DNA from: Solibacteraceae bacterium
Lineage (GTDB): Bacteria; Acidobacteriota; Terriglobia; Bryobacterales; Bryobacteraceae
Length of the DNA: 64,000 nt
Direction of reading: 5' to 3'
NCBI GenBank assembly: GCA_021324015.1
Contig: JAJPJX010000060.1
Coordinates: forward strand, 1 to 64,000
Positions 1 to 64,000 of this stretch are shown here, piece by piece (within the stretch, counting starts at the first letter, position 1; each line of letters opens with the position of its first letter). Made by a program: the position numbers and the translations under genes. Under the pieces are notes generated by a model. The model saw only the letters and a list, made by a program, of their open reading frames with translations. It was not told the DNA's origin and ran no database searches.

Positions 1-1
1 C

Positions 2-73
2 GAGGAGGCCCAACGCTCTTTCGACGCCACCTGCCGCAAACTCCACCGCTTTCTAACGCAAGCCCCCCGCTGA
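2..73 (+). CDS. C-terminal tail of an unidentified protein (partial)
   Basis: A reading frame open from the left edge ends in TGA at 71-73 and gives about 23 residues, rich in Glu, Arg and Lys and ending in QAPR. This looks like the end of a soluble protein, but nothing in it identifies a family. The next gene starts about 50 bases downstream on the same strand. Confidence 0.35.
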   Translation, partial: EEAQRSFDATCRKLHRFLTQAPR

Positions 74-139
74 CCCGCCAGTTACCCACAAATTCTCCGG
101 ACGAGGCGAAAGGATAGATCACATGACGCAGCGTTTCGT

Positions 140-1300
140 ATGTGCCCTCTGCCGCGGGGCCGTCCCCGCGATCCTGGCTGTCGCGGCTATCGGCACCTCG
201 TATCGTATGGGCAGCAAGCTGCCCAAGTCACCGCTAGCAACGGCGTGACCACGTATATCGCTCCTAGCAGTTCAGAGGGGCCGATTGATTTCATCCACGC
301 CAACCCGATGCCGCTTCCGACCAGCATTTTGCCAAGCGATAGCCGGCAAGCTCAAATCCAAGCATTGTTGTCGAACCAGGACCTGGGTGCGCCCGCCGTA
401 TTCCCCGGCTGGCCAGGAACGGGAATCATGTCACCGGGCTTTGTCGGTGCCCCGGCAGCCTCCGAAGGTGGCATCGCGCCGCAGGACTACGGGACAAACA
501 ACCATCCTTTTAGCACCGCCAAGGCCGATCTCAGCTCCGGTGGAGTAACCCCGACGAACACCTACTTCCCGTACCGTCCGGCTGGGAAACTGTTCTTCAA
601 CATGGGCAGCGCTACATATATTTGCTCCGCGTCGCTGATCAAGCGGGGAGTGGCCGTCACCGCGGCCCACTGCGTAGCGAACTTCGGACAGAAACAGTTC
701 TACACGAACTGGCAGTTCATTCCGGGATATCGGAACGGCGCCGCTCCTTATGGCACCTACACGGTCGCGCGCGCGTCCTTGTTGAGCTCGTACTACAACG
801 GAACCGACAGCTGCTACCAATCCGGCGTCATCTGCACCAACGACGTCGCCGTGCTGGTCCTGAACACGAACCCCAGCGGGGCCTATCCGGGGAACAGTAC
901 CGGCTGGTTTGGGTATGCAACCGGCGGTTACGGGTTCGTGAATAACCAGACTCAAATCACCCAGTTGGGGTATCCGGCGGGCTTGGACAACGGGGTTTAT
1001 ATGGAGCGTAACGATTCCTCCGGGTTCAAGAACACCACGTATTCCAACAACACGATCATCGGCTCCAATATGGACGGCGGATCTAGCGGCGGCCCCTGGA
1101 TCGTCAACTTTGGGATTGCACCCACACTCACCGGCGAGACAAACGGTTCGGCGCCAAACCGCAACATTGTCGTCGGCGTTACCAGTTGGGGCTATACGTC
1201 AACGGCTGTCAAAGAAGAGGGTGCGAGCGCCTTCACCAGTACGAATATCACCACTCTGGTGAATGGAGCCTGTACGGCGATCCCCGCGGCATGTAGCTAA
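140..1300 (+). CDS. Trypsin-like (S1 family) secreted serine protease, signal peptide out of frame
   Basis: Chymotrypsin-fold peptidase. All three catalytic residues are visible: His177 in TAAHC, Asp235 in TNDVAV and Ser316 in GGSSGGP, numbering from the codon at 140. The C-terminal half (residues 150-386) is the protease domain; residues 25-150 form a Pro/Ser-rich stretch that may be a propeptide. The first 24 residues of this frame are Arg-rich and unlike a signal peptide. An ATG at 123 in another frame does encode one (MTQRFVCALC, then a hydrophobic run PAILAVAAIG), but that frame stops at about 243. A one-base change near 205-215 would join signal and protease, so the gene is either a recent frameshift or carries a sequence error. 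The protein would be exported. Confidence in the fold is high; the exact start is uncertain. Confidence 0.85.
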   Translation: MCPLPRGRPRDPGCRGYRHLVSYGQQAAQVTASNGVTTYIAPSSSEGPIDFIHANPMPLPTSILPSDSRQAQIQALLSNQDLGAPAVFPGWPGTGIMSPGFVGAPAASEGGIAPQDYGTNNHPFSTAKADLSSGGVTPTNTYFPYRPAGKLFFNMGSATYICSASLIKRGVAVTAAHCVANFGQKQFYTNWQFIPGYRNGAAPYGTYTVARASLLSSYYNGTDSCYQSGVICTNDVAVLVLNTNPSGAYPGNSTGWFGYATGGYGFVNNQTQITQLGYPAGLDNGVYMERNDSSGFKNTTYSNNTIIGSNMDGGSSGGPWIVNFGIAPTLTGETNGSAPNRNIVVGVTSWGYTSTAVKEEGASAFTSTNITTLVNGACTAIPAACS

Positions 1301-1629
1301 CCTGTAGCGGATCGCGAGCGTAAACGGTCGTGATCGATAACAGCGCGGCTGCTCGGATTGATTGATGATGGGGCAGCCGCCCTGCTCACATTCATTGAAG
1401 ATTGCGTGCCACCACGGTTCCGGCCGGCGCAGATCCGCAAGGTCGAATGGCTGGAATTGTGGGTGGCGCGCACTATGGACGGCGACGGCTGCCTCCCGGC
1501 GAGCAAAATCCAGACCTTCTGGTACCGCCGTGGCGGTTTCGAGTCCACCTGAGTTGCGGGGCGGCGCTCGCGCTCATTGCAAGCTGCCGCGCTCGTTGAT
1601 GATGTAATAATGGCCTCCACAGACGCGGT
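1301..1629. other. Intergenic region, nothing recognised
   Basis: Short open frames exist on both strands here, but none shows a recognisable domain, a good ribosome binding site or a signal peptide. I see no RNA gene or repeat. Confidence 0.5.
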
Positions 1630-2172
1630 ATGGCTTTCATTGTCTTTCTCCGGGGGATCAACGTTGGAGGGTACAGGACCGTCCGCCCAAGCCTGATCGC
1701 AAAGGAACTGGGCGCCTACGATGTCGTGAATGTCGGCGCGGCAGGCACTTTTGTAGTTCGAAAACCTGTCTCACGCGTAAACTTCGTTGCTGAACTGTGC
1801 CGGAAGCTGCGGCTTGATGCGGAAGTTGCGCTCTGCGAAGGCAGTGATCTTATCCGATTGGAGATGGAGAACCCGTTTGGAACTGAGCCGTCACCTCCCG
1901 ATGTGGTCCGGTTTGTGAGCATCCTTTCGAGGGCTGGTCGCGGCAACGTGCGCCTTCCGACCGCCATTCCCGAGGACGGGGAGTGGGCCGTACGAATTCT
2001 CGGGTTGAAGAATCGACTGGTGTTTGGAGTCTACCGCCGCCACATGAAGACGATCGGTTATCTGGGGCAGATCGACGAACTTTTTGGTGCGCCGGCGACG
2101 ACCCGCAGTTGGAACACGATACTCTCCGTGCTGCGGATTCTGAAATCCACGAAGCAGGCCCCAACAAAATGA
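1630..2172 (+). CDS. DUF1697 family protein
   Basis: A 180-residue protein with the N-terminal signature FLRGINVGG typical of DUF1697, whose members are small cytosolic alpha/beta proteins of about this length and unknown biochemical role. The later segment with RRHMKTIGYLG also fits the family. No signal peptide or membrane segment is seen. It stands alone between two gene-free stretches, so context gives no hint of function. Confidence 0.85.
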   Translation: MAFIVFLRGINVGGYRTVRPSLIAKELGAYDVVNVGAAGTFVVRKPVSRVNFVAELCRKLRLDAEVALCEGSDLIRLEMENPFGTEPSPPDVVRFVSILSRAGRGNVRLPTAIPEDGEWAVRILGLKNRLVFGVYRRHMKTIGYLGQIDELFGAPATTRSWNTILSVLRILKSTKQAPTK

Positions 2173-2696
2173 GCCCGCCTGGCGTTGGGCGAGACGGGAG
2201 AGGGGCTTGGAATGGGACATGGCTGCCACGGTTTGCCCCGCAGGCGCGAATAATGAACGCGCACCCCTGAACTTTGGGACTGCCGATCTGGCAGGCGTGG
2301 ACTTCGAAGTGGTGTTTTCCCTGTGTGGACGGAGTGCGGCGGCTGCGCGAAATCGTTCTTGACTCGCTCGATCAGGCGCAGGATGCATGCACGGACGACA
2401 CGAAAGGAATGGGTCGATTTATGGATCTGTTTGACATCTTCTCCGGCCAGGAGTCCTGGGCATACGCGACGTCTTCTGGACCTGGCTAAGACGCTGAACG
2501 ACGTACAGTTGGACAGCCCTTTTGCACCACCAGATCCATATATTTCCATGGGATGGACCGGATCAGAGTTTGCGGCAGCGTGCTGCGGGGCCTTGGGGTG
2601 AAGGTGGAAGGTGTTGGCTGCCCCATGGAGTACGTGGAGAGCCTGGCGAAGGCGTGAGACCGGTGAGCCAACGCAGCCACAGGGCAATGGTACGAT
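2173..2696. other. Intergenic region of about 0.5 kb, nothing recognised
   Basis: Several overlapping short open frames lie here on both strands. None has a recognisable motif or convincing translation signals, so I call no gene. It may contain decayed coding sequence. Confidence 0.5.
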
Positions 2697-2717
2697 TTGC
2701 CGAGAGGAGGCTGGACT

Positions 2718-3002
2718 ATGGTTATCGTGCGCAACAGTTTCATCGCCAAGCCGGGGCAGGCAGGCAAGCTGGCGGCTCAACTGAAGGACATGGCAAATGC
2801 GGGGAACCTCCGGAATTTCCGCGTTATGACGGACCTCACCGGGGAGTTTAATCATGTGATCATGGAGCACGAAGTCGAATCGGCATCCGAGTTCGAAGAG
2901 CTGATGACGAGGTACTCCTCGGACCCGCAGGCCCGCGAAAAGGCGAAAGGATACACCGACTTGTGGACCACGGGTCGCCGGGAGTTGTTTCGAGTCGTCT
3001 GA
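2718..3002 (+). CDS. Small dimeric alpha/beta-barrel protein (ABM/NIPSNAP-like)
   Basis: A 94-residue protein starting MVIVRNSFIAKPG. The order strand, long helix (GQAGKLAAQLKDM), strands (FRVMTDLTG, FNHVIMEHEV), helix matches the ferredoxin-like fold of antibiotic-biosynthesis-monooxygenase and NIPSNAP-type proteins. These proteins form dimers and either act on small molecules or have no known activity. The start at 2718 is chosen because an AGGAGG box lies at 2704-2709; the upstream in-frame ATG at 2697 has no such box. Function unknown. Confidence 0.7.
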   Translation: MVIVRNSFIAKPGQAGKLAAQLKDMANAGNLRNFRVMTDLTGEFNHVIMEHEVESASEFEELMTRYSSDPQAREKAKGYTDLWTTGRRELFRVV

Positions 3003-3108
3003 AGCGGCTTTCTTGTCGAGCTACCGGCAGGGGAGCCGGCGCCGCGCCCACGGCCGGCGCACCGCCGTGCTAACTTCAGAGAGAAGACTGTCGTCAGAGC
3101 CTATCTGT

Positions 3109-4608
3109 ATGCGTCCACTCCGCTGCGTGCTGTTTTTGCTGCCTCTCGTCCTGGGAGCGCAGGACCTGAAAGAATTCGAAAAGAAAGTCACCGAGTTCAC
3201 GCTGGCCAACGGGCTGCACTTCATCGTGGTGGAACGGCACGAAGCGCCGGTGGTTTCCTTCCACACCTATGTGAATGCGGGCTCCGTGGACGATCCTTCC
3301 GGGGAGACCGGGATTGCCCACATGTTCGAGCACATGGCCTTCAAGGGCACCGAGAGCATCGGCACCCGGAACTGGCCGGAGGAGAAGAAGGCCCTCGCCG
3401 ACGTCGAACAGGTCTACAACCGCCTGGACGACGAGCGGAACAAGGGTAAGCGCGCCGATCCCCAAAAAATCAAGGTCCTCGAGACGGAATTGAAGGCGGC
3501 CATCGAGAAGGCGAACTCGCACGTGGTGCCCAACCTGTTTCCGCAGATCATCGAGGAAAACGGCGGCGTGGGCATGAACGCCTCCACCGGCCTGGATGCC
3601 ACGGAATACTTCTACAGCCTGCCGTCCAACCGCATCGAGCTGTGGTTCCTGCTGGAGTCGCAGCGATTTCTGCATCCGGTGTTCCGGGAGTTCTACAAGG
3701 AACGCGACGTGGTAATGGAGGAGTATCGCATGCGGGTGGAATCCAGTCCTCGCGGCAAGCTGTTTCAGAGCTTCCTGGCCACGGCGTTCGAGGCGCATCC
3801 CTACCGCGTGATGGGCACCGGCTGGCCCAGCGATATCCGCAACCTGCGCGTGGAAGACGCCTGGGAGTTCTTCCGCAAATACTACGTGCCGGCCAACATC
3901 ACCATGGGTATCGTGGGCGATGTCCAGCCGTCGGAGGCCAAGCGGCTGGCCGACAAATATTTCTCCGCCTTGCCCCGGCGTCCCATGCCGCCCCTGCTGC
4001 ACACCGTGGAGCCTTCGCAGGCAGGCCCCAAGCGGAGCGACGTCTACTCTCCCAGCCAGCCCATCCTGATGGTGGGCTACAAGCGGCCGGACGAGTACGA
4101 CAAGGACGATCCGGTGTTTGATGTCATATCGGAATTGCTCTCGGGCGGCCGCACCAGCCGCATGTACGCGGATATGGTCCGGGATAAGCGCATGGCCTTG
4201 TTTGCTTCCAGCGGGGACACCTTCCCGGGGGGCAAGTATCCCAACCTGTTCGTCTTTTTCATCGGGCCGGCGCTGGGCCACACGGTCGAGGAGAATGAGA
4301 AGGAACTCTACGCCCTGCTGGAGCGGTTCAAGAACGAAAAAGTCAGCGAAGAGGAGCTGTCCCGCGTGAAGACCAAAACGCGCGCCGGCCTGATCCGCAG
4401 GCTGGCCAGCAACCCGGGCCTGGCCTCTCTGCTCACGGCCTACTATGCGGATTACGGGGACTGGCGCAAGCTGTTCACCTCGATTCAGGACGTCGAAAAG
4501 GTGACCGCCGGCGATGTGCAGCGCGTCGCCCGGAGCTGCTTCGTGCCGGAGCAGCGCACCGTGACGTACACCTCGCAGCCGGCCAAGCCCGCGGGAGGCG
4601 CGCAATGA
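3109..4608 (+). CDS. M16 family zinc metallopeptidase (active subunit), secreted
   Basis: A 499-residue peptidase of the pitrilysin/insulinase/PqqL family. Residues 1-17 (MRPLRCVLFLLPLVLG) form a signal peptide, which decides the start against the upstream in-frame ATG at 3013. The inverted zinc motif HMFEH lies at residues 71-75 and the third ligand is probably Glu204 or Glu205 in VVMEEYRM. An insertion of roughly 55 mostly charged residues (about 86-150) separates these elements more widely than the 74-76 residues usual in the family. The stop codon overlaps the start of the next gene (ATGA at 4605-4608), so the two are probably translated together. Family knowledge predicts degradation or processing of peptides in the periplasm, with the next gene product as partner. 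Confidence 0.93.
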   Translation: MRPLRCVLFLLPLVLGAQDLKEFEKKVTEFTLANGLHFIVVERHEAPVVSFHTYVNAGSVDDPSGETGIAHMFEHMAFKGTESIGTRNWPEEKKALADVEQVYNRLDDERNKGKRADPQKIKVLETELKAAIEKANSHVVPNLFPQIIEENGGVGMNASTGLDATEYFYSLPSNRIELWFLLESQRFLHPVFREFYKERDVVMEEYRMRVESSPRGKLFQSFLATAFEAHPYRVMGTGWPSDIRNLRVEDAWEFFRKYYVPANITMGIVGDVQPSEAKRLADKYFSALPRRPMPPLLHTVEPSQAGPKRSDVYSPSQPILMVGYKRPDEYDKDDPVFDVISELLSGGRTSRMYADMVRDKRMALFASSGDTFPGGKYPNLFVFFIGPALGHTVEENEKELYALLERFKNEKVSEEELSRVKTKTRAGLIRRLASNPGLASLLTAYYADYGDWRKLFTSIQDVEKVTAGDVQRVARSCFVPEQRTVTYTSQPAKPAGGAQ

Positions 4609-6734
4609 GGGCCGCCCTGCCGGTGCTCTGCCTCCTGGCCGCCGCCGTCCTGGCCGCGCAGACCCCCGCGGCCAAACCGCCCGCGGCGCGCCCCGCAGCG
4701 CCATCGTACAAAGACCTGAAGTATCCAACGCTGCGGCCCATCCAGATCCCCCCGGTGGCGACTTTCACGCTGCCCAACGGCCTGCGCCTGTATTTGCTGG
4801 AAGACCACGAACTGCCGTTGGTGAGCGGCACGGCCCTGGTGCGCACGGGCAATCTCTTCGATCCCGCGGACAAGGTCGGCCTGGCCACGGTGACCGGGAT
4901 GGTCATGCGCACCGGCGGAACCAGGACCAAGACCGGGGACCAACTGGACGTGGAACTCGAAAACATCGCGGCGTCGGTGGAGGCGGGCATCGGGGAGAGC
5001 ACCGGCTCGGTCTCGTTCAGCACGCTGAAGGAGAACACCGACGAAGTGCTGGGCGTATTCCACGACGTGCTGACGGCGCCCGAGTTCCGGCAGGACAAGA
5101 TCGACCTGGCCAAGACGCAGCTTCGCAGCAGCATTGCGCGCCGCAACGACGACGAGCACGGGATCGCGCAGCGCGAGTTCGCCAATATCGTCTACGGGCG
5201 AAGCACGCCCTATGGCTGGCAGATCGAATACGCCACCGTGAACCGCATCCAGCGCGAAGACCTGCTGGGCTTCTACCGGCGGTACTTTTTCCCGGCCAAC
5301 ACCATGCTGGCGATTCGGGGGGATTTTTCCACCGCCCAAATGAAGGCCCGGATTGAGAAACTATTTGCGGACTGGACCGTGGAACAGCCGAAGGTGCCGG
5401 CCTTTCCGGCGGTCCAGCGGGAGTCCGCCGCGGGCGTCTACCTGGCTTCCAAGAACGACGTGACGCAGACCGCCTTCGTGGTCGGGCACCTGGGCGGCAT
5501 GGTGAGCGACCGGGATTTTCCGGCGCTGGAGGTGATGGCCGATATTTTGGGCGGCGGCTTCTCCAGCCGCTTGTTCCGCAAGGTCCGCACGCAGTTGGGG
5601 TACGCCTACAGCATCTCGGCGGACTGGGGCGCCGACTTCGATCATCCCGGTCTGTTCCGCATCTCGGGCAGCACCAAGTCCGCCTCGACCACCGACACGA
5701 TCCAGGCCGTCCAGCAGGAGATCGAACGCATCCGCTCCGGGGAAGTGAGCGAGTCGGAGTTGCAGATCGCCAAGGATACGGCCTTGAACAGCATGGTCTT
5801 CGAGTTCGACACCAAGGCCAAGACGCTCGGACGCCTGCTGACCTACGAGTACTTCGGTTACCCGAAGGACTTCATCCAGCGGTACCAGAAAGCTCTGGCG
5901 GCGGTCAGCCGGGCCGACGTTCTGCGGGTCGCGCGCGAGCACCTGTCGCCGAAAGATCTGACGATTGTGGCCGTCGGCAAGCCGGAAGACTTCGGAAAGC
6001 CACTCTCGGCGCTGGGGGCGCCAGTGAAGACCCTGGACCTGACGATTCCCGAGCCGCCGTCCGAGAAGGCCGCGGCCGATCCGGGGAGCCTGGCCAAGGG
6101 CAAACAGTTGCTGCAGCGCGTGCAGGAGGCGGTGGGCGGCGCGGCGAAACTGGCTGCCGTGCGGGATGTGGTGGAGGTGATCGACTTTCGCCTCGACCAA
6201 TCGGCCGGCGGCATGAAAGTGAAGCAAACCGACGTGTGGCTGGAGCCGAACCACTTCCGGCAGGATAGCGAGATGCCGTTCGGGAAGATCTCCGCTTATT
6301 CGGACGGCCAGTCCGGCTGGGTGCACACCCCGCAAGGCACGGGGCCGCTGGGCGCGGCCCAGCTCAAGCAGGTGCAAGGCGACCTGTTCCGGCTCTACTT
6401 CCGCTTCCTGCTCAGCGATCAAATTCCCGGCCGCACCGTCACGGCCGTCTCCGACGACACCCTGGAAATCTCCGACCGCGAGGGCCACTCCGCGCGCCTG
6501 GTGGTGAACTCCCAGACCGGGCTGCCCGAAAAGGTCACTTACGAGTCTGTCCAGATGGCGGGCACACCCATGGCTGTGGAAGACCGCTACGCCGATTTCC
6601 AGGAGGTCAACGGGCTGAAGGTGCCTCACAAGATCACCATCGAGCGCGGCGGCCGGAAGTTTGCCGATCTCACGGTGATGGAGTACAAACTCAACACCGG
6701 TTTGAAGCCGGAGGACCTCAAGAAGCAGCCATGA
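4605..6734 (+). CDS. M16-like peptidase partner without zinc site, fused to a LolA-like domain
   Basis: A 709-residue exported protein. The signal peptide (MRAALPVLCLLAAAVLAAQ) is followed by an M16 fold, residues about 45-480, which begins FTLPNGLRLYLLEDHELP. Where HxxEH should stand the sequence reads GLATVTGMVM, so the zinc site is absent. Inactive partners of this sort pair with active M16 subunits in PqqL/Ymx-like systems. Residues about 490-709 resemble outer-membrane lipoprotein-sorting (LolA/LolB-like) domains, with VWLEPNHFRQD and VTYESVQ. The gene is coupled by ATGA to both neighbours. The inference is a two-subunit peptidase in which this chain shapes the chamber or carries substrate. 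Confidence 0.9.
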   Translation: MRAALPVLCLLAAAVLAAQTPAAKPPAARPAAPSYKDLKYPTLRPIQIPPVATFTLPNGLRLYLLEDHELPLVSGTALVRTGNLFDPADKVGLATVTGMVMRTGGTRTKTGDQLDVELENIAASVEAGIGESTGSVSFSTLKENTDEVLGVFHDVLTAPEFRQDKIDLAKTQLRSSIARRNDDEHGIAQREFANIVYGRSTPYGWQIEYATVNRIQREDLLGFYRRYFFPANTMLAIRGDFSTAQMKARIEKLFADWTVEQPKVPAFPAVQRESAAGVYLASKNDVTQTAFVVGHLGGMVSDRDFPALEVMADILGGGFSSRLFRKVRTQLGYAYSISADWGADFDHPGLFRISGSTKSASTTDTIQAVQQEIERIRSGEVSESELQIAKDTALNSMVFEFDTKAKTLGRLLTYEYFGYPKDFIQRYQKALAAVSRADVLRVAREHLSPKDLTIVAVGKPEDFGKPLSALGAPVKTLDLTIPEPPSEKAAADPGSLAKGKQLLQRVQEAVGGAAKLAAVRDVVEVIDFRLDQSAGGMKVKQTDVWLEPNHFRQDSEMPFGKISAYSDGQSGWVHTPQGTGPLGAAQLKQVQGDLFRLYFRFLLSDQIPGRTVTAVSDDTLEISDREGHSARLVVNSQTGLPEKVTYESVQMAGTPMAVEDRYADFQEVNGLKVPHKITIERGGRKFADLTVMEYKLNTGLKPEDLKKQP

Positions 6735-7543
6735 AACGGATGTGGAGCTTTGCTGTCCTGCTGTGCCTGGCCGGACGGTTCGCCGGCGCCCAGACCGCCG
6801 CGCAGGCGCGCGGAAAGCGGGTGATCGATGAGGTCCTGGCCGCGATGGGCGGGGACCACTACCTGGCCATGCGCAACCGGATCGAATCCGGACGCGCCTA
6901 CTCCTTCTATCGGGAACAGATCTCGGGCCTCTCTCTGGCCAAGATCTATACCCGCTATCTGATCCGGCCGGAACCCCCGGTGCCGGGATTCTTAGGAGTG
7001 CGCGAGCGGGAGGCCTTCGGTAAGAGCGGCGAGCCGGCGATCCTGTTCACCGATGGGAAGGGGTACGAGATCACGTTCCGGGGCGCCCGCCCGCTGCCCG
7101 CAGACCAGATCGAGCGCTTCAAAGACAGCACGCTGCACAACATCTTCTACATCCTGCGGCAAAGACTGGGCGAACCTGGCTTGCTGTTCGAGTCGCGCGG
7201 CATCGACCTCGTGGATAACCAGCCGTGCGAGGTGGTGGACATTACCGACGCGGACAACCGCACCACCACGGTGTATTTCAACCAGGATACGAAGCTGCCT
7301 TCCCGCCAGGTGTATTACCGGCGCAATCCGATCACCAAAGAACGCGACGAAGAACTGACCGTGTTTTCGAAGTATCGCGATGTAGGCGGCGGGGTCATGT
7401 GGCCGCACGCCATCCGCCGTGAGCGCAACGGCGAGAAGATCTACGAGATTTTCTCTGACGGCGTGCAGATCAACCAGGACATGACGGACGATCTGTTCAC
7501 CCTGCCGGCCAACATGAAGATTCTCGACAAGAAGAAGAAATAG
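6731..7543 (+). CDS. Exported LolA-like protein
   Basis: A 270-residue protein with a signal peptide (MKRMWSFAVLLCLAGRFAGAQ). The rest is predicted to be beta-rich and resembles the outer-membrane lipoprotein-sorting fold also present at the end of the preceding gene, for example VYFNQDTKLPSRQVYYR. The start ATG overlaps the preceding stop (ATGA at 6731-6734), making this the third gene of a tightly coupled set. The protein probably acts in the periplasm or at the outer membrane together with the M16 pair. The ligand is unknown. Confidence 0.8.
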   Translation: MKRMWSFAVLLCLAGRFAGAQTAAQARGKRVIDEVLAAMGGDHYLAMRNRIESGRAYSFYREQISGLSLAKIYTRYLIRPEPPVPGFLGVREREAFGKSGEPAILFTDGKGYEITFRGARPLPADQIERFKDSTLHNIFYILRQRLGEPGLLFESRGIDLVDNQPCEVVDITDADNRTTTVYFNQDTKLPSRQVYYRRNPITKERDEELTVFSKYRDVGGGVMWPHAIRRERNGEKIYEIFSDGVQINQDMTDDLFTLPANMKILDKKKK

Positions 7544-7555
7544 CGTCGGGGCGCT

Positions 7556-8878
7556 TCAGATTTTTGCCCCAACCGGGGCTTCCAGCGGCAATTCCATTTC
7601 CACCAGCAGGCCCGGATTGGCATTGCTGGCGCGGATGTGGCCGTGGTGCAGCTCGACGGCGCGGCGCGCGATGGAAAGCCCCAGGCCCGCGCCTCCGCCG
7701 TTGACCCGGTTGCGGTCGCTTTCCACGCGGTAGAAGGCGTCGAAGATGCGCGGCAGGCTCTCTTCCGGGACTCCCGGGCCGTAGTCCCGCACGCGGATCA
7801 GCCCCAGGCCGCCGGAGCGCTCCAGGGTCACGCTCACGCGGCTGCCCTCCGGCGCATAACGCACCGCATTGCGCAGCACGTTTTCGATGGCGCGGCGCAG
7901 CAGTTCGGGATCCCCTCGTAGGACGGCGGGCTCCGCGCCCGCCCAATCGACAGAGCAGTTGCGGGCTTGCGCCTCCACCGAGGCGTCTTCCGCCACCTCC
8001 GCGAGCAGTTGATCGAGGCGCACCGGTTCGCTCCGGCGGGTGGCCGGATCACCCTCAGCGCGGGTGACCTGGATGAGTTCCCCGACCAGTTGGTTGAGCC
8101 GGTCAGACTCCTTCTCGATGCGGCTCAGCGCGGCTTCGCGGTCGTCGCCCGACCGGGCCAGTTCGATGGCCACCCCCAGCCGCGCCAGCGGGGAGCGCAG
8201 CTCATGAGAAATGTCCAGCAGCAGCCGGCGCTCGGCGGAGACCAGGGTTTGAATGCGCTCCGCCATCTGGTCGAACGTGCGCGCCAGATCCCCCAGTTCG
8301 TCCCGGCGGCTGGAGCCCGCGCGGGCCGAGAGATCGCCGCTGCCGAAGCGCTCGACGGCCTTCTGGAGCCTCCGCACCGGGCGGGTCAGATGATAGGCCA
8401 GCCAGTAGCAGAAGAACACGCCCAAAGCCAGCGTCTCCCAATGCTCGGAGCGAAGGAACAAGCCTCCGATGCGGCGCGGCGGGATGGCCACCAGGAACCA
8501 GTAGCGCCCGTCGGTGACACCGCGGGCGGTCAATTTGCGGTCCTGCACGGTGACGGTGAAGCTGGGGCGGCGCCGCGCCTGCGCGAGCCAGGCGGAGTGG
8601 TCTTCGCCGGTGACGATGTCCCGCCCGGCCCCGTCGGTCAGAAAAGCCGGCCCGCGATACACCGTATGCAGGCGCCGCAGGAAGGCCTCCAGTTCCGGTT
8701 TGCCGCCGGTCTCGTAGGCATGCCGCGCTTCTCCCAGTTGGAACGAGGCCATGCGCGTTAAGGGAGAGGGCCGGTCGAAAGAGTCCTCGTTCAGCGCGGA
8801 AGCCAGCGCGGAGACCACCACGGAGACGGCCATGGTGGCCCAAAACCACAGCAGGATCTTGGCGAAGAGCGAGTTCAT
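7556..8878 (-). CDS. Sensor histidine kinase, CpxA/BaeS-like
   Basis: A 440-residue membrane kinase. Membrane segments lie near residues 8-29 and 146-165, with a periplasmic domain of about 115 residues between them. A HAMP linker (about 163-215) follows, then the phosphoacceptor motif DISHELRSPLARL with His225. The ATP-binding domain has the N box (IENVLRNAVRYAPEG), the G1 box (DYGPGVP) and the G2 box (GAGLGLSIA). HELRSPLARL is close to the CpxA type, which senses envelope stress. Its response regulator lies upstream on the same strand, separated by 121 bases that hold a dispersed repeat. Transcription converges with the M16 set. Confidence 0.95.
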   Translation of the reverse strand: MNSLFAKILLWFWATMAVSVVVSALASALNEDSFDRPSPLTRMASFQLGEARHAYETGGKPELEAFLRRLHTVYRGPAFLTDGAGRDIVTGEDHSAWLAQARRRPSFTVTVQDRKLTARGVTDGRYWFLVAIPPRRIGGLFLRSEHWETLALGVFFCYWLAYHLTRPVRRLQKAVERFGSGDLSARAGSSRRDELGDLARTFDQMAERIQTLVSAERRLLLDISHELRSPLARLGVAIELARSGDDREAALSRIEKESDRLNQLVGELIQVTRAEGDPATRRSEPVRLDQLLAEVAEDASVEAQARNCSVDWAGAEPAVLRGDPELLRRAIENVLRNAVRYAPEGSRVSVTLERSGGLGLIRVRDYGPGVPEESLPRIFDAFYRVESDRNRVNGGGAGLGLSIARRAVELHHGHIRASNANPGLLVEMELPLEAPVGAKI

Positions 8879-8893
8879 ACGCCTTAGGAAGAA

Positions 8894-8968
8894 CCGCTCC
8901 CTGACCCGGACAACGCGGAACCAAACGGGCAGCGGCCCAAGGAGTCAGGAGCCAGACGCCAGGAGTCA
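8894..8968. repeat. Dispersed 75-bp intergenic repeat, copy 1
   Basis: This stretch matches 20154-20228 over 75 bases with no gaps and 7 mismatches by eye, in the same orientation. Both copies contain CGGAACCAAACGG and AGCGGCCCAAGGAGTCAGGA. A shared tail (AGCCGCGA) follows each after a variable stretch. Copy 1 lies between the response regulator and histidine kinase genes, so it would be transcribed within that operon. Confidence 0.85.
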
Positions 8969-8999
8969 TATTTGCAGCAGGTTACCAAGCCGCGATGGT

Positions 9000-9686
9000 T
9001 CACGCTTCGTCTCCCGGCGCCCGCAGGAACTGGTAGCCCATGCCGCGGATGGTCTTAATCAGCGGGCGGCTGGCTTCCAGCTTGCGGCGCAGATGGCTGA
9101 CGTGCATGTCGATCGAACGGTCGAAGGGCGTGGCCTTGCGGTTGTACAGGCTTTCCATCAGATTGTCCCGGGAAACCACCCGGCCGGCGCCCTGCATCAG
9201 CAGCTCGAGAATGTCGAATTCGAAGGTGGTCAGCTCGATCGGCTTGCCGTCCACCAGCACCTCACGGGTACCCGGATCGAGCACCACGCCGTTGACCTCG
9301 AGCCGGCCGGAGGCGGCTTCCGCGCGGGGTTCGTAGCGCCGCAGGATGGCTCGCACGCGCGCGACCAATTCCCGCGGGTTGAACGGCTTGGGCAGGTAGT
9401 CGTCGGCTCCCAGCTCCAGCCCGATAATACGGTCCACATCCTCTCCCCGGGCGGTCAACATGAGCACAGGGATGCGGCTCTGTTTACGCAGCCGCCGCAG
9501 GATCTCGAAGCCGTCCAGGCCCGGAAGCATGACGTCCAGGACCACCAGGTCGCATTGTCCTTCGAGTGCCCGGTTCAGGCCCTGCCATCCTTCGTGGCGG
9601 GCCTCGACGCGGAAACCTTCCCGCGCCAGCAGTTCTCCCAACAGCGCGCAGAGTTCCACGTCATCATCGATGAGCAGGATGCGCAC
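9000..9686 (-). CDS. Response regulator, OmpR/CpxR family
   Basis: A 228-residue DNA-binding regulator. The receiver domain (1-115) has the acidic pocket IDDD, the phosphoacceptor Asp51 in VVLDVMLPG and Lys in PKPF. A winged-helix output domain follows, with VSHLRRKLE and TIRGMGYQF. The GTG start at 9686 places MRILLIDDD at the N-terminus as in the family; the in-frame extension to 9743 is not receiver-like. It probably controls the envelope-related genes sensed by the kinase encoded downstream. Confidence 0.95.
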   Translation of the reverse strand: MRILLIDDDVELCALLGELLAREGFRVEARHEGWQGLNRALEGQCDLVVLDVMLPGLDGFEILRRLRKQSRIPVLMLTARGEDVDRIIGLELGADDYLPKPFNPRELVARVRAILRRYEPRAEAASGRLEVNGVVLDPGTREVLVDGKPIELTTFEFDILELLMQGAGRVVSRDNLMESLYNRKATPFDRSIDMHVSHLRRKLEASRPLIKTIRGMGYQFLRAPGDEA

Positions 9687-9750
9687 GGCTCGAATGTAAC
9701 ACGATTGCCCGCAGGGGGGTGTAAGACATTGTAAGAAAGCCAATAACGCG

Positions 9751-10860
9751 CTAGCGGGGGCGGCCGATGCGGCACAGCGGATCGCCGATTACAATGTTCA
9801 TCCAGCTCAGGCCGGGAATCGCCAGGTAGTAGCTCTCGGCCAGGTTCCGGCCGCTGTAATACGCCGGGAACAGATAATTCGGGCGAGGCGTAGCAGCCAG
9901 GAAGGGCTCGTCGACATGGCCGGATGCCCCGGTGGCGCCCTCGTGGATGTAGTCGGCGGCCAGGCTTTGCGGAGAACCCGCAAAGAAATGCGCCGGATCC
10001 TTCCAGGTGGTGATATTCCAGGTGTCCGGGGGCCGGTGGAAGGTGCGGCCGTCAGTGGAGACGAACTCGGTGACGATGGCCCCAGGCAGCCAGTGGAACC
10101 CCAGCATGCGGCGGTGGCGGTTGGAGTCGTTCGAGCCCCACGAGGCATAACCGATCACGTCGCTCAGGCCGTAAAGCACGCGGCTGGTTTCGTCCACGAG
10201 CACGCGGCCGGCCGGCAGTTGCGCCGCCGCCTGCCGCAGCCAGTCGTTGCCCGGGCCGCTTTCCGCGGAGTTCAGATCCAGCACGAACTTCCCCCGATTG
10301 CGGGCTCTCAACGAGCTGTCGATCATTCCCTGGATGTCCGCGAAATCGTATCCCGCAAGGCGCGTTACCAGGTAGATGGGAAAGCGGGGGTGCCGGAACG
10401 GCTCCGCGGTCTTTCCGAAAAACGGATTGGGCACCATTCCCGCCCGGGCGACCTTCATCCCTTTGGCCTTGGCGTAGAGGAGCGTCAATTCGGAATCCAC
10501 CGCCGCAGTCTCCGAAGAAGGGCCGTGGCCGGGACCGGTGACCCGCAGGGGCACGCCGATCGTGGTAGCGATATACAGAACCTGTTCCTGGAGGCCGTTT
10601 TTTTCCAGACAGGCAGCCACCGGCCGCTCCACGTCCGTTTCATAGACCTCCCGGGAGACGGCCTCCTCGGAGGTCACATTCAGGCGGCAGACATTTTTGA
10701 GGGGGATGGACCGCTTGTGGACATAATAATCACCCACCCGGCGGGAGAGGCTGTCCGCCTGGTTCACCACCAGCAGGACGCTATTCGCGCTTTGCGCCGG
10801 CAGCCACTGGGGGACCATCAGGAGGGCGGAGAAGACCGGCACCCAGCCAGGAAAACGCAC
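9751..10860 (-). CDS. TIGR03790 family exported protein
   Basis: A 369-residue protein with signal peptide MRFPGWVPVFSALLMVPQWLPAQS. The start VLLVVNQADSLSRRVGDYY followed by a strand ending KNVCRLNV, and later VIGYASWGSND, match TIGR03790, a family common in Acidobacteriota and Planctomycetota with no established activity. The gene is on the minus strand and is separate from the two-component operon, whose start lies 64 bases away. Confidence 0.85.
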   Translation of the reverse strand: MRFPGWVPVFSALLMVPQWLPAQSANSVLLVVNQADSLSRRVGDYYVHKRSIPLKNVCRLNVTSEEAVSREVYETDVERPVAACLEKNGLQEQVLYIATTIGVPLRVTGPGHGPSSETAAVDSELTLLYAKAKGMKVARAGMVPNPFFGKTAEPFRHPRFPIYLVTRLAGYDFADIQGMIDSSLRARNRGKFVLDLNSAESGPGNDWLRQAAAQLPAGRVLVDETSRVLYGLSDVIGYASWGSNDSNRHRRMLGFHWLPGAIVTEFVSTDGRTFHRPPDTWNITTWKDPAHFFAGSPQSLAADYIHEGATGASGHVDEPFLAATPRPNYLFPAYYSGRNLAESYYLAIPGLSWMNIVIGDPLCRIGRPR

Positions 10861-10918
10861 CTAATTTTCCGACTCTGGGGGACCACCCCGAAGATTCGGC
10901 GGAAGCATGAATTCAGGG

Positions 10919-10924
10919 TATAAT
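10919..10924 (+). promoter_or_regulatory. Possible -10 box (TATAAT) upstream of the LysR gene
   Basis: A perfect TATAAT lies in the 309-base gap between the TIGR03790 gene and the LysR regulator. No good -35 box stands 17 bases upstream. It lies about 245 bases before the LysR start, so a long leader would be implied. The rest of the gap holds nothing I recognise. Confidence 0.3.
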
Positions 10925-11169
10925 CGGAGCGGTTACGGCGCAACCGGCGGAATGCGGCGCCGGGTAGGAGGTGCGGTGCTTCACCCGCTGAACGGGCGGC
11001 TACGGCATTCCACGGTACTCTCCAACCGCACCACCCGGGCGCCTTCTGTTACAATACTTACCAAAGCCGGCACGGAGAGGGAAATTCATTATTTCTATCC
11101 TTCCGATTCACAATTTGTTTCGGCGGCGGATCTCAGGGCGTGCCGGGCGGGCGAGGCAGTCAAGTTGTC

Positions 11170-12102
11170 ATGGACTTTGACCAACTGCACACATTCCTTG
11201 AGATCGTCCGGCTGAAGAGCTTTTCGAAGGCAGCCCAAACCTGCTATCGGACCCAGCCGGCCATCAGCGCCCAGGTGCGCCAGTTGGAGCAGGAACTCAA
11301 AACCTCGCTTTTCGAGCGTTTCGGCAGCCGCATTTCCCTGACCACGGCCGGCAAGATTTTCGCCGGTTATGCCGAGCGGCTGTTGGATCTGCGGCGCCAG
11401 GCGCAGGACGCCATCAACGAACTGGAGCGCAATCCCCGCGGGGAACTGGTCATCGCCGCCAACGAAGCCACCTGCATCTACGTGCTGCCGCGCGTGTTTT
11501 CGGAATACAGGCACCTCTTCCCGGCGGTACAGTTGCAGGTGGACCGCTCCTATGGTTCGCGGGTGGTGGAAGCGGTGATGGAGAACATCGCGGATTTTGG
11601 GCTGACGCAATTGCCGGTGGAGGAGAGGCGCCTGCAAGTGGTGACGATCCACCGCGACGAGATCCGCCTCATCGTGCCCGGGGGGCATCCGCTGGCCGAA
11701 CGCAAGTTCGTTCTGGCGCATGAGTTGTTAGGATATCCGCTGCTGCTCCCCAAGACCGGAAAGACCCGCTCGCGCCTGGATGCCTGGTTCGAGGTGGTGG
11801 AGGGAGAAATCTTCGTCTCCATGGAACTCGATTCCACGGAAATGATGAAGCGCTTCCTGATGGCCGGTTTGGGAATTTCGTTCCTGGCTCACTCCAACTG
11901 CCGCGAGGAAATCGAGGCTGGCGCGTTATGCGCCATTCCCCTCGGCCCGGAACCGATGGTACGCAGGCTCGGGCTCATCTATCGCAAAGACAAAGCGCTG
12001 TCGAAAGCTGCTTTGGGGTTTATTCAGGTGGTGCTGGAGAACCTGGAGGAGCGGCCCCTGCGGGAAAAGGCGAACCGGGCTCCGCAGGTATTGGCGGGGT
12101 AA
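11170..12102 (+). CDS. LysR family transcriptional regulator
   Basis: A 310-residue regulator. Residues 1-60 form the LysR winged helix (MDFDQLHTFLEIVRLKSFSKAA, then TQPAISAQVRQLE). Residues 90-300 form the periplasmic-binding-type effector domain, with LTQLPVEERRLQVVTIHRDE. The start at 11170 places MDFDQLHTF at the N-terminus, as usual in the family. A zinc-ribbon gene begins 3 bases after its stop, so the two are probably cotranscribed. No effector can be inferred from context; LysR proteins usually control a nearby or divergent gene, and the divergent neighbour is the TIGR03790 gene. Confidence 0.93.
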   Translation: MDFDQLHTFLEIVRLKSFSKAAQTCYRTQPAISAQVRQLEQELKTSLFERFGSRISLTTAGKIFAGYAERLLDLRRQAQDAINELERNPRGELVIAANEATCIYVLPRVFSEYRHLFPAVQLQVDRSYGSRVVEAVMENIADFGLTQLPVEERRLQVVTIHRDEIRLIVPGGHPLAERKFVLAHELLGYPLLLPKTGKTRSRLDAWFEVVEGEIFVSMELDSTEMMKRFLMAGLGISFLAHSNCREEIEAGALCAIPLGPEPMVRRLGLIYRKDKALSKAALGFIQVVLENLEERPLREKANRAPQVLAG

Positions 12103-12105
12103 GGC

Positions 12106-12546
12106 ATGATCTGCCGGCGCTGCAAAAAGAAGTTCGATCCCGGCGATACATCCGTCTGCCCGCACTGCGGGGAGGAGAACCCCCCGGCCACCTCGGGTGT
12201 GTTGAAGACTTCAACAATTCTGATTTCGGCAGGGAACCTGGAAGCGGTTTATCGCTCGGTCAAGGACGTCCCAGTGTCGCTCCGCAAGAAACTGTTGAAG
12301 TCCACCAACGGGCTAAATTCGGCCACCATCCTGATCGCGGACCGGCGGGGAAGGCACGAGATCAACAAGGCCATCCGGAATCTGCCCTCTGCCATCCAGC
12401 AGCGCGTGCGTCAGTCGGTCATGGGAGAGGAGGCTGCCCCGGAGGGCCTTCAGTGGCTTACGCCCACCGTGCGGCGCGCGGCCGCCGCTCTGCTTGGGGG
12501 CGGCGCCATTCTGGTCATCTGGCTGATCTTCACGCACCGGTGGTGA
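12106..12546 (+). CDS. Zinc-ribbon protein with C-terminal membrane anchor
   Basis: A 146-residue protein. Residues 1-25 form a zinc ribbon with two CxxC pairs (CRRC and CPHC). A middle region of about 80 residues is rich in charge (SVKDVPVSLRKKLLKS). The C-terminus has one hydrophobic helix, AALLGGGAILVIWLIF, so the zinc ribbon would face the cytosol on a tail anchor. It follows the LysR gene by 3 bases. No family name beyond zinc ribbon can be given. Confidence 0.75.
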   Translation: MICRRCKKKFDPGDTSVCPHCGEENPPATSGVLKTSTILISAGNLEAVYRSVKDVPVSLRKKLLKSTNGLNSATILIADRRGRHEINKAIRNLPSAIQQRVRQSVMGEEAAPEGLQWLTPTVRRAAAALLGGGAILVIWLIFTHRW

Positions 12547-12556
12547 CGGCGGCGTC

Positions 12557-12691
12557 CTAATAGACGGGCAGCGATCGGACGCCCGAATATACGGACACCA
12601 CCAGCACTGCCAGCAGCCCGAAAAACAACAGAGTGCCCAGGTAGTTCGCTATGTGCCCCCGGCTCAGGTGGGGTTGCAGCATCCGTCTCAC
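12557..12691 (-). CDS. Small single-span membrane protein (44 aa)
   Basis: A short minus-strand frame begins with GTG at 12691, preceded by AGGAGG with a 6-base spacer, and stops at 12557. The product starts MRRMLQPHLSRGHIANYLGT, continues with one hydrophobic helix (LLFFGLLAVLVVSVY) and ends SGVRSLPVY. An internal ATG at 12682 is an alternative start. It converges with the zinc-ribbon gene and is divergent from rfbD. The ribosome binding site and membrane helix make it credible; no family is recognised. Confidence 0.6.
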   Translation of the reverse strand: MRRMLQPHLSRGHIANYLGTLLFFGLLAVLVVSVYSGVRSLPVY

Positions 12692-12806
12692 GGTCCACCT
12701 CCTGCCTACAACTGGTTTTACGCGGGTCATCGGATCCGGGTTTCAAACCGCCCGGGGCGGTCCGTCTGGCAGTGCCGGCCGCCATGCGTTATTCTCAATG
12801 TTTTCT

Positions 12807-13688
12807 ATGACGCGAAAAGCGGTTGTGTTCGGGAGCGGCGGGCAACTGGGAATGGAGTTGGTGCGGGAGCTTACGGCGCGCGGCTATTCGACGTCCGGGT
12901 GGGACCGCGCCAGGCTGGACATCACCAGCGGCAGCCAAGTGGAGGAGGCGCTGGCCGAGTTCGATCCGGCGGTAGTCTTCAACGCCGCCGCCTATAACCA
13001 GGTGGATATCGCGGAGCAGGAGCCGCAGGCGGCTTTCGCGGTGAATGCGCTGGCGGTTCGCAACCTGGCCATGGCCTGCCGCCAGACCGATGCGCAGTTG
13101 GTGCACTTTTCGACCGACTACGTCTTTGACGGCACGGCCGGGCGCCCCTACACGGAAGCTGACCCCACGCATCCCCTGGGGGCTTACGCGGTCTCCAAGC
13201 TGGCCGGCGAACTGTTCGCCCAGGCCTACCTCGACAACGCGCTGGTGGTTCGCACCAGCGGCGTCTTCGGACCGGGAGGGCTCAAAACCGCCCGCGGCAA
13301 TTTCGTGGAACTCATGCTCCGGCTGGCTTCCGGCGGCCAGCCGATCCGCGTGGTGGAAGACTACGTGGCTTCCCCCACCTACGCGCCCGCCCTGGCGTCG
13401 CGCACCATCGACCTGGTGGAGCGCGGCCAATCCGGGATCTTCCATATCGGCGGGGGCACACCGATTTCCTGGTTCCGCTACGCACAACTGATCTTCCGGG
13501 TGGCTGGTCTCGATCCGGAACTGCACCCCACCAACGAGCGGGAATACCGCACGGTGGCCCGCCGCCCCAAGTTTTCGGCGCTGGCGAACGCCAAAATCGC
13601 GAGTCTGGGCCTGGAGCCCATGCCTCCCCTGGAGCAGGCGCTGGAGCAGTACTTCGCGGCCCGCCGCCGGCAGACCGTCAGCCAGTGA
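12807..13688 (+). CDS. rfbD: dTDP-4-dehydrorhamnose reductase
   Basis: A 293-residue member of the extended SDR family that reduces dTDP-4-keto-6-deoxymannose to dTDP-rhamnose, the last step of dTDP-L-rhamnose synthesis for surface polysaccharides. It has the NAD(P)-binding motif GSGGQLG near the N-terminus, the RfbD signature HFSTDYVFDG, the catalytic YAVSK and VVRTSGVFG. Its length matches the family. The start at 12807 is preferred; an in-frame ATG at 12798 is also possible. The other rhamnose-pathway genes are absent nearby. Its stop overlaps the GTG of the next gene. Confidence 0.92.
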   Translation: MTRKAVVFGSGGQLGMELVRELTARGYSTSGWDRARLDITSGSQVEEALAEFDPAVVFNAAAYNQVDIAEQEPQAAFAVNALAVRNLAMACRQTDAQLVHFSTDYVFDGTAGRPYTEADPTHPLGAYAVSKLAGELFAQAYLDNALVVRTSGVFGPGGLKTARGNFVELMLRLASGGQPIRVVEDYVASPTYAPALASRTIDLVERGQSGIFHIGGGTPISWFRYAQLIFRVAGLDPELHPTNEREYRTVARRPKFSALANAKIASLGLEPMPPLEQALEQYFAARRRQTVSQ

Positions 13689-14389
13689 CCCCCGACTTCC
13701 GCCTGGAACCCGCGGATCTGCTCGCGCTGCCGGGCGGGGAGTTTTTGATGGGGCAGGAGGATGGCCGGGATGAAGAGCGCCCGGTACACCGAGTCCGGGT
13801 GGCGCCGTTCCGCGTCTGCCGCTTCCAGGTGACCAACGCGGAGTACGACGCCTTCCGGCTGGCCACTGGGCGGGAAGCCTCCCCCTGGAGGGAGCGCCGA
13901 GAGTTCGGGTATCCCGGGCAGCCCGTGGTGGCGGTCAGTTGGCACGACGCCGAGGCCTATTGCCGGTGGCTTTCCGAGCGCTTCGGGACGCGCATCCGGC
14001 TGCCTTACGAAGCGGAGTGGGAGTATGCCGCCCGCGGCGGGCTGGAACAGTGTCTGTACCCTTGGGGAAACACGCCGGTCTTCGAGCGGGCAGACTACGC
14101 CGGGCGCTGGCGCAACGGACCCGAGCCGGTGGGCACCTCAGCGCCCAACGGTTTCGGCCTGTACGACGTGTGCGAGAACGTGCACGAATGGTGCGGGGAC
14201 TGGTATGACCCGTCCTGGTATGCGGCGTCGCCGGCGGAGAACCCCAGGGGACCGGAAACGGGCGCGCGCAAAGCTTCCCGCGGCGGCTCCTGGCGGCATC
14301 ACATCAAGATCGCGCGCTGCGCCGCGCGCAGCAGTATCCCGCCCGAGTTCTGCTATGCCGACTACGGCTTTCGGGTGGCGGCGGATTAG
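13685..14389 (+). CDS. SUMF1/formylglycine-generating-enzyme-like protein lacking the active-site cysteine pair
   Basis: A 234-residue protein with the SUMF1 C-type-lectin-like fold: VTNAEYDAF, PVVAVSWHDAEAYCRWL, RLPYEAEWEYAARGG, NGFGLYDVCENVHEWC and GFRVAAD. In true formylglycine-generating enzymes the stretch after GGS(Y/F) holds a Cys-x4-Cys copper/active-site pair before the RCAARS-like segment. Here GGSW is followed by only seven residues (RHHIKIA) before RCAARS, so that pair is missing. Other SUMF1-fold proteins act with different chemistry or as binding modules. The GTG start overlaps the rfbD stop (GTGA at 13685-13688), so the two are translationally coupled. The 3' end overlaps the convergent aminotransferase gene by 4 bases. 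Confidence 0.88.
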   Translation: MTPDFRLEPADLLALPGGEFLMGQEDGRDEERPVHRVRVAPFRVCRFQVTNAEYDAFRLATGREASPWRERREFGYPGQPVVAVSWHDAEAYCRWLSERFGTRIRLPYEAEWEYAARGGLEQCLYPWGNTPVFERADYAGRWRNGPEPVGTSAPNGFGLYDVCENVHEWCGDWYDPSWYAASPAENPRGPETGARKASRGGSWRHHIKIARCAARSSIPPEFCYADYGFRVAAD

Positions 14390-15570
14390 CGCGCCGCCGC
14401 GCCGAGAGCCTGCTCGGCGGCGGAGCGGCCGCTCTCCGTGGGGCGGAACCCTTCGGCCCGCAGCGCTCTTTCCAGCTTCTCCAGGATGAGCAGCACGTTT
14501 TCCGGGGTCGAAGAGGCGCCCATCAGGCCGATGCGGAACACTTTGCCGGCCAGCGGCCCGAACCCGCCCGCGATTTCGATGCCGTCCTCCTCCAGCAGCC
14601 GTTTGCGCACCTTGGCGTCGTCCACTCCCTCCGGGACGCGCGGCGTGTTGAGCGTCCACAGGCGGCGGCCTTCGGCCACGTGCATGCGCAGCCCCATCGC
14701 CTCGATCCCGGCGACGAAGGCCTGGTGATTGCGCCGGTGCCGATCCCAGCGCTTCTCGATACCCTCCTCGCGAATCAGCACCAGGGCTTCGCGAAGCGCG
14801 TACAGCATGGTGGCCGACGCCGTGTGATGATACTTACGGCCGCTGTAATACGTGTCCAGCAGTTGGAGGTCCAGGTACCAGGAATGCGGCGGCGCCGGAC
14901 GCGTCCGCAGTCTTTCCAGGGCGCGCGGCGATACGGTAACCGGCGCCAGGCCCGGCGGGCAACTCAGGCCCTTCTGCGAGCAACTGTAGGCGATGTCGAT
15001 GCCGGTTTCGTCCACCAGCACGGGCATGCCTCCCAGCGAGGTGACGCAGTCCGCGATCACCACGGCATCGACTTCATGCGCCGCTTCGCAAATGGCTTTG
15101 CCCGGCTGGAACGCGCCCGCGGAAGTCTCGGCCTGCACGTAGGCCACCACGCGCGGTTTCTCGCGGCGGATGAACTCGCGGGCCTCCTGCTCGTCGAAGA
15201 CCTCGCCCCAGGGTTTTTCCAGGCGCACCACCTCGGCCCCCTGCCGCCGCGCCATCTCCGTGATGCGCTCGCAGAAGAAGCCGTTGACCAGCACCGCGAA
15301 TTTCCGCCCAGGTTCCGCGAAGTTGGCTACGGCGGCTTCCATTCCGGAACTGCCCGTGCCGGAGATGGCCAGGTTGAATGCGTTATTGGTCGAAAACACG
15401 TACCCCAGCAGCTTGCGGACCTCCTCGGCCACTTCGAAGAAATACGGATCCAGGTGTCCGACAATCGGCTGGGCCAGCGCCTGGTACACGCGCGGCGCCA
15501 CCATGCTGGGGCCCGGCCCCAGCAGCAGGCGTGCCGGCGGGCGGAGGGGAGGGTATTCTTCCTGCATCAT
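14386..15570 (-). CDS. PLP-dependent aminotransferase, alanine-glyoxylate/serine-pyruvate type
   Basis: A 394-residue fold-type I aminotransferase of class V. Visible features are LLLGPGPSMV at the N-terminus, ISGTGSSGMEAA for cofactor phosphate binding, ADCVTSLGG with the aspartate that contacts the pyridine nitrogen, and AYSCSQKG with the Schiff-base Lys200. The family moves an amino group between alanine or serine and glyoxylate or pyruvate; some members are purine-ureide transaminases, so the substrate is not certain. It is a soluble enzyme, encoded on the minus strand and convergent with the SUMF1 gene. Confidence 0.92.
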   Translation of the reverse strand: MMQEEYPPLRPPARLLLGPGPSMVAPRVYQALAQPIVGHLDPYFFEVAEEVRKLLGYVFSTNNAFNLAISGTGSSGMEAAVANFAEPGRKFAVLVNGFFCERITEMARRQGAEVVRLEKPWGEVFDEQEAREFIRREKPRVVAYVQAETSAGAFQPGKAICEAAHEVDAVVIADCVTSLGGMPVLVDETGIDIAYSCSQKGLSCPPGLAPVTVSPRALERLRTRPAPPHSWYLDLQLLDTYYSGRKYHHTASATMLYALREALVLIREEGIEKRWDRHRRNHQAFVAGIEAMGLRMHVAEGRRLWTLNTPRVPEGVDDAKVRKRLLEEDGIEIAGGFGPLAGKVFRIGLMGASSTPENVLLILEKLERALRAEGFRPTESGRSAAEQALGAAAR

Positions 15571-15598
15571 CCTTTCAGTGTAACAACCGGGCTTTTTC

Positions 15599-17206
15599 CT
15601 AGTCCGCGAAGCGGCGGAAGAAGCTGGCGGCCTTCCAGTGGGGCCGCTGAGGGTCGTTGGCCACCGATTCGGCGAGCATCCGCACCAAGCGGTTGAAGTC
15701 CGCCGCAGCCTGGAGGTCCACCGGTTGGCACAGATCGTCCGAAGGCGCGTGGTAGCGCTCCCGCAGCCACGTTTTGAAGATCTTTTCCTCGGGCGTGCCC
15801 CGGCGATATCCGTCTTTGAAGGCCAGGGACGGCACGCCGCTGCGAATGAAGCTGTACTGGTCGCTACGGATAAACGAGTTGCGCTGCGGCTCCGGGTCTT
15901 CCTGCACTCCTATCCCCAATTTTGCCGCAACTTCGCGAATGTGGTCTCCGAGGTCGGATTCTTCCAGGCCGTAGACCGTCACCAGGTGCAGCGGGTACAA
16001 CGGCAGGAACATGTCCACGTTCAGATCCGCCACGATGTGGCGCGTGTCTACAGTGGGATGGGTGGCAAAGTAACGCGAGCCCAGGAGTCCCTTCTCTTCA
16101 CCGGTGACGGCCAGAAAAAGCACGGAGCGGCGCAGCCGGGCCTTTTCGTGGTGGAGCGCGGCGGCGATATCGAGCAGGGTGGCCACGCCCGAAGCGTCAT
16201 CCATGGCGCCGTTGTAGATCGGATCCCCCTGAATGGGTTCGCCCACCCCAAGATGATCCAGGTGCGCCGAAAGAACCACGTATTCGTTTTCGAGCGCCGG
16301 GTCGGCGCCGGGCAGCAGCGCCACTACGTTCGGCGACTCGACTTCCGCGCGCTCCACCTCCACCTTGGCACGCAGGGATACCGGCAGGGGGAAGCGGGGC
16401 AGGGGCTTGCCGGCATCCGCCAGGGCTTGTAACTCCTCGAAGGTGTGCCCCGTGCCCGCCAGCAGTTTTTCCGCGCGGGCCGGGTTCCAGGTGGCCGCGA
16501 AGCGCAGGCCGTGGTCCTCTTCCGCACCGGAGGCGGCCAGGCTCATGGAAGTCTGGAAACGCGAGAGCGCCATACGGGCCCACGGGATATCCATATGGTG
16601 CGGGTCCGGAATCGCGATCGCGCCGAGTACCCCCGCGCGCTCCAGAAAACGGCCCCGCTCCGGCGCCGACTGGTAATGCGCCCGCAGAGGGCCGGAAATG
16701 TTCCCCGGGCTGCCTGCCAGGTAAACCACGATCTTGCCGCGCAGGTCCAGTCCGGCCAGGTCGTCATAATGCATTTCGGGCACGGTCAGGCCGTAGCCCG
16801 CAAACACCAGGCCCGCTTCCACGCGGGGAGCCGGATCGATGCGCGTGCTGATGACGGCGTCTTCGCCCAGCGCCAGCGGTTCGGCCGCTCCGTGGCGCAG
16901 CAGTTCCAGCCCGCAGCCTGTCTCGAGGATGCGCCGGGTGCGAAACTTCACCGGCTGGAAATAGCCGCCGGTCCCGGCCGCTTTCAGGCCCGCCCGTTCG
17001 AACTCGCCGGCCACGTACGCCGCCGCCTTGCGGTATCCCTCGCTGCCGGTGTTGCGGCCTTCCAGCTTGTCGTCCGCCAGATACTTTACGTAGGACCACC
17101 AGCGCCGGCCGTCGCCCGCGGACGGTGCGGCGGCCAGGGCCAGAGCCGCCAGGGCGGCGGGCAGCAATCGGCAAAGTGCGGCAACCAGCGGGGTGTGTTT
17201 CTTCAT
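15599..17206 (-). CDS. M28 family metallopeptidase, secreted
   Basis: A 535-residue exported aminopeptidase-like enzyme. The signal peptide MKKHTPLVAALCRLLPAALAALALAAAPSA decides the start at 17206. A PA-type insert lies at about 120-220. The dizinc site of M28 is complete: His in LSAHLDHLG, bridging Asp in GAMDDASG, the Glu pair in TGEEKGLLG, Asp in ADLNVDMF and His in RYHAPSDD. It would release N-terminal residues from peptides in the periplasm or outside the cell. A small zinc-ribbon gene lies 11 bases upstream on the same strand. Confidence 0.93.
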   Translation of the reverse strand: MKKHTPLVAALCRLLPAALAALALAAAPSAGDGRRWWSYVKYLADDKLEGRNTGSEGYRKAAAYVAGEFERAGLKAAGTGGYFQPVKFRTRRILETGCGLELLRHGAAEPLALGEDAVISTRIDPAPRVEAGLVFAGYGLTVPEMHYDDLAGLDLRGKIVVYLAGSPGNISGPLRAHYQSAPERGRFLERAGVLGAIAIPDPHHMDIPWARMALSRFQTSMSLAASGAEEDHGLRFAATWNPARAEKLLAGTGHTFEELQALADAGKPLPRFPLPVSLRAKVEVERAEVESPNVVALLPGADPALENEYVVLSAHLDHLGVGEPIQGDPIYNGAMDDASGVATLLDIAAALHHEKARLRRSVLFLAVTGEEKGLLGSRYFATHPTVDTRHIVADLNVDMFLPLYPLHLVTVYGLEESDLGDHIREVAAKLGIGVQEDPEPQRNSFIRSDQYSFIRSGVPSLAFKDGYRRGTPEEKIFKTWLRERYHAPSDDLCQPVDLQAAADFNRLVRMLAESVANDPQRPHWKAASFFRRFAD

Positions 17207-17217
17207 CGGGCGTCCGG

Positions 17218-17382
17218 TCAGTAGTAATCCGCGCAGCTCATGTAGTATCCGCACTTCTCGCACAGCAGTTTGCACTTGCGCGCGGTGAGGCGCGTGGAGC
17301 ACACCGGGCAGTAGAGCATGGGCTCCTCAGGCGGCGGGTTTTCCGCGTCCGCGCGCGGAGGCGTTGGTTGGGATTCCCTCAC
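17218..17382 (-). CDS. Small double-CxxC zinc-ribbon protein
   Basis: A product of about 54 residues from GTG at 17382: a Pro-rich, acidic N-terminus, then MLYCPVCSTRLTARKCKLLC, then EKCGYYMSCADYY at the end. Two Cys pairs (CPVC and CEKC) suggest one zinc ribbon. The ATG at 17319 is an alternative start giving about 33 residues. It precedes the M28 gene by 11 bases and diverges from the gamma-glutamyltransferase-like gene. Function unknown. Confidence 0.6.
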   Translation of the reverse strand: MRESQPTPPRADAENPPPEEPMLYCPVCSTRLTARKCKLLCEKCGYYMSCADYY

Positions 17383-17425
17383 AGGCCGATCGCTATTATA
17401 GCGGAGGGCGTAGAATGAAGGGACT

Positions 17426-19252
17426 GTGATGCTACGCAGGATCTGGGTGCTATGGATCGGCTTGGCGGTAGCGGCCTGTGCGCAACGGTACGAAAGGCCG
17501 GTGCGGCAGTCCTGGCGAGGGTTGCGCGGCGCGGTGGCAGGGGGCAGCGACCCTGCGGTGGAGGCGGGCATGCGCCTGTTTCATCAAGGGGGCAACGCCG
17601 TGGATGCGGGTGTCGCCACCATGCTGGCCGCCGCGGTGTTCGAGTTTTCGCACCTGGGCATCGGCGGCGAGGCTCCCATCCTGGTGCGCACCACGGATGG
17701 GAAAGTGCATGCCATCGCCGGGGTGGGCACCATGCCGAAAATGGCTACCGCGGAGTTTTTCCGGCAGCGGCCCCTGGTTCCCGGCGAGATCCTCTATCCG
17801 CCGGAACCCGGCGGCCTGAAAGGGATGGTGCCCGTAGCCGGCCTGATGCCCGCGCTGGTGCCGGGTATGATGGACGCCGCGCTGGTGGCGCTGCGGGAGT
17901 ACGGCACCAAGTCCTTCACGCAGGTAGTGGAACCCGCCATCGAACTGGCCGACGGAGTTCCCCTGGATGAGACCCGCGCCGCGGCCATCGAGCGCTGCCG
18001 CCGCTTCTTCCGCCTGTGGCCTTCTTCGCGGCACGTCTTCATGCCCGAGGGAAGGGTCCCCGGGGTAGGGGAGATCTTCCACCAGCCGGACCTGGCGCAT
18101 ACTCTGCGCTCCCTGACGGATGCGGAAAAACGCGCGCTGGCGGCTGGAGCCGGACGCGTGGCGGCCATTGACGCAGTGCGCGACTTCTTCTATCGCGGCG
18201 AGATCGCCCGCCGCATCGACGCCTTCAGCCGCGAAAATCACGGCTTGCTGCGCTACGAGGACATGGCCGCCTTTCACCTCAAGCCCGAAGACCCGGTCAG
18301 CACCACGTACCGCGACTACCAGGTGTACAAACCGGGCTTCTGGACGCAGGGCCCCGCCATGCTGGAAGCCCTCAATATTCTGGAGGGGTTCGACCTCCGC
18401 TCGATGCGCTGGAACTCCGCGCCGTACATTCACACGTTGGTGGAGGCGCTGAAGCTGGCGTACGCCGACCGGGACACCTATTATGGCGATCCGAAGTTTG
18501 TCCAGGTCCCCGCCGAGCGCCTGCTCTCGAAGGAATATGCGGCCGAGCGCCGCCGGCTCATCGGGCAGCAGGCTTCCACCGAGTTTCGTCCCGGAAGAAT
18601 CGGCGAGCATCCGCCGCTGCACCCCTCCGAGTCGGAAATGACGCGCTTCCCGGTGGATGACGGGCTGCTGGCGCGTGACACCACGTGTGTGGATGCGATC
18701 GACCGGGATGGTTTGGCCTTCTCGGTCACTCCCTCCGGCGCCTGGCTGCCCACGGTGATCGCCGGCGACACCGGCATCGGGCTCACCACGCGCGCCCAGA
18801 GCTTTCTGCTGGTGCCCGGGCATCCCAACGAGCTGGCCGGCGGCAAGCGTCCGCGGGTCACGCTGAGCCCCACCCTGGTGACGCGCCAGGGCAAGATCTA
18901 CATGGCGCTCTCCACGCCCGGCGGCGACAACCAGGATCAATCGTTGATTCAGGTCTTCCTGGACGTGGTGGAGTTCGGCATGGACGCCGAGACGGCGATC
19001 GAAGCGCCGCGCTTTCAGACGCGCCACCTGGTTTCCAGCTTCGACAATCACGCCATGTATCCCGGCGACCTGCTGCTGGACGAGCGCGTCCGACCGTCGG
19101 TGGTGGCCGAACTCGCCGAGCGCCGGCACAAAGTCGAGAGCCGCTCGCGCTGGGCCAGCGGCGCGGCCCCGGTGCTCATCCGGGTGACTCCCGAAGGGGT
19201 CATCGAGGCGGGAGCCGACCCGTACGGCGAGCGCACGGCCTGGGCGTGGTAG
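17426..19252 (+). CDS. Gamma-glutamyltransferase-like Ntn hydrolase, exported
   Basis: A 608-residue protein. A signal peptide of lipoprotein type is likely (WIGLAVAACAQ, with Cys in a V-A-A-C box). The N-terminal part has the family signature GGNAVDAGVATMLAAAVFEF. The probable autocleavage point is in LLARDTTCVDAIDRDG, with Thr419 as new N-terminus of the small subunit. LSTPGGDNQDQ also fits the family. The residue after the TT pair is Cys where typical transferases have His, so substrate use may differ. Family members cleave gamma-glutamyl bonds of glutathione or related amides. The start is GTG at 17426 or ATG at 17429. The stop overlaps the next gene. Confidence 0.9.
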   Translation: MMLRRIWVLWIGLAVAACAQRYERPVRQSWRGLRGAVAGGSDPAVEAGMRLFHQGGNAVDAGVATMLAAAVFEFSHLGIGGEAPILVRTTDGKVHAIAGVGTMPKMATAEFFRQRPLVPGEILYPPEPGGLKGMVPVAGLMPALVPGMMDAALVALREYGTKSFTQVVEPAIELADGVPLDETRAAAIERCRRFFRLWPSSRHVFMPEGRVPGVGEIFHQPDLAHTLRSLTDAEKRALAAGAGRVAAIDAVRDFFYRGEIARRIDAFSRENHGLLRYEDMAAFHLKPEDPVSTTYRDYQVYKPGFWTQGPAMLEALNILEGFDLRSMRWNSAPYIHTLVEALKLAYADRDTYYGDPKFVQVPAERLLSKEYAAERRRLIGQQASTEFRPGRIGEHPPLHPSESEMTRFPVDDGLLARDTTCVDAIDRDGLAFSVTPSGAWLPTVIAGDTGIGLTTRAQSFLLVPGHPNELAGGKRPRVTLSPTLVTRQGKIYMALSTPGGDNQDQSLIQVFLDVVEFGMDAETAIEAPRFQTRHLVSSFDNHAMYPGDLLLDERVRPSVVAELAERRHKVESRSRWASGAAPVLIRVTPEGVIEAGADPYGERTAWAW

Positions 19253-20148
19253 GCACGCTTTTCGACGAGCCCGGCGGCTTCGACCGCGACCGTTTCGCCG
19301 CCACGCTGGGCCGATTGGCCGCCGAGCGCATTTACATCGGCACCAGCTCCTGGAAATATGAGGGCTGGATCGGCCAGATCTACAGCCGCGCCCATTATCT
19401 TTCGCGCGGGCGCTTCTCCCGCAAGCGGTTCGAAGCGGAGTGCCTGCGCGAGTATGCCCAGGTCTTCCCCATCGTCTGCGGAGACTTCGCCTTTTACCAG
19501 TTCCCGGCTCCGGAATACTGGCGGCGCCTGTTTCAGCAGGTTCCCCCGGAATTCCGCTTCGCCTTCAAGGTGCCCGAGCCGGTGACCGGCAGCGACAACC
19601 CCACGTTTCTCGACGCCGAGGTGCTCAGGACCCTGTTCCTGAGGCCCCTGTGGCCGCATCACGAGCAGACCGCGTTGCTGATTTTCGAGTTCACCGCGCT
19701 CCCGCCGGAACCCCGTAAGACATTTCTGGAAAAACTGAATCCGTTTCTGGAGGCGCTGCCCCCGCAATATCGCTATGCGGTGGAGATTCGCAACCCCGAT
19801 CTGCTCACTCCGGACTACTTCCGCTGCCTGCGGAATCACGGTGTGGCACATGTATATAACGCCTGGAGCCGCATGCCCGAACTCGGCGAACAGATCGCCA
19901 TTCCGGAGTCCGCCACCGCGGATTTTGCGGTGTGCCGGGCCTTGCTGCGCCGGGGGAGGGACTACCAGGCGGCCGTGAACCGGTTTTCGCCTTACACGGA
20001 GATCCGCGATCCCAATCCGGAAGCTCGGCAGGCCATGCGGATGCTGATCGGCCGGGCGCGGGACAAGCGCGAGATGGCGTTCCTGTTCGTCAACAACCGG
20101 CTGGAAGGCAACGCCCCGCTGACGATTCTCTCGATGGTCGAGCCGTAA
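19246..20148 (+). CDS. DUF72 (YecE-like) family protein
   Basis: A 300-residue protein with the DUF72 signature IYIGTSSWKYEGWIGQIY and later AVEIRNPDLL and FLFVNNRLEG. The family has a TIM-barrel fold and no proven reaction. The GTG start at 19246 overlaps the end of the gamma-glutamyltransferase-like gene by 7 bases, so translation is probably coupled. No signal peptide is present. A dispersed repeat begins 5 bases after the stop. Confidence 0.88.
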   Translation: MVGTLFDEPGGFDRDRFAATLGRLAAERIYIGTSSWKYEGWIGQIYSRAHYLSRGRFSRKRFEAECLREYAQVFPIVCGDFAFYQFPAPEYWRRLFQQVPPEFRFAFKVPEPVTGSDNPTFLDAEVLRTLFLRPLWPHHEQTALLIFEFTALPPEPRKTFLEKLNPFLEALPPQYRYAVEIRNPDLLTPDYFRCLRNHGVAHVYNAWSRMPELGEQIAIPESATADFAVCRALLRRGRDYQAAVNRFSPYTEIRDPNPEARQAMRMLIGRARDKREMAFLFVNNRLEGNAPLTILSMVEP

Positions 20149-20153
20149 AGGGC

Positions 20154-20228
20154 CCGCTCCCTGACCCGGGGTAGGCGGAACCAAACGGACAGCGGCCCAA
20201 GGAGTCAGGAGGCAGAAGCCAGGAGTCA
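20154..20228. repeat. Dispersed 75-bp intergenic repeat, copy 2
   Basis: This is the partner of 8894-8968: ungapped, same orientation, 7 differences by eye, four of them within one five-base stretch. It lies between the convergent ends of the DUF72 gene and the SDR gene. The sequence after it ends in GAGCCGCGACGGT, matching the tail after copy 1. No coding role is apparent. Confidence 0.85.
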
Positions 20229-20288
20229 CAATCGTCCCCGGAGCGGTATCGGAGGGGTGTGTTACTGAGCCGCGACGGTGTTGGAGGC

Positions 20289-21077
20289 TTACTTCAGCCG
20301 CCAGCGGCCCTCGGTGAAGTCGGCGCTGTCTTCGCTCCAGGTGCCAAACTTGGCCGCCATTTGTCCGCCGTCCACGAACAGGGTCGCCCCGGTTACATAG
20401 GAGGCCAGGTCGCTCGCCAGGAAGGCGCTGGCCTGGGCCACCTCCTCCGGTTCGCCACCGCGCCCCAGCGGGATATGGCGGAAGTATTCCTTGAGCAGCC
20501 CGGGGCTGGAGAAGTGCGCCGCGGTGAGCCGCGTGCGGATCAGGCCCGGACACACCGCGTTCACCCGGATGCCGTACGGACCGAGTTCGTTGGCGACGGT
20601 GTGCAGAATTCCCAGGAGCCCCGCCTTACTGGCGTTGTAGGCCGTCAGCCGGGCTTCGCCGTCATAGGAATTGGTGGAGGCGGTGATCACGATGGCGCCG
20701 CGCCGCCGCGGCTTCATGCGCGCGGCAGCCGCCTGCACAGTCTGGAAGACCCCGGTGAGATTGATCGCCAGCGTGCGGTCCCAAAGGTCGCGCCCGGTAT
20801 CGCCCAGGTCCGCCTCCACCGCGGTGCCGGCGTTCGCCACCACGATGTCCGGCGTTCCGCAGGCATCTAGCGCCGCCTCGATCGAGCCGCGGTCTGTCAC
20901 GTCCACCACGCATCCCCTGCCGCCCAGCCTGGCCGCCGTCTCGGCGGGGCGCTCGCGCTCCAGGTCGAAGAGCCACACCTGGGCTCCCCCGGCAGCCAGC
21001 ACCGTGGAGGTCGCCAGCCCGATGCCGTTCGCGCCGCCCGTCACGACAGCCAGTTTTCCGCTAAAGTCCAAGGACAT
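20289..21077 (-). CDS. SDR family NAD(P)-dependent oxidoreductase
   Basis: A 262-residue classical short-chain dehydrogenase. It has the cofactor motif TGGANGIG, the NAG motif in VVANAGTAV, the catalytic Ser in TASTNSYDG, YNASK with catalytic Tyr and Lys, and VNAVCPGLIRT. Asp in LFDLERER at the end of the second strand suggests NAD(H) preference. The substrate is not predictable. It is divergent from the CRTAC1 gene, with 37 bases between starts that must contain both promoters or their ends. Confidence 0.92.
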   Translation of the reverse strand: MSLDFSGKLAVVTGGANGIGLATSTVLAAGGAQVWLFDLERERPAETAARLGGRGCVVDVTDRGSIEAALDACGTPDIVVANAGTAVEADLGDTGRDLWDRTLAINLTGVFQTVQAAAARMKPRRRGAIVITASTNSYDGEARLTAYNASKAGLLGILHTVANELGPYGIRVNAVCPGLIRTRLTAAHFSSPGLLKEYFRHIPLGRGGEPEEVAQASAFLASDLASYVTGATLFVDGGQMAAKFGTWSEDSADFTEGRWRLK

Positions 21078-21114
21078 CGGAACCTTTCTACCACATCGCT
21101 ATACTGAGAAAATC

Positions 21115-22884
21115 ATGCGCAGGCAACGGGACTGGACGCGAAGACGCTGGATGGGCAGCCTGGCGGCTTCGGCGCTGCCCCTGTGGGGACAGGGCGTCTC
21201 TTCGCGCGGCGTCAAGCCCATGCCCCGCGGCAAGCCTTCGGGTCTGCCCTTTCATGCGCGTTTTACGGATATCGCCGAGCACGCCGGCTTGCGTACGCCG
21301 CTGGTGTACGGCCCTCCGCGGAACAAGAATTACATTCTCGAAACCGTGGGCTGCGGCTGCGCCTTCATCGACTACGATAATGACGGCTGGCTAGACATCT
21401 TCCTGCTTAACGGCACGATGCTCGAGGGCGCGCCGCCCGGCCTCACCAACCGGCTCTATAAGAACAACCGCGACGGCACATTCAGCGACGTGACCGAAAA
21501 GGCCGGTCTCCACCGCACCGGTTGGGCCTCCGCCGTGGCCGTGGGGGACTACAACAACGACGGCTTCGACGACCTGTTCGTCACCTACTGGGGCCAGAAC
21601 GTGCTCTACCGCAACAACGGCGACGGCACCTTCACGGATGTCACCGAAAAAGCCGGGTTGCTGCATCCGGGCGTGCGCTGGGGCTCCGGCTGCACCTTCG
21701 TGGACTACGACCGCGACGGGAAGTTGGACCTGTTTGTAGCCAACTACCTGGAGTTCGACGTCCAGTCTGTGCCCAAGCCGGGCGAAAATACCAACTGTAA
21801 CTGGAAAGGCATCCCCGTGAACTGCGGCCCGCGCGGGCTGCCGCCCAGCATTCCGGCGCTCTATCACAACAACGGCGACGGCACGTTCACCGACGTCAGT
21901 GTGCCTTCCGGCGTGGCCAAGGCCAAAGGCAGCTATTGCATGACCACGGTGGCGGCGGACTTCGACAACGACGGCTGGCCGGATCTCTACGTGGCCGCCG
22001 ATTCCACTCCCAGTTTCCTGCTGCGCAACAACCACGACGGCACCTTCACGGACATCGGTCTGGAGAGCGGCGTGGCGCTCAACGAAGACGGCATGGAGCA
22101 GGCCGGTATGGGACTGGGCATCGGGGACTACAACCTGGACGGCAACCTGGATATCCTCAAGACGCACTTCGCCGACGACACCTGCATCCTGTATCGCAAC
22201 GACGGCAAGGGGAACTTCGAGGACGTGACCATCCGCGCCGGGTTGGGGGTGGAGACGCGCTTCATCGGCTGGGGCGCGGGGATGTACGACCTGGACAACG
22301 ACGGCCAGCCGGACCTGTTCTGGGTGACCGGCAGCGTCTATCCCGAGGTGGAGGCCAAGCTGCCCAGCTATCCTTTCAAAACGCCGCGGGTGGTCTTTCG
22401 CAACCTGGGCAACGGCAAGTTCGAGGAGCTGTTCGACCTGGCCGGTCCGGGCGTCACCGCCGCGCATGCCAGCCGCGGCTGCGCCTTCGGAGATTTCGAC
22501 AACGACGGCGACGTGGACATCCTCATCATGAATCTGAACGAGCCGCCGTCGCTGCTGCGCAACGACGTGACCGGCACGGGCCATTGGCTGAAGGTCAAAC
22601 TGATCGGGGTGAAGTCCAACCGCAGCGCCATCGGCGCCCGCGTGACGGCTCGCTACGCCGGCAAACAGCAGACCCAGGAGGTGCTCAGCCAGGCGAGCTT
22701 TTACTCCTCCAACGATCTCCGCCTGCACTTCGGCCTGGGGCCGGTGGACCAGGTGGACCTGGATGTCCGCTGGCCCAACGGGAACAAGGAATCCATTCCC
22801 GGCGTGACCTCCGGCCGCCTGGTGGTGATCCAGGAAGGCAAGGGCGTGGTCAAGTCGGAAGTGTTCCCGAAGCGCATGGTATAA
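21115..22884 (+). CDS. CRTAC1 family protein (FG-GAP/VCBS repeats plus ASPIC/UnbV domain)
   Basis: A 589-residue exported protein. The N-terminus WTRRRWMGSLAASALPLWG resembles a twin-arginine signal. Several calcium-binding-type repeats follow, such as DYDNDGWLD, DYNNDGFDD, DYDRDGKLD, DFDNDGWPD and DFDNDGDVD, predicted to form a beta-propeller. The C-terminal about 90 residues match ASPIC/UnbV (LKVKLIGVKSNRSAIGARV, then DVRWPNGNKESIPGV). Such proteins are abundant in Acidobacteriota and may act in surface binding or polymer use. The last 74 bases are duplicated exactly at 24314-24387. Confidence 0.9.
   Translation: MRRQRDWTRRRWMGSLAASALPLWGQGVSSRGVKPMPRGKPSGLPFHARFTDIAEHAGLRTPLVYGPPRNKNYILETVGCGCAFIDYDNDGWLDIFLLNGTMLEGAPPGLTNRLYKNNRDGTFSDVTEKAGLHRTGWASAVAVGDYNNDGFDDLFVTYWGQNVLYRNNGDGTFTDVTEKAGLLHPGVRWGSGCTFVDYDRDGKLDLFVANYLEFDVQSVPKPGENTNCNWKGIPVNCGPRGLPPSIPALYHNNGDGTFTDVSVPSGVAKAKGSYCMTTVAADFDNDGWPDLYVAADSTPSFLLRNNHDGTFTDIGLESGVALNEDGMEQAGMGLGIGDYNLDGNLDILKTHFADDTCILYRNDGKGNFEDVTIRAGLGVETRFIGWGAGMYDLDNDGQPDLFWVTGSVYPEVEAKLPSYPFKTPRVVFRNLGNGKFEELFDLAGPGVTAAHASRGCAFGDFDNDGDVDILIMNLNEPPSLLRNDVTGTGHWLKVKLIGVKSNRSAIGARVTARYAGKQQTQEVLSQASFYSSNDLRLHFGLGPVDQVDLDVRWPNGNKESIPGVTSGRLVVIQEGKGVVKSEVFPKRMV
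22811..22884 (+). repeat. 74-bp direct repeat, original copy (3' end of the CRTAC1 gene)
   Basis: These last 74 bases of the CRTAC1 gene, including its stop, recur without difference by eye at 24314-24387. The two copies bracket rsgA. Confidence 0.9.
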
Positions 22885-22891
22885 ATCCGCG

Positions 22892-22990
22892 CCCGCGTGA
22901 CGGCACCCTACCCGGGGCAAAGTGCGCAGCCAGGCCCGGCTTTTACTCCGCTGAAGTCTAGTGGCCCAACGGAGCAATTGGGTTCCCCCC
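22892..22990 (+). pseudogene. Degraded copy of the CRTAC1 gene 3' region (fragment A)
   Basis: Starting 8 bases after the CRTAC1 stop, GCCCGCGTGACGG, CAGCCAGGC, GCTTTTACTCC and GTGGCCCAACGG appear in the same order as in the gene at about 22639-22800, with deletions and substitutions between them. This is a decayed tandem copy of the ASPIC/UnbV-coding segment and is not translatable. Confidence 0.65.
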
Positions 22991-23135
22991 GGGATAGTTC
23001 TCTGATAACCTGAAATTTGCCGACCATTGTTCGCTAGCCCGCGCGCTTCGCAGGTGCGCCGATCTCGTTGATCCTGCCGTCCAGCGGCTGGGCCGGAGCC
23101 GTGTATTCAAGTCCTTTGGATACTGAGCGAACAAA

Positions 23136-24128
23136 ATGCCAAAAGAAGATCTCATCAGGGGCCGAGTGTCGTTTGGCGCGCAGGAACAGTACCGGGTGTT
23201 GCTGGAAGGCGGTGGGGAAACGGCGGCAGAGCCGTCGGGCGCGTTGCGGGGGTACGGCGAGTTGCCGGCCGTGGGCGATTGGGTGCGGGTGCGCCCGGCC
23301 TCCGAGTTTTGCCTGATCGAGGAAGTGGAGGCTCGGAGGACGGCTTTTATCCGGAGAGCCGCCGGCCGCGTACACGCATCCCAATGCGTGGCGGCCAACA
23401 TCGACGTCTGCTTTGTAGTTTCCGGCTTGGATGGGGATTTCAACCTGCGGCGCATCGAGCGCTATCTGGTGCTCGCCTGGGAGAGCGGAGCGCGGCCCGT
23501 GGTGGTGCTCAACAAGGCGGATGTTTGTGTGGACGCCGGCCGAGCGGTAGACGCGGTGCGGTGCTCTGCCGGCGAAGCGGAGGTGGTGGCGATTAGCGCG
23601 CGGCGGTCGGTGGAGCCGCTGAGGCCGTGGCTGTGGCCAGGCGCAACGGCGGCGTTATTGGGTTCTTCCGGTGCTGGAAAGTCCACCATTGCGAACGCGC
23701 TCATTGGGGGCACCCTGGCCACCCACGAAGTTCGCGAGAACGACTCCCGGGGACGGCACACGACGACGGCCAGAATGTTGATGGCTGTGCCGGGTGGGGC
23801 GTGGCTGATAGACACGCCGGGGATGCGGGAACTGGGATTACTGGCCAACGAGACATCGCTGGATTTGGGATTTCCCGACATCGCGTCGCTGGCCGCGCAA
23901 TGCCGTTTTGGCGATTGCCGGCATGAGCAAGAGCCCGGGTGCGCGGTGCGGCAGGCGCTGGATGAGGGCAGGATTCCCGCGGGCCGGTGGGTGAGTTACG
24001 CAAAGCTGCAGCGCGAGGCGCGCCACCATGCGCTGGAAGCGGATGCGAGTGCGCAAAGAGCCGAGAAGCGAAAATGGAAGGCGATTCATAAAGCCAGCAA
24101 GCGACTGTACCGGGAACGCGGGCGATAG
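23136..24128 (+). CDS. rsgA: Ribosome small-subunit-dependent GTPase A
   Basis: A 330-residue circularly permuted GTPase that acts in late 30S ribosome maturation. An N-terminal OB-fold (1-75) includes GYGELPAVGDWVRV. The GTPase motifs appear in permuted order: G4 NKAD at 126-129, G1 GSSGAGKS at 176-183, G2 near RGRHTTT at 205-211 and G3 DTPG at 226-229. A C-terminal zinc knuckle is formed by Cys256, Cys261, His263 and Cys269. Length and motifs indicate a working gene. It lies between degraded copies of the CRTAC1 3' end, which suggests it arrived by insertion or by a duplication-linked rearrangement. Confidence 0.95.
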   Translation: MPKEDLIRGRVSFGAQEQYRVLLEGGGETAAEPSGALRGYGELPAVGDWVRVRPASEFCLIEEVEARRTAFIRRAAGRVHASQCVAANIDVCFVVSGLDGDFNLRRIERYLVLAWESGARPVVVLNKADVCVDAGRAVDAVRCSAGEAEVVAISARRSVEPLRPWLWPGATAALLGSSGAGKSTIANALIGGTLATHEVRENDSRGRHTTTARMLMAVPGGAWLIDTPGMRELGLLANETSLDLGFPDIASLAAQCRFGDCRHEQEPGCAVRQALDEGRIPAGRWVSYAKLQREARHHALEADASAQRAEKRKWKAIHKASKRLYRERGR

Positions 24129-24257
24129 CGCCCTGCTCGTCCACGGTGCGCTGATCGGGCGGCGGTCCGTTCCGAAGAGATCCCGGCTACACGGAGATGA
24201 CGGAGCTTGTCGGGTTGTCGCCAGGTCGGACCTTGGGCCGACCTGGCCGGACCCGGC

Positions 24258-24387
24258 GTTACCGCCGGTGGACCACGTGGACCTGGACGTCCGCCGCATC
24301 CAGCGTGTGGCCGCCGGCCGCCTGGTGGTGATCCAGGAAGGCAAGGGCGTGGTCAAGTCGGAAGTGTTCCCGAAGCGCATGGTATAA
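24258..24387 (+). pseudogene. Partial copy of the CRTAC1 gene 3' end (fragment B)
   Basis: GGTGGACCACGTGGACCTGG and what follows match 22744-22884, with a replaced stretch in the middle and the last 74 bases unchanged. In frame it ends with the same residues (VVIQEGKGVVKSEVFPKRMV). It lacks the rest of the gene, so it is a fragment. Its final bases create the -10 box of the tRNA gene. Confidence 0.85.
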
Positions 24388-24388
24388 T
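24383..24388 (+). promoter_or_regulatory. -10 box of the tRNA-Val gene (TATAAT)
   Basis: A perfect TATAAT ends 18 bases before the first tRNA base. It is formed by the Val codon and TAA stop of the duplicated CRTAC1 fragment plus one following base. No consensus -35 box stands at the expected distance. Confidence 0.5.
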
Positions 24389-24406
24389 TGGCTTTCACAC
24401 CTCGCA

Positions 24407-24450
24407 GGGCCCGTAGCTCAGTTGGTTAGAGCGCTACCTTGACACGGTAG
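24407..24450 (+). tRNA. tRNA-Val(GAC), 5' half only, interrupted by an integrated element
   Basis: The sequence begins GGGCCCG (acceptor strand), TA, then the D arm GCTCAGTTGGTTAGAGC. The anticodon stem CTACC and GGTAG encloses the loop TTGACAC with anticodon GAC at 24441-24443. Everything up to position 43 is normal. After 24450 there is no variable loop, T arm or CGGGCCC acceptor strand. This is the host side of an integration site within the anticodon arm. The missing half, or a restored tRNA, should lie at the other end of the element, outside the window. Confidence 0.85.
24434..24450 (+). other. Probable attachment site core (attL) in the tRNA anticodon arm
   Basis: The tRNA match ends with the 3' side of the anticodon stem, the usual crossover place for tyrosine integrases that use the anticodon arm. 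The core (CTACCTTGACACGGTAG) should recur at the far end of the element. I did not find a second copy in the window by eye. Confidence 0.55.
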
Positions 24451-24509
24451 TTCCATCAATCACTTACAAGCATCCCTACTGAAAACACAAGACTTACGCC
24501 ACCAGAAAG

Positions 24510-24621
24510 TGGACTCCAGTTGGACGCCAGACCGTTACCGTGGCGAGGTTGGACTCCAACTGGACTCCGGAGTCCAGCACCAACCGCATCGCGGTAGCAC
24601 TCTTGGACTCCGGTGGACGCC
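24510..24621. repeat. Cluster of seven TGGAC(T/G)CC boxes, paired one helical turn apart
   Basis: Copies lie at 24510-24517, 24521-24528, 24550-24557, 24561-24568, 24604-24611 and 24614-24621, with one inverted copy at 24569-24576. Members of each direct pair start 11, 11 and 10 bases apart. The middle pair adds a perfect 16-base palindrome, TGGACTCCGGAGTCCA. This pattern suits cooperative binding of small DNA-binding dimers. Candidates are the protein encoded just downstream, or integrase/excisionase arm sites. Confidence 0.75.
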
Positions 24622-24774
24622 AGCCGATGGAATGCCACGTGCTCTCGCGTGCGCGCGAGCAGTTACCGGCTTCCCAAAACCCTATCCTTTCGAATCAGTA
24701 TGCGCCAAGGACAGGTTTTTCCGCTCTCTATATATGGACGAAGGGACGTGGCAAGATCGGAGGAGGAGGAGTAC

Positions 24775-25191
24775 GTGGCGACGAGGGCACTGACGATCCA
24801 GTTGAACGGCGCGGAGTGGCTGGAACTCCTGTCGCGGGCTGGCGCGGCCAGTTGCACGATCCCGGCGTACGTGAGGACTCTATGTGGCCTTCCAGCGTGG
24901 CTCCGGCGTGGCGAGGAGATGGCGGGTCGTACGTCCTCCGCTCGCCGGCCGACTTCCGCGCTTGAACGCAGGAGCGTCACCGTCGTTCTCACCGACCAGG
25001 AGTACGAGCGCGTGGCTGGCGAGGCGAGCCAGGCCGGTCAACGGCTGGCGCAGTTCGTCCGCACGCGATGTGGATTCCAGGTTCGCAACTCTTCGCTGCC
25101 AGGCACCGACGAACGCGAGGACGAGGCCGACGACGCATGGGAGAGGCTAAAGGGCCTCGGCTTGGAGCCGCAGGATTACTTCAAGGAGTGA
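24775..25191 (+). CDS. Protein with two tandem ribbon-helix-helix-like units
   Basis: A 138-residue protein from a GTG at 24775, chosen because a GGAGGAGGAGG tract (about 24759-24770) stands just before it. Residues 4-39 (RALTIQLNGAEWLELLSR..., ending YVRTLCG) and 66-101 (RSVTVVLTDQEYERVAGE..., ending FVRTRCG) align without gaps and each resembles a ribbon-helix-helix unit: strand, helix, turn, helix. Two units in one chain could form a dimer-like DNA binder. The C-terminus (110-138) is acidic. It is the only plus-strand gene in the left phage stretch and lies next to the repeat cluster, so it may be a repressor or excision control protein. A longer upstream extension is open but lacks these signals. 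Confidence 0.65.
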   Translation: MATRALTIQLNGAEWLELLSRAGAASCTIPAYVRTLCGLPAWLRRGEEMAGRTSSARRPTSALERRSVTVVLTDQEYERVAGEASQAGQRLAQFVRTRCGFQVRNSSLPGTDEREDEADDAWERLKGLGLEPQDYFKE

Positions 25192-25457
25192 GCTTCGCCC
25201 CGCCGCGACCGGAAGAATCGGTCGTGCAGGTCGCGGGCATACCGGCGCGCGAGCTTCTTATCGACCAGCCCGCTCCGGACGACATCGGTGAGCAGGACGC
25301 GATTTGCGAGGCCCGCGCGGTCGCCCGCCTCGATCAGCCCGTGGCACTCGTCGCACGCCAGCCAATCTCCCTGCGACACGCTATTGTACTGGTCGAGAAA
25401 CGTGTCGGCGGGATATAGCCACGCCGGAGGGTGCGAGGAGCAGAAGTCGCAGATCAT
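25176..25457 (-). CDS. Small phage zinc-binding protein
   Basis: A 93-residue protein starting MICDFCSSHPPAWLYPADTF. Pairs CDFC and CDEC with about 30 residues between them suggest one zinc site. The C-terminus is basic (KKLARRYARDLHDRFFRSRR). It is the last gene of the leftward run and its 3' end overlaps the convergent gene by 16 bases. Its ATG overlaps the stop of the gene upstream. Function unknown. Confidence 0.65.
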   Translation of the reverse strand: MICDFCSSHPPAWLYPADTFLDQYNSVSQGDWLACDECHGLIEAGDRAGLANRVLLTDVVRSGLVDKKLARRYARDLHDRFFRSRRGEAHSLK

Positions 25458-25744
25458 GACGCCTTGCTTCTGGCGTCGAGCACGTTGAGCAGCGCCTGCA
25501 ACGATGGCGCGACCTGGAACGTACCGGCGCAGAGGAGATCCCACAGCCACGCCGCCTCGTGGCTTACGCCCATGCCGAACGCGCAACGATTCAGGGCGTC
25601 CCGCTCGGCCCACACTTCGAGGTGCGGTTCTGGCCCGTCGATCTCGGGCGGGGTGAGCGAGTATCGCAGGAGGCCGACGCTCCGGAGTTCATCCAGGATG
25701 GCGACCACGCGCCTCCTGCCTTCGAGCACCTTGGGGTCGATCAT
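25454..25744 (-). CDS. Hypothetical phage protein
   Basis: A product of 96 residues starting MIDPKVLEGRRRVVAILDEL. No family is recognised. It is predicted mostly helical, without Cys pairs or membrane segments. Start and stop are joined to both neighbours by ATGA overlaps, which support this start against longer in-frame alternatives. Confidence 0.6.
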   Translation of the reverse strand: MIDPKVLEGRRRVVAILDELRSVGLLRYSLTPPEIDGPEPHLEVWAERDALNRCAFGMGVSHEAAWLWDLLCAGTFQVAPSLQALLNVLDARSKAS

Positions 25745-26079
25745 CAGTTCGTCCTCCGCGGCTTCGGCCGCTTCCCATCTCGCAGCCAGTCCACGTTCTC
25801 CTGCTCGGCGGTTGGGTCGCCCTTGCACGTCGTCATCAGGTCGTGCTGCTTGCCCATCATCGCGTCGGCGTACGCGATCACTTCAGACTCGTCGTCGGGT
25901 GTCGGCGGCAGGCGCCACTCCATGAAGAACGCAATGCGCGTTTGGTTGGTCTCCGGCACGTACGTCGCTGCTGGCCACACCCGGACCTGATTGCCGGAGG
26001 TGACCTCGCCCACGAGTCCTTCCAGCACCTCGTCCGCGCCCTCGATCTCCCGCTTTGGAAGCCTTGCCAGGATTTTCAT
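25744..26079 (-). CDS. Hypothetical phage protein
   Basis: A 111-residue protein starting MKILARLPKREIEGADEVLE, acidic in its middle and basic at the end (RDGKRPKPRRTN). No known domain is seen. It overlaps the next gene by ATGA and lies 43 bases after the gene upstream. Confidence 0.6.
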   Translation of the reverse strand: MKILARLPKREIEGADEVLEGLVGEVTSGNQVRVWPAATYVPETNQTRIAFFMEWRLPPTPDDESEVIAYADAMMGKQHDLMTTCKGDPTAEQENVDWLRDGKRPKPRRTN

Positions 26080-26122
26080 CGCCCAACCCCGAACCGTATG
26101 AACCTGTCGATCAGTTCTTTAC

Positions 26123-26476
26123 TCACGGCTGCGCATCGCTCTCCAGCCTGCGGAGGCGCTGCATCTTGGTGCCCGCGACCTCCGTGTTGACCTCACCGGC
26201 CATCGCGTTGAAGCGAGCTACCAGGCCACGGATGAGTCGGGCGAGTTCGTGCGGGTCTGACAAGACGATGCTGTGCTCCTCCCACTCGCCCTGCTTCACC
26301 CACGGGCCATGCTTCCGTACCCGCAACTCCCAATCGTTCCCCGGAGCAAGGAACAGTTGCACCCGCGACTCATTGTTCTCGTGGCAGAACATAACCGCAG
26401 GGAACCGCGCCGCGAGTTGCGCCGCCTTCTCCTTGCGCTCCTTCGTGCGCCGTTTCCGCTCCTCGGGTGTGATCAT
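26123..26476 (-). CDS. Hypothetical phage protein
   Basis: A 117-residue protein with a highly basic N-terminal helix (MITPEERKRRTKERKEKAAQ) followed by a beta-rich region (VQLFLAPGNDWELRVRKHG). No family is recognised. Its ATG overlaps the stop of the upstream gene, so the two are translated together. Confidence 0.6.
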   Translation of the reverse strand: MITPEERKRRTKERKEKAAQLAARFPAVMFCHENNESRVQLFLAPGNDWELRVRKHGPWVKQGEWEEHSIVLSDPHELARLIRGLVARFNAMAGEVNTEVAGTKMQRLRRLESDAQP

Positions 26477-26733
26477 CCCAATCGCTTCCTTCCGGCCGCG
26501 CGAGCACGCCGCCAGCGTTCCTTGGTTGCCCGGATGATGTTCGCGCGTCCGCGCGCACTCAGTCTGCGCTTGGGTTTCTCCTGCTGCGGCTGGGCCTGCT
26601 GTTCCACCTGTGGCGCGTTCCCGTTCAACTCGCGTTGGAGATCCGCGATCTGCTGGTCAATCCGTTTTCTCTGCAACTGGAAGCCGATGAGCGCGTGTTG
26701 CAGTATTTCTGTTCGATCAATCGTTGATTTCAT
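26473..26733 (-). CDS. Small basic phage protein, possible nucleic-acid binder
   Basis: An 86-residue protein: a predicted coiled coil (TEILQHALIGFQLQRKRIDQ), a Gln/Pro-rich linker, then a strongly basic tail containing KRRLSARGRANIIRATKERW. Such tails resemble DNA- or RNA-binding segments. It is ATGA-coupled at both ends. No family is assigned. Confidence 0.6.
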   Translation of the reverse strand: MKSTIDRTEILQHALIGFQLQRKRIDQQIADLQRELNGNAPQVEQQAQPQQEKPKRRLSARGRANIIRATKERWRRARAAGRKRLG

Positions 26734-27410
26734 TCTCGTTGTCCTTTCCGGTTGAGCACGTACATTTGGTCGTGCAGGCCGTGCCACTGGGGGATCGCCA
26801 CGACCTTTGCGATCTCCCAGTTCTTGTCCAACTCGTCGTGGAATCGCTCGTCGGCGGTGCAGCCGCCGTTCTCGCCCACATAGATCGCCGTGCCGCCCTC
26901 GTACCGCCGCAGGCAGTCGGTCGCAATGCCGTGGCTGTGCGGTGGCCAGCAGAGGAACAGCGTCCGGTCCTGGTGGAACCGGACCATGCCGGGACCGCCG
27001 CGCCGTACTTCGAAGTACGTTCCAGTCTCGACGGCCCACGCGACGACCTTCTTCCGGCCAGCCACGGGCGGGCGCGAGTCGTACGCCACGATATCCGCTC
27101 CAGCCTCCGCAGCGAGACGCGCCCAATAGCCGGTTCCCGCGCCGATCTCAACGATGGGCGAGTGCTCGACCAGCGTTCGGATGGCCTTCTCATCCGGAAC
27201 CGCCCAAGCCCAATGCGCGGTCGCATAGTCGCGCGCCGCAAACTCCGCGATGCAGAACGCGCCGACCGCTGCCTCCTCCGGGCACGGGAGCGGGATGCCC
27301 CACGCCTTCAGAGTGGCGAGGCTGGCCGCGCTCTTGGCGCGTCCGACCATGAGGTCGTGCGGTAACTCGCGCCAGAGCTTCAGGAGCACGTTCTCAAACT
27401 TCCGTTTCAT
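26730..27410 (-). CDS. Class I SAM-dependent methyltransferase-like protein
   Basis: A 226-residue protein with the cofactor-binding motif IVEIGAGTGYWARLAAEAGA and an acidic residue at the end of the next strand (VAYDSRP). No NPPY- or PCQ-type catalytic motif is seen, so DNA modification is not indicated; the target could be a small molecule, RNA or protein. The start MKRKFENVLL at 27410 overlaps the end of the upstream HTH gene. Confidence 0.75.
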   Translation of the reverse strand: MKRKFENVLLKLWRELPHDLMVGRAKSAASLATLKAWGIPLPCPEEAAVGAFCIAEFAARDYATAHWAWAVPDEKAIRTLVEHSPIVEIGAGTGYWARLAAEAGADIVAYDSRPPVAGRKKVVAWAVETGTYFEVRRGGPGMVRFHQDRTLFLCWPPHSHGIATDCLRRYEGGTAIYVGENGGCTADERFHDELDKNWEIAKVVAIPQWHGLHDQMYVLNRKGQRE

Positions 27411-27705
27411 CCTTCTCTTCCAACTGAACGTATGCAGCCAGGCGCCAATGCGCAAGCGGCGCGCGGAAGTACTCCGCGAGGTGCTCCGTCCTGTGGTCGC
27501 GGGCGGCAATCTTCGCCAGCACCGCCCGATGTTGCAGGCTCGGTGCGGTTTCTCCGGCCTCCCACCGGATCACGCAGATCCGGTTGGGGGTGATGGGGAT
27601 TCCCATCTTCGCCGCCACCTTGGTGATTTCGGTTGCGAGGTCCTCCTGGCCCCATCGCATCTTCGCGCGCAGTTCGACAACCGCCCTGCGGAGACCTCTG
27701 TGCAT
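27394..27705 (-). CDS. XRE-like helix-turn-helix protein
   Basis: A product of 103 residues starting MHRGLRRAVVELRAKMRWGQ. The helices around WGQEDLATEI, ITPNRICVIRWEAGETAP and the following segment look like an XRE/Cro domain, with RICVIRWEAGE as recognition helix and turn. It may regulate phage genes. It overlaps the methyltransferase-like gene by 17 bases. Confidence 0.7.
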   Translation of the reverse strand: MHRGLRRAVVELRAKMRWGQEDLATEITKVAAKMGIPITPNRICVIRWEAGETAPSLQHRAVLAKIAARDHRTEHLAEYFRAPLAHWRLAAYVQLEEKDETEV

Positions 27706-27722
27706 CGCATCTGTTGTCCGCT

Positions 27723-28253
27723 TCAAGCCGCAACTCGACCGCCTTCCTTGTTGGCGTGCCAGGCGCGGAGATACGCATCGGCCTCCGCTGTGGTCATGCC
27801 CTTTTGTCGTGCATACCGGCGCACCCGTTGGCACCGGCTGGCGCGTCCTGCGACGAGTCCGCACACGTATTGCCTGCTGGCCCCGCTTTTGGGCGGTACG
27901 ATTTCGCGCCCGCACACTTGGCACGGGAAGGACGGGCGCGGGGGGAGGTATCGCTTGGGTTCCCGTTCACCGCTGATCCATGCGTAGAGGCACGCGCCGC
28001 GCACCAGGATTGTCACCCGCCGGCCAGCACGACCGGCAGCGGTGAACAGGGAAGACTTCATACTCGACGTGACCTGATCTCCAGCGAACGAAATCCGCAA
28101 CGCCTCGTCTTCGTGCAAGAGCGCGAGGCGGCGCACGACAGCATCCCAATAGCCTTTATCGACGTTGGGTGGCGCGGGCGGCGGGATCTCCAACCGCAGG
28201 ACAGCGCATCCTTCTGGTTCAGGCGCGCGTGCCAACTGCGGTCCCGTTCCCAT
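27723..28253 (-). CDS. Zinc-ribbon phage protein, paralogue A
   Basis: A 176-residue protein with three parts. The N-terminal part contains DKGYWDAVVRRLALL; the middle is beta-rich (VTILVRGACLYAWISG); the C-terminal part has CQVCGREIVPPKSG, then QYVCGLVAGRASRCQRVRRY. Two Cys pairs suggest a zinc ribbon followed by a basic helix. It is colinear with the protein encoded at 30255-30755. No named family is recognised; a nucleic-acid-binding role is plausible. The start at 28253 overlaps the upstream gene. Confidence 0.7.
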   Translation of the reverse strand: MGTGPQLARAPEPEGCAVLRLEIPPPAPPNVDKGYWDAVVRRLALLHEDEALRISFAGDQVTSSMKSSLFTAAGRAGRRVTILVRGACLYAWISGEREPKRYLPPRPSFPCQVCGREIVPPKSGASRQYVCGLVAGRASRCQRVRRYARQKGMTTAEADAYLRAWHANKEGGRVAA

Positions 28254-29022
28254 TGAGGCTGGCCTTTCTCCAAAGCGTCTGCTGCCGCCCGATGCCCTGC
28301 GAGTCCTTAACCACCTCGCCACGCTCGAATAGCGTGGCCATCGCTTGCGCCACGGAGGATCGAACCCTCTGGCGTTCGGGTGGGTCGATCTGCGCGCTGC
28401 CAGTCATCCTCTCCACGACGTCGTTGACGGTGAACTGGTCATCGAACGTCTGCGTGGCCGCGAGGACGAGTTGCCTGGTGACCTGGACCCGATCCGTTAT
28501 CTGTTGCGGAGGCTCCGGAGGTCGCGGCGGCGTAGGCGGTTGCGCGACGACCGGCGCGAGAACGGGCAGGATGCCGCGGAGTGCTTCTTCCGTGGCGTCG
28601 TCCGCGAAGGGCAGCAGCGTCTTGAGCATCTGCGCCTTGCGTTCGTGCACGGCGGCTTCAGCCAGGAGTCTCTCCTGCGTGGCCTCCTCTCCTGCAATTG
28701 CTGCTTCGATGCGCGCCTTGAGCGGGTGCTCCTGGTCGGTTGGCGCGGGCGGCGCGGGTTCCGTTACGGCTGCGGGTGGGGCCGGAGCCGGTTTTTGATC
28801 CAACGGCATACGATGTACCTCCTCTGTTGCTGGCGGCGTGGACGATTCCTTTAACGCGCGCCGCAGTTCTCTCAATTCCTGGAGCGGGGTCCGGTGATTG
28901 TCCGGTCCGCTGCGGGTGAACTTGTTCCCGTTTGGAAGCAAGTAGACCAAGTGATTGTCCTCGTACACCCGCACCGCACCGCAGTTTTTCAAGACGCGAT
29001 TGAGCGTGATCGTCGGGTTCAT
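28219..29022 (-). CDS. Phage protein with HicA-like N-terminal domain and C-terminal winged-helix-like region
   Basis: A 267-residue protein. Residues 1-60 (MNPTITLNRVLKNCGAVRVY, then HLVYLLPNGNKFTRSG) resemble the double-stranded-RNA-binding fold of HicA toxins, including a His and the PNG turn before the last strand. A Pro/Ala-rich linker (about 70-100) follows, then a helical region, a second Pro-rich linker, and a C-terminal part that may be a winged helix (FDDQFTVNDVVERMTGSAQI). A HicB antitoxin is not visible beside it, so a toxin role is not implied. It is ATGA-coupled to the gene upstream. Confidence 0.6.
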   Translation of the reverse strand: MNPTITLNRVLKNCGAVRVYEDNHLVYLLPNGNKFTRSGPDNHRTPLQELRELRRALKESSTPPATEEVHRMPLDQKPAPAPPAAVTEPAPPAPTDQEHPLKARIEAAIAGEEATQERLLAEAAVHERKAQMLKTLLPFADDATEEALRGILPVLAPVVAQPPTPPRPPEPPQQITDRVQVTRQLVLAATQTFDDQFTVNDVVERMTGSAQIDPPERQRVRSSVAQAMATLFERGEVVKDSQGIGRQQTLWRKASLNGNGTAVGTRA

Positions 29023-29186
29023 CACACGCACTCCACGCAGATCGAGTCCTCGACGGAGTTGCAGCACGGGCCGTACATCCGGCCGCACTTATCGCAGCCG
29101 CACAGATCGTACACGTCCTTGACCGGCTCTCCGCAGACCTCGCAGATCGCTTCGCCCTTCTTCGGTTCCGCTGCCGTCGTTGCCAT
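29022..29186 (-). CDS. Small Cys-rich zinc-binding phage protein
   Basis: A 54-residue protein with CEVCGEPV, CGCDKCG, CC and CVEC: nine Cys in 54 residues, enough for two zinc sites in a RING- or ribbon-like arrangement. It is ATGA-coupled to both neighbours. No family is assigned. Confidence 0.65.
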   Translation of the reverse strand: MATTAAEPKKGEAICEVCGEPVKDVYDLCGCDKCGRMYGPCCNSVEDSICVECV

Positions 29187-29446
29187 CACTCGCCCCCCTT
29201 GAGCGGGATCTCGATGGGCGTCACCATGCCGGATGGGTCCGTCCCGAAGCGGAAGAACCGCTGTTGCTCGTTTGGCTCGTCCAGGAACTCGATCTCGATC
29301 ATGTGCAGATGGTGCGCCGCCAGTTTCTCGCAATGCTTCTCTGCCAGTGTCGGAAGCACCGTGTCGAGGTCCATCGGGCTTACCTCGATCCGATCCTCGA
29401 AGAGAGCCGTCCTGCCGACGTACCCGCGAATAGCAAGGCGAATCAT
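29186..29446 (-). CDS. Hypothetical phage protein
   Basis: An 86-residue protein starting MIRLAIRGYVGRTALFEDRI. It is predicted alpha/beta, without Cys pairs. It may be related in style to small acidic phage accessory proteins, but no family is recognised. It overlaps both neighbours by 4 bases. Confidence 0.6.
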   Translation of the reverse strand: MIRLAIRGYVGRTALFEDRIEVSPMDLDTVLPTLAEKHCEKLAAHHLHMIEIEFLDEPNEQQRFFRFGTDPSGMVTPIEIPLKGGE

Positions 29447-29649
29447 ACGTCCTTCTCACTGGCGCGCAGGATGTTGCTGCGCCCGTTCGGTCGGATCAGG
29501 AAGTAGTTGTTCTGCGCCGCCTCGCGCGGATGGCGCCGGATCGCCCACGCGAGCTTCCGGAAGCGCAACGGCGCGGACGCGCGCACGCGCAGCGGACGAC
29601 CCAGAACAAGGATCGGAGCGTTGTTGGGTTCCTGGTCGAGGTACTTCAT
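29443..29649 (-). CDS. Small basic phage protein
   Basis: A 68-residue protein starting MKYLDQEPNNAPILVLGRPL with many Arg residues (RVRASAPLRFRKLAWAIRRH). It overlaps the next gene by 4 bases and its ATG overlaps the stop of the gene upstream. No domain is recognised. Confidence 0.55.
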   Translation of the reverse strand: MKYLDQEPNNAPILVLGRPLRVRASAPLRFRKLAWAIRRHPREAAQNNYFLIRPNGRSNILRASEKDV

Positions 29650-29882
29650 CGTCGTTTCAACTCCGCGCGAGCTATAGCGGGCCAGTGCTTCGGCGGCGGC
29701 GATGCCCGCTCGACCAGCAATCGCACTTCGAAGTTCAACTTCTCGCCGGCCAGCCACAGGTCACAGAGGCATTGGCAGATGATACAGCCGCCCTTGACGC
29801 CGCCTCGCCCGCCGTTCCTGGCCGGATCGAAGGACGGATGCTTGGGGCACTTCAGGTTGGCGCGCACCCGGAGTTTCAGCAT
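29646..29882 (-). CDS. Small zinc-binding phage protein
   Basis: A 78-residue protein with CPKHPSFDPARNGGRGG, then CIICQCLCDLW. The CxxH and CxxC pairs in the first half suggest one zinc site resembling the CHC2-type start of primases, but it is too short for a primase. It overlaps the upstream gene by 7 bases. Confidence 0.6.
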   Translation of the reverse strand: MLKLRVRANLKCPKHPSFDPARNGGRGGVKGGCIICQCLCDLWLAGEKLNFEVRLLVERASPPPKHWPAIARAELKRR

Positions 29883-30202
29883 GGGCGGTCCTCCCGGTGG
29901 TCGAGCCAGTATCGGAACGCCGCCTGCGCCGCCTGCCGCAACGTCATTCCGGGCGGGTCGTGCTCGTCGCCGCCGTAGCAGGAGCAACGGTGCTGCTGGT
30001 GTGCCAGACTGCCGGTTACCAGGCGCATGTGGCATTCGAAGTGGTAGGGCACGTCGGGCACCGGCCCGTCGCCCACGTGCGGGATCGTGCAGCCACGGTC
30101 GCCAGCCCCGATAGGCTCTTGGCAGAAGCCGCACGACTGGCCGACCGGCGTCGGGATGCGCGTCTCTTCCGGGTCCACAAGGGCGATGCCGAACCACTTC
30201 AT
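29876..30202 (-). CDS. Zinc-ribbon phage protein
   Basis: A product of 108 residues starting MKWFGIALVDPEETRIPTPV, followed by CGFCQEPIGAGDRGC and later HFECHMRL and CSCYGG. The Cys/His spacing suggests a treble-clef or RING-like zinc site. Its ATG at 30202 overlaps the stop of an 18-codon frame upstream. Function unknown. Confidence 0.6.
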   Translation of the reverse strand: MKWFGIALVDPEETRIPTPVGQSCGFCQEPIGAGDRGCTIPHVGDGPVPDVPYHFECHMRLVTGSLAHQQHRCSCYGGDEHDPPGMTLRQAAQAAFRYWLDHREDRPC

Positions 30203-30258
30203 CACGAGCGCGCCGCCTCCAACGTCGATTGGAAGTCCACGATCCTGGTCGGCGTCAT
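30202..30258 (-). CDS. Possible 18-residue coupled micro-ORF
   Basis: An ATG at 30258 overlaps the stop of the upstream gene (ATGA), and its own TGA at 30202 overlaps the next ATG (ATGA). The product would be MTPTRIVDFQSTLEAARS. The frame exactly bridges its neighbours, so it could carry ribosomes between them or be a small protein. Chance is a real alternative for so short a frame. Confidence 0.35.
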   Translation of the reverse strand: MTPTRIVDFQSTLEAARS

Positions 30259-30755
30259 GCGAGCGCGTCCTTTCGCAGCCACCGCGCCCTCGCCTCTTCA
30301 ATCGATATGCCGTGCTCTCGGGCGTAGCGCCGAATCTTCTGGCATCTGCTCTTTCGCCCTTCGACGCCGCCGCAGACGAACTGCTTGGATGTGCCAGAGA
30401 CCGGATCGATCGACTTGCCGCAGACCCCACACTTGATCGCGGGTCGGGATGATGGAATAGCGGTGCTCGGGCGGGTCCCAATCTTCCATAGGTACACGAC
30501 CGCGCCGCTCACCTTGACGCTGACGCGAAGACCGGCGCGTGCCGCCGCCGCATGGATCGAGGATCGAACGCCCCGTGGAGCTTGACTACTTCGGAAGACC
30601 AGCATCAAAACCTGATCGGGACGGAGCAGGAGGAGGTGTCTGACTGAGGAGTCCCAATAACCCTTCGAGATTCGCGGTGTGAAGTCCGCTTTCATCTCAG
30701 ACCGGAGAACGATGTGTTCTTCCGGCTCTGAGCCGTGCTTCGATTGACGTTTCAC
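30255..30755 (-). CDS. Zinc-ribbon phage protein, paralogue B
   Basis: A 166-residue protein, colinear with the one at 27723-28253. Shared features are KGYWDSSVRHLLLL at the N-terminus, a beta-rich middle (VSVKVSGAVVYLWKIG) and a zinc ribbon CGVCGKSIDPVSG, then QFVCGGVEGRKSRCQKIRRY. It is the first gene of the left phage stretch; nothing on its strand lies directly upstream, so it needs its own promoter, which I cannot identify. ATG at 30755 is used; an internal ATG near MKADFTPR is possible. Confidence 0.7.
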   Translation of the reverse strand: MKRQSKHGSEPEEHIVLRSEMKADFTPRISKGYWDSSVRHLLLLRPDQVLMLVFRSSQAPRGVRSSIHAAAARAGLRVSVKVSGAVVYLWKIGTRPSTAIPSSRPAIKCGVCGKSIDPVSGTSKQFVCGGVEGRKSRCQKIRRYAREHGISIEEARARWLRKDALA

Positions 30756-31080
30756 ATATCATGGCGACCCGATCTATCGCCGCAGTAGCCAATGCGCGTT
30801 GCCCGTCCCGCCAGCCGTCGTATTGGTGGCGGTCACGAGCAGACCGGCGTAGCGAAGTTCGACAGTCCGATTTTAGGAGGGCGCGCGGGAAATTTCCGGC
30901 GAGCGAGCGGGGTTACCACTTTGAAAATGCCTATTTCGGTTGGGCGGCAGGAGGTCGTAATCGGCTGAATCGGGGCTGCTTACGTAAGCGGGGAGAGGAA
31001 GGTGCCTGCGGCGGCTCGTACTCGCTCAATAAGTCCGGTATCGGGAGTACAAAGGGCCGCATTTTCGATCCGAAGTCAGG
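30756..31080. other. Gene-poor junction region
   Basis: A plus-strand frame (30761-31132) is open but its product is Arg/Gly/Ser-rich and shows no domain. This stretch marks the change from phage-style genes to host-style genes and probably contains decayed sequence. No RNA gene is seen. Confidence 0.45.
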
Positions 31081-31251
31081 GTGCAGGAAGAGGCGCCTGC
31101 GGATCTCGGCCGGGTTGACGAAAAGGAACTAGAACTCGCCACGATGCTGGTGAACGCGCAGCGAGCGACGTTCGACGACACGAAGCTGAAGGACAAGCTC
31201 AAGCAGCGAGTGCCCGAACTCGTCGAGAATCGGGCGGCGGCGCCCCGTTAG
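31081..31251 (+). pseudogene. C-terminal remnant of a Ku DNA-end-binding protein
   Basis: The plus-strand frame ending TAG at 31251 encodes VQEEAPADLGRVDEKELELA, then TMLVNAQRATFDDTKLKDKL, then KQRVPELVENRAAAPR. The order V-x-E-K-E-L-x-L-A, F-D, K-D and E-L-V/I-E matches the helical end of bacterial Ku, the partner of LigD in end joining. Nothing upstream in this or other frames matches the Ku core barrel, so only the tail remains. Confidence 0.5.
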
Positions 31252-31340
31252 CCGAATGGCCGGCGGCGCCAATGAGCAACGAATGGCCGCTCCAGATCCA
31301 GCCCGTGAGACGGCAATGCGCGCGGCTACGCCGCCTATTG

Positions 31341-31562
31341 TTAGCTTTTCGCGGGGCTCCGCTTCGAGACTGTGAGCACTAACCCGATCAGCGCCAAGAC
31401 CGCGCCCACACCGATGGCCAGCGGGCCAGTGTTGTCTTGCATCCCGATTTCACGCGCCAGCCGTTGTCCAAAGCTGTTCATCACGTTGATTCCCCAGAGG
31501 GCAATCCCAATCCCGACTACAAGGAGGACCAATCCGCCTGCTGTCTTTCCGCTCATCTTCAA
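31341..31562 (-). CDS. DUF3185-like small membrane protein
   Basis: A 73-residue protein with two hydrophobic helices (TAGGLVLLVVGIGIALWGI and IGVGAVLALIGLVLTV) separated by a polar segment with FGQRLAREIG. This matches the two-helix DUF3185 pattern. Its start overlaps the stop of the upstream membrane-protein gene, so the two form a pair. Function unknown. Confidence 0.7.
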   Translation of the reverse strand: MKMSGKTAGGLVLLVVGIGIALWGINVMNSFGQRLAREIGMQDNTGPLAIGVGAVLALIGLVLTVSKRSPAKS

Positions 31563-31834
31563 CTCCTATCAATTGAGTCGTCAACTGCTCCCTGTGTCTG
31601 CTTTCCTGAATCGATCCGTGTTAACACAAAGCCGACCAACGCGCCGAGGATGGCACCGCCGACAATATAGTTGAAGGACTGTTCAGCCACCCCTTTTAGG
31701 ATCGTGTCGAGGCCTCGGAGATTCCCTCCTCGCGTAATGACAGTCTCAAACGGGAGTTGCCCGAGCAGCGGAACCGACGGCCTGAACCAATAGGCGACTA
31801 CTGCGCCCAATATGGTGCTTAAAACAGTTCGCAT
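31559..31834 (-). CDS. Small two-helix membrane protein
   Basis: A 91-residue protein: an N-terminal hydrophobic helix (MRTVLSTILGAVVAYWF), a polar loop of about 35 residues, a second helix (IVGGAILGALVGFVLT) and a polar tail. It is coupled to the DUF3185-like gene by ATGA. No family is assigned. Confidence 0.65.
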   Translation of the reverse strand: MRTVLSTILGAVVAYWFRPSVPLLGQLPFETVITRGGNLRGLDTILKGVAEQSFNYIVGGAILGALVGFVLTRIDSGKQTQGAVDDSIDRS

Positions 31835-31917
31835 GGTCTTTATGCCGGATCACGGCAGCCGCAATCATTTCCCGGTGATGATCACGCCAGCGTGTCGTGT
31901 CAGACTGCCCCGATGTG

Positions 31918-34344
31918 CTATTGCACATCAGCCACCTTCCCGTCCTGGAAAATCACCTTCATGTCTTTATAGATGTAGGTAATTTTCGGGCCGAGATTAA
32001 CGATCCGCTCAGGCCGTCCGAGGAGATCCTCAACCTCTTTCGTGCTTTGGCCCAAAGAGATGGTCTTCGTCGATGCGGCTTGAGCCTCAGCATCCGACGC
32101 AATAACTTCCGCTATCATCGGCTTGAGTTCCGACAAGCTCATTCGGGGGAGGGACGCCTTCTCGAACTTGAACGCCAAATAGGCCTTGTAGCGCGTCTGC
32201 GTGGTCCTCCCGCCACGCTCACTGACCGGGAACGTATCGTAAGAAACGAAGAATAGTCCGACATGATCATCGCCGATATTCGTCTTCCAGAGGTAGACTT
32301 TTTCACCCGCCTTAAAAGGACGACTCGTCTTCTTGTTTTGAAGAAACGCCACGGCACCCTTCGGCGCAAGAATGCGCCCCCCCTCGACAGTGTTTTGGGT
32401 GAAAGTACCATCGGAGGCTAAATCGCCGGTGATGCCATCTTTTTTGAGGACGAATACGGTCCCTGGGTCTGTTATACGAAGCCGGTCCGTGGCTAAACGG
32501 GTGACCTTCCAGGACGACTCGATATCGTCCTTAAGCTTCCGCTTCCATCCGGCAGTATTGACGTCCGCGTCCTGTTCCCTCTCAACCGGTGCTTTATCAT
32601 CCTGTAACTTGGCTGCCACCTCCGGTGACGACTTCCCTGTGACACCGCCATTGGTTCTCTCAGCGGCTGTCGCCGTCACGGCTGTAGCCCCATGTTCCTT
32701 TTGATCGGGCACTCCGGACTTGGTGGCAGTGCCGTTGTCCTGAGAATCAGTGGTTGCCGAATTGGTATCCGCTTTCGCCCCGTCCTTCACACGAAAATCC
32801 CAGGCCAACGCACCGTAACCTGTCCACTCCTCACCTTTCTTCATGAACCGTGCCATCTCATCGCTGCTCCATTGAGCTTTGAGAGGCACGTTCTCGGTAT
32901 AGGCTCCGGCCGGTGACTTCGTAAACACTCCGATCGCGTACTCACCGGGCACGAGGGGCGCCTTGGGCCGCAATATGAACGAGTTATTCGGCCCTTTTTC
33001 AACGTCAGCCGCGATCGTCTTTTGTTCGACAGACAACTCCGTCCGTTCAACCCCGGGCTGCGTGTCGAACTTCTTCTGCTTTTTCGTTTTCATTGTGACC
33101 TTCCGCGACGTGACGATTCGGACAGCATCTGTGCCCATGACATCCAACTGGATCAAGACCGGCTGGACATCCGTGATGTTGGCATCGCTTGGTATGTACT
33201 GATTTAGAGGCAGCACGAACTCCACAGGGCCTTGCTTGATCTCCACGACGGCTTTCGAGTCGCGCAGGAATTCAAACTCGAAGCCCCGGATCTCCGGGTT
33301 GCGCTTTAGGAAGGGAATCATCGTAAGGACCGCAACAGGATACGCGAAATAGCCGCCAAGCGGGATGCCGCTTGTCGCAATGCGGGCACCGATGTTTGCG
33401 GCCATGGTTGTCCCGACTTGCGTTAAGGCAATGTCCTTTGCAGCGTCTTTCGCATCCGCCGCCTTACTCTTGGAGAAGGCGTGCTGCTGCGGCCTTGGCG
33501 CGAGAGTAATCTGCCACGTGTCACCCTGCCGAGCGATAACTTTGCCGAGGCTGTTCTGAAAGCGCAGCAGTTCTGCGAGATCTTCCCTGTCTGATTCTTT
33601 TGCGATGTTGAAAGTGCCTCTCCTGATCCCATTAGCTCCTGCAACCTTGAGCTGCACCTCGCCCGAGAGTGCCCCGGCTGAAACCGACGCCGGGGTGAAT
33701 TCAACCTGGGCACCGGCGTCCGTTGCCGCAGACAGCAGCATGCCCGCCCCCTGCTCGCGCAGTTCAACGCGGCCACTGTTCGCCGCACCGGAGCCAGATT
33801 GGAAGGCAATAGCGCCAGAGTAGGTGCCCAACGCGCTCTTCTGGAATACCATCCTGATCGCCGTTGGTTCGCCCTCGACGGTCATCTGCCCCGCCCACGT
33901 ACCGCTCAGTGCCGCCGCCGGACGAGTCGGCTCCGGCTGCGGCTTCTGAGGCTCCGGAGGCTTGACATCGGCGACAGCCATGCCGGACTTCTCCATCATC
34001 GCGCGGATGACCGATGCAGGTACCTTCTTGTTCTTCAACTCGATGATTGAGTCGGTGTCGAGTTGGAATTCCGCCTTCTCAGCAGATTTGATCTTGGCGC
34101 ATATCAGCGCCTCATCGAGCCCGGCATCGACCAATTTGATGACCGCCTGGTTATTGAGTACGTCAGGCTTGGGGGCCGTGGGCGCTGACTTCTTCGTAAC
34201 CGCCTTCTTGGTGGGCGGCGAGGTCTTCTGGCCCGTCGCCTGGGTCTGCGAAAGTGCAGTGGTTGACAACATCCAGAAAAGGGCAACCGCAATAACTGCG
34301 GCGAGGACCGATGACATTCGATTCGCAAAGTTGCGAGTGGACAT
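31918..34344 (-). CDS. Large exported protein with acidobacterial repeat-type motif
   Basis: An 808-residue protein. The signal peptide (MSSVLAAVIAVALFWMLSTTALSQ) and an AAGGAG box before the ATG at 34344 set the start. A Lys/Pro-rich segment is followed by a helical motif at about 75-130 (AVIKLVDAGLDEALICAKIK, then IIELKNKKVPASVIRAMM) found in many exported Acidobacteriota proteins. Middle regions are beta-rich. The C-terminal 50 residues (ISLGQSTKEVEDLLGRPERI) resemble a SmpA/BamE-type fold. Possibly periplasmic or outer-membrane associated; no activity can be named. Confidence 0.7.
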   Translation of the reverse strand: MSTRNFANRMSSVLAAVIAVALFWMLSTTALSQTQATGQKTSPPTKKAVTKKSAPTAPKPDVLNNQAVIKLVDAGLDEALICAKIKSAEKAEFQLDTDSIIELKNKKVPASVIRAMMEKSGMAVADVKPPEPQKPQPEPTRPAAALSGTWAGQMTVEGEPTAIRMVFQKSALGTYSGAIAFQSGSGAANSGRVELREQGAGMLLSAATDAGAQVEFTPASVSAGALSGEVQLKVAGANGIRRGTFNIAKESDREDLAELLRFQNSLGKVIARQGDTWQITLAPRPQQHAFSKSKAADAKDAAKDIALTQVGTTMAANIGARIATSGIPLGGYFAYPVAVLTMIPFLKRNPEIRGFEFEFLRDSKAVVEIKQGPVEFVLPLNQYIPSDANITDVQPVLIQLDVMGTDAVRIVTSRKVTMKTKKQKKFDTQPGVERTELSVEQKTIAADVEKGPNNSFILRPKAPLVPGEYAIGVFTKSPAGAYTENVPLKAQWSSDEMARFMKKGEEWTGYGALAWDFRVKDGAKADTNSATTDSQDNGTATKSGVPDQKEHGATAVTATAAERTNGGVTGKSSPEVAAKLQDDKAPVEREQDADVNTAGWKRKLKDDIESSWKVTRLATDRLRITDPGTVFVLKKDGITGDLASDGTFTQNTVEGGRILAPKGAVAFLQNKKTSRPFKAGEKVYLWKTNIGDDHVGLFFVSYDTFPVSERGGRTTQTRYKAYLAFKFEKASLPRMSLSELKPMIAEVIASDAEAQAASTKTISLGQSTKEVEDLLGRPERIVNLGPKITYIYKDMKVIFQDGKVADVQ

Positions 34345-34391
34345 GAGCGTGAACTCCTTCCTTCGTGCGATCCAGATGGGCGTTGGAATCC

Positions 34392-35411
34392 TCATGAATA
34401 GCCTGCCCGAACGGCCAAGCATTCAGTCTTCAAATCGTTGAGCGCGCGGCTGTACCATGCCAAGCACTCCAATCCGAGGCCGAAATACAACAGCCACCGG
34501 ATTTGAACCATGTGCGTGAAGAGATTCATGTAGCGCGCCGGCTCCAGATTATCGAATAGGTGGCTAGTCATCGGAATTGACGCGAGCACCGCGGCCAGGA
34601 GAATCAACCATAGGGTTCTGACCGTGACATAGAATGCTCCGGGCGTGGATACCGCCCATTTTTGCTCCGTCAATAACGCCAGCACGGCACCGTGTCGGCC
34701 GGCGCGCAATGCCGCCTGTTGAATCGCGACAAAATGGTACGGGACGCAGAAGAAGATGATTGCCAACGGAAGAGTGTACCGGATTCCCTTCAGGTACGCG
34801 CCTTGAGCGGTGTACGCTTGGATGCGCATCTGAGTGATGGGCTGGTCGGGCAGGAAGAAGCAAAGAGCGGCGTATAGCGCGACAGCGGCCACTGTGACCG
34901 TAGTAATCGAGAGGGCGAGACCGCCCCGCCGCCCCACCGAGGCTGCGCGCCAGTCCAAGAACGCTGCGGCCAGGAACGTCGCGGCGGTCCAAAGGAAAAC
35001 GAGTGGAGCCAGCTTGAGCGCCTCGCCACCGAACTTGTCAAATGCGTACGACACCTCTGTTATGAGTCCAACCACGTAAAGCAGGGAGTACAGGACACAG
35101 GCGGCGATAACATGTCTTGCGTGGCCCGCGAACAGCCAGCCCAACCGCCCTCCTATACCCAAAAGCAGAGACAGATCAGACGGCCGAACGGAGCGCATCA
35201 GTGCCTTGTCGAATCGCAACACGCTCACCGCTGAACTCAGCCGTTGGACCTCTTCCCAACAGAAATCGCAGTCGATCAAATGAGCTTCGAACAGGCGTCG
35301 GTCACGTTCCGTTAGATCGGCGAAGCAATAATCCGTCAGGAACCGGTTCAACGCCGGGTCCACACAGCGCGGGTCCTGCGGAACCAGTTCGCCTTTCATC
35401 TCTGTCTTCAT
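34392..35411 (-). CDS. Membrane anti-sigma factor with zinc-binding N-terminus
   Basis: A 339-residue protein. Residues 20-55 carry the zinc anti-sigma signature H-x3-C-x2-C (His44, Cys48, Cys51 in FEAHLIDCDFCWEEV). At least five hydrophobic segments follow (about 85-330), for example HVIAACVLYSLLYVVGLI. It would hold the sigma factor encoded upstream at the membrane. The ATG overlaps the sigma gene stop (ATGA at 35408-35411), as usual for such pairs. The many membrane segments are more than in simple single-span anti-sigma factors. Confidence 0.85.
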   Translation of the reverse strand: MKTEMKGELVPQDPRCVDPALNRFLTDYCFADLTERDRRLFEAHLIDCDFCWEEVQRLSSAVSVLRFDKALMRSVRPSDLSLLLGIGGRLGWLFAGHARHVIAACVLYSLLYVVGLITEVSYAFDKFGGEALKLAPLVFLWTAATFLAAAFLDWRAASVGRRGGLALSITTVTVAAVALYAALCFFLPDQPITQMRIQAYTAQGAYLKGIRYTLPLAIIFFCVPYHFVAIQQAALRAGRHGAVLALLTEQKWAVSTPGAFYVTVRTLWLILLAAVLASIPMTSHLFDNLEPARYMNLFTHMVQIRWLLYFGLGLECLAWYSRALNDLKTECLAVRAGYS

Positions 35412-35989
35412 ACTCTGTCGAGCGACCCTGGACTTTTCTTCGCGTGTCGCCTAAAGATCTCGTAGAACGTCGCCTTCGCTTCGGAGACCACTCTTCCCAC
35501 GCTGCCGGGGGACCACCGCAACTTCGCACCGACCTCTTCGATGGTCAGGCCGAGCATTTTATGCAGGATCAGCACGGTGCGCTGTCGCGGCGGCATCTGA
35601 TCGAGGATCTCGCGTACCGTAAGTACTAGATCTTGGGTATGCCAAGTGGCGACGAGGCCAACTTTTTGCGGATAACTGACGAGATCGCCATCGGCATCGG
35701 CTGCGAGGACGACCTTCCCGGTCGAGCGCATGTAATCGATGATCTTTCCCCGCAGGATCGTCTCCAGCCATCTGCCAAGAGAGCATTCCCCTCGAAACAG
35801 TCCGCGCTGAATCTGGCTGAGGCTGGCGGTAAGTGCCTCTTGGACAATATCTTCCGCATCCTGGGCGGGCACACCGGCGGACTGTGACAGCCAAAGGAGG
35901 CGCGGACGGTACCGGTCGCTAAAGGCGGTCCCCGCCGCGGCGTCGCCTTCAACCAGGCCCGAGAGTAACGCCGAATCGTCCGCTTTCAC
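35408..35989 (-). CDS. ECF-type RNA polymerase sigma factor
   Basis: A 193-residue sigma factor from a GTG at 35989. Region 2 has FSDRYRPRLLWLSQSAG, DAEDIVQEALTASLSQI and GRWLETILRGKIIDYMRS. Region 4 has LDQMPPRQRTVLILHKMLGL, then TIEEVGAKLRWSPGSVGRVV as helix-turn-helix. The frame stays open upstream to 36271 but that extension lacks sigma features. It is coupled to the membrane anti-sigma gene, so it is probably released by an envelope signal. The divergent M23 gene is a possible target. Confidence 0.88.
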   Translation of the reverse strand: MKADDSALLSGLVEGDAAAGTAFSDRYRPRLLWLSQSAGVPAQDAEDIVQEALTASLSQIQRGLFRGECSLGRWLETILRGKIIDYMRSTGKVVLAADADGDLVSYPQKVGLVATWHTQDLVLTVREILDQMPPRQRTVLILHKMLGLTIEEVGAKLRWSPGSVGRVVSEAKATFYEIFRRHAKKSPGSLDRV

Positions 35990-36245
35990 CGCCGTCTCGC
36001 TGCTTCGTGGTTTTGCTTGAAGCGCGAACAGTCTATCACATTGCGAACACAGGCGGTTGCTCAAAACAGAGAAAAATCCCTTGTCAGCCGAAAAAACTGG
36101 TGCGATGCTCCGACAAGAGTACTCAGAACTGGGAGTTTGGTTGGATATGTCGTCCGGGAAGGGCGAGAAGTCGAAGGTGTGCGTGTCGTTGGTGCCGCGC
36201 CTCTGAGTGCGCGTGGAGCATTGTGGACGAGTAGGAGCGCAGAAG

Positions 36246-38510
36246 ATGAGAATATCTCGATTTGTGCACATCCCATTGGCCGTTGTACTTTTCTCTCCGG
36301 CCGCGCTGGCATTAAGCGACGTGGCAAATCAAAGGGTCACTAAACAAGCACCTCCGCAGAGCGGGTGCGTACTGCCGCCCGCGGAATCGACGTTCGTGCC
36401 TTCTGACGGGACCGTCTACCTATACTTTGAGGCGACTGAATCCAACAGCGACTACGTGACGAACGACTGGGTAGCGCCCGATGGGACCGTCCTCAACGGA
36501 GGTAGCTGGTCCTCATCTTCCGGCAGGTATTGCTTTACCGGGGCAGCCCTGGGGATCTCCAACACGCCGACCAACCGTTTCGGCCAGTGGCAAGCCCGAG
36601 TTCTCAACGGTGGTTCGGTAGTGTTTTCCGTTCCATTCACGATCAACAATCCGGCGAATCCGAGCGGCGGGGCTCCGAATATTACGGACGCGAATCCGAA
36701 ATCGATTCCCGTCGGTGCGGATACGACGATCACACTGACCGGCACTGGCTTTCAGCCAGGGTTCAGCGCGAAGCTCTGGGTTGGGAGTACGCCTTGGCCC
36801 ATCAATTCCGGTTCTCAGGCGCTTTATGACAGCCCGACGCAGGTTCGGTTGGTCGTCCGTGTGGGCCAGCCGAACGATCCGGCTACCTCCTTCGGCCTGC
36901 AAGTCATAAACCCGGACGGCCAACCGAGCAATACCTATACTGGCCTCACGGCGATGCAGAGTTCAACTGGAGGTGGAGGAAGTGCTCCAGCTTTTAGATT
37001 GCCGTTGCCCGCAGGTAAGGATTGGTTGTTGAGCGTGGAGACCGGGACGGCAACCAGCACTAGCGACTGCAAGAGCGGTATGGGAGGCCGATACTATGGT
37101 GGCGGATATGACTGCCTCCACTCAGGAAAGTCTAAGTACTCGCTGGACTTCCTTGACAATAACCGCCAAGACGGCGAACTGACGGGCCGCGGAGATGTGA
37201 GTATTCTGGCGGCGGCTGACGGCACAGTTTCCGAGGTCGTCATAAATCCCGGCAAGAACGAGGGATGCAACTGCTTCGGAAATTACGTCGTGATTGATCA
37301 CGGAAATGGCTTTACAAGTTGGTACGGGCACTTAAAAGATGGATCAATTCCATCAGGACTGGTCCGCGGCCAACCGATCCACGCAGGGCAACAAGTCGGC
37401 GTCATGGGTACATCAGGAGATAGCACGGGAATTCACATTCACTTCATGGTCCGATACAACGGCGAAGGCGACGCCGCAAGTTCCGTGCTCGATCAGGTAA
37501 TGGTCGAGGGAAGGAGGATGATCGATTACCGCGTCGGCAATTCCAGTCAGCCGATATACTATCCCTCATCGAATGGCAACCCGATCACCGGTGGCGGTGG
37601 CGCATATCCGGAATCCGCTCACCCATACACCAACAACTTCGACAACACCTGGACCTACGTTATGAGTGGCAATCCGGCCGCAATTGCTGTGACTTTCGAT
37701 TTGCAGACGCAGGTCGAGCAGAACTACGATTACATCTACATCATGGATGGAAATGGCAACAGCGTTGCCGGAAGCCCGTTCACGGGGACTGCCCTCGCCG
37801 GCCGGACCATCACCGTCCCTGGCAGCACTGTCAAGATCCGCCTCACATCCGACTTTAGCGTGACGTACTTCGGGTTCCGCGTAACGAACGTGGCGGCGAC
37901 ATCGGGCGGCGGGAACGGCGGCAACGGCGGGTTGTATCAACCCGGCGATGGAGCAAGCGACCCGAACCCGTGGGTGCAAGCCTTCTACAGGAATCAATTC
38001 AACACGTACTCCGTCTTGCCGACCGACAATCCGGTCAGCCCCTCGGGCCCTGGTTGCATTCAATATTTCAAGGCGACGGACACGCAGCAGAAGACAGAAG
38101 TCCTCATGCAGCGGAATTGCACGGGTACTGTCTACCAGATCTACGGCGGGATGTGGAACAAGTACATCTCGGACGGGCGTCTTGGAGGGCCGACCGGGGC
38201 AATCGGGTATCCCACGAACGATCGCCAGAACGGACGCAGTAGCATTGACGGACAAGCATTTGAGTGGCAGGAGTTTCAGACCACCGGCGGCGCCAACACC
38301 CGGATCGTGCAGTACAACGGCACGGCGTACGCCGTCTTCGCTGGCATCCTCAGCTATTGGGCTAGCCAGGGTTACGAGAACAGCAAGATCGGCATTCCGA
38401 CATCCGAAGAGTTTGACTGGGGAAGCAACGGATGCAAGCGCCAGAATTTTCAAAACGGATGGTACGTGTGGTGGACGCCGACTCCTGGAGCAAGCTGCAA
38501 CGGAAATTAA
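36246..38510 (+). CDS. Secreted M23 peptidase with IPT/TIG, CUB-like and LGFP-like domains
   Basis: A 754-residue exported protein. The signal peptide is MRISRFVHIPLAVVLFSPAALAL; AGGAG precedes the ATG at 36246. An IPT/TIG-like domain lies at about 145-230. The M23 peptidase domain lies at about 250-420, with zinc ligands probably His292 and Asp301 (HSGKSKYSLDF) and His399 of the HIH motif (397-399), plus YGHL at 361-364; this wide His-Asp spacing recalls beta-lytic (M23A) enzymes. A CUB/PPC-like beta domain lies at 460-550. The end (580-754) has LGFP-like motifs (GPTGAIGYPTN, KIGIPTSEEF) that bind cell-wall polymers. Likely cuts peptidoglycan cross-links or extracellular proteins. Confidence 0.85.
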   Translation: MRISRFVHIPLAVVLFSPAALALSDVANQRVTKQAPPQSGCVLPPAESTFVPSDGTVYLYFEATESNSDYVTNDWVAPDGTVLNGGSWSSSSGRYCFTGAALGISNTPTNRFGQWQARVLNGGSVVFSVPFTINNPANPSGGAPNITDANPKSIPVGADTTITLTGTGFQPGFSAKLWVGSTPWPINSGSQALYDSPTQVRLVVRVGQPNDPATSFGLQVINPDGQPSNTYTGLTAMQSSTGGGGSAPAFRLPLPAGKDWLLSVETGTATSTSDCKSGMGGRYYGGGYDCLHSGKSKYSLDFLDNNRQDGELTGRGDVSILAAADGTVSEVVINPGKNEGCNCFGNYVVIDHGNGFTSWYGHLKDGSIPSGLVRGQPIHAGQQVGVMGTSGDSTGIHIHFMVRYNGEGDAASSVLDQVMVEGRRMIDYRVGNSSQPIYYPSSNGNPITGGGGAYPESAHPYTNNFDNTWTYVMSGNPAAIAVTFDLQTQVEQNYDYIYIMDGNGNSVAGSPFTGTALAGRTITVPGSTVKIRLTSDFSVTYFGFRVTNVAATSGGGNGGNGGLYQPGDGASDPNPWVQAFYRNQFNTYSVLPTDNPVSPSGPGCIQYFKATDTQQKTEVLMQRNCTGTVYQIYGGMWNKYISDGRLGGPTGAIGYPTNDRQNGRSSIDGQAFEWQEFQTTGGANTRIVQYNGTAYAVFAGILSYWASQGYENSKIGIPTSEEFDWGSNGCKRQNFQNGWYVWWTPTPGASCNGN

Positions 38511-38618
38511 TAGAGGCCCAATTGCTGTCTAGATAGGATGGGCGACCTTTACGGTACGGTTGTGCTGATGAAGTGAATGTGCTATATAAGACTCTCATTC
38601 TCCAACGGAGCTAACATT

Positions 38619-39569
38619 ATGAATCGCGCATCGCTGATCGTGCTGGCATTTGGAATTTCGCTCCTTTGCGGCTGTAGCAAGACGCTAACCCAGTCGCGAG
38701 CCGCTAACCTGGCGCAGTCCTATGTCGATAAACAGAATGAAGGGACGGTAGGAACCTTTATAGGCGCACTCACGAACCAGCTTGGTCCGGAGATGCCGCA
38801 GCCGCTTCAGGCAGCGGGGATTCAGAGGTTGATACAGGCCGGGTACGTCGAGGAACGCAAGACGACGGTTGCCTATCCGAACTTTGCAGGCCAGTTCAGC
38901 GGCGGACATGAGATCAACATCATGGGATCGAGTCATCTGGACGACACGCTCGAACTCCGCACGGTCGCAACAAGCAAACCGCCACAAGTGCAGGGCTCGT
39001 TCAAGACCTGCTTTTTCCAAAGTTGCGAGGCGGGTGCGGTGAACGGAGTCATCCAGCGGAACGGGCCTTCGAATCTGACGTTGACTTTCCAGCAGAGGGA
39101 GAACCCGATCTCAGACCGGTGGGTCACGCGCAGTCGCACTCTCAACGTCTCCCTTGTTCGGGGCCAGCCCGATGCGTTGGTCGGGACCTACTTTACAGGG
39201 CAGGAGAATCCATTTGTTAGTGCACAGAACAGCGCGTTTCGTGCGTCTGGTCGTGCCGAGGGCGGGGACATTCAACAGGAAGTGTTCGTCTACAGTTGGA
39301 CGAACAAGCTGCCGAAGGACACGGTTCAGGGGGCAATGCTCAAGATGGGCCATCTGGTCGTTGATGCCTGTGAACAACTGCTGCTGAATTCTGAGACTAC
39401 GGCTCGGGCGACGTGCAAGACGCACGTGAAGATGACGAGTGCAGCGGAGATGATTTTCGGCAAGGGACCAACCGACCAGCCTATGGAGGTTGCGTTTGGG
39501 AAGCAGCCGGATGGTAATTGGCTGGTAACGTCGGTCAGCTATCAGCCACCGAACTATCAGCTTCAGTAG
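38619..39569 (+). CDS. Lipoprotein of unknown function
   Basis: A 316-residue protein with a lipoprotein signal (MNRASLIVLAFGISLLCGCS, Cys19 in an L-C-G-C box). The mature part is mixed alpha/beta with an N-terminal helix (SRAANLAQSYVDKQN) and NWLVTSVSYQPP at the end. It follows the M23 gene by 108 bases on the same strand. The stop at 39569 coincides with the border to phage-style DNA. Confidence 0.75.
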   Translation: MNRASLIVLAFGISLLCGCSKTLTQSRAANLAQSYVDKQNEGTVGTFIGALTNQLGPEMPQPLQAAGIQRLIQAGYVEERKTTVAYPNFAGQFSGGHEINIMGSSHLDDTLELRTVATSKPPQVQGSFKTCFFQSCEAGAVNGVIQRNGPSNLTLTFQQRENPISDRWVTRSRTLNVSLVRGQPDALVGTYFTGQENPFVSAQNSAFRASGRAEGGDIQQEVFVYSWTNKLPKDTVQGAMLKMGHLVVDACEQLLLNSETTARATCKTHVKMTSAAEMIFGKGPTDQPMEVAFGKQPDGNWLVTSVSYQPPNYQLQ

Positions 39570-39570
39570 A

Positions 39571-39731
39571 TCAGCAAGCCTCCCAACCCACTTGGCCAGG
39601 CGTGCGAAGAAGCGGCGCCACTCGGCGTCAAGCGGGTCCTTGCGCTCCCAGTGCGCGTACCCCGCAGCCAGATATGCGAGGAGAGCCTTCTGGTTCTCCT
39701 CGCTGTGATCCTCAAATTCGATCATCGCCAT
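39571..39731 (-). pseudogene. Phage protein gene truncated at the block border
   Basis: A minus-strand frame starting MAMIEFEDHSEENQKALLAY and continuing AAGYAHWERKDPLDAEWRRF reads like a normal small phage protein for about 53 residues. From 39570 onward it would run antisense through the lipoprotein gene, which is not believable. The gene therefore lost its 3' end, or its natural end lay exactly at the junction. It starts 29 bases after the integrase stop. Confidence 0.5.
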
Positions 39732-39759
39732 CGTGGTGCGACATTCCCGTATTGCTATC

Positions 39760-41178
39760 CTACGCCACCGCTCCCTTCTGGATCTCGACCACGTTGGCCT
39801 TACGCTCCTTGATCGCGGCGCGGGCGATCCGTGCGCGCTTCCTCTGCGCCGCCAGCAGCGTCGTTACGGGTGGCTTCGTGCTATCCGTCTCCTCCGCAGC
39901 CTTGGCGCGCTTCTCCTGGATCTTGCGCGTCAACTCGTCCTGCCGTTGAATTCCGACGATGGTGTAATCGAGCGTCGTGGACACCTTCGAGTGGCCCGCG
40001 ATCTTGCTGGCTTCGATGCTGCTGCCGCCCACGTCCTGCCGCCACGTGATGTTCGCGCGGCGCAGGGAGTGCGGGCCGAAGCCGGGAAAGTCGAGTCCGG
40101 TATCCTCGTCGGGCGCGCCGTCCGCGCGGATCGACCACGCCGCATCCTTCAGTGCCTTGCGGACGCCAGAGTCCCAACGGGGCAGGCTGAGATCCTCCTC
40201 CTGCGGGAAGACCCAATCGTTCGGCCCCTTGCGCTTCAGGCTGGCGATCCACTTCTGGTAGCGCGGGGTCAACGCGCCCAGCGTGAGGATGCGCTTGCTC
40301 TTGGCGGTTTTGGGCACGTCGATGTCGCCACGGCAGTTGCGCTGGTCGATCCGGATGGTTCCGTTCTTCAGATCGACATGCTTGATCATCAGCCCCAGCG
40401 CTTCGGAAATGCGCGTCCCGGTATCGAGGCAGGTTTCGCAGATCAGCAGGTTCGGCTCTTCCAGTTGCGCGAGCACCTGCGCCGTCTCCTCCGGAGAGAG
40501 GATGCGCTTCTCGTACACCTCCCACTTCTTCGGGAGCTTCACCCACTTCATCGGGTTCGCGTATGAGCGCGGAATGATCTCCCACTCCGTGGCCCTCGTG
40601 ATGATTCCGCTCATCGCGTTCCGGAGGCCGCACATTCCGTGCCAGGAGGTGCTGACCTCCTGGAGCCAGTCCATCACGTCCTTGGCTTTCAGATCCTTGA
40701 GGCGCGCGTCCTTCCACTTCGGCAGGATGTAGCCGAGGGCCCAGGTGTACTTGGTCCTGGTGCCCACCGCGATCAGATGCTTGCCCGCCGCCACCTTGTC
40801 TACGTAATCGCGCTTCCACATCTCCGCGAGCGGGCCAAACTTGAACTCTCCGGGATCGGTCGGCGTGTCCTCCGGGTTCGGCTGCATCGCTGCCTGCACC
40901 GTCGTCGTCGCCTTATTCAGGTCGGCCAGGAACTTATCGCGCTCCTCGCGCGCCTTTGTGATCGTCCATGCGTCCTTGCCCTTGCTCGGGCCAAGCGTCT
41001 TGAAAGCCCGTGTCGTCCGCACGGTGCCGTCCGGTTGGATCTCATCCTTCCGGTAGCGGAAGAACCAGTAGTATTCGCCTCGATCCTTCCGCTCATGTAC
41101 TTCCGGATGCTGTACTCGCGTCTTCAATTGGCTGCCTCCAGTCAACAGCGCCCGGAGGTTACCTTCGGTGGAGTCCAT
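39760..41178 (-). CDS. Tyrosine recombinase (phage integrase)
   Basis: A 472-residue integrase. The arm-type/core-binding part covers residues 1-220. The catalytic set is complete: Arg256 in LDTGTRISEALGL, Lys290 or Lys293 in PKTAKSKR, His370 and Arg373 in GPHSLRRAN, His396 in AGHSKVSTTLDY, and nucleophile Tyr405. The C-terminal tail after 420 is long and basic. It is the most likely enzyme for insertion at the tRNA-Val site, although it lies 15 kb from that junction. It could instead mark the left end of a second element near 39.6 kb. Confidence 0.95.
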   Translation of the reverse strand: MDSTEGNLRALLTGGSQLKTRVQHPEVHERKDRGEYYWFFRYRKDEIQPDGTVRTTRAFKTLGPSKGKDAWTITKAREERDKFLADLNKATTTVQAAMQPNPEDTPTDPGEFKFGPLAEMWKRDYVDKVAAGKHLIAVGTRTKYTWALGYILPKWKDARLKDLKAKDVMDWLQEVSTSWHGMCGLRNAMSGIITRATEWEIIPRSYANPMKWVKLPKKWEVYEKRILSPEETAQVLAQLEEPNLLICETCLDTGTRISEALGLMIKHVDLKNGTIRIDQRNCRGDIDVPKTAKSKRILTLGALTPRYQKWIASLKRKGPNDWVFPQEEDLSLPRWDSGVRKALKDAAWSIRADGAPDEDTGLDFPGFGPHSLRRANITWRQDVGGSSIEASKIAGHSKVSTTLDYTIVGIQRQDELTRKIQEKRAKAAEETDSTKPPVTTLLAAQRKRARIARAAIKERKANVVEIQKGAVA

Positions 41179-41222
41179 AAAGCAAGTGCCCTAACTTCAA
41201 CGATTTACGCGCGGCGCGCGCC

Positions 41223-42920
41223 CTACAACGGGATACCCAAAGCCACCCGCTGGCAGATGTGCAACTCCTCGAAGGCGCGCGTTGCGCCCACATAGAACAG
41301 CCGGATCACGGAGTCGCGGTCCTCGCCGCCGCGCCCGTACTGCGCGTCGGCGGCTTGGGAGAGATCCGGAAACAGATAAACCACGTCGGCCTGGCCTCCC
41401 TTCACGGAGTGGATCGTGCCGACGACGACCTTGGGCGTCTCCAGCAAGGCGTGCGGCCCGCGCGTGGCGGCGATGTCGGCGGGATACTTCACGCGCTCTG
41501 CGAAGTCCGTCGTCACGCGCGACCGCCACCACGCCAGCAGGTCGCGGTAGTTGCCGCCCCACGCCTCCACCAGCGAGTCGAGCGCGCCGGTCTCGAAGAT
41601 TTCGTCCAACCGCTCCATCGTGGCCGGCTGGTCGAGGTCGGCGTTCTTGAGCTTCCCCTTCACGCCGCGCCGGAGGATGCCTTCCGCGCGCAACGCCTCG
41701 ACCCACTGCGCGATGTCGCGGTTTGTCCAGCCGCGATGGTCCTCACCGAAATCCGGGTGCGCTACCAGCAGCGACAGGATGCGGCTGGGCGTCGTCACCC
41801 GCTTGCTGGACAGCCGGAGCGGGTTCCACACGCCGTTGCTCTTGCGATACGGGTTGTGGAACGGGATGCCGGCCTTCCGGAGCACCTGGATCAGCGGGCG
41901 CAGCATGAACGAGCAGGAGGCCAGGAACATCACGGTCTTTCCGGCCGAGAGATGCTTCTCCGCATCGCGGAGAATGGCGCACTCGATGTGCTTGTAGGTG
42001 TCACGGTCCCGGTAGAGCGCGCCAGCCGCATCGCGCGGCAGATACTCCTTGGCCTGGCGGCGAGTAAGAGGCTTCACCAGACTCTCCGCGAACGCATGAA
42101 CGGCGCGCGGCACCCGGAACGACTGTTTGAGGATGATCTTGTGGTCGTCGGGAATGTCGGGATCGAGGAACGCCTCCGGCGTGGCGCCGGTGAACGAATA
42201 GATCGTCTGGTCGTCGTCGCCAGCCACGATGAAGTACTCTGCGTGCCGCCCCCACTTGCGGATCAACTGGAGTTGCATCGCGTTCAAGTCCTGCGCCTCG
42301 TCCGCGAAGATGACGGACGGGTTCTTGGGCGCGAACGCCACGTCGCGCAGGCAGTTCTCGATCAGGTCGGTGAAGTCGAGCAGCCCGTTGTCCTGCTTGT
42401 ACTGGGCCCACAGGCTGTCGAACTCGATCAGGGTCGCGGGCCAGAGGCTCTTGGGGATCATGCGTCCGCGAAACCGGCCCAGCCGCGCGAGCAGTTCGTC
42501 GCCGCCCTTCTTCTGGTCGTCGTCCTCCTCCTCCGACTCCTCGCCTTCGAGCTTCCCCTGCTGCCTCTGCTGGGTGATCGCAAGGTTCGGGTGGTCCTTG
42601 TTCCACTCGCCCACGTGCGACTCCGCGATCTCCGGGCCGCTGAGCGCGTGCCAGCAATGGGAATGGAGGGTGCCCACCCGGTCGTTCGAGATGGGCAGAT
42701 CGCGGCCAGTCAACTCCGCGGCAGCACCGCGCGAGAAGGACGTTACCAGGATCGACTCCGCGCCATACCGATCTGCTGCGCGCCGGATCTGGCGGGTGAG
42801 GTTCGTCGTCTTCCCGGTGCCCGGAGGCCCGAAGATCCGGTACTCCGAAGTGACCTCGTTGTCCCGCCGGCCGATATCGTCCAACGTGCCGGTCGCCCGC
42901 TGCTCAGTTGACGGCGGCAT
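41223..42920 (-). CDS. UvrD/Rep-type superfamily 1 helicase
   Basis: A 565-residue helicase. Walker A is GPPGTGKTTN (31-40). Motif Ia has LVTSFSRGAAAEL, motif II FADEAQDLNAMQ, motif III AGDDDQTIYSFTGA, motif V GTIHSVKGGQADVV and motif VI LFYVGATRAFEEL. It would unwind DNA in phage replication or repair. It overlaps the PrimPol gene by 17 bases, which supports joint work at a fork. An internal GTG just before SEYRIF could be the true start. Confidence 0.92.
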   Translation of the reverse strand: MPPSTEQRATGTLDDIGRRDNEVTSEYRIFGPPGTGKTTNLTRQIRRAADRYGAESILVTSFSRGAAAELTGRDLPISNDRVGTLHSHCWHALSGPEIAESHVGEWNKDHPNLAITQQRQQGKLEGEESEEEDDDQKKGGDELLARLGRFRGRMIPKSLWPATLIEFDSLWAQYKQDNGLLDFTDLIENCLRDVAFAPKNPSVIFADEAQDLNAMQLQLIRKWGRHAEYFIVAGDDDQTIYSFTGATPEAFLDPDIPDDHKIILKQSFRVPRAVHAFAESLVKPLTRRQAKEYLPRDAAGALYRDRDTYKHIECAILRDAEKHLSAGKTVMFLASCSFMLRPLIQVLRKAGIPFHNPYRKSNGVWNPLRLSSKRVTTPSRILSLLVAHPDFGEDHRGWTNRDIAQWVEALRAEGILRRGVKGKLKNADLDQPATMERLDEIFETGALDSLVEAWGGNYRDLLAWWRSRVTTDFAERVKYPADIAATRGPHALLETPKVVVGTIHSVKGGQADVVYLFPDLSQAADAQYGRGGEDRDSVIRLFYVGATRAFEELHICQRVALGIPL

Positions 42921-44715
42921 CGGCTTCTCCTCCCTTCGTCTGCGGGTACTCCTGCGGATCGAACTCGGCGATCGGCAACACCCACCGGGACTGGTCCTTG
43001 AACTTGGGACCGCGCACCCGGATGCTCACCGCTCCGATGGCCGACAGCATTCCGGCCACGGCTTTGACGGAGAGGTTCTGAAAGGTGGTCTTGTTCACGT
43101 ACGTCTGGAGATCCGAAGCGCAGACGGTGACCTCGCCGTCGATGACCATCGGCTTCCTCTGATCCTGGAGGCGCACGTCCTCGATAGACGGGATGAAGTT
43201 CGTCTCCGCGAGATAGCTGTGGAGGTACATGCGCGCCGCGCCCTCCCACTCCGTCTCCTCCGTGCCGTTGGCGATGATGCAGGCGTCGAGCATAACCTGC
43301 GAGAGAGCCTCCCACTCCTTGGCTTTGATCTTCGGGATGATCCTGCCAAGCGTGGCGGCGATGGCCGACCGCACCGACTCGTACGCAATCAGTTTGTTTA
43401 CGTTCGGGAACTCGATCTTCTGCTCGTCGGCCAACTCCATCCGGTACTGCGGTTCCTTGCCGGTGATCTTCACCAGCCGGAGGACCGGGATGCCCAGCGT
43501 CTCCGAAATCCGCTTACAGAGCATGGCCTTCTGGAGTTCCGGATCGGACGGCGCAGGGGGCGCGGCTGGCGCGTCCGCAGGCTGGGTGGTATTGGCGGTC
43601 GCCTCCCGGCCTTCCGGCGCAACGGGCGCAGCCTGTGGCGCAGCCAGGCCGGTCGTGGTGGCCGGAGTGCTGGCGGGGACCGCCGCCGCCGCGCCGCCCG
43701 TCCTCTTTTCGGCCTTCGAGATGGTCCTCTGGAAATAGTCGAGCCGCGTGCGCGCCCGGAGTTTGTGGAGCCTCCGGTGGTGGATGATCAGGTCCACGAT
43801 CTGCTGCTCCGACAGACCCGCGTCGATACCGAAGCACGCGAGAGCCAGATCGTACCCGGAACCGCTCTGGTCCTTGAGGTCGTGACGCTGGCGGTTCCAG
43901 GTGTTCCGGAACTTCATCGCGGTCTGCGGATCGACCTTCTTCGGGTCCATCCACGTGTCAAGCATCTCCTGCGGGATGCTGGCGGCGAGATCGATCTTGA
44001 TGGGCTTGTCCGCGAACCGCTCCTTCCACTCGCGCGCCGCCCGCTCCTCTTCCTCCGGGTCGGGCACCTGCGCGTCGTCCAAGTACTCCTCGAAATCGGA
44101 CAGGTTGTAGAACCGCTCCGTCTTGCTGTGCACGATGACGTTCTTCGGATTGGCCGGGTCCTTGTGGTTTAGGGTGCCGGGAATGCGGAGAATGCGCGCC
44201 AGATCGGAAAGCCGGTCGTACACCCAGCCGCGCGCCGCCGACTTCAGCCGGAGCATGGTGTGCCAGCGAGTAAGGACGCACGCAACGTCGGCCCGCTCCT
44301 GCTCCGTCTCGAAGGTGTGAGGCTCCTTGAGCAACCACCAGGCGTGCGCGCCATTGCCGGTGGCGATGATGATGGTCGGCGGCAGGTCCTTGGGCAGGAT
44401 CGAGAGCGCCTCCACGAGCGTGGTCGGAAGCGGCTTGTTGCCGTGCGCTTCCGACTTCAGGTCGAGATCGGTCCCGATGCCGCAGATGCCCGACACCTGC
44501 TCCGACCTGCACCGCAACGTGGGGCCGTGGTCCTCCTTCGAAAGCCCGACGCCGACGTACACGTCCATGCTGGCGGTCGTGGCCGCGACGAACTCCGCAG
44601 CCTTGCCGAGATCCTGGAACCAGTGAGAACGCTTGTCCTGCAAGGTCCAGATCAGGATGTACTGCTCCTCCGGCTTGTACTGCCAAAGGAGGTCGAGGAA
44701 GGCGCGGGGCGTCAT
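42904..44715 (-). CDS. PrimPol-type primase-polymerase
   Basis: A 603-residue replication protein. The catalytic domain (about 1-260) has the archaeo-eukaryotic primase D-x-D in GIGTDLDLK (Asp83, Asp85), the segment TIIIATGNGAHAWWLLKEPH and DLARILRIPGTLNHKD, all typical of phage/plasmid PrimPol. An Ala/Pro-rich linker at about 360-410 is followed by a C-terminal domain of about 190 residues that may be a winged-helix or loader part. It would make primers and possibly extend DNA. The start at 44715 overlaps the stop of the HD gene. Confidence 0.88.
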   Translation of the reverse strand: MTPRAFLDLLWQYKPEEQYILIWTLQDKRSHWFQDLGKAAEFVAATTASMDVYVGVGLSKEDHGPTLRCRSEQVSGICGIGTDLDLKSEAHGNKPLPTTLVEALSILPKDLPPTIIIATGNGAHAWWLLKEPHTFETEQERADVACVLTRWHTMLRLKSAARGWVYDRLSDLARILRIPGTLNHKDPANPKNVIVHSKTERFYNLSDFEEYLDDAQVPDPEEEERAAREWKERFADKPIKIDLAASIPQEMLDTWMDPKKVDPQTAMKFRNTWNRQRHDLKDQSGSGYDLALACFGIDAGLSEQQIVDLIIHHRRLHKLRARTRLDYFQRTISKAEKRTGGAAAAVPASTPATTTGLAAPQAAPVAPEGREATANTTQPADAPAAPPAPSDPELQKAMLCKRISETLGIPVLRLVKITGKEPQYRMELADEQKIEFPNVNKLIAYESVRSAIAATLGRIIPKIKAKEWEALSQVMLDACIIANGTEETEWEGAARMYLHSYLAETNFIPSIEDVRLQDQRKPMVIDGEVTVCASDLQTYVNKTTFQNLSVKAVAGMLSAIGAVSIRVRGPKFKDQSRWVLPIAEFDPQEYPQTKGGEADAAVN

Positions 44716-45248
44716 GCGGTCAACTCCTGAAAGCGCTCCATAAACCGGCACTCCGCGACGACGGGAGGCCACGGCACCACGTGGTAATCCCACAACGGCT
44801 TCTGGCCACACTCGGTGATGATCCAGTCCGGATCGTCCATGGTGGTCACGTCGCGGAACTCCGTGGCCAGCAGCACCTTGTCCGCGACCGCAACGGAGTG
44901 CGGCATCTTCGGCGGCAGGCCGAACTTCTTACAGACCGCCAGCATGAGGCGGTCCTCCGCGATCCGATAGATGTTCATATTCGGATCGCGTTTGATGGGC
45001 GCGGGCAGGTCGCAGAGATACGCTTCACTGGCGTCGTGCAGAAGGCCCCACAAGGCGTCCTCGCGCGGCACCTGTTCGCTTACGTGGACGGAGTGCTGCG
45101 CGACCGAATAGAAGCCTTCCGTGTGCCCAAGGAACCGGCACATCTGCGAGAGCGAGTGCGCCACGTCCTCGATATCGATCTCCTCCGGACGGGGAGAGAG
45201 CGGGTGGACGTGCTTCCCGCTGTACGTGCGGAAATAGCGCGTGCCCAT
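44712..45248 (-). CDS. HD-domain phosphohydrolase (YfbR-like nucleotidase)
   Basis: A 178-residue protein. HD motifs are visible: His in SVAQHSVHVSE, the HD pair in LWGLLHDASEAYLCDLPAP and Asp in AVADKVLLATEF. The arrangement fits 5'-deoxynucleotidases, which hydrolyse dNMPs. Phages use such enzymes to adjust nucleotide pools. It is coupled to the PrimPol gene (ATGA), and its own start overlaps the stop of the upstream gene. Confidence 0.88.
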   Translation of the reverse strand: MGTRYFRTYSGKHVHPLSPRPEEIDIEDVAHSLSQMCRFLGHTEGFYSVAQHSVHVSEQVPREDALWGLLHDASEAYLCDLPAPIKRDPNMNIYRIAEDRLMLAVCKKFGLPPKMPHSVAVADKVLLATEFRDVTTMDDPDWIITECGQKPLWDYHVVPWPPVVAECRFMERFQELTA

Positions 45249-45415
45249 TACCCGCGCCTCCCGGTCAACCAGCCGCGCAGCGGTGCCCCGTGGTTGGCGG
45301 CGGCGCAAACCCTCCTCGTGTACGCTTTGATCGCGCGGTGCAGCGGGGTCAACGCCACGCTGCCGAGGTTCCAGTCCTTACCGACTGGGTTCGTGCCCAT
45401 CCAGATCCAGATCAT
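45248..45415 (-). CDS. Small hypothetical phage protein
   Basis: A 55-residue product from MIWIWMGTNPVGKDWNLGSV. A longer form from ATG at 45493 would overlap the upstream gene by 116 bases. Its stop overlaps the HD gene start. No domain is recognised; the start is uncertain. Confidence 0.45.
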   Translation of the reverse strand: MIWIWMGTNPVGKDWNLGSVALTPLHRAIKAYTRRVCAAANHGAPLRGWLTGRRG

Positions 45416-45929
45416 CGTGTCCTCGCTTGCCAGCCCGTCCTTCAACGGTTGAATTCTCCGGAGGTAAATCCGCGGCTTGCCTTGCAGTCCCATCGCTTCC
45501 CTTCTCCGCGCGCCAGCCGCCGCCGGCCGCGCCGTACCAGTGCTCTGCCGTGCGGATCGCGTGCTCGACGTACGGCGTGGCGAAGTCCCTGCGCCGCCCA
45601 CCAGCCCGCCGCGATCCGGCGTACATCAACCAGCGCTCGCCTTCTTTCACGAGCCAGACCTTCGTCCCACTGCACTCGCCGGCCACGCAGGTCGCGTCTC
45701 TCGGGACCGCCAGGCCTGCATCCTGCGGCGGCGTCTCGTCCCGCTCGATGGGCGTGGTCGCCAGCCACTTGTCCCACGCGACGAACCGCTCGCCGTTCCA
45801 AACGGTGATCGTGGCCTCGTCCATCGGCGCGTCGGCCGGAATCGAATCCAGGAGGGACGGCTGGCGTGCTGGCTCCTGCGGCGCAGCCTGCTTCTCGCGC
45901 AGGCGGCGCCATTCATCGCGCAGGTTCAT
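45378..45929 (-). CDS. Hypothetical phage protein
   Basis: A 183-residue protein starting MNLRDEWRRLREKQAAPQEP. The middle has TITVWNGERFVAWDKWL and KVWLVKEGERWLMYAGS; the end is polar and acidic. No family is recognised. The start overlaps the stop of the zinc-ribbon gene (ATGA), which supports it. Confidence 0.6.
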   Translation of the reverse strand: MNLRDEWRRLREKQAAPQEPARQPSLLDSIPADAPMDEATITVWNGERFVAWDKWLATTPIERDETPPQDAGLAVPRDATCVAGECSGTKVWLVKEGERWLMYAGSRRAGGRRRDFATPYVEHAIRTAEHWYGAAGGGWRAEKGSDGTARQAADLPPENSTVEGRAGKRGHDDLDLDGHEPSR

Positions 45930-46090
45930 GCCGCCTCCAGTTCGCGGTCGGTGAACCGCGCGCCGCACTCCGGGCACTCCCACCACTCGTCGTGGAAGTG
46001 CTCGTACGGCCCGCACTCCAGCCCGTGCATCTCGATGCTGTCGTGCTCCTTGAACAGCAACTCAGGCTTGCCGCAACCGGGGCAGATCAT
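45926..46090 (-). CDS. Small zinc-ribbon phage protein
   Basis: A 54-residue protein with CPGCGKPELLF, later HGLECGPYEHFHDEWWE and CPECGARF. Two CxxC pairs form one ribbon, with extra Cys/His between. It is coupled by ATGA to both neighbours. Function unknown. Confidence 0.65.
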   Translation of the reverse strand: MICPGCGKPELLFKEHDSIEMHGLECGPYEHFHDEWWECPECGARFTDRELEAA

Positions 46091-46578
46091 GCCGCCACCT
46101 TGAATTCCGTAATGCACCGCGCGAGGGTCACGCCAACGACATCAGGGGGCGCAAATGCCGCCGCGCCCAATTCCATCCTCAACGTCGCAATCGGGACCTC
46201 CGGCGTCGGAAAAAACGCGATCTTGCGAATATCGAGAGCGACAAATGCGAACACGTCCACTTCGCTCGCGTCGTACATCCTGCGCTGGCGAGATCCGTCG
46301 CTTTTCCACCGGTTGGCGCCGCCCAGATACCACTGGTACTTTCCCGGCGACCGCTCCCTGCGTGTGGTTTTCACCTGCACACGCACGGGCTTGTGCGGGA
46401 GTTGGATCTCCACATCAAACGGCAGGCCCTCCGGCATCGGCGCCGCACAGAAAAAGCGGGCTTCCAATTCACAGCAGACGAGGTGCTGACCCGCACGCGA
46501 CACATGCATGTGCTCCTGGTCGCGCGGCACCCAAATCTGCCCTCGGTGCTCGAACAGATCCATCTGTTCGTAGTTCAC
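46087..46578 (-). CDS. PD-(D/E)XK nuclease-like protein
   Basis: A 163-residue protein. Residues 37-75 have CCELEARFFCAAP, then PFDVEIQLPHKPVRVQVKTT. The order E, D, (x)QVK matches the active site of PD-(D/E)XK nucleases of the type seen in some intron-associated homing endonucleases (YDxx, VQVKT). YQWYLGG and VDVFAFVALD also fit that fold. It is coupled by ATGA to the C5-methyltransferase gene, so a restriction-modification partnership is conceivable but unproven. Confidence 0.65.
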   Translation of the reverse strand: MNYEQMDLFEHRGQIWVPRDQEHMHVSRAGQHLVCCELEARFFCAAPMPEGLPFDVEIQLPHKPVRVQVKTTRRERSPGKYQWYLGGANRWKSDGSRQRRMYDASEVDVFAFVALDIRKIAFFPTPEVPIATLRMELGAAAFAPPDVVGVTLARCITEFKVAA

Positions 46579-47996
46579 GCCGCCTCCCGGAGGATGCGAT
46601 CCACGTGGTCGATCCGCGCGCCGATCCAGTGCATGACCGGGACCGCCATCGAGTTCCCGATGGCCTTGTAGCGCGGGCCGTCCGGAGTCGCGCCCAGCCG
46701 CCGCGCTTCATCGAGGGAGATGCGGAGGTACCCCGCGACCTCCAGGATCTCGTCGGGCCGGAGCTTCTGGCGGTAGTTCGGCACCAGCGTCCAATCGTCG
46801 GGGAAGCCCTGCAACCGTTCGCACTCGCGCGGAGTCAGCCGCCGCACCGCGACCCACGACGCCACAAGCGGTGCGCCGTCGCCCTTGCCGGTCGATCCGG
46901 ACTGCGCCTTCAGCGGTGGCGCGATCACATCCGGTGCACCGCGCCCGTTGCGCGCGAAGCGGGCCTCGAACACCATCGGCGTCGTGTTGCCGCCGTCCGT
47001 GGCCACGATGGGCGGCGCGACCTCGCGCGGCACGAAGCCGTCCTGCCCGCAGCCGCGGAAGGCGACCGCCAGTTGGCCTCCGGCGTTCGGGTGCGATTCG
47101 TCGTGGCCCATCGCCCGGAGCGTGGGCGCCACGTCCTCCGATGCGTCCGCGCCGTAATCCTTGCACGAGAATGCGACGGCCAGTGGGATGCCCTTGCCGG
47201 AGCCATCCTCGGTCGCGTCGAAGCCCTCGCCACGGAGAGTGTGCGCGACGAGGTTGTGGTACTCGCTACCGGACGGCCCACTGCCGCGCTTCGCCCACTT
47301 CGCGCTTACGGAGTGGCCGACGACGGCGGCGGGGAGGATGTGCCCCGCCTGTGCCTGTTTGGGATCGCCGCCACACGTTCCAAGGCTGTTCGCAGTAATG
47401 GCGGTAACGATCTCTTCCTTTTTTCGGCGCGGCGCAAGATCCCGGCGCAGGCTGTCGCACTCAAAAAGTACCGCAGCGGAAGCCTGCCAGCCTCCAGTAC
47501 ATCCAACAACGAAGACCCGACGACGACGCTGGGGCACTCCGAAGAACTGAGCGTCGAGAATGCGGTACGCCAGCCCATACCCGAACTGAGCCAGCGTCCC
47601 GAGGACGGTTCCAAACGTCCGTCCTCCGTCAATCGACAGGACACCGGGGACGTTTTCCCACACGAACCAGCGGGGGCGAAGGCGCTTAACAGCGTGGAGA
47701 TACTCCAGCGTGAGATTGCCACGCGCGTCATCCAATCCAAGCCGGTGACCGGCGAGGGAGAAGGACTGGCAGGGGGTTCCTCCCACGAGAAGGTCAACTG
47801 GAGTTGTTCCGATGCGCCGGAGCCAGTGCGTCCGGATCGCCGTGAAGTCGCCAAGGTTACGAACCTCCGGAAAACGGTGCGCGAGGACCGCCCGCGCGAA
47901 CGGGTCGATCTCCGCGAACCACGCCGGAGTCCAGCCCAAGGGATGCCACGCGACGGTGGCCGCTTCGATGCCGGAGCAGACGGACCCGTAGATCAT
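46575..47996 (-). CDS. DNA C5-cytosine methyltransferase
   Basis: A 473-residue enzyme that adds methyl groups to cytosine C5. Motif I: GSVCSGIEAATVAWHPLGW. Motif IV: GGTPCQSFSLAGHR with Cys76. Motif VI: FVWENVPGVLS. Motif VIII: GVPQRRRRVFVVG. The target-recognition region (about 180-400) is followed by motifs IX-X (RLTPRECERLQGFPDDW, then AIGNSMAVPV). Phages carry such genes to protect their DNA. It is coupled to a PD-(D/E)XK-like protein downstream. Confidence 0.95.
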   Translation of the reverse strand: MIYGSVCSGIEAATVAWHPLGWTPAWFAEIDPFARAVLAHRFPEVRNLGDFTAIRTHWLRRIGTTPVDLLVGGTPCQSFSLAGHRLGLDDARGNLTLEYLHAVKRLRPRWFVWENVPGVLSIDGGRTFGTVLGTLAQFGYGLAYRILDAQFFGVPQRRRRVFVVGCTGGWQASAAVLFECDSLRRDLAPRRKKEEIVTAITANSLGTCGGDPKQAQAGHILPAAVVGHSVSAKWAKRGSGPSGSEYHNLVAHTLRGEGFDATEDGSGKGIPLAVAFSCKDYGADASEDVAPTLRAMGHDESHPNAGGQLAVAFRGCGQDGFVPREVAPPIVATDGGNTTPMVFEARFARNGRGAPDVIAPPLKAQSGSTGKGDGAPLVASWVAVRRLTPRECERLQGFPDDWTLVPNYRQKLRPDEILEVAGYLRISLDEARRLGATPDGPRYKAIGNSMAVPVMHWIGARIDHVDRILREAA

Positions 47997-48274
47997 TTGA
48001 GCGGTGGCCTCTCGCTCTCCGGGACCAGCCACACGCCGTCCTTCATCAGCACACGGCACGCGCCGGTATTGGCCTCGATCTCTGCCGCTCTGCGCTTGTG
48101 GTTTTCGATGATGGTCTTGATCGTCACGGCCATCGGGCGCAGGTGCCCGCCCAGGTGCTTGCGCGCACGGCTGGCGCGGCGGCGTTCCACCGTGTCCACC
48201 TCGACGGCGAAGCCGTCCGCGCGGTCGTCCTTCCCGAAGAGGAGGTGCGGAGAGTGCCTGCTATCAATCGACAC
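47993..48274 (-). CDS. Hypothetical phage protein
   Basis: A 93-residue protein from GTG at 48274, chosen because GGAGGAG stands just upstream. It begins MSIDSRHSPHLLFGKDDRAD; the second half is a helix-rich segment (VTIKTIIENHKRRAAEIEAN). It overlaps the methyltransferase gene by 4 bases. No family is assigned. Confidence 0.6.
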   Translation of the reverse strand: MSIDSRHSPHLLFGKDDRADGFAVEVDTVERRRASRARKHLGGHLRPMAVTIKTIIENHKRRAAEIEANTGACRVLMKDGVWLVPESERPPLK

Positions 48275-48701
48275 GCTGCTTCTCCTCCTCGAACCGGGTG
48301 TGGCCGCATGCGGGGCACCGTGCGGGCGCGTCCACTCCGTGATAGCGACACGTGCGGCAGCCGGAGCAGAGCCACACCGTGAGTTCCTCCGGGCGCGCGT
48401 GCTGCTTGCCCAGGAGGGCGAGTGCGTCGTCAACTGACCGCGCAACTCCGGTGATCGCGCCCGCGAGATTCCACTCCAGCAGCCGCTTGGTCTGCAACTC
48501 CGTCAACTGCGAGGACGGGTCATCCGGCCGCTTAACCTCGATCTCGAAGTGGCGACCGTTGATGGTGCCGTAGAGATCCGGGTCGCCAGCCATCCCCATT
48601 GCCGTACCGTGGCGCTTCCGGACGACGATGTGCGGGTACTTCTTGAGCGCGGCCATGATCCGCGCGACCACGCTCTTTTCGAGGACCGGCTGCCGCCTCA
48701 C
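48264..48701 (-). CDS. VRR-NUC domain nuclease with C-terminal zinc ribbon
   Basis: A 145-residue protein. Residues 10-75 match the VRR-NUC type of PD-(D/E)XK nuclease: VVRKRHGTAMGMAGDPDLYG, then GRHFEIEVKRP, with Asp and E-x-K catalytic residues. The last 40 residues (CSGCRTCRYHG, CPACGHTRFEEE) form a zinc ribbon. VRR-NUC proteins of phages process branched or flap DNA. The GTG start at 48701 overlaps the upstream stop (GTGA). Confidence 0.85.
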   Translation of the reverse strand: MRRQPVLEKSVVARIMAALKKYPHIVVRKRHGTAMGMAGDPDLYGTINGRHFEIEVKRPDDPSSQLTELQTKRLLEWNLAGAITGVARSVDDALALLGKQHARPEELTVWLCSGCRTCRYHGVDAPARCPACGHTRFEEEKQRVD

Positions 48702-48934
48702 GGCAGCACCTCCGGCTTGGCGGGCAACCACGTGGCGGTGATCCGGACGGCCTGCGCGTCCCCGTCGCACACCAGATCGATCTCGTCGTCGGGGAAGTCA
48801 TAGTCGATCTCGTCGTACCGGACCACCAGTCCGGTCTTGCCGGTGCGCCGTGCGAGCGCAGCCAGACACGCGCGGGCGAGCTTGTCCTTCATGCACTCCT
48901 GGCACGTGCAGGGAGTCTTCGCGGTCTCGGGCAT
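48698..48934 (-). CDS. Small Cys-containing phage protein
   Basis: A 78-residue protein starting MPETAKTPCTCQECMKDKLA. Three Cys near the N-terminus (CTCQEC) suggest a metal site; the rest is acidic (YDEIDYDFPDDEIDLV). It is coupled to the VRR-NUC gene by GTGA. Confidence 0.6.
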   Translation of the reverse strand: MPETAKTPCTCQECMKDKLARACLAALARRTGKTGLVVRYDEIDYDFPDDEIDLVCDGDAQAVRITATWLPAKPEVLP

Positions 48935-48936
48935 GG

Positions 48937-49431
48937 CTATTTGCCCTCCGCGCGGCGATACACGGTGCATTCGCGTCCGCGCCCCTGCTTGACAACTTCG
49001 AGGTCGCCGCCCTTGGCCATCGACGTGAGCGCGAGGCTGATGCTGGCTTTGCGCTGGCGTTCGAACTCCGGATGCTGGTACTTCGGATCTCCGTGGCCCC
49101 GGTGCGAGATGCTGGCGGTGTAGATCTCGTGGACCGTGAACGTTTGGCCCGCCGCGACCTGCTTCACGTACTCGCGGACCCGCTGCATCCCGACGTAGTG
49201 CTTCTCGCCGCCGTCGCCCTTGTTGCCGTTCGGGACCGCCACACCGCTCTGCACCGCCAGCCCGACCACCACGTCCTTCATCAACTCCTGCGTGGTGGGA
49301 TCTTCGAGCAGGTAGTACATCGACTCCAGCTTGGCGATCTTGCCTTCCTCCTCTTCGGCCTGCCGGAGGTACACGTTCCGCTGTTCTTGCGTCTGCGAGA
49401 TGCGTTCAAGGATTCCTTCGAGCACGTCCAT
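48937..49431 (-). CDS. Coiled-coil plus winged-helix-like phage protein
   Basis: A product of 164 residues. The N-terminus (VLEGILERISQTQEQRNVYL, then RQAEEEEGKIAKLESMYYLL) is a coiled coil. The C-terminal half (VREYVKQVAAGQTFTVHEIY, then ALTSMAKGGDLEVVKQGRGR) looks like a winged helix. It may be a DNA-binding accessory or regulatory protein. Its ATG overlaps the stop of the upstream gene. Confidence 0.6.
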   Translation of the reverse strand: MDVLEGILERISQTQEQRNVYLRQAEEEEGKIAKLESMYYLLEDPTTQELMKDVVVGLAVQSGVAVPNGNKGDGGEKHYVGMQRVREYVKQVAAGQTFTVHEIYTASISHRGHGDPKYQHPEFERQRKASISLALTSMAKGGDLEVVKQGRGRECTVYRRAEGK

Positions 49432-50276
49432 CACGCCACCTCCTGCATCGGGAAGTTCGGTGGCTGGATCATGTCGGCGTGGCCGAGGATCGAGATGACG
49501 TACGGCTTGGGCGGCGGCGTGCCGGTGGCCAGCGTCCACGCGACATGGTGGTAGTGGGCCAGAAACAACTTCACGACCCAGCGCTTCGCCCGCGCGTGGA
49601 TGTGGGCCGGCGGGAGCTTCCCGGCAGCGTACGCCTGGTACGCATCCGTGCTCTTGCCGATGTTGAACCGCTCCAGTTTGTAAGGGGCCTGGTCCGCGAA
49701 CTTACCGGCCTCGTTGCGCTCCTGCTCGATCTGCTTCCTCTGGAGATACAACTGGCCGTAGAAGTCGTCCGGGCGTCCGGACACCTTCACAAAGGATTCC
49801 CCGATCTTCCAGCAGAGGCACTTCAGGCCCGCGTTCCACGGGCGGCGTTCACCCTTCTTCCACTCGACGGTGGGATCGAGGCCCGCGAACCGCCAGATAC
49901 GCCCGACCGTCGCGCAGCGGGAGATGTCGATGTGCGCCGCCAGCCCCGCCGAAATGACGGGGCCGATGCCGACAATCGACTTCGCCCACCGCGCGGCCGG
50001 AAGCCCGTCCGTCCACGAGTTCAACGCACGCCTGATCTGCTTCTCGACCGTCTCGTTCTGCTCGAACAGCCAGCGCAGGACCTCGTGCGGCTCCTTCGAC
50101 TCTGCGAGTGCGCGCACCTGATTGGCCGCAGCCTTGCGGTGTTCCTGCATCGCGTAATAGGCATCGACCAGATACCGCGCCTCATCGATGCTCAGACTGA
50201 CTGCGGCCTTTACAAGGTCGCGCTGGAGACGCCGAACAACATCGGGTGCCCCGCTCGTATCGGTGGTTTGCTCCAC
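49431..50276 (-). CDS. Protein resembling the C-terminal domain of IS110-type transposases
   Basis: A 281-residue protein from a GTG at 50276. The centre reads KSIVGIGPVISAGLAAHIDI, then GRIWRFAGLDP, and CLCWKIGESFV. This is the pattern of the Transposase_20 domain of IS110/IS116/IS902 transposases: a helix-hairpin-helix, then (F)AGL(D/V)P. The N-terminal DEDD nuclease domain of those transposases is absent; residues 1-85 are helical instead. No insertion-sequence ends are seen around it and it is coupled to its phage neighbours, so it is more likely a phage protein that reuses this DNA-binding domain. Confidence 0.65.
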   Translation of the reverse strand: MEQTTDTSGAPDVVRRLQRDLVKAAVSLSIDEARYLVDAYYAMQEHRKAAANQVRALAESKEPHEVLRWLFEQNETVEKQIRRALNSWTDGLPAARWAKSIVGIGPVISAGLAAHIDISRCATVGRIWRFAGLDPTVEWKKGERRPWNAGLKCLCWKIGESFVKVSGRPDDFYGQLYLQRKQIEQERNEAGKFADQAPYKLERFNIGKSTDAYQAYAAGKLPPAHIHARAKRWVVKLFLAHYHHVAWTLATGTPPPKPYVISILGHADMIQPPNFPMQEVA

Positions 50277-50487
50277 TGTGTTTCCCTTCCTTGGTGCTGC
50301 TGTTACTCGCTGGTGTCCTGGCGCGCTCGACCTTTATGGATCGCTCCATGACCTTGGTTCTCTCCGGCGGCATGGCTCGCGCGTAATAAGTGGCACTCCC
50401 GGTCCCGATGGCTCGCTCAACTTGCCTGGTGCTCTCGACCTTCTTGGCTGTTGCGCGGCGGGCCGACGCGCGACCCGCCGCTACGAG
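50277..50487. other. Intergenic region with a GC-rich hairpin
   Basis: A gap in an otherwise packed operon. An 8-base perfect inverted repeat lies at 50455-50462 and 50474-50481 with an 11-base loop, directly after the stop of the DUF2303 gene. No T-run follows on the minus strand, so it is not a standard terminator; it may slow transcription or protect the mRNA end. No gene is called. Confidence 0.5.
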
Positions 50488-51333
50488 TTACTCCGCGCCG
50501 ACGCTCCCAGCGAGGATGCCCATCGTCGTCTCGCCAGCCACGCGCTCGCGGATCTCCTTGAGCGCGTCTTCGATGAAGCGGTTGGGGCGAACGATCTCGT
50601 ACCAGAAAATGAGCTTTCCCTCCTGGAGCCTCCAGCGCAGGCGCACCGGGATGCGGTACGCGGGACCGTTGACGTGGATCGGAACGCCGAGGATGAACTG
50701 CTCCGGAACCTCCATCGTTCCTTTCTGCGCCGTGCCGCGGACCACTTCATCGAACTGGAATTGGATCTGCCCGTTCGACAGCCGCACTCCGGAAGAGAAC
50801 TCCACAGTCTTCTTGGCCTCGAACGTGAGCGCGACCTGGAGCAGATCCGCGCTGTTTGGTTCCACGATGTCGGGCATGTTCTCTTCGAGGAAGCGGGCAA
50901 AATCGACCTGAGTGAACTGCTTGCGGTTGCTGGCCATCCACGTCTCGAACTCCACGCTGCGGCGCGGCTTGAACGTGGCGGTGTGGCCACACCAGCCCGC
51001 CGTCTCGACCTCGTGGTAATCCAGCACTGCGATGAACTCCTCCTCCACCGTGTTGAAGAAGATCCGCGACACGGGCAGTTTGAAGTTGTTCACGTACGCG
51101 ATGAACGAGTCGGTGTCGTACAGGTGGACCGACTCCTTAATCCGGAGCGGGCGCGGGAGAAACTTCTCCAGATCGACAACGTGGTAATCCTTCGGAACCA
51201 CGGTGAAGACGCCCGCCTTCTCATCCACGCAGGGAGAGCGCGGATCGCCCAACGCCGCGCCAGCCGCAATCGCGGCCTGCGTGTCGCCAAACTGCTGCGT
51301 CTCCTGATTGCTGTTGCGATAGTCGTACGCCAC
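50488..51333 (-). CDS. DUF2303 family phage protein
   Basis: A 281-residue protein from GTG at 51333, directly after the stop TAA of the upstream gene and with AAGGAGG 8 bases before it. The family pattern is visible: YVNNFKLPVSRIFFNTVEEE, FIAVLDYHE, HTATFKPRRSVEFETWMASN and FARFLEENMPDIVEP. DUF2303 proteins (YfdQ-like) are common in the recombination or early regions of phages; their activity is not established. Confidence 0.88.
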   Translation of the reverse strand: MAYDYRNSNQETQQFGDTQAAIAAGAALGDPRSPCVDEKAGVFTVVPKDYHVVDLEKFLPRPLRIKESVHLYDTDSFIAYVNNFKLPVSRIFFNTVEEEFIAVLDYHEVETAGWCGHTATFKPRRSVEFETWMASNRKQFTQVDFARFLEENMPDIVEPNSADLLQVALTFEAKKTVEFSSGVRLSNGQIQFQFDEVVRGTAQKGTMEVPEQFILGVPIHVNGPAYRIPVRLRWRLQEGKLIFWYEIVRPNRFIEDALKEIRERVAGETTMGILAGSVGAE

Positions 51334-51669
51334 TTACACGACCTCCTTCAGTTGCTTCGGTTGCTGCTCGATATCGACCACGCGCAGCGGGAGCATCTGC
51401 TGCTTGGGATCGTTCCGGACGAGGCGGTTGTCCTCCGTGGCATAGAAGATCGTCATGCCACGCTCCGGTTCGGGCAGTTTGGTTTTCACTTGGGACTCGA
51501 CCATCAGCACGTCGGTGGACTTCTTCGAAGCCGGTGCCACCTTGATCGTGAGAGTGATCGATCCCGCTTTTCCGGCCGCGCGCACGGCGGCGACGACCTG
51601 TTCGAGCGCCTCACCGAGTTCAGTGACGGTCGCTCCGTTGTTCATCTGGAGAATGGTCTCGGGGAACAC
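51334..51669 (-). CDS. Hypothetical phage protein
   Basis: A 111-residue protein from GTG at 51669, with AGGAGG 7 bases before. ATVTELGEALEQVVAAVRAA is followed by a strand-rich part (GSITLTIKVAPASKKSTDVL) and FYATEDNRLVRNDPKQQMLP. Similar small proteins accompany DUF2303 genes in many phages, which I take from the context rather than from a motif. The stop adjoins the DUF2303 start. Confidence 0.65.
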   Translation of the reverse strand: MFPETILQMNNGATVTELGEALEQVVAAVRAAGKAGSITLTIKVAPASKKSTDVLMVESQVKTKLPEPERGMTIFYATEDNRLVRNDPKQQMLPLRVVDIEQQPKQLKEVV

Positions 51670-51679
51670 ACGAGCCTCC

Positions 51680-52375
51680 TTATTCCGTTGCGGCGCCAGG
51701 CGTGACGCGCGTGGAGAACGTTTCCACGAACGCACGCACTTCTTCTGCGCGGCTGATTTCATCGGGCGAGAGCTTCCGCACGAACTTCAGCACCGCCTTG
51801 CCGTAGACCTTGCCCTGCGCGTTCTGCGCCTTCTCCAACTCGACCCGCAGGATGCAGTGGTAATACTGGATTCCCTGCGTGGCGAGCTTCAGGAAGAACT
51901 GCCGGATTGCCTTCAGGCTGGTGGGCGGCAGGGAGACGACCTCCGGCAGCATCGACGCGCCGCGCAGCATGAACAACTGCTTCACCTGCTTGCAGGCCTG
52001 CGCGCCGTTCTCGCCGGAGTCCCACTGCGCCAGCGGGCACCCCGCGCACTCGCCGCCCGGATCGCCCTTTCCGTGCACGCCGTCGATGGACGAGCAATCG
52101 GGCGGCACGTTCCCGGCGTCCTTGCTCTTGTAGTAAACGCGCGTGTCGCGCGCCGAGACGACCACGCCCTCGATGGACTGAGCCGTGGTGTCTCCTTCCA
52201 GGCCGGGGATCAACCAGAGCGCGGTGCCCGAGTTGACCTTGATCCGCGGCAGATCGAATTCGGTGATGCTGCCACTCGCGCAGTTGACGGCGAACGCCGC
52301 CATTACCGCCTGCCGTTCTTCCTCCGGCATGGAGAGCGCGAGAGGCGCGGGGGTTGCTTTTACGATGTCCGACAT
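51680..52375 (-). CDS. Phage protein with Cys cluster, possibly in replication or recombination
   Basis: A 231-residue protein starting MSDIVKATPAPLALSMPEEE. It has PRIKVNSGTALWLIPG, VVVSARDTRVYYKSKD and a Cys cluster (C-SSID, GGECAGCPLAQWDS, QACKQV) suitable for zinc. The C-terminal half has YYHCILRVELEKAQNAQGKV and a helical tail. Its position between helicase and DUF2303 genes suggests single-strand-DNA handling. No family name can be fixed. Confidence 0.6.
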   Translation of the reverse strand: MSDIVKATPAPLALSMPEEERQAVMAAFAVNCASGSITEFDLPRIKVNSGTALWLIPGLEGDTTAQSIEGVVVSARDTRVYYKSKDAGNVPPDCSSIDGVHGKGDPGGECAGCPLAQWDSGENGAQACKQVKQLFMLRGASMLPEVVSLPPTSLKAIRQFFLKLATQGIQYYHCILRVELEKAQNAQGKVYGKAVLKFVRKLSPDEISRAEEVRAFVETFSTRVTPGAATE

Positions 52376-52391
52376 AGTTCTCCTTTTCCGT

Positions 52392-52835
52392 TCAAGCCTT
52401 GCGGCTGCTGAGTTTGTGGCCGAGGTACACCTTGAGCGCGCGGCCCAACGATTCCGGAAGCGCCGCGCGAACGTCCTCCGCGCTCGCCACACGTTCCTCG
52501 TCCTGTGCGCGGGACATGACTTCTCCCGCGATCTCTTTCACGAACGCCCGCAGTTGCGAGTCGTTGTAGTTCTGCGGGATGAACTGATCCAGCCCAGCCT
52601 CTTTGAGGGCCTCCACAACCGCCCAGCGGTCCTCGATGGGGCTGGCGTACACGTCCGGAACGAGCTTCAGTTTCCGGCCATCCACGCTGATCTCCTGGAA
52701 CCCCGCGTTGACCATCTCGTCAACGACCACGCGCTCCAGAGACTTCAGATCCTGTTCAACCTGCTTCAGTTCTGCCGAGAGGGAGTCCTTGCGCCGTTCC
52801 AGACACACGTACTCCTTCGCCTTGGTGCTATCCAT
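52392..52835 (-). CDS. Hypothetical phage protein with coiled coil
   Basis: A 147-residue protein. An N-terminal coiled coil (YVCLERRKDSLSAELKQVEQ) is followed by a strand pair (FQEISVDGRKLKLVPDVYAS) and helices. This arrangement recalls phage proteins encoded next to recombination functions, but no family is certain. It lies between the helicase and the Cys-cluster gene on the same strand. Confidence 0.6.
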   Translation of the reverse strand: MDSTKAKEYVCLERRKDSLSAELKQVEQDLKSLERVVVDEMVNAGFQEISVDGRKLKLVPDVYASPIEDRWAVVEALKEAGLDQFIPQNYNDSQLRAFVKEIAGEVMSRAQDEERVASAEDVRAALPESLGRALKVYLGHKLSSRKA

Positions 52836-52850
52836 GCTGTTCGTCTCCTG

Positions 52851-54587
52851 CTAGTTGCCTTTGATCTCCGCGAGGGTCGACTGCACGATGTCCGCGCGCT
52901 TTTCGAGGGCGCGCATGACTTTCACATCCACCGTGCCCCGCGCGATCAGGTGGATGTGCGTGACGGGTTTCGTCTGTCCGGGCCGGTGCGTGCGCTTGCG
53001 CGCCTGATCGTACTTGCCCAAGGAGTACCCGACTGAGTAGAAGATCGAATAGCGAGCGCGCGTGAAGTCCACGCCCTCGCTGCCAGCGTCGATCTGCACG
53101 GCGAGCACCTGTGCCTCGCCAGCCTGCCAACGCTTCCGTTCGTCCCGCTTGCCCGACAGTTCGAGCGACGTAAGCTTCAACTGCTCGCAGACCTCGTGGA
53201 CCGCCAGCAGGTCGGCCACGAACCGGCAGAAGACCACCACTGGCTCGCCGGAGGCTTCGAAGCCGTCCGCGCGATCCGTGCCGATATCTTCGAGCACGTC
53301 GGCCAGGAGCTTCTGCTTGCTGCTGTCGATACGGTGGATGGTGTCGTCGTCGGTCGGTACGCAGCCTCCGGTGATCTGCTGAAGCCGGAGGAGCTTCACC
53401 ATCGCGTTCGCGGCGGTGATCGTGCCGTCCTGGACGCGAGCCACGAAGTCCTCGTCCAAGTCCTTATAGATCCGCGCGGCTTCGCCAGTCAGAGCGCAGT
53501 TGTAAGTGACGTCCGTGGCTGGCGGCAGGTCGAGTACCTCGTCGCCTACCTTGAACGTGACCTTACTCATGAGTCGCTGTAAGTCGTCCAAGTTCTGAAA
53601 GCCGGTGATCTGGCGCTTCTGGTAGCCGCCCATCACCGCATACTTGGTCCGGAACGCCGTGAACGAGGGACCGAAGATCGAGATATCCAGGAAGCGGAAG
53701 ATCGCGTAAATGTCCATCGGGCCGTGCGGCATCGGCGTGCCGGTAAGCGCCACGCGATGGGCGGCGCGCAGCCGCAACCGTTTGAAGAAGAGACTGGCCT
53801 TGCCGCCCGGAGCCTTGATCCTATGAGCCTCGTCCGCAATGACCAGATCCCACGTCACTTTCTCTGCCCACTCCGCGAAGGGGTCGCGCCAGGCCGAATC
53901 GTAGTTGATCACCGCGATGAACGGCTTGCCGAGGACCCGCGCGAGTTCCATCTTCACGGCAGCCTCGCGCATCTTGTCGGCCACGGAGCCGATATCCTCG
54001 TCAAGAGCAACGAGCACGACCGGCAGGCCGACGTGCTTCTCGAACTGCGCCACCCAAACCTGGACCACGCGCAAGGGTGCGACTATCAGCGTGCGCCGCG
54101 CCGCGAGCCAGAGTACAAGCATGCAAGCCACGAGCGACTTTCCTGTGCCCATGCCCATCGCCAGGAGAATGCCGCGCAGCCCCGCGCTGAAGTGGTCGAG
54201 GCAGAATTTGAAAGCCACCTTCTGGTGTCGCCAGGGGCGCGTCTTCATCCCCTGCGGGACCGGGACCTCCGGTTCAGCCGGAGGCTCCGGCGCGGCCACG
54301 GGCGCCACCGCAGGCGTGGCGGGTTCCGTGGCCTCGCTCGTGCGCCTTGGTTCCATCCGCATCAATGGCTGTGCGCCGGAAATCAAACTCTCAAGGACGG
54401 TCGCGTCGTCGGTGGGCACGTGGCGCAGGCTGGCGCGCAGCCGCTTGGCCTGGCTCGCCGTGGCGGGGAACACCCAGCCGCGCACGGCGTTTTCCCACCG
54501 GCCACCCAGCCGCGAGCACTGGAGGAGGTCCACGAGCGAAGGCCGAACGATGATCCGGCCGGCGGCGAGCGAGACGGTCGTTGTCAC
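52851..54587 (-). CDS. SNF2-type superfamily 2 helicase/translocase
   Basis: A 578-residue ATPase from a GTG at 54587. Residues 1-75 form an N-terminal domain (VRPSLVDLLQCSRLGGRWEN). A Pro/Ala-rich linker is followed by Walker A in LLAMGMGTGKSLVA, motif II IADEAHRIK, motif III ALTGTPMP, motif IV VVFCRFVADLLAV, motif V IDAGSEGVDF and motif VI DQARKRTHRPGQTKPV, the last typical of SNF2 enzymes. It would move along DNA for replication restart or strand exchange. The GTG overlaps the stop of the small HTH gene. Confidence 0.93.
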   Translation of the reverse strand: MTTTVSLAAGRIIVRPSLVDLLQCSRLGGRWENAVRGWVFPATASQAKRLRASLRHVPTDDATVLESLISGAQPLMRMEPRRTSEATEPATPAVAPVAAPEPPAEPEVPVPQGMKTRPWRHQKVAFKFCLDHFSAGLRGILLAMGMGTGKSLVACMLVLWLAARRTLIVAPLRVVQVWVAQFEKHVGLPVVLVALDEDIGSVADKMREAAVKMELARVLGKPFIAVINYDSAWRDPFAEWAEKVTWDLVIADEAHRIKAPGGKASLFFKRLRLRAAHRVALTGTPMPHGPMDIYAIFRFLDISIFGPSFTAFRTKYAVMGGYQKRQITGFQNLDDLQRLMSKVTFKVGDEVLDLPPATDVTYNCALTGEAARIYKDLDEDFVARVQDGTITAANAMVKLLRLQQITGGCVPTDDDTIHRIDSSKQKLLADVLEDIGTDRADGFEASGEPVVVFCRFVADLLAVHEVCEQLKLTSLELSGKRDERKRWQAGEAQVLAVQIDAGSEGVDFTRARYSIFYSVGYSLGKYDQARKRTHRPGQTKPVTHIHLIARGTVDVKVMRALEKRADIVQSTLAEIKGN

Positions 54588-54787
54588 GCTGCCCTCTTTC
54601 TGGCCTTCTGGAGTTGGCGGCGCGCGTCCTCGATGGCCCGCGAGACATGTGCGGATTTCACCCGGCCATAGATCACCGCGTACACGGTGTAAACCGAGAC
54701 GCCCGCGATCTGCGCCGCCAGTTGCGGAACGCCGTTGTGGTTCGTGCGCTGGCGTTTGCGCGCAGGTTTCCTGTACTTCGTGGCCAT
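54584..54787 (-). CDS. Small helix-turn-helix protein
   Basis: A 67-residue protein starting MATKYRKPARKRQRTNHNGV. The part GVPQLAAQIAGVSVYTVYAV, then VKSAHVSRAIEDARRQLQKA, looks like a helix-turn-helix with a basic arm before it. It is the first gene after a predicted promoter, so it may regulate the operon. GGAGAGG stands close upstream of the ATG at 54787. Confidence 0.65.
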   Translation of the reverse strand: MATKYRKPARKRQRTNHNGVPQLAAQIAGVSVYTVYAVIYGRVKSAHVSRAIEDARRQLQKARKRAA

Positions 54788-54939
54788 GCCTCTCCGCTCG
54801 TCCTTTGCGTTTAGGGACACGTCGGGCGCTCGACTTGTGACCCACCGGATGCTGAAGGTTTAGTAAGTGCGCGAGCTACCCGTCTCGCGCCGTTTCCTGC
54901 TCCGTGGCGAACTGCCCTGTGGCGTTTCCCGCTTGTGAA

Positions 54940-55082
54940 CTACAATCCGAAAGTAACCCCACGTACTGCATCGGTCAAGCTATCGACCTGACCCGATGTA
55001 TCAGATTTTGAGCGAAATGTTTGATTACCCGGCAAATATTCCTGCAAAATAAACGAGCATTGTAGCTACAAGTCCGAAATAC
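54940..55082. repeat. Two copies of an operator-like motif and a palindrome
   Basis: CTACAATCCGAAAGTA at 54940-54955 and CTACAAGTCCGAAATAC at 55066-55082 (plus strand) are near-identical direct repeats. The second overlaps a perfect 12-base palindrome, TTGTAGCTACAA, at 55060-55071. The region is AT-rich compared with the flanking genes. It could bind a phage regulator, such as the small HTH protein encoded next to it. Confidence 0.55.
54950..54978 (-). promoter_or_regulatory. Predicted promoter of the phage replication operon
   Basis: On the minus strand a -35 box TTGACC (54973-54978) and a -10 box TACTTT (54950-54955) are separated by 17 bases, and face the small HTH gene and the helicase operon. 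The -10 overlaps a repeated motif (CTACAATCCGAAAGTA on the plus strand). Confidence 0.5.
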
Positions 55083-55132
55083 AATTCAACCAACAGAAAC
55101 GAAGGGGTTCTAAGCCTGCGGCTGGCAACGAT

Positions 55133-55741
55133 TTAGCACGTGTGGACGCGCGAGCAGGCGAGGGAATTCGCGGAAATGGTGAAGCCCGCGAAGTACGAGC
55201 GTGGCGGGAACAGGGAGTACGGGTGGGTTTGGAGGATGGCCTTGCCGAGCAGCCCCTCCGCGCGATAGACGGCATGGAAGAACGCCCCGCGATTCAGCGG
55301 GCGCGGCAGGTGGAGGCTGGCGTTGACGCGCGGCACGGCGACGAGCCACTCCTGGTCGTCCACGTGGTACGCCTCGAAGACGGCCAGTTCAATCGGCCGG
55401 CTGGCGAGGACACGCCGCGCCAGCATGATGAAGTCGGCGGCATACTCCGCTCGTTTGAAAGACGCGACGATGGCGCACCGGCCCTGCGCGTGGCCGACAC
55501 GCTCGTACTGCACCGCGCCAGCCGATCCCATCGACGCCTGGCAGTGGTGGTACGAGGTCAAGCAGGCCCGGAAAACGCGCCGATAGACGCAGGCACACGT
55601 CCGGTATCCCCGACGCTTGCGGATCGTGCCAAGGCCACCGCAACGGCGGCAGGACGGCGTGGAGAGAGCCAGCGGGTCTGCGCCGGAGGCATGGTCGCCC
55701 GGATCAACGTCGCGGGCGACCAGGACACGAGCCAGAGACAT
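55133..55741 (-). CDS. Zinc-ribbon phage protein, possible transcription regulator
   Basis: A product of 202 residues. The N-terminal part has CRRCGGLGTIRKRRGYRTCAC, a DnaJ-like CxxCxG zinc motif, then a helical region. The C-terminal part reads FFHAVYRAEGLLGKAILQTH, then PYSLFPPRSYF. Endings of this kind occur in phage regulators that sit before the late genes, but this is recalled rather than tested. It is the last gene of the structural-side operon before the control region. Start ATG at 55741. Confidence 0.55.
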   Translation of the reverse strand: MSLARVLVARDVDPGDHASGADPLALSTPSCRRCGGLGTIRKRRGYRTCACVYRRVFRACLTSYHHCQASMGSAGAVQYERVGHAQGRCAIVASFKRAEYAADFIMLARRVLASRPIELAVFEAYHVDDQEWLVAVPRVNASLHLPRPLNRGAFFHAVYRAEGLLGKAILQTHPYSLFPPRSYFAGFTISANSLACSRVHTC

Positions 55742-55757
55742 GGGGCCTCCGTTGGGG

Positions 55758-56096
55758 TCACTCCGGCGTGTGACACCGGAGAGCCATGCACTCCTTGGGG
55801 CGTTCCTCGCATCGCTTCTCGACGCGATCCACGCGCGTCTCCAGTTGATTGAGTTCCCGGCCAAGACTGCCGCGGATCTCCGCGATCAACTGCGCGCTCA
55901 CGTACTTGCCATTCAGCGTGGCCAGCACGTCGTCCTTCCACGTGACGAACTGCTTCACGAGAGTGACTTCGAGCGCGGAGGTATCCGCCTTCAACTTCGA
56001 TTGGATGGCGGCGAGCCGGAGGCCGACGAACACGTTGATCGCGGTGCCTGCCACCGTCAACAGCGACAGGCCAACCGCGATCTCCTGCGGACTCAC
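55758..56096 (-). CDS. Single-span membrane protein with coiled coil (lysis-region candidate)
   Basis: A 112-residue protein from GTG at 56096. One N-terminal membrane helix (IAVGLSLLTVAGTAINVFVG) is followed by a long helix (LRLAAIQSKLKADTSALEVT) and a coiled coil (LGRELNQLETRVDRVEKRC). The form suits an i-spanin or a holin-associated protein. It overlaps the holin-like gene by 4 bases (GTGA). No lysozyme gene is seen beside it. Confidence 0.55.
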   Translation of the reverse strand: MSPQEIAVGLSLLTVAGTAINVFVGLRLAAIQSKLKADTSALEVTLVKQFVTWKDDVLATLNGKYVSAQLIAEIRGSLGRELNQLETRVDRVEKRCEERPKECMALRCHTPE

Positions 56097-56359
56097 TGCG
56101 CGGACGCCGGAGCGCCCTTGGCGAACACGCCGGTCTTGTTGAGCACGTCCACGACGCCATCGACCAGATGAGCGACCGTCTGCACGTGCTCCTCCGGCAC
56201 CACTTCGCCCGCGATCTGCGATGCGGTCTGGATGGTGTTCAACGCGACCTGCGCCTTGGTGGTTCCGGGCGCGTGGACGCTCTGCTCGACGGCGACGACG
56301 GTGCTCATCACCACCGGCAGGTACTTGGCGATGAGGGCAATAATGCTGAGTGCGTTCAT
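56093..56359 (-). CDS. Holin-like protein
   Basis: An 88-residue protein. The N-terminal helix (MNALSIIALIAKYLPVVMST) is hydrophobic; further amphipathic helices follow (KAQVALNTIQTASQIAGEVV, then VAHLVDGVVDVLNKTGVF). Size and layout resemble phage holin-superfamily proteins, and it lies just downstream of the tail genes where lysis genes are usual. Its ATG overlaps the upstream stop. Confidence 0.5.
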   Translation of the reverse strand: MNALSIIALIAKYLPVVMSTVVAVEQSVHAPGTTKAQVALNTIQTASQIAGEVVPEEHVQTVAHLVDGVVDVLNKTGVFAKGAPASAQ

Positions 56360-56718
56360 TTGGAGTCTCCTTCTTGCGGTTCGGTCGGGAACAGCGTCTC
56401 GACCAGTGGTTGCAGCCAACGGCGGTCGGCGTTGGCGCCGTACGAGTCCCACATCTGGATCGCCGCCTTGATGCGCGCGACTTCCGGATCGGCGAACTCG
56501 AACTCTTTGCAGGGAATGGAGAGCGCGGGATTCCACACCGCGCGCTCCTGGCCCGCCACAATCTCGCGCTTCAACTCGACGGCTTTCTCCTCGTCGGCGT
56601 CGAGCGCGATGCGATCCTGGACAGCCCAGATCGCGCGAATAGAACCCACGTCTGCCCGCTGCGCGCCCAAAAGCGCGTGCAGGTTCAGACGCTGGGTGTG
56701 GTCCAGCGTCAACTTCAT
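56356..56718 (-). CDS. Hypothetical phage protein after the tail genes
   Basis: A 120-residue helical protein starting MKLTLDHTQRLNLHALLGAQ. KAVELKREIVAGQERAVWNP is an amphipathic helix. No domain is recognised. It lies 16 bases after the tail-fibre gene and is coupled to the holin-like gene. Confidence 0.6.
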   Translation of the reverse strand: MKLTLDHTQRLNLHALLGAQRADVGSIRAIWAVQDRIALDADEEKAVELKREIVAGQERAVWNPALSIPCKEFEFADPEVARIKAAIQMWDSYGANADRRWLQPLVETLFPTEPQEGDSK

Positions 56719-56734
56719 CGGTTTGCCTTTCGAA

Positions 56735-58882
56735 CTACGGGTTGGAGTAGAGCAGGATGTAGCCTGCGGTCACGCCTGCGGGATTCTTCACCTTGAGGAC
56801 TCCGGACCACCCGGACGGGTTGGTCGCGCCCATCAACTCAGCGAAGCGGTAGCCGTTGCCGGTGCTGCCCGCGATGATCAATTCGCCGCCAGCCGTGACC
56901 TCCACCAGCGTGTGGTCAGCAAGGTTGGAGCCGGGGCCGCGCACCTTGAACGGCGACTCGCTCGTGTCCTTACCGACGACGAGCAGAGCGCCGCACGCGA
57001 TTCCGGCAGCAACCGGCGCGGTCTGGTATCCCCACGTGCGCGCGTATCCCTTCTTCGGGTCGGTGCCCTGCTGGAGGCACGCTCCCCACAGGAGGATGTT
57101 GCCGGAGGACCAATCGTCGCCGTTGCCCGCGTACTGGCGCACGACAACCCAGAGGCCGGTCTGCCCTCCGGCCAGAGTGCCGGTGACGCCGAACCGCTGC
57201 CACGTGGTCGTGAGCGTCTTCTGCGTGGGACCGGCGAGGTAGGATGCGTACCCGTTGTCCACGATGGCCAGCGACACCTTCTTGGTGCCGGAGGCGACCT
57301 TGGCCCACACGTAGAACGTGTACGTGCCACCCGAGGACAGGCCCGCGATCTGCTGCTGGATGAGCGGCGTGCCGGTACTGGCCGCGATCTGGTCGGCGGT
57401 GCCGTTGCCATCCGGCGCGGTGTCGGCGTTCGCGCTCACCGAGCAGGACCCGCCGTTCTTGTCCCACGTCGTCGCGGAGAAGTCTTCGGAGTACTTCGCC
57501 ATGTTCTCGTACGGCCCGCCCGCCGATCCGAATGGCCCGCACTCGATGGAGTTCAGGTGCGAATCGAGGTACGCCCACAGGTTGTTGGCGGCGGCATACG
57601 CGAAGTTCGCGCCGCCCGACCCGTCGCGCAGGACGACGGTGCCCGCCGTTGCGTTCGCAGTCGCGTCGGTGATCTGCGAGGACGTGTGCGTGTGGACCGA
57701 CGCCGCCTTGCCCGCGAGGACCGTTACCAGGCCGGTGATATCGGCCTCGGCGTGCGTGTGGCTGGTCGGAGCCTTGCCCGCCAGAGCGGTAACTAGGCCG
57801 GTCACGTCGGCCTGCGCGTGCGTGTGGGTGAGCGGGGCCTTGCCAGCCAGATCCGTCGTGAGGCTGGTTACGTCGGCCTCCGCATGGGTGTGGCCGGGAA
57901 CCGACGCGAGCGCGATGGTGACGTTCACGCGGTCGCTGGCGGGCACGTCCAGGAACGTAAGTCCGATGTTCGCGCCCTGGATCAGGTTTAACGCACGGCG
58001 CGTCCCGACCGCCGCGCCATTGTTCTGGATCGAGAACGGGAGCGATCCGGACACGATGTCCGCAGCCACGTGCGTGTGGCTGGGCAGGTCGCCAGCGGCC
58101 AGGAGCGCGCCAGCCGTCGTGCGCCCCCACGAGTCCACGGTCACCTTGGTATAGGTGCCAGGCCCGACGCCGGAGGCCGAGAGCGAGATGACGCCCGCAG
58201 CCACGCTGATCCCGCCGACCGGATCGATCTGCACGACGCCCTTGGCGAGCGTCGTGGCGTCCGGAACCGTGGTCGCGCCGAACGTCTGGCCCGCAGCGAA
58301 GTCGATGACGGCGTCCATCGCCAGATGGTTGTTGGCGGCGAGCGCGATGCCGAGGTCGCCGGAGTTGTCCTGCTTCCGCCATTTGACCGCGCCAGCGTTG
58401 GGCAGGCGTACCAGGCCGGTGCTCGACTTGGTGCCCGTGCCAAACTCCGCGCCGTCCTGGAACGTCTTGAGGCCGGTGACGGTGACCGCGCCGTCCTTGC
58501 GGATATAGTTGCGCGCGGCGGCGGTGCCCAACTCGTTCTCGACGGCCAGCACCGCCGACTGGAGAGAGGTGATGAAGCCCGAGACCATGTTCGCCTTCAC
58601 CGCCGCGCCGTTGTTGTGGCCGGAGGCGGCGGTCCCGAAGGCTCCACGCTGGCATCCGGTGAACTGCGTGGCGTTCTTGCCGGTGTACACCACCAGTTCG
58701 TCGTCAACGGAGAGCACGCCGTAGCTCGCGGCAAAGCCTCCGGACGTGGAGGACACGTTGATCGTGGAGTCGCCAGCCAGCACCGCGCCCGTCGTGGTCG
58801 TCTCCAAGGGCGCACCGGAGAACGCATCGACCGGTGTGAATAGGCTGGCAGCGCTGTCGATTGAGCCGGGATAGTTAGCCAC
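56735..58882 (-). CDS. Phage tail fibre/spike protein with HTH-type repeats
   Basis: A 715-residue structural protein. N-terminal part: VLAGDSTINVSSTSGGFAAS and DDELVVYTGKNATQFTGCQR. Five His-x-His units (HTHVAADIV, HTHAEADVTSL, HTHAQADVTGL, HTHAEADITGL, HTHTSSQIT) occur; the last four recur about every 25 residues with LAGKAPxxHTH between, a pattern known from metal-binding needle sections of phage fibres. After residue about 430 comes a carbohydrate-binding-like beta domain (WDKNGGSCSVSANADTAPDG). It probably recognises the host surface. It overlaps the upstream gene by 8 bases. Confidence 0.85.
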   Translation of the reverse strand: MANYPGSIDSAASLFTPVDAFSGAPLETTTTGAVLAGDSTINVSSTSGGFAASYGVLSVDDELVVYTGKNATQFTGCQRGAFGTAASGHNNGAAVKANMVSGFITSLQSAVLAVENELGTAAARNYIRKDGAVTVTGLKTFQDGAEFGTGTKSSTGLVRLPNAGAVKWRKQDNSGDLGIALAANNHLAMDAVIDFAAGQTFGATTVPDATTLAKGVVQIDPVGGISVAAGVISLSASGVGPGTYTKVTVDSWGRTTAGALLAAGDLPSHTHVAADIVSGSLPFSIQNNGAAVGTRRALNLIQGANIGLTFLDVPASDRVNVTIALASVPGHTHAEADVTSLTTDLAGKAPLTHTHAQADVTGLVTALAGKAPTSHTHAEADITGLVTVLAGKAASVHTHTSSQITDATANATAGTVVLRDGSGGANFAYAAANNLWAYLDSHLNSIECGPFGSAGGPYENMAKYSEDFSATTWDKNGGSCSVSANADTAPDGNGTADQIAASTGTPLIQQQIAGLSSGGTYTFYVWAKVASGTKKVSLAIVDNGYASYLAGPTQKTLTTTWQRFGVTGTLAGGQTGLWVVVRQYAGNGDDWSSGNILLWGACLQQGTDPKKGYARTWGYQTAPVAAGIACGALLVVGKDTSESPFKVRGPGSNLADHTLVEVTAGGELIIAGSTGNGYRFAELMGATNPSGWSGVLKVKNPAGVTAGYILLYSNP

Positions 58883-61800
58883 TGAGCTTCCTCTCGTTCA
58901 ACTTGAAGCGGTTGAGCGCGCCAGCAGCGGGCGGCGTGACCACAACCGCCCTCGGCGTTTCCACCGCACGCGCAACGCGCGGCTTGTGGTACACGGTCGC
59001 CGTGGCGGGGGATTGCATCCACACCTCCAGCGGGTTCGGCCTGCTGTTGAGGCAGTACTGGTCGAACGCCCAGAAGCACATCGAGTAGTAGGGCGCGGTC
59101 AACCACTGGCCGTACGCCTGCGCCATCGGCGGGTCCGGAGGACCGTAGAGTCCCGCGAGGTACATGCACTCCGATGCGGGCCGTCCAAGCACCTGCGCGC
59201 CGTAACTCATCGTGGCGCGCATCAACGGCACGTTCTTGTTCCACACGTCGTAATCGAATCCCTCACAGCGGAAGTACTTGATGCCGTACGACGACGACTT
59301 CCACTGCTCCGGCAGGTTGACGTGCATCAGTAGTTTCCGGTAGAGGTTCGCGGGCGAGAGCCTCCCCTGGTTCGCATCGAGAGGCCAAAGGCATTCGAAC
59401 ACCGCTGCCGGATGGGACGCGCGCACGTATGCGATCACCTCCTGGCAATAGGACCAGATCCGGTCCCGCAGGAAATCAGCAGTTTCCTTCGGGTGCGCCG
59501 GATCGCCAGCAGGATCATCCGTATTGGCAAGGAACGGCCAAATCTGGTGACCCTTCGCCGCCGCAAACGCATCGATCGTCTCCTGGTCATAGAACGGCAT
59601 CCCGCCCTCCACGTCGGCTTGGCGGTTGTCGAAGTACCACCACTGCGTCTCACCGAACTGGAGCGCAACGGGGAGACCCGCCGCCGCGACTTGATCGGCG
59701 CACTCCTTGTACATCTGCTTGAGGTAGTTCCGGACGCGCGCACCGAAGTGCATCTGGTACGACGGCACCTCGAGGAACACGTCGTCTCCGGGCGTCACGA
59801 CGCCGCCCGCGCGGTGCAGATACTTCGCGCGCATCGGGGCCGGCGGGTTGTAAATCTCCATCGAGAACGCGAACGAGGCCAGGATGCCCGCCGCCGCGAA
59901 CTCCGTGGCGAGATCCTTGATCCACTTCCGCGCGCCCTCCGTCATGACCGGCGACACGGAGTCGATCAACTCCCAATCGCCCTCGTCGCCCGGAGTGCCG
60001 AGGTGGTCAGTGAGCGTGGCGCGCACGGAGTTCACGAGGCCCTGGCTTCCGGGGAAGAAGCCGAGCACATCGCACGCGGTCCCATCGACGGACACATCCG
60101 TCTGCGACTCGACCCAGATCTGGCCGAAGCTCACCGGCCGTGCCGTCGCCGGGACGCCCGCCGCATCGAACGCCGTCTGAATATCTGCGGCGACCTCCGC
60201 ACCCGTCCTGGACGCGCCAGCCGTGAGAGTAACGGTCGCCACCGGCCCGCCGCCAAACGTGAACACCAGACCATCGTTCACGCCCGCGCTGATGTCGAAC
60301 GGTTCGTTCACGGCCCCGCCGATGGTCGCGGCGCCGTCCAGCACCCGAATATCCCCGTAGGCCCACGACGGAGCCTTGGACTGGATGCGAAGTGTACTGC
60401 TGCTGCCGTAGTTGTCGTCGGCCCACACGCCGGAGAACTGGTTGATCAGCACGCGCATCCCGTTGACGATATCCTGCAAGGACTCACCATCGAGGACCGT
60501 GTGGCGCATAGCGCTTCCGGACAACTGGATTACCACCACGTCTCCGGCGCGCGGCGCGCTGTGGCCCTCCCCGAGCGAGTACTCGATGGCCGCGTACGGG
60601 TAGCTCGCGCCGACGCGCCGCCGCTTGTTATTCCAGAAGACGCCCATGTACACGTCGGCGTGGCCCCGGAACCCGAGCTTCTGGAGATGCCAGAGGTGCC
60701 AGGCCGGGGGCTTCCTGTAGCCGTGGTCCGTATCGAAGTCGATGGCCAGCGACACGTCCGGATACTCCTTCTGCGGGTCCGGAACATCCTGCGCGACCAA
60801 CGGCCAGAGGTAATCGAAGTAAAGGTAGTACCCGAGGCTGGCCGCGTTGCGGTCGTACAGAGCGGTGATCACGACGGTGTGGTTTCCGGCCGCAACGCCG
60901 GAGGCGACCTTCACGTTGGCCGTGGTCCCGCCGTACTCATCGAGGTAGAGATCGAGCGGGGACTCTGCCGTCTCCGCGCCGTCCACCTCGACCCGGATCT
61001 TGCCGCAGTTCGTGTAGAGGAACGTGCCGAGGTACAGGTCGTGCCCCTCTGTGGCCGAGTACTTGATCGTCACGCTCCGGACATCGGCCTCGTTGCTGGG
61101 GCCGGTGCGCTTCGCGTGCCCCATGCTCCACCACTGCGAGGGCCATCCGGTGTTGTACTTGTACTCCTCCCAATAGCCGGTGAACACGCACCGCTTGTCG
61201 GTGTCCTCGATGCGCTCCGAATCGCCGCCGACCTTGAGGCTGGCGTCTCCCGTGACCGCGATGTTCGAGATGGTTGCGCCCCACTCCACGTCGGACTGGA
61301 AGCCGGAGATCGGCGGGAGCTTCTTGAGGCGCGTGCCAGCAGGCCAGGAGCCAGGCGTCGAGGACTCGTACCCGCGTTGCACTTGGATGCTGGTCGCGCC
61401 GCCAGCCACGAGGAGGATGCGCTCCTCGCTCGACTCGTCTCCGATGAAGTACCGGCCACCCGTGAGGCTGGCCCCGCTGTCCACGCTCCAGGTCGTGTCG
61501 CCCGGATCAACCGGGGCGGTGAGGAAGCATCCGTCCTCCAGGGCTTCCTCCACGATCTCGAATCGCGGTGCGAAGACCATGTACACCTTCCGGCAGTCCA
61601 CGGTCGGGACCGTATCGCCGTTCTTGTCCGTCAACGCGCCCAACGGAAGGGCGATGTGGTACTTCGTGTCGTTGTCGCCGCCACGGAACCGGATGCTCCT
61701 GTTTGCGCCGAACGTGACGCCCTGAACGTCCTTGGCCGGATCGTACCCGTCGAACTGCTCGTCCTCCGGAACCGTCTCGTGGAACGAGCGCACCGAAAGG

Positions 61801-63089
61801 ATCTCGCCGTTGCCCAACTTGCCCATGACCGTCGCGGGTGGCGCGCTGGTCTTGAACGCAATGGTGATCGTCTTGCCGGAGGCCGTAGCCTGAATCACCC
61901 CGGACTGGTCCGGGCCGGTGCGCGAGGTGTTCTTCAGGTTGCCGTTGATCGAGTCCGCGAGGTTCTGCGCTGCGGATTCTGCGGTGGCGAGTCCGTGGAC
62001 GTGCCACTGCGGGCCCGCGCCCGCGTACACGCCGACGTTGATCTGGATGGTCGATTGGGCGGTCCCGCCGTACATGTTGATCTCGCCCTCGCCAACCGGC
62101 TTCGTGGACGTGACCCGCACGCATCCGTCGTCGGTCACGTCGGCGGTCGCCGCCAGGCCCGCGCCGATGAACGCCGTGTTGATGCCGGCGGCGACCTGCG
62201 CCGAGGTCTGCGCGGGTCCCGCCGTGAGGCCGACATAGATGGGCGTCCCGTCGATGATAAACGTCAACGTGTCATTCGCGCCCGCCGTGATCGCGAACGG
62301 GCCGGGATTGTACGTGCGGCAGGTCGCCGGCCCACCATGCGGCAGAGTGTTGTCGAACGTCACCCGGTTCTTATAAACCGGATCGATGGCCGTGACGTGG
62401 CAGATCTCCTCCAGAGCGTACGGCGGGTCGTCCAGATAGATCGGATCGTACGTGAAGTACACCGTATCCCCGACCTTCAACTCCAACTCGCCCGTCACCG
62501 GGTCGAGATCGGACGCCCAGAGGTCGATGGTCCCGTTGGGCGCGGAGAGCGAGCGCGGGAGTGCGTAGAGCTTTCCCCACGGGACGCAATCGAACTCCGT
62601 GTCGCGGAAGACGATGGCGACGTGGTCGAGGCCCTCGTCGGCCTGCGTGCCCGACAATTCCACGCTCACACTGGCGGGCGTCTCGCCTCCAGACACGACG
62701 CTGGCGTACGAGAGGAGCTTCACCTCGCGGATCTCGCCGGGACCGCCCTTCCCGCAGACGAAGGTCATCGCGTCCCATGACACGGAGGGGTACTTGGCGG
62801 CGTCGAGGCGCATGGCACCATCGAGGTCGTGGTTGTACTCGATATCGAACTCCAGCGTCAGGCCGGAGAGATCCGTCCGCGGCAGGTGCTTCTGGCGCAG
62901 GTGGTTGAAGTAATCGTACGCGTTGTAAAGCCCGAGCACCGCGAAGTCTTCGGCGGCTTGGAAGATGCCGGAGATGGAGACACCCGTGGCGGTCGCATCA
63001 TGGAGCGTGGTCGTCGCGGCACGCCCCGTGAAGCCCTGCAACTGGAAGTTCCTGCGCGGATCGAAGATAGTGAGCGGTTCGCCAGCCAT
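58875..63089 (-). CDS. Large phage tail protein with a glycoside-hydrolase-like C-terminal domain
   Basis: A 1404-residue protein starting MAGEPLTIFDPRRNFQLQGF. The N-terminal 450 residues are beta-rich tail/hub-like domains. Two similar blocks (about 270-330 and 935-1000) read FAITAGANDTLTFIIDGTPI and FDISAGVNDGLVFTFGGGPV, each followed by TLTAG...T(S/G)A(Q/E)VAA.I..AF..AG. Residues about 1070-1360 have features of a TIM-barrel hydrolase: ALQFGETQWWYFDNR, HQIWPFLANTDDP, VFECLWPLDANQG and YSMCFWAFDQYC. It may degrade surface polysaccharide during infection. The catalytic pair cannot be fixed by eye. Confidence 0.8.
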   Translation of the reverse strand: MAGEPLTIFDPRRNFQLQGFTGRAATTTLHDATATGVSISGIFQAAEDFAVLGLYNAYDYFNHLRQKHLPRTDLSGLTLEFDIEYNHDLDGAMRLDAAKYPSVSWDAMTFVCGKGGPGEIREVKLLSYASVVSGGETPASVSVELSGTQADEGLDHVAIVFRDTEFDCVPWGKLYALPRSLSAPNGTIDLWASDLDPVTGELELKVGDTVYFTYDPIYLDDPPYALEEICHVTAIDPVYKNRVTFDNTLPHGGPATCRTYNPGPFAITAGANDTLTFIIDGTPIYVGLTAGPAQTSAQVAAGINTAFIGAGLAATADVTDDGCVRVTSTKPVGEGEINMYGGTAQSTIQINVGVYAGAGPQWHVHGLATAESAAQNLADSINGNLKNTSRTGPDQSGVIQATASGKTITIAFKTSAPPATVMGKLGNGEILSVRSFHETVPEDEQFDGYDPAKDVQGVTFGANRSIRFRGGDNDTKYHIALPLGALTDKNGDTVPTVDCRKVYMVFAPRFEIVEEALEDGCFLTAPVDPGDTTWSVDSGASLTGGRYFIGDESSEERILLVAGGATSIQVQRGYESSTPGSWPAGTRLKKLPPISGFQSDVEWGATISNIAVTGDASLKVGGDSERIEDTDKRCVFTGYWEEYKYNTGWPSQWWSMGHAKRTGPSNEADVRSVTIKYSATEGHDLYLGTFLYTNCGKIRVEVDGAETAESPLDLYLDEYGGTTANVKVASGVAAGNHTVVITALYDRNAASLGYYLYFDYLWPLVAQDVPDPQKEYPDVSLAIDFDTDHGYRKPPAWHLWHLQKLGFRGHADVYMGVFWNNKRRRVGASYPYAAIEYSLGEGHSAPRAGDVVVIQLSGSAMRHTVLDGESLQDIVNGMRVLINQFSGVWADDNYGSSSTLRIQSKAPSWAYGDIRVLDGAATIGGAVNEPFDISAGVNDGLVFTFGGGPVATVTLTAGASRTGAEVAADIQTAFDAAGVPATARPVSFGQIWVESQTDVSVDGTACDVLGFFPGSQGLVNSVRATLTDHLGTPGDEGDWELIDSVSPVMTEGARKWIKDLATEFAAAGILASFAFSMEIYNPPAPMRAKYLHRAGGVVTPGDDVFLEVPSYQMHFGARVRNYLKQMYKECADQVAAAGLPVALQFGETQWWYFDNRQADVEGGMPFYDQETIDAFAAAKGHQIWPFLANTDDPAGDPAHPKETADFLRDRIWSYCQEVIAYVRASHPAAVFECLWPLDANQGRLSPANLYRKLLMHVNLPEQWKSSSYGIKYFRCEGFDYDVWNKNVPLMRATMSYGAQVLGRPASECMYLAGLYGPPDPPMAQAYGQWLTAPYYSMCFWAFDQYCLNSRPNPLEVWMQSPATATVYHKPRVARAVETPRAVVVTPPAAGALNRFKLNERKLSG

Positions 63090-63091
63090 TT

Positions 63092-64000
63092 TTAGGTCTG
63101 GATTACAACGGTCAAATCGGTGCCGGGGTCCGGACTGGCCACGGCGAGGATATCGAACGCAAGGCTGTCGCCCTCGCTGATGGTCGCGGTCGGCCAGATC
63201 GTCGGGCGCACCGTGGCGCCGGGGTCGTGGTCCTTGGTGAAGATGGCGTCGAACGTCTGTGCGTCCGGATCGGCCGCGAGCACCTGGACGTACTCCTCGT
63301 AGGCCTTGCCGAGGTTGATGTGAACGAACTCTCCCACATCGAAGCCGAGTTTGTTCGCACCGTACGACGCCGTGTTGACGGTCTGTTGGCCCGCGCCGAG
63401 CGTCACAGCGTCCACAATGATGATGCCGAAGTCGTTGTAAGGCAGGCGGCGCGTCGGCGGCTTGCCGTACCCCTCCTCCAGCAGGAAGTCGTACGTGTTC
63501 TTCGCGCCGTCCGGAATCATCTGTGCGATACCCATGTACTCAAGCGGTTGCCACGTTGCACCGTCGTCCTTCGAGTACTTCACCAGGAACGCGCTCTGCC
63601 CGTCCGTGGTCGGCGTCTGCACGTACGCGAAGACGCACCGGATCGAGGCGCTATCGTGGACGCGCATTGGGATGACCACGGTGTCCGCAACCGCCAGAGG
63701 GCCGGGGATCTGGAAGGAGTAAGCGCCGCCGTTGCACGTCCGGTCTCCCGGCATGAACGGTTCGCTGTGGTGCGACAACGGCCAGACGGTGAACGGACTG
63801 TAGCCGAAGTTATTGGCCACGCCGACGAGCATCGCGACCACGCTGGCAGACGGGAGGCTTGCTTCCACGCGTGCCGGGATGCCCGGCGTCCGGAAGAAGC
63901 CCTTCTTCACCGAGTAAGTGAAGATCCGGTAATCGAGCTTGAAGAACCGGATGCCAGCAGCGTGCGCGCACCGCAATGTCCCAAACGTGGCGAAGCCAGG
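63092..64000 (-). CDS. Phage tail protein, N-terminus outside the window (partial)
   Basis: A frame open to the right edge encodes at least 302 residues. It includes FGTLRCAHAAGIRFFKLDYR, ASVVAMLVGVANNFGYSPFT and, near the end, EEYVQVLAADPDAQTFDAIF, then FTKDHDPGATVRP. The beta-rich C-terminus, with YEEYVQVLAADPD in the style of baseplate/tail proteins, suggests a structural part. It ends 2 bases before the next tail gene on the same strand. Confidence 0.65.
   Translation of the reverse strand, partial: PGFATFGTLRCAHAAGIRFFKLDYRIFTYSVKKGFFRTPGIPARVEASLPSASVVAMLVGVANNFGYSPFTVWPLSHHSEPFMPGDRTCNGGAYSFQIPGPLAVADTVVIPMRVHDSASIRCVFAYVQTPTTDGQSAFLVKYSKDDGATWQPLEYMGIAQMIPDGAKNTYDFLLEEGYGKPPTRRLPYNDFGIIIVDAVTLGAGQQTVNTASYGANKLGFDVGEFVHINLGKAYEEYVQVLAADPDAQTFDAIFTKDHDPGATVRPTIWPTATISEGDSLAFDILAVASPDPGTDLTVVIQT

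Follow-up and report, generated by a model that had tools for sequence, protein, structure and literature searches.

The DNA analysed here, referred to as the window, is a stretch of 64,000 nucleotides corresponding to positions 1-64000 of contig C2 in an 8.2-Mb genome. At the anticodon loop TTGACAC, the sequence turns from a host tRNA-Val gene to foreign DNA, a prophage (E1) with genes for terminase, portal, tape-measure and baseplate-like proteins. The relevant features are listed below.

24407..24438, + strand: 5' part of the host tRNA-Val(GAC), severed at the anticodon loop (3' half at G000:C94:21026)
24439..24445, + strand: TTGACAC, anticodon loop and inferred crossover region
24446..64000, no strand assigned: in-window part of prophage E1, which extends to C2:92785
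24455..24497, + strand: P' segment ATCAATCACTTACA...AAAACACAAGACTTA, which separates the core from the boxes; conserved and common to related arms
24510..24528, + strand: arm pair 1, TGGACTCC + TGGACGCC (starts 24510 and 24521, 11 bp apart)
24550..24568, + strand: arm pair 2, TGGACTCC + TGGACTCC (starts 24550 and 24561, 11 bp apart), 40 bp past pair 1
24569..24576, - strand: inverted box TGGACTCC, completing a 16-bp palindrome (24561-24576); beyond the four conserved slots
24604..24621, + strand: third pair, TGGACTCC + TGGACGCC (starts 24604 and 24614, 10 bp apart); beyond the four conserved slots
24728..24737, + strand: CTATATATGG motif, promoter-like by eye only
24775..25191, + strand: 138-aa tandem ribbon-helix-helix (RHH) protein whose second domain resembles NikA (below the Pfam cut-off)
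39760..41178, - strand: tyrosine integrase, 472 aa from the first ATG; R, K, HxxR, H and Y conserved, by eye in the alignment

Seven boxes were found within 112 bp (24510-24621), of which five are exact TGGACTCC and two are the one-mismatch form TGGACGCC. The initial annotation had listed seven copies at these places; all seven boxes are there, and the word copy is exact for five. Its start-to-start spacings of 11, 11 and 10 bp and its 16-bp palindrome were read in the sequence as claimed, and the helical phasing and the position at a prophage end beside the attachment site were likewise borne out. When the window was dinucleotide-shuffled, the densest 112 bp held one TGGAC[TG]CC (187/200 shuffles) or two (13/200), compared with the seven boxes of the real array. 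A search of the window and 20 shuffles for any four 8-mers in an array-like arrangement, with at most one mismatch, returned the array as the sole match within the window and gave none in 20/20 shuffles. No match was found among 50,697 phage records when 24480-24780 was searched with blastn. Just upstream of the tRNA-Val gene (~24310-24387) there is a repeat of the end of an FG-GAP/VCBS-like gene (...GRLVVIQEGKGVVKSEVFPKRMV; named by eye, ~22816-22884).

Tandem prophages and the interrupted tRNA-Val gene

A second related prophage (E2) starts at C2:92785 with the same core as E1, and CCTTGACACG is common to the crossover region at 24439 and this E1/E2 junction. Contig C2 stops within E2. The pattern of the tRNA-Val 3' half had a single match, at C94:21026. 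This match follows phage genes resembling those of E1 and E3 (see below) and a TGGACCCC box, which is the allele of the E2 left arm. We infer that C94:1-21026 is the remainder of E2, placed by this reasoning rather than by assembly. The two host tRNA halves, when joined, give tRNA-Val(GAC) with ARAGORN, which called no tRNA at the E1 left junction; integration within the tRNA-Val gene (5' part at 24407, 3' half at C94:21026) had taken place without rebuilding the tRNA.

A third prophage, E3, sits in a tRNA-Phe gene (C19), with the tRNA intact at one end and a 3'-half copy at the other. Directly outside the E3 right end, at the tRNA-Phe 3'-half copy, lies a different integrase of 368 aa (C19:90494-91600), which was absent from the matches of the E1-type integrase family search. 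Searching the same genome for TGGACTCC-NNN-TGGACTCC gave five places, namely both ends of E1, both ends of E3 (C19) and one in C136 beside a tRNA-Ala. The E2 left arm holds TGGACCCC-type pairs, 52 bp apart instead of 40. In E1 and E3, boxes were present just within each of the two ends, and in E2 at the left end and the inferred right end, as short repeated element-side sites that flank the core in both arms. With one mismatch allowed, the pair pattern was found at 14 places in the genome versus three for the reversed control, and five of the 14 were on contigs with no other visible sign of an element. The motif search proposed by the initial annotation, at the other end of the element and in related phages, was positive for both E1 ends and for many relatives.

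The CTATATATGG motif recurs, facing inward, at the other E1 end (C2:92524) and at both E3 ends (C19:23885 and 90100). Similar inward-facing sequences that combine a hairpin/T-run with CTATATATGG were seen at the ends of E1 (window 24681-24737; C2 ~92480-92560) and of E3 (C19 ~23840-23900 and ~90090-90150). A terminator and a promoter beside the E1 array were considered, and a consensus scan found neither. For the E1 hairpin (24672-24725), folding was not stronger than in shuffled sequences (z -0.45), and the matching E3 hairpins are stronger than shuffles (z -5.6 and -3.5).

A complete tRNA-Val(GAC) is located inside E1 (C2:91787-91863), and an identical one in the inferred part of E2 (C94:18626-18702). 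Thirteen places in the genome match this tRNA, and only C2:91787 and C94:18626, both in prophage DNA, are tRNA-Val(GAC). At the other 11, ARAGORN called no tRNA-Val (one is the 5' part, one is without a call and the rest are other tRNAs). The disrupted isotype was therefore found to be carried by the element, with an intact host copy absent from an assembly estimated to be 98.8% complete, in which very different tRNA copies could escape. E1 disrupts tRNA-Val(GAC) and carries a replacement tRNA, and by inference E2 does the same. For Fionnbharth and cluster L mycobacteriophages, the available part of PMC10865867 describes a short core in a tRNA gene, a host tRNA that is not rebuilt and a same-isotype tRNA carried by the phage; in these phages of tRNA-dependent lysogeny, the core is also flanked by paired putative arm-type sites. 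E1 and E2 share the tRNA core, the tRNA that is not rebuilt, the same-isotype tRNA and the paired putative arm sites, and from this fit in sequence they are candidates for tRNA-dependent lysogeny. They differ from the mycobacteriophages in that the relatives of the host are Acidobacteriota and that two tandem prophages carry identical tRNA-Val(GAC), that of E2 by inference. Unlike in tRNA-dependent lysogeny, E3 and most of the bounded mini-elements described below show an intact tRNA at one end. In the same part of PMC10865867, its authors thought such lysogeny plausible outside Actinobacteria, with Lj965, a prophage of Lactobacillus johnsonii, as one possible example; E1 and E2 would be a further candidate outside that phylum.

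Arms and integrases in related genomes

To search related genomes, a sequence-only P' arm model (R1) was made from 16 arms. It matched 62 places in 39/101 genomes, own genome included, and 12 of the 62 were training arms. We examined 51 places, leaving out eight with E above 1e-5 and three as short loci. A tRNA-like sequence, judged by a simple motif, abuts 45 of the 51 arms. Four TGGAC cores fit at 17 or more of 20 positions in 44 arms; under a slot search that gave small bonuses to spacings of 40 and 11, the pair-to-pair distance was 39-41 in 36 of these 44 and the second spacing was 11 in 40. The box geometry (11-29-11) is largely conserved, and its conserved core in the relatives consists of two pairs about 40 bp apart, represented here by 24510/24521 and 24550/24561.

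The last three box bases differ between elements and match within an arm, with TCC/GCC, CCC, CCT, CCA, CTA/CTG, CTC and GCA among the alleles. For box bases 6-8, within-arm agreement was 0.77; shuffles that preserve the slots, a control that ignores shared ancestry, gave 0.48, with a maximum of 0.54 among 2000. A four-8-mer scan of the relatives that was blind to box sequence revealed arrays with other boxes, such as TGGACCTC in G034 and TGGACCTA/CTG in G063; it returned unrelated repeats at two to three mismatches and missed some arms that were found later. In G001 and G003, a tRNA-Val gene adjoins the array on its inner side. Several P' arms (e.g., E2, G001 and G034) have a GGCCTCTWCC-like sequence between the box pairs, which by eye resembles a core half-site and is possibly an extra core-type site. 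The stretch inward of the 51 arms held a full-length integrase ORF in 10 cases, only fragments in 10 and none in 31, although 12 of these 31 arms are unbounded with less than 6 kb of inward sequence each.

The E1 integrase gene lies ~15 kb from the att end, and across E1-E3 it is located 13-17 kb inside the arm, a distance that is unusual to our knowledge. The three tyrosine integrases are open frames of 471-478 aa and are 50-60% identical. Relatives were found on five genome contigs and two viral contigs and, at E <= 1e-60, in 14/101 genomes (own included); named records with a related integrase were Solibacter, Bryobacteraceae and other Acidobacteriota MAGs. For nine of the 21 collected integrases, an array was not found on the available DNA. 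The N-domain was predicted to fold as beta-beta-beta-alpha, with pLDDT blocks of 77-88 except for the 41-50 loop at 49, and the model of the whole integrase was poor (mean pLDDT 52, 7 sequences). With Foldseek, the top solved structure was Tn1549 Int and lambda Int came further down; the TM to the top matches was low, at ~0.2 by query length. Pfam Arm-DNA-bind_3 was below cut-off in all three integrases (E 0.0005-0.039).

Box classes were then compared with integrase sequences in the 12 elements that have both an integrase and an arm, eight of which are of one class. N-domain identity was 0.63 within the same box class versus 0.51 between classes, whereas the catalytic domain gave 0.64 versus 0.63. 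Label permutation reached these values in 132/5000 cases for the N-domain, 1597/5000 for the catalytic domain and 38/5000 for the N-domain minus the catalytic domain; the result was weaker with two near-duplicates removed (n=10), at 271/5000, 3190/5000 and 79/5000, respectively. Across the 12 elements, the box sequence covaries with the integrase N-domain and not with the catalytic domain. The G024 integrase was also used as a blind predictor of box class and was uninformative, as the sole arm match was on another contig.

Candidate readers of the boxes

We propose, with a probability of about 0.87, that the array forms the attachment site's P' arm and that its boxes are putative arm-type sites recognised by the N-terminal domain of the tyrosine integrase that the element itself encodes (39760-41178), a reading drawn from sequence comparison. 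The integrase is the best candidate reader because its N-domain covaries with the boxes and because the RHH gene is found beside so few arms. Box spacing alone does not indicate an integrase, since direct repeats one helical turn apart have also been described for the sites of recombination directionality factors (RDFs) in the accessible part of PMC7498355. The integrase would bind the boxes within an intasome: protomers would place their catalytic domains on the core in the tRNA anticodon loop, and in each of the two arms their N-domains would contact the paired boxes, which are spaced by one helical turn. The phage ends would be folded into the intasome in this way, leading to insertion into or excision from the tRNA gene.

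The initial annotation had put forward two possible binding partners for the array, the RHH protein and the integrase. A tandem RHH-like gene next to the array is supported by the predicted fold, beta-alpha-alpha twice (mean pLDDT 77.5); the closest PDB folds, at E values of at least 0.064, were AvtR and chains of the F-plasmid relaxosome, which we take to be TraY. The boxes could be an operator or RDF-binding array of this protein (24775-25191), or sites of an unrecognised RDF, so that the arm is bent for excision or the RHH protein represses its own promoter. The gene lies directly inside the array and its homologues adjoin the arm in E2, G001, G003, G018, G009, G012 and G028. The near-palindromic box centre GGA-N-TCC would suit a dimer, and the helical-turn repeats known from RDF sites would fit as well (PMC7498355, available in part). 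However, the RHH gene was not linked to the array wherever it occurs: it was found beside 9/55 arms (the 51 examined and four read earlier), counted within 3 kb inward on stretches of which several are cut by contig ends, and it was found neither beside E3 nor beside the bounded mini-elements, which keep boxes. Boxes are also present at the far E1 end, 68 kb off, and the variants TGGACCTA, TGGACCCT and TGGACGCA are non-palindromic. We consider this explanation unlikely, and an RHH operator as the main function was downgraded on the tally of arms. With a box sequence that tracks the integrase N-domain, the RHH protein is less supported as main partner. Dimers on one DNA face are likewise only a suggestion of the initial annotation, and among the relatives the box variants show asymmetry over the final three bases.

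The integrase and the RHH protein could also share the arm, the former on the paired boxes and the latter between or beside them as an RDF where present. This is compatible with the integrase arm-site explanation rather than exclusive of it. RDF sites lie near arm sites in KplE1 and ICEMlSymR7A, according to the available parts of PMC2951348 and PMC11963761, but the RHH-bearing arms yielded no site peculiar to them, and we hold a shared arm to be possible at well below even odds. On the predicted fold and the tally, some of the elements may use the RHH protein as an RDF or regulator. Attachment-site arms usually also hold host-factor sites, so the array might consist of sites for host nucleoid proteins (IHF/HU/Fis-like), or it might be a functionless repeat. 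The box alleles are, however, element-specific and agree across slots and, in the elements read, across both arms, which is not expected of a host factor. We regard this last reading as highly improbable.

Under the integrase arm-site reading, the array is most likely a known and ordinary kind of part. In lambda and L5, short repeated arm sites on the element side are bound by the integrase N-domain. The same has been described for IntS of KplE1 and IntS of ICEMlSymR7A (PMC2951348 and PMC11963761, in the parts accessible). The boxes resemble these lambda-like arm sites in being short, repeated and placed next to the core on the side of the element. They differ in the largely conserved geometry of two pairs ~40 bp apart, in the many alleles within one family and in the distance of the integrase gene from the arm (13-17 kb in E1-E3). 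No description of these elements was found in the literature searched, a coverage outside which most subscription journals lie. The family would offer natural arm-site alleles paired with integrase N-domains, making arm specificity directly testable.

Small bounded elements without an integrase

A tRNA 3'-half copy was found within 6 kb of 14 of the 51 arms. This count leaves out G019:C380, a 333-bp "repeat" with nine mismatches, and the mini-element count also leaves out G043 (~0.8 kb), which was read by eye. In G043 (C46 ~71304-72115), two tRNA-Ala 3' halves enclose an MntA-like nucleotidyltransferase gene and another small ORF, and the stretch is in tandem with an element that has an integrase. 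With the family HMM, no integrase homologue was detected in 11 of the 14 bounded elements (below 6 kb, 1.0-5.6 kb), which have both att ends; the other three hold integrase fragments (G035:C7, G038:C43 and G040:C71). Among the matches listed for PF00589, none was inside the ten mini-elements of other genomes and none on C136.

Nine of the 11 integrase-less elements have a box within 330 bp of the far end, whereas G026 and G056 have none in this stretch before the P end. ARAGORN found an intact tRNA at the far end in nine of 11. Most of the bounded mini-elements (Ala, Pro, Arg, Phe and Gly) show an intact tRNA at one end and a 3'-half copy at the other. Unusual alleles can occur at both ends of one element: TGGACGCA in G064, and TGGACCC[TA] in G061, where the P boxes are inverted and the element encloses a second arm. 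The C136 and G019 mini-elements are without a clean second P' pair. Ten cargo proteins were scanned. They include HigB/Gp49 with an HTH protein (antitoxin candidate), DUF3800 in two elements, in G065 a protein containing Gp49 next to a deaminase and, in a fragment-bearing element, a TIR-like match below cut-off; none was a packaging or replication gene.

Three mini-elements of 1.5-2.3 kb, in three genera, have tRNA-Ala 3' halves as their boundaries and contain arm boxes, HigBA-like toxin-antitoxin genes and one further gene that varies (C136:15348-17724 in the own genome, G019:C257:4452-5984 and G027:C21). The HigBA DNA is 86-88% identical across the three genera. The host flank beside the element is 69% identical between G000 and G027, in an alignment that includes the P-arm edge. 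For a host GTPase, the protein identity between G000 and G019 is 50%, with no match in G027. The higher identity of HigBA favours recent movement of this mini-element. HigB homologues gave 23 matches in 16/101 genomes, and tRNA-Ala or arm signatures, the only ones sought, were beside three of the 23 loci, some of which are cut.

These observations, read from sequence, suggest that integrase-less cassettes move on a borrowed phage integrase. Decay of larger prophages after loss of the integrase is a live alternative, as three bounded elements hold integrase fragments. Mobility is also spoken against by the genomes with clean mini-elements, of which nine of 11 have no integrase relative at E <= 1e-60 (the two among the 14 that do being G000 and G019), and by the missing or irregular boxes of G026, G056, C136, G019 and G061 noted above. 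More generally, a family of phage integrases in Acidobacteriota, distinguished from one another by an arm-box "code", might mobilise cassettes of ~1-6 kb that have two attP arms and no integrase and whose cargo is toxin-antitoxin genes or other genes, an idea we consider plausible at slightly less than even odds. If true, such cassettes would parallel those of integrons on a phage basis, and the match between cassette and mobilising integrase would be set by the arm code. It would also provide a candidate system of very small cassettes on a borrowed phage integrase in a soil phylum, Acidobacteriota, whose viruses are little known (PMC11924767, available in part).

The mini-elements resemble CIMEs and ssrA islands in being att-bounded, lacking an integrase and sometimes forming tandem accretions, as far as the available parts of PMC5704250 and PMC3146451 describe these. 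Unlike them, they are 1.0-5.6 kb in size, keep arm-type boxes and share one toxin-antitoxin cassette across three genera. An enzyme acting in trans, as inferred for the mini-elements, is known from phage satellites and integron cassettes/CALIN (PMC11389934; PICMI, PMC10803314; both seen in part). Phage satellites are 7-20 kb and encode an integrase according to the accessible part of PMC13376191; the mini-elements are below this size and, unlike satellites, had no packaging or replication gene among the cargo proteins scanned. A 3.5-kb element in tRNA-Val was also noted in G003 (C808 ~6500-10150), with its own arm, a tRNA-Val, a seemingly frameshifted RHH gene and an integrase reduced to ~120 N-terminal residues.
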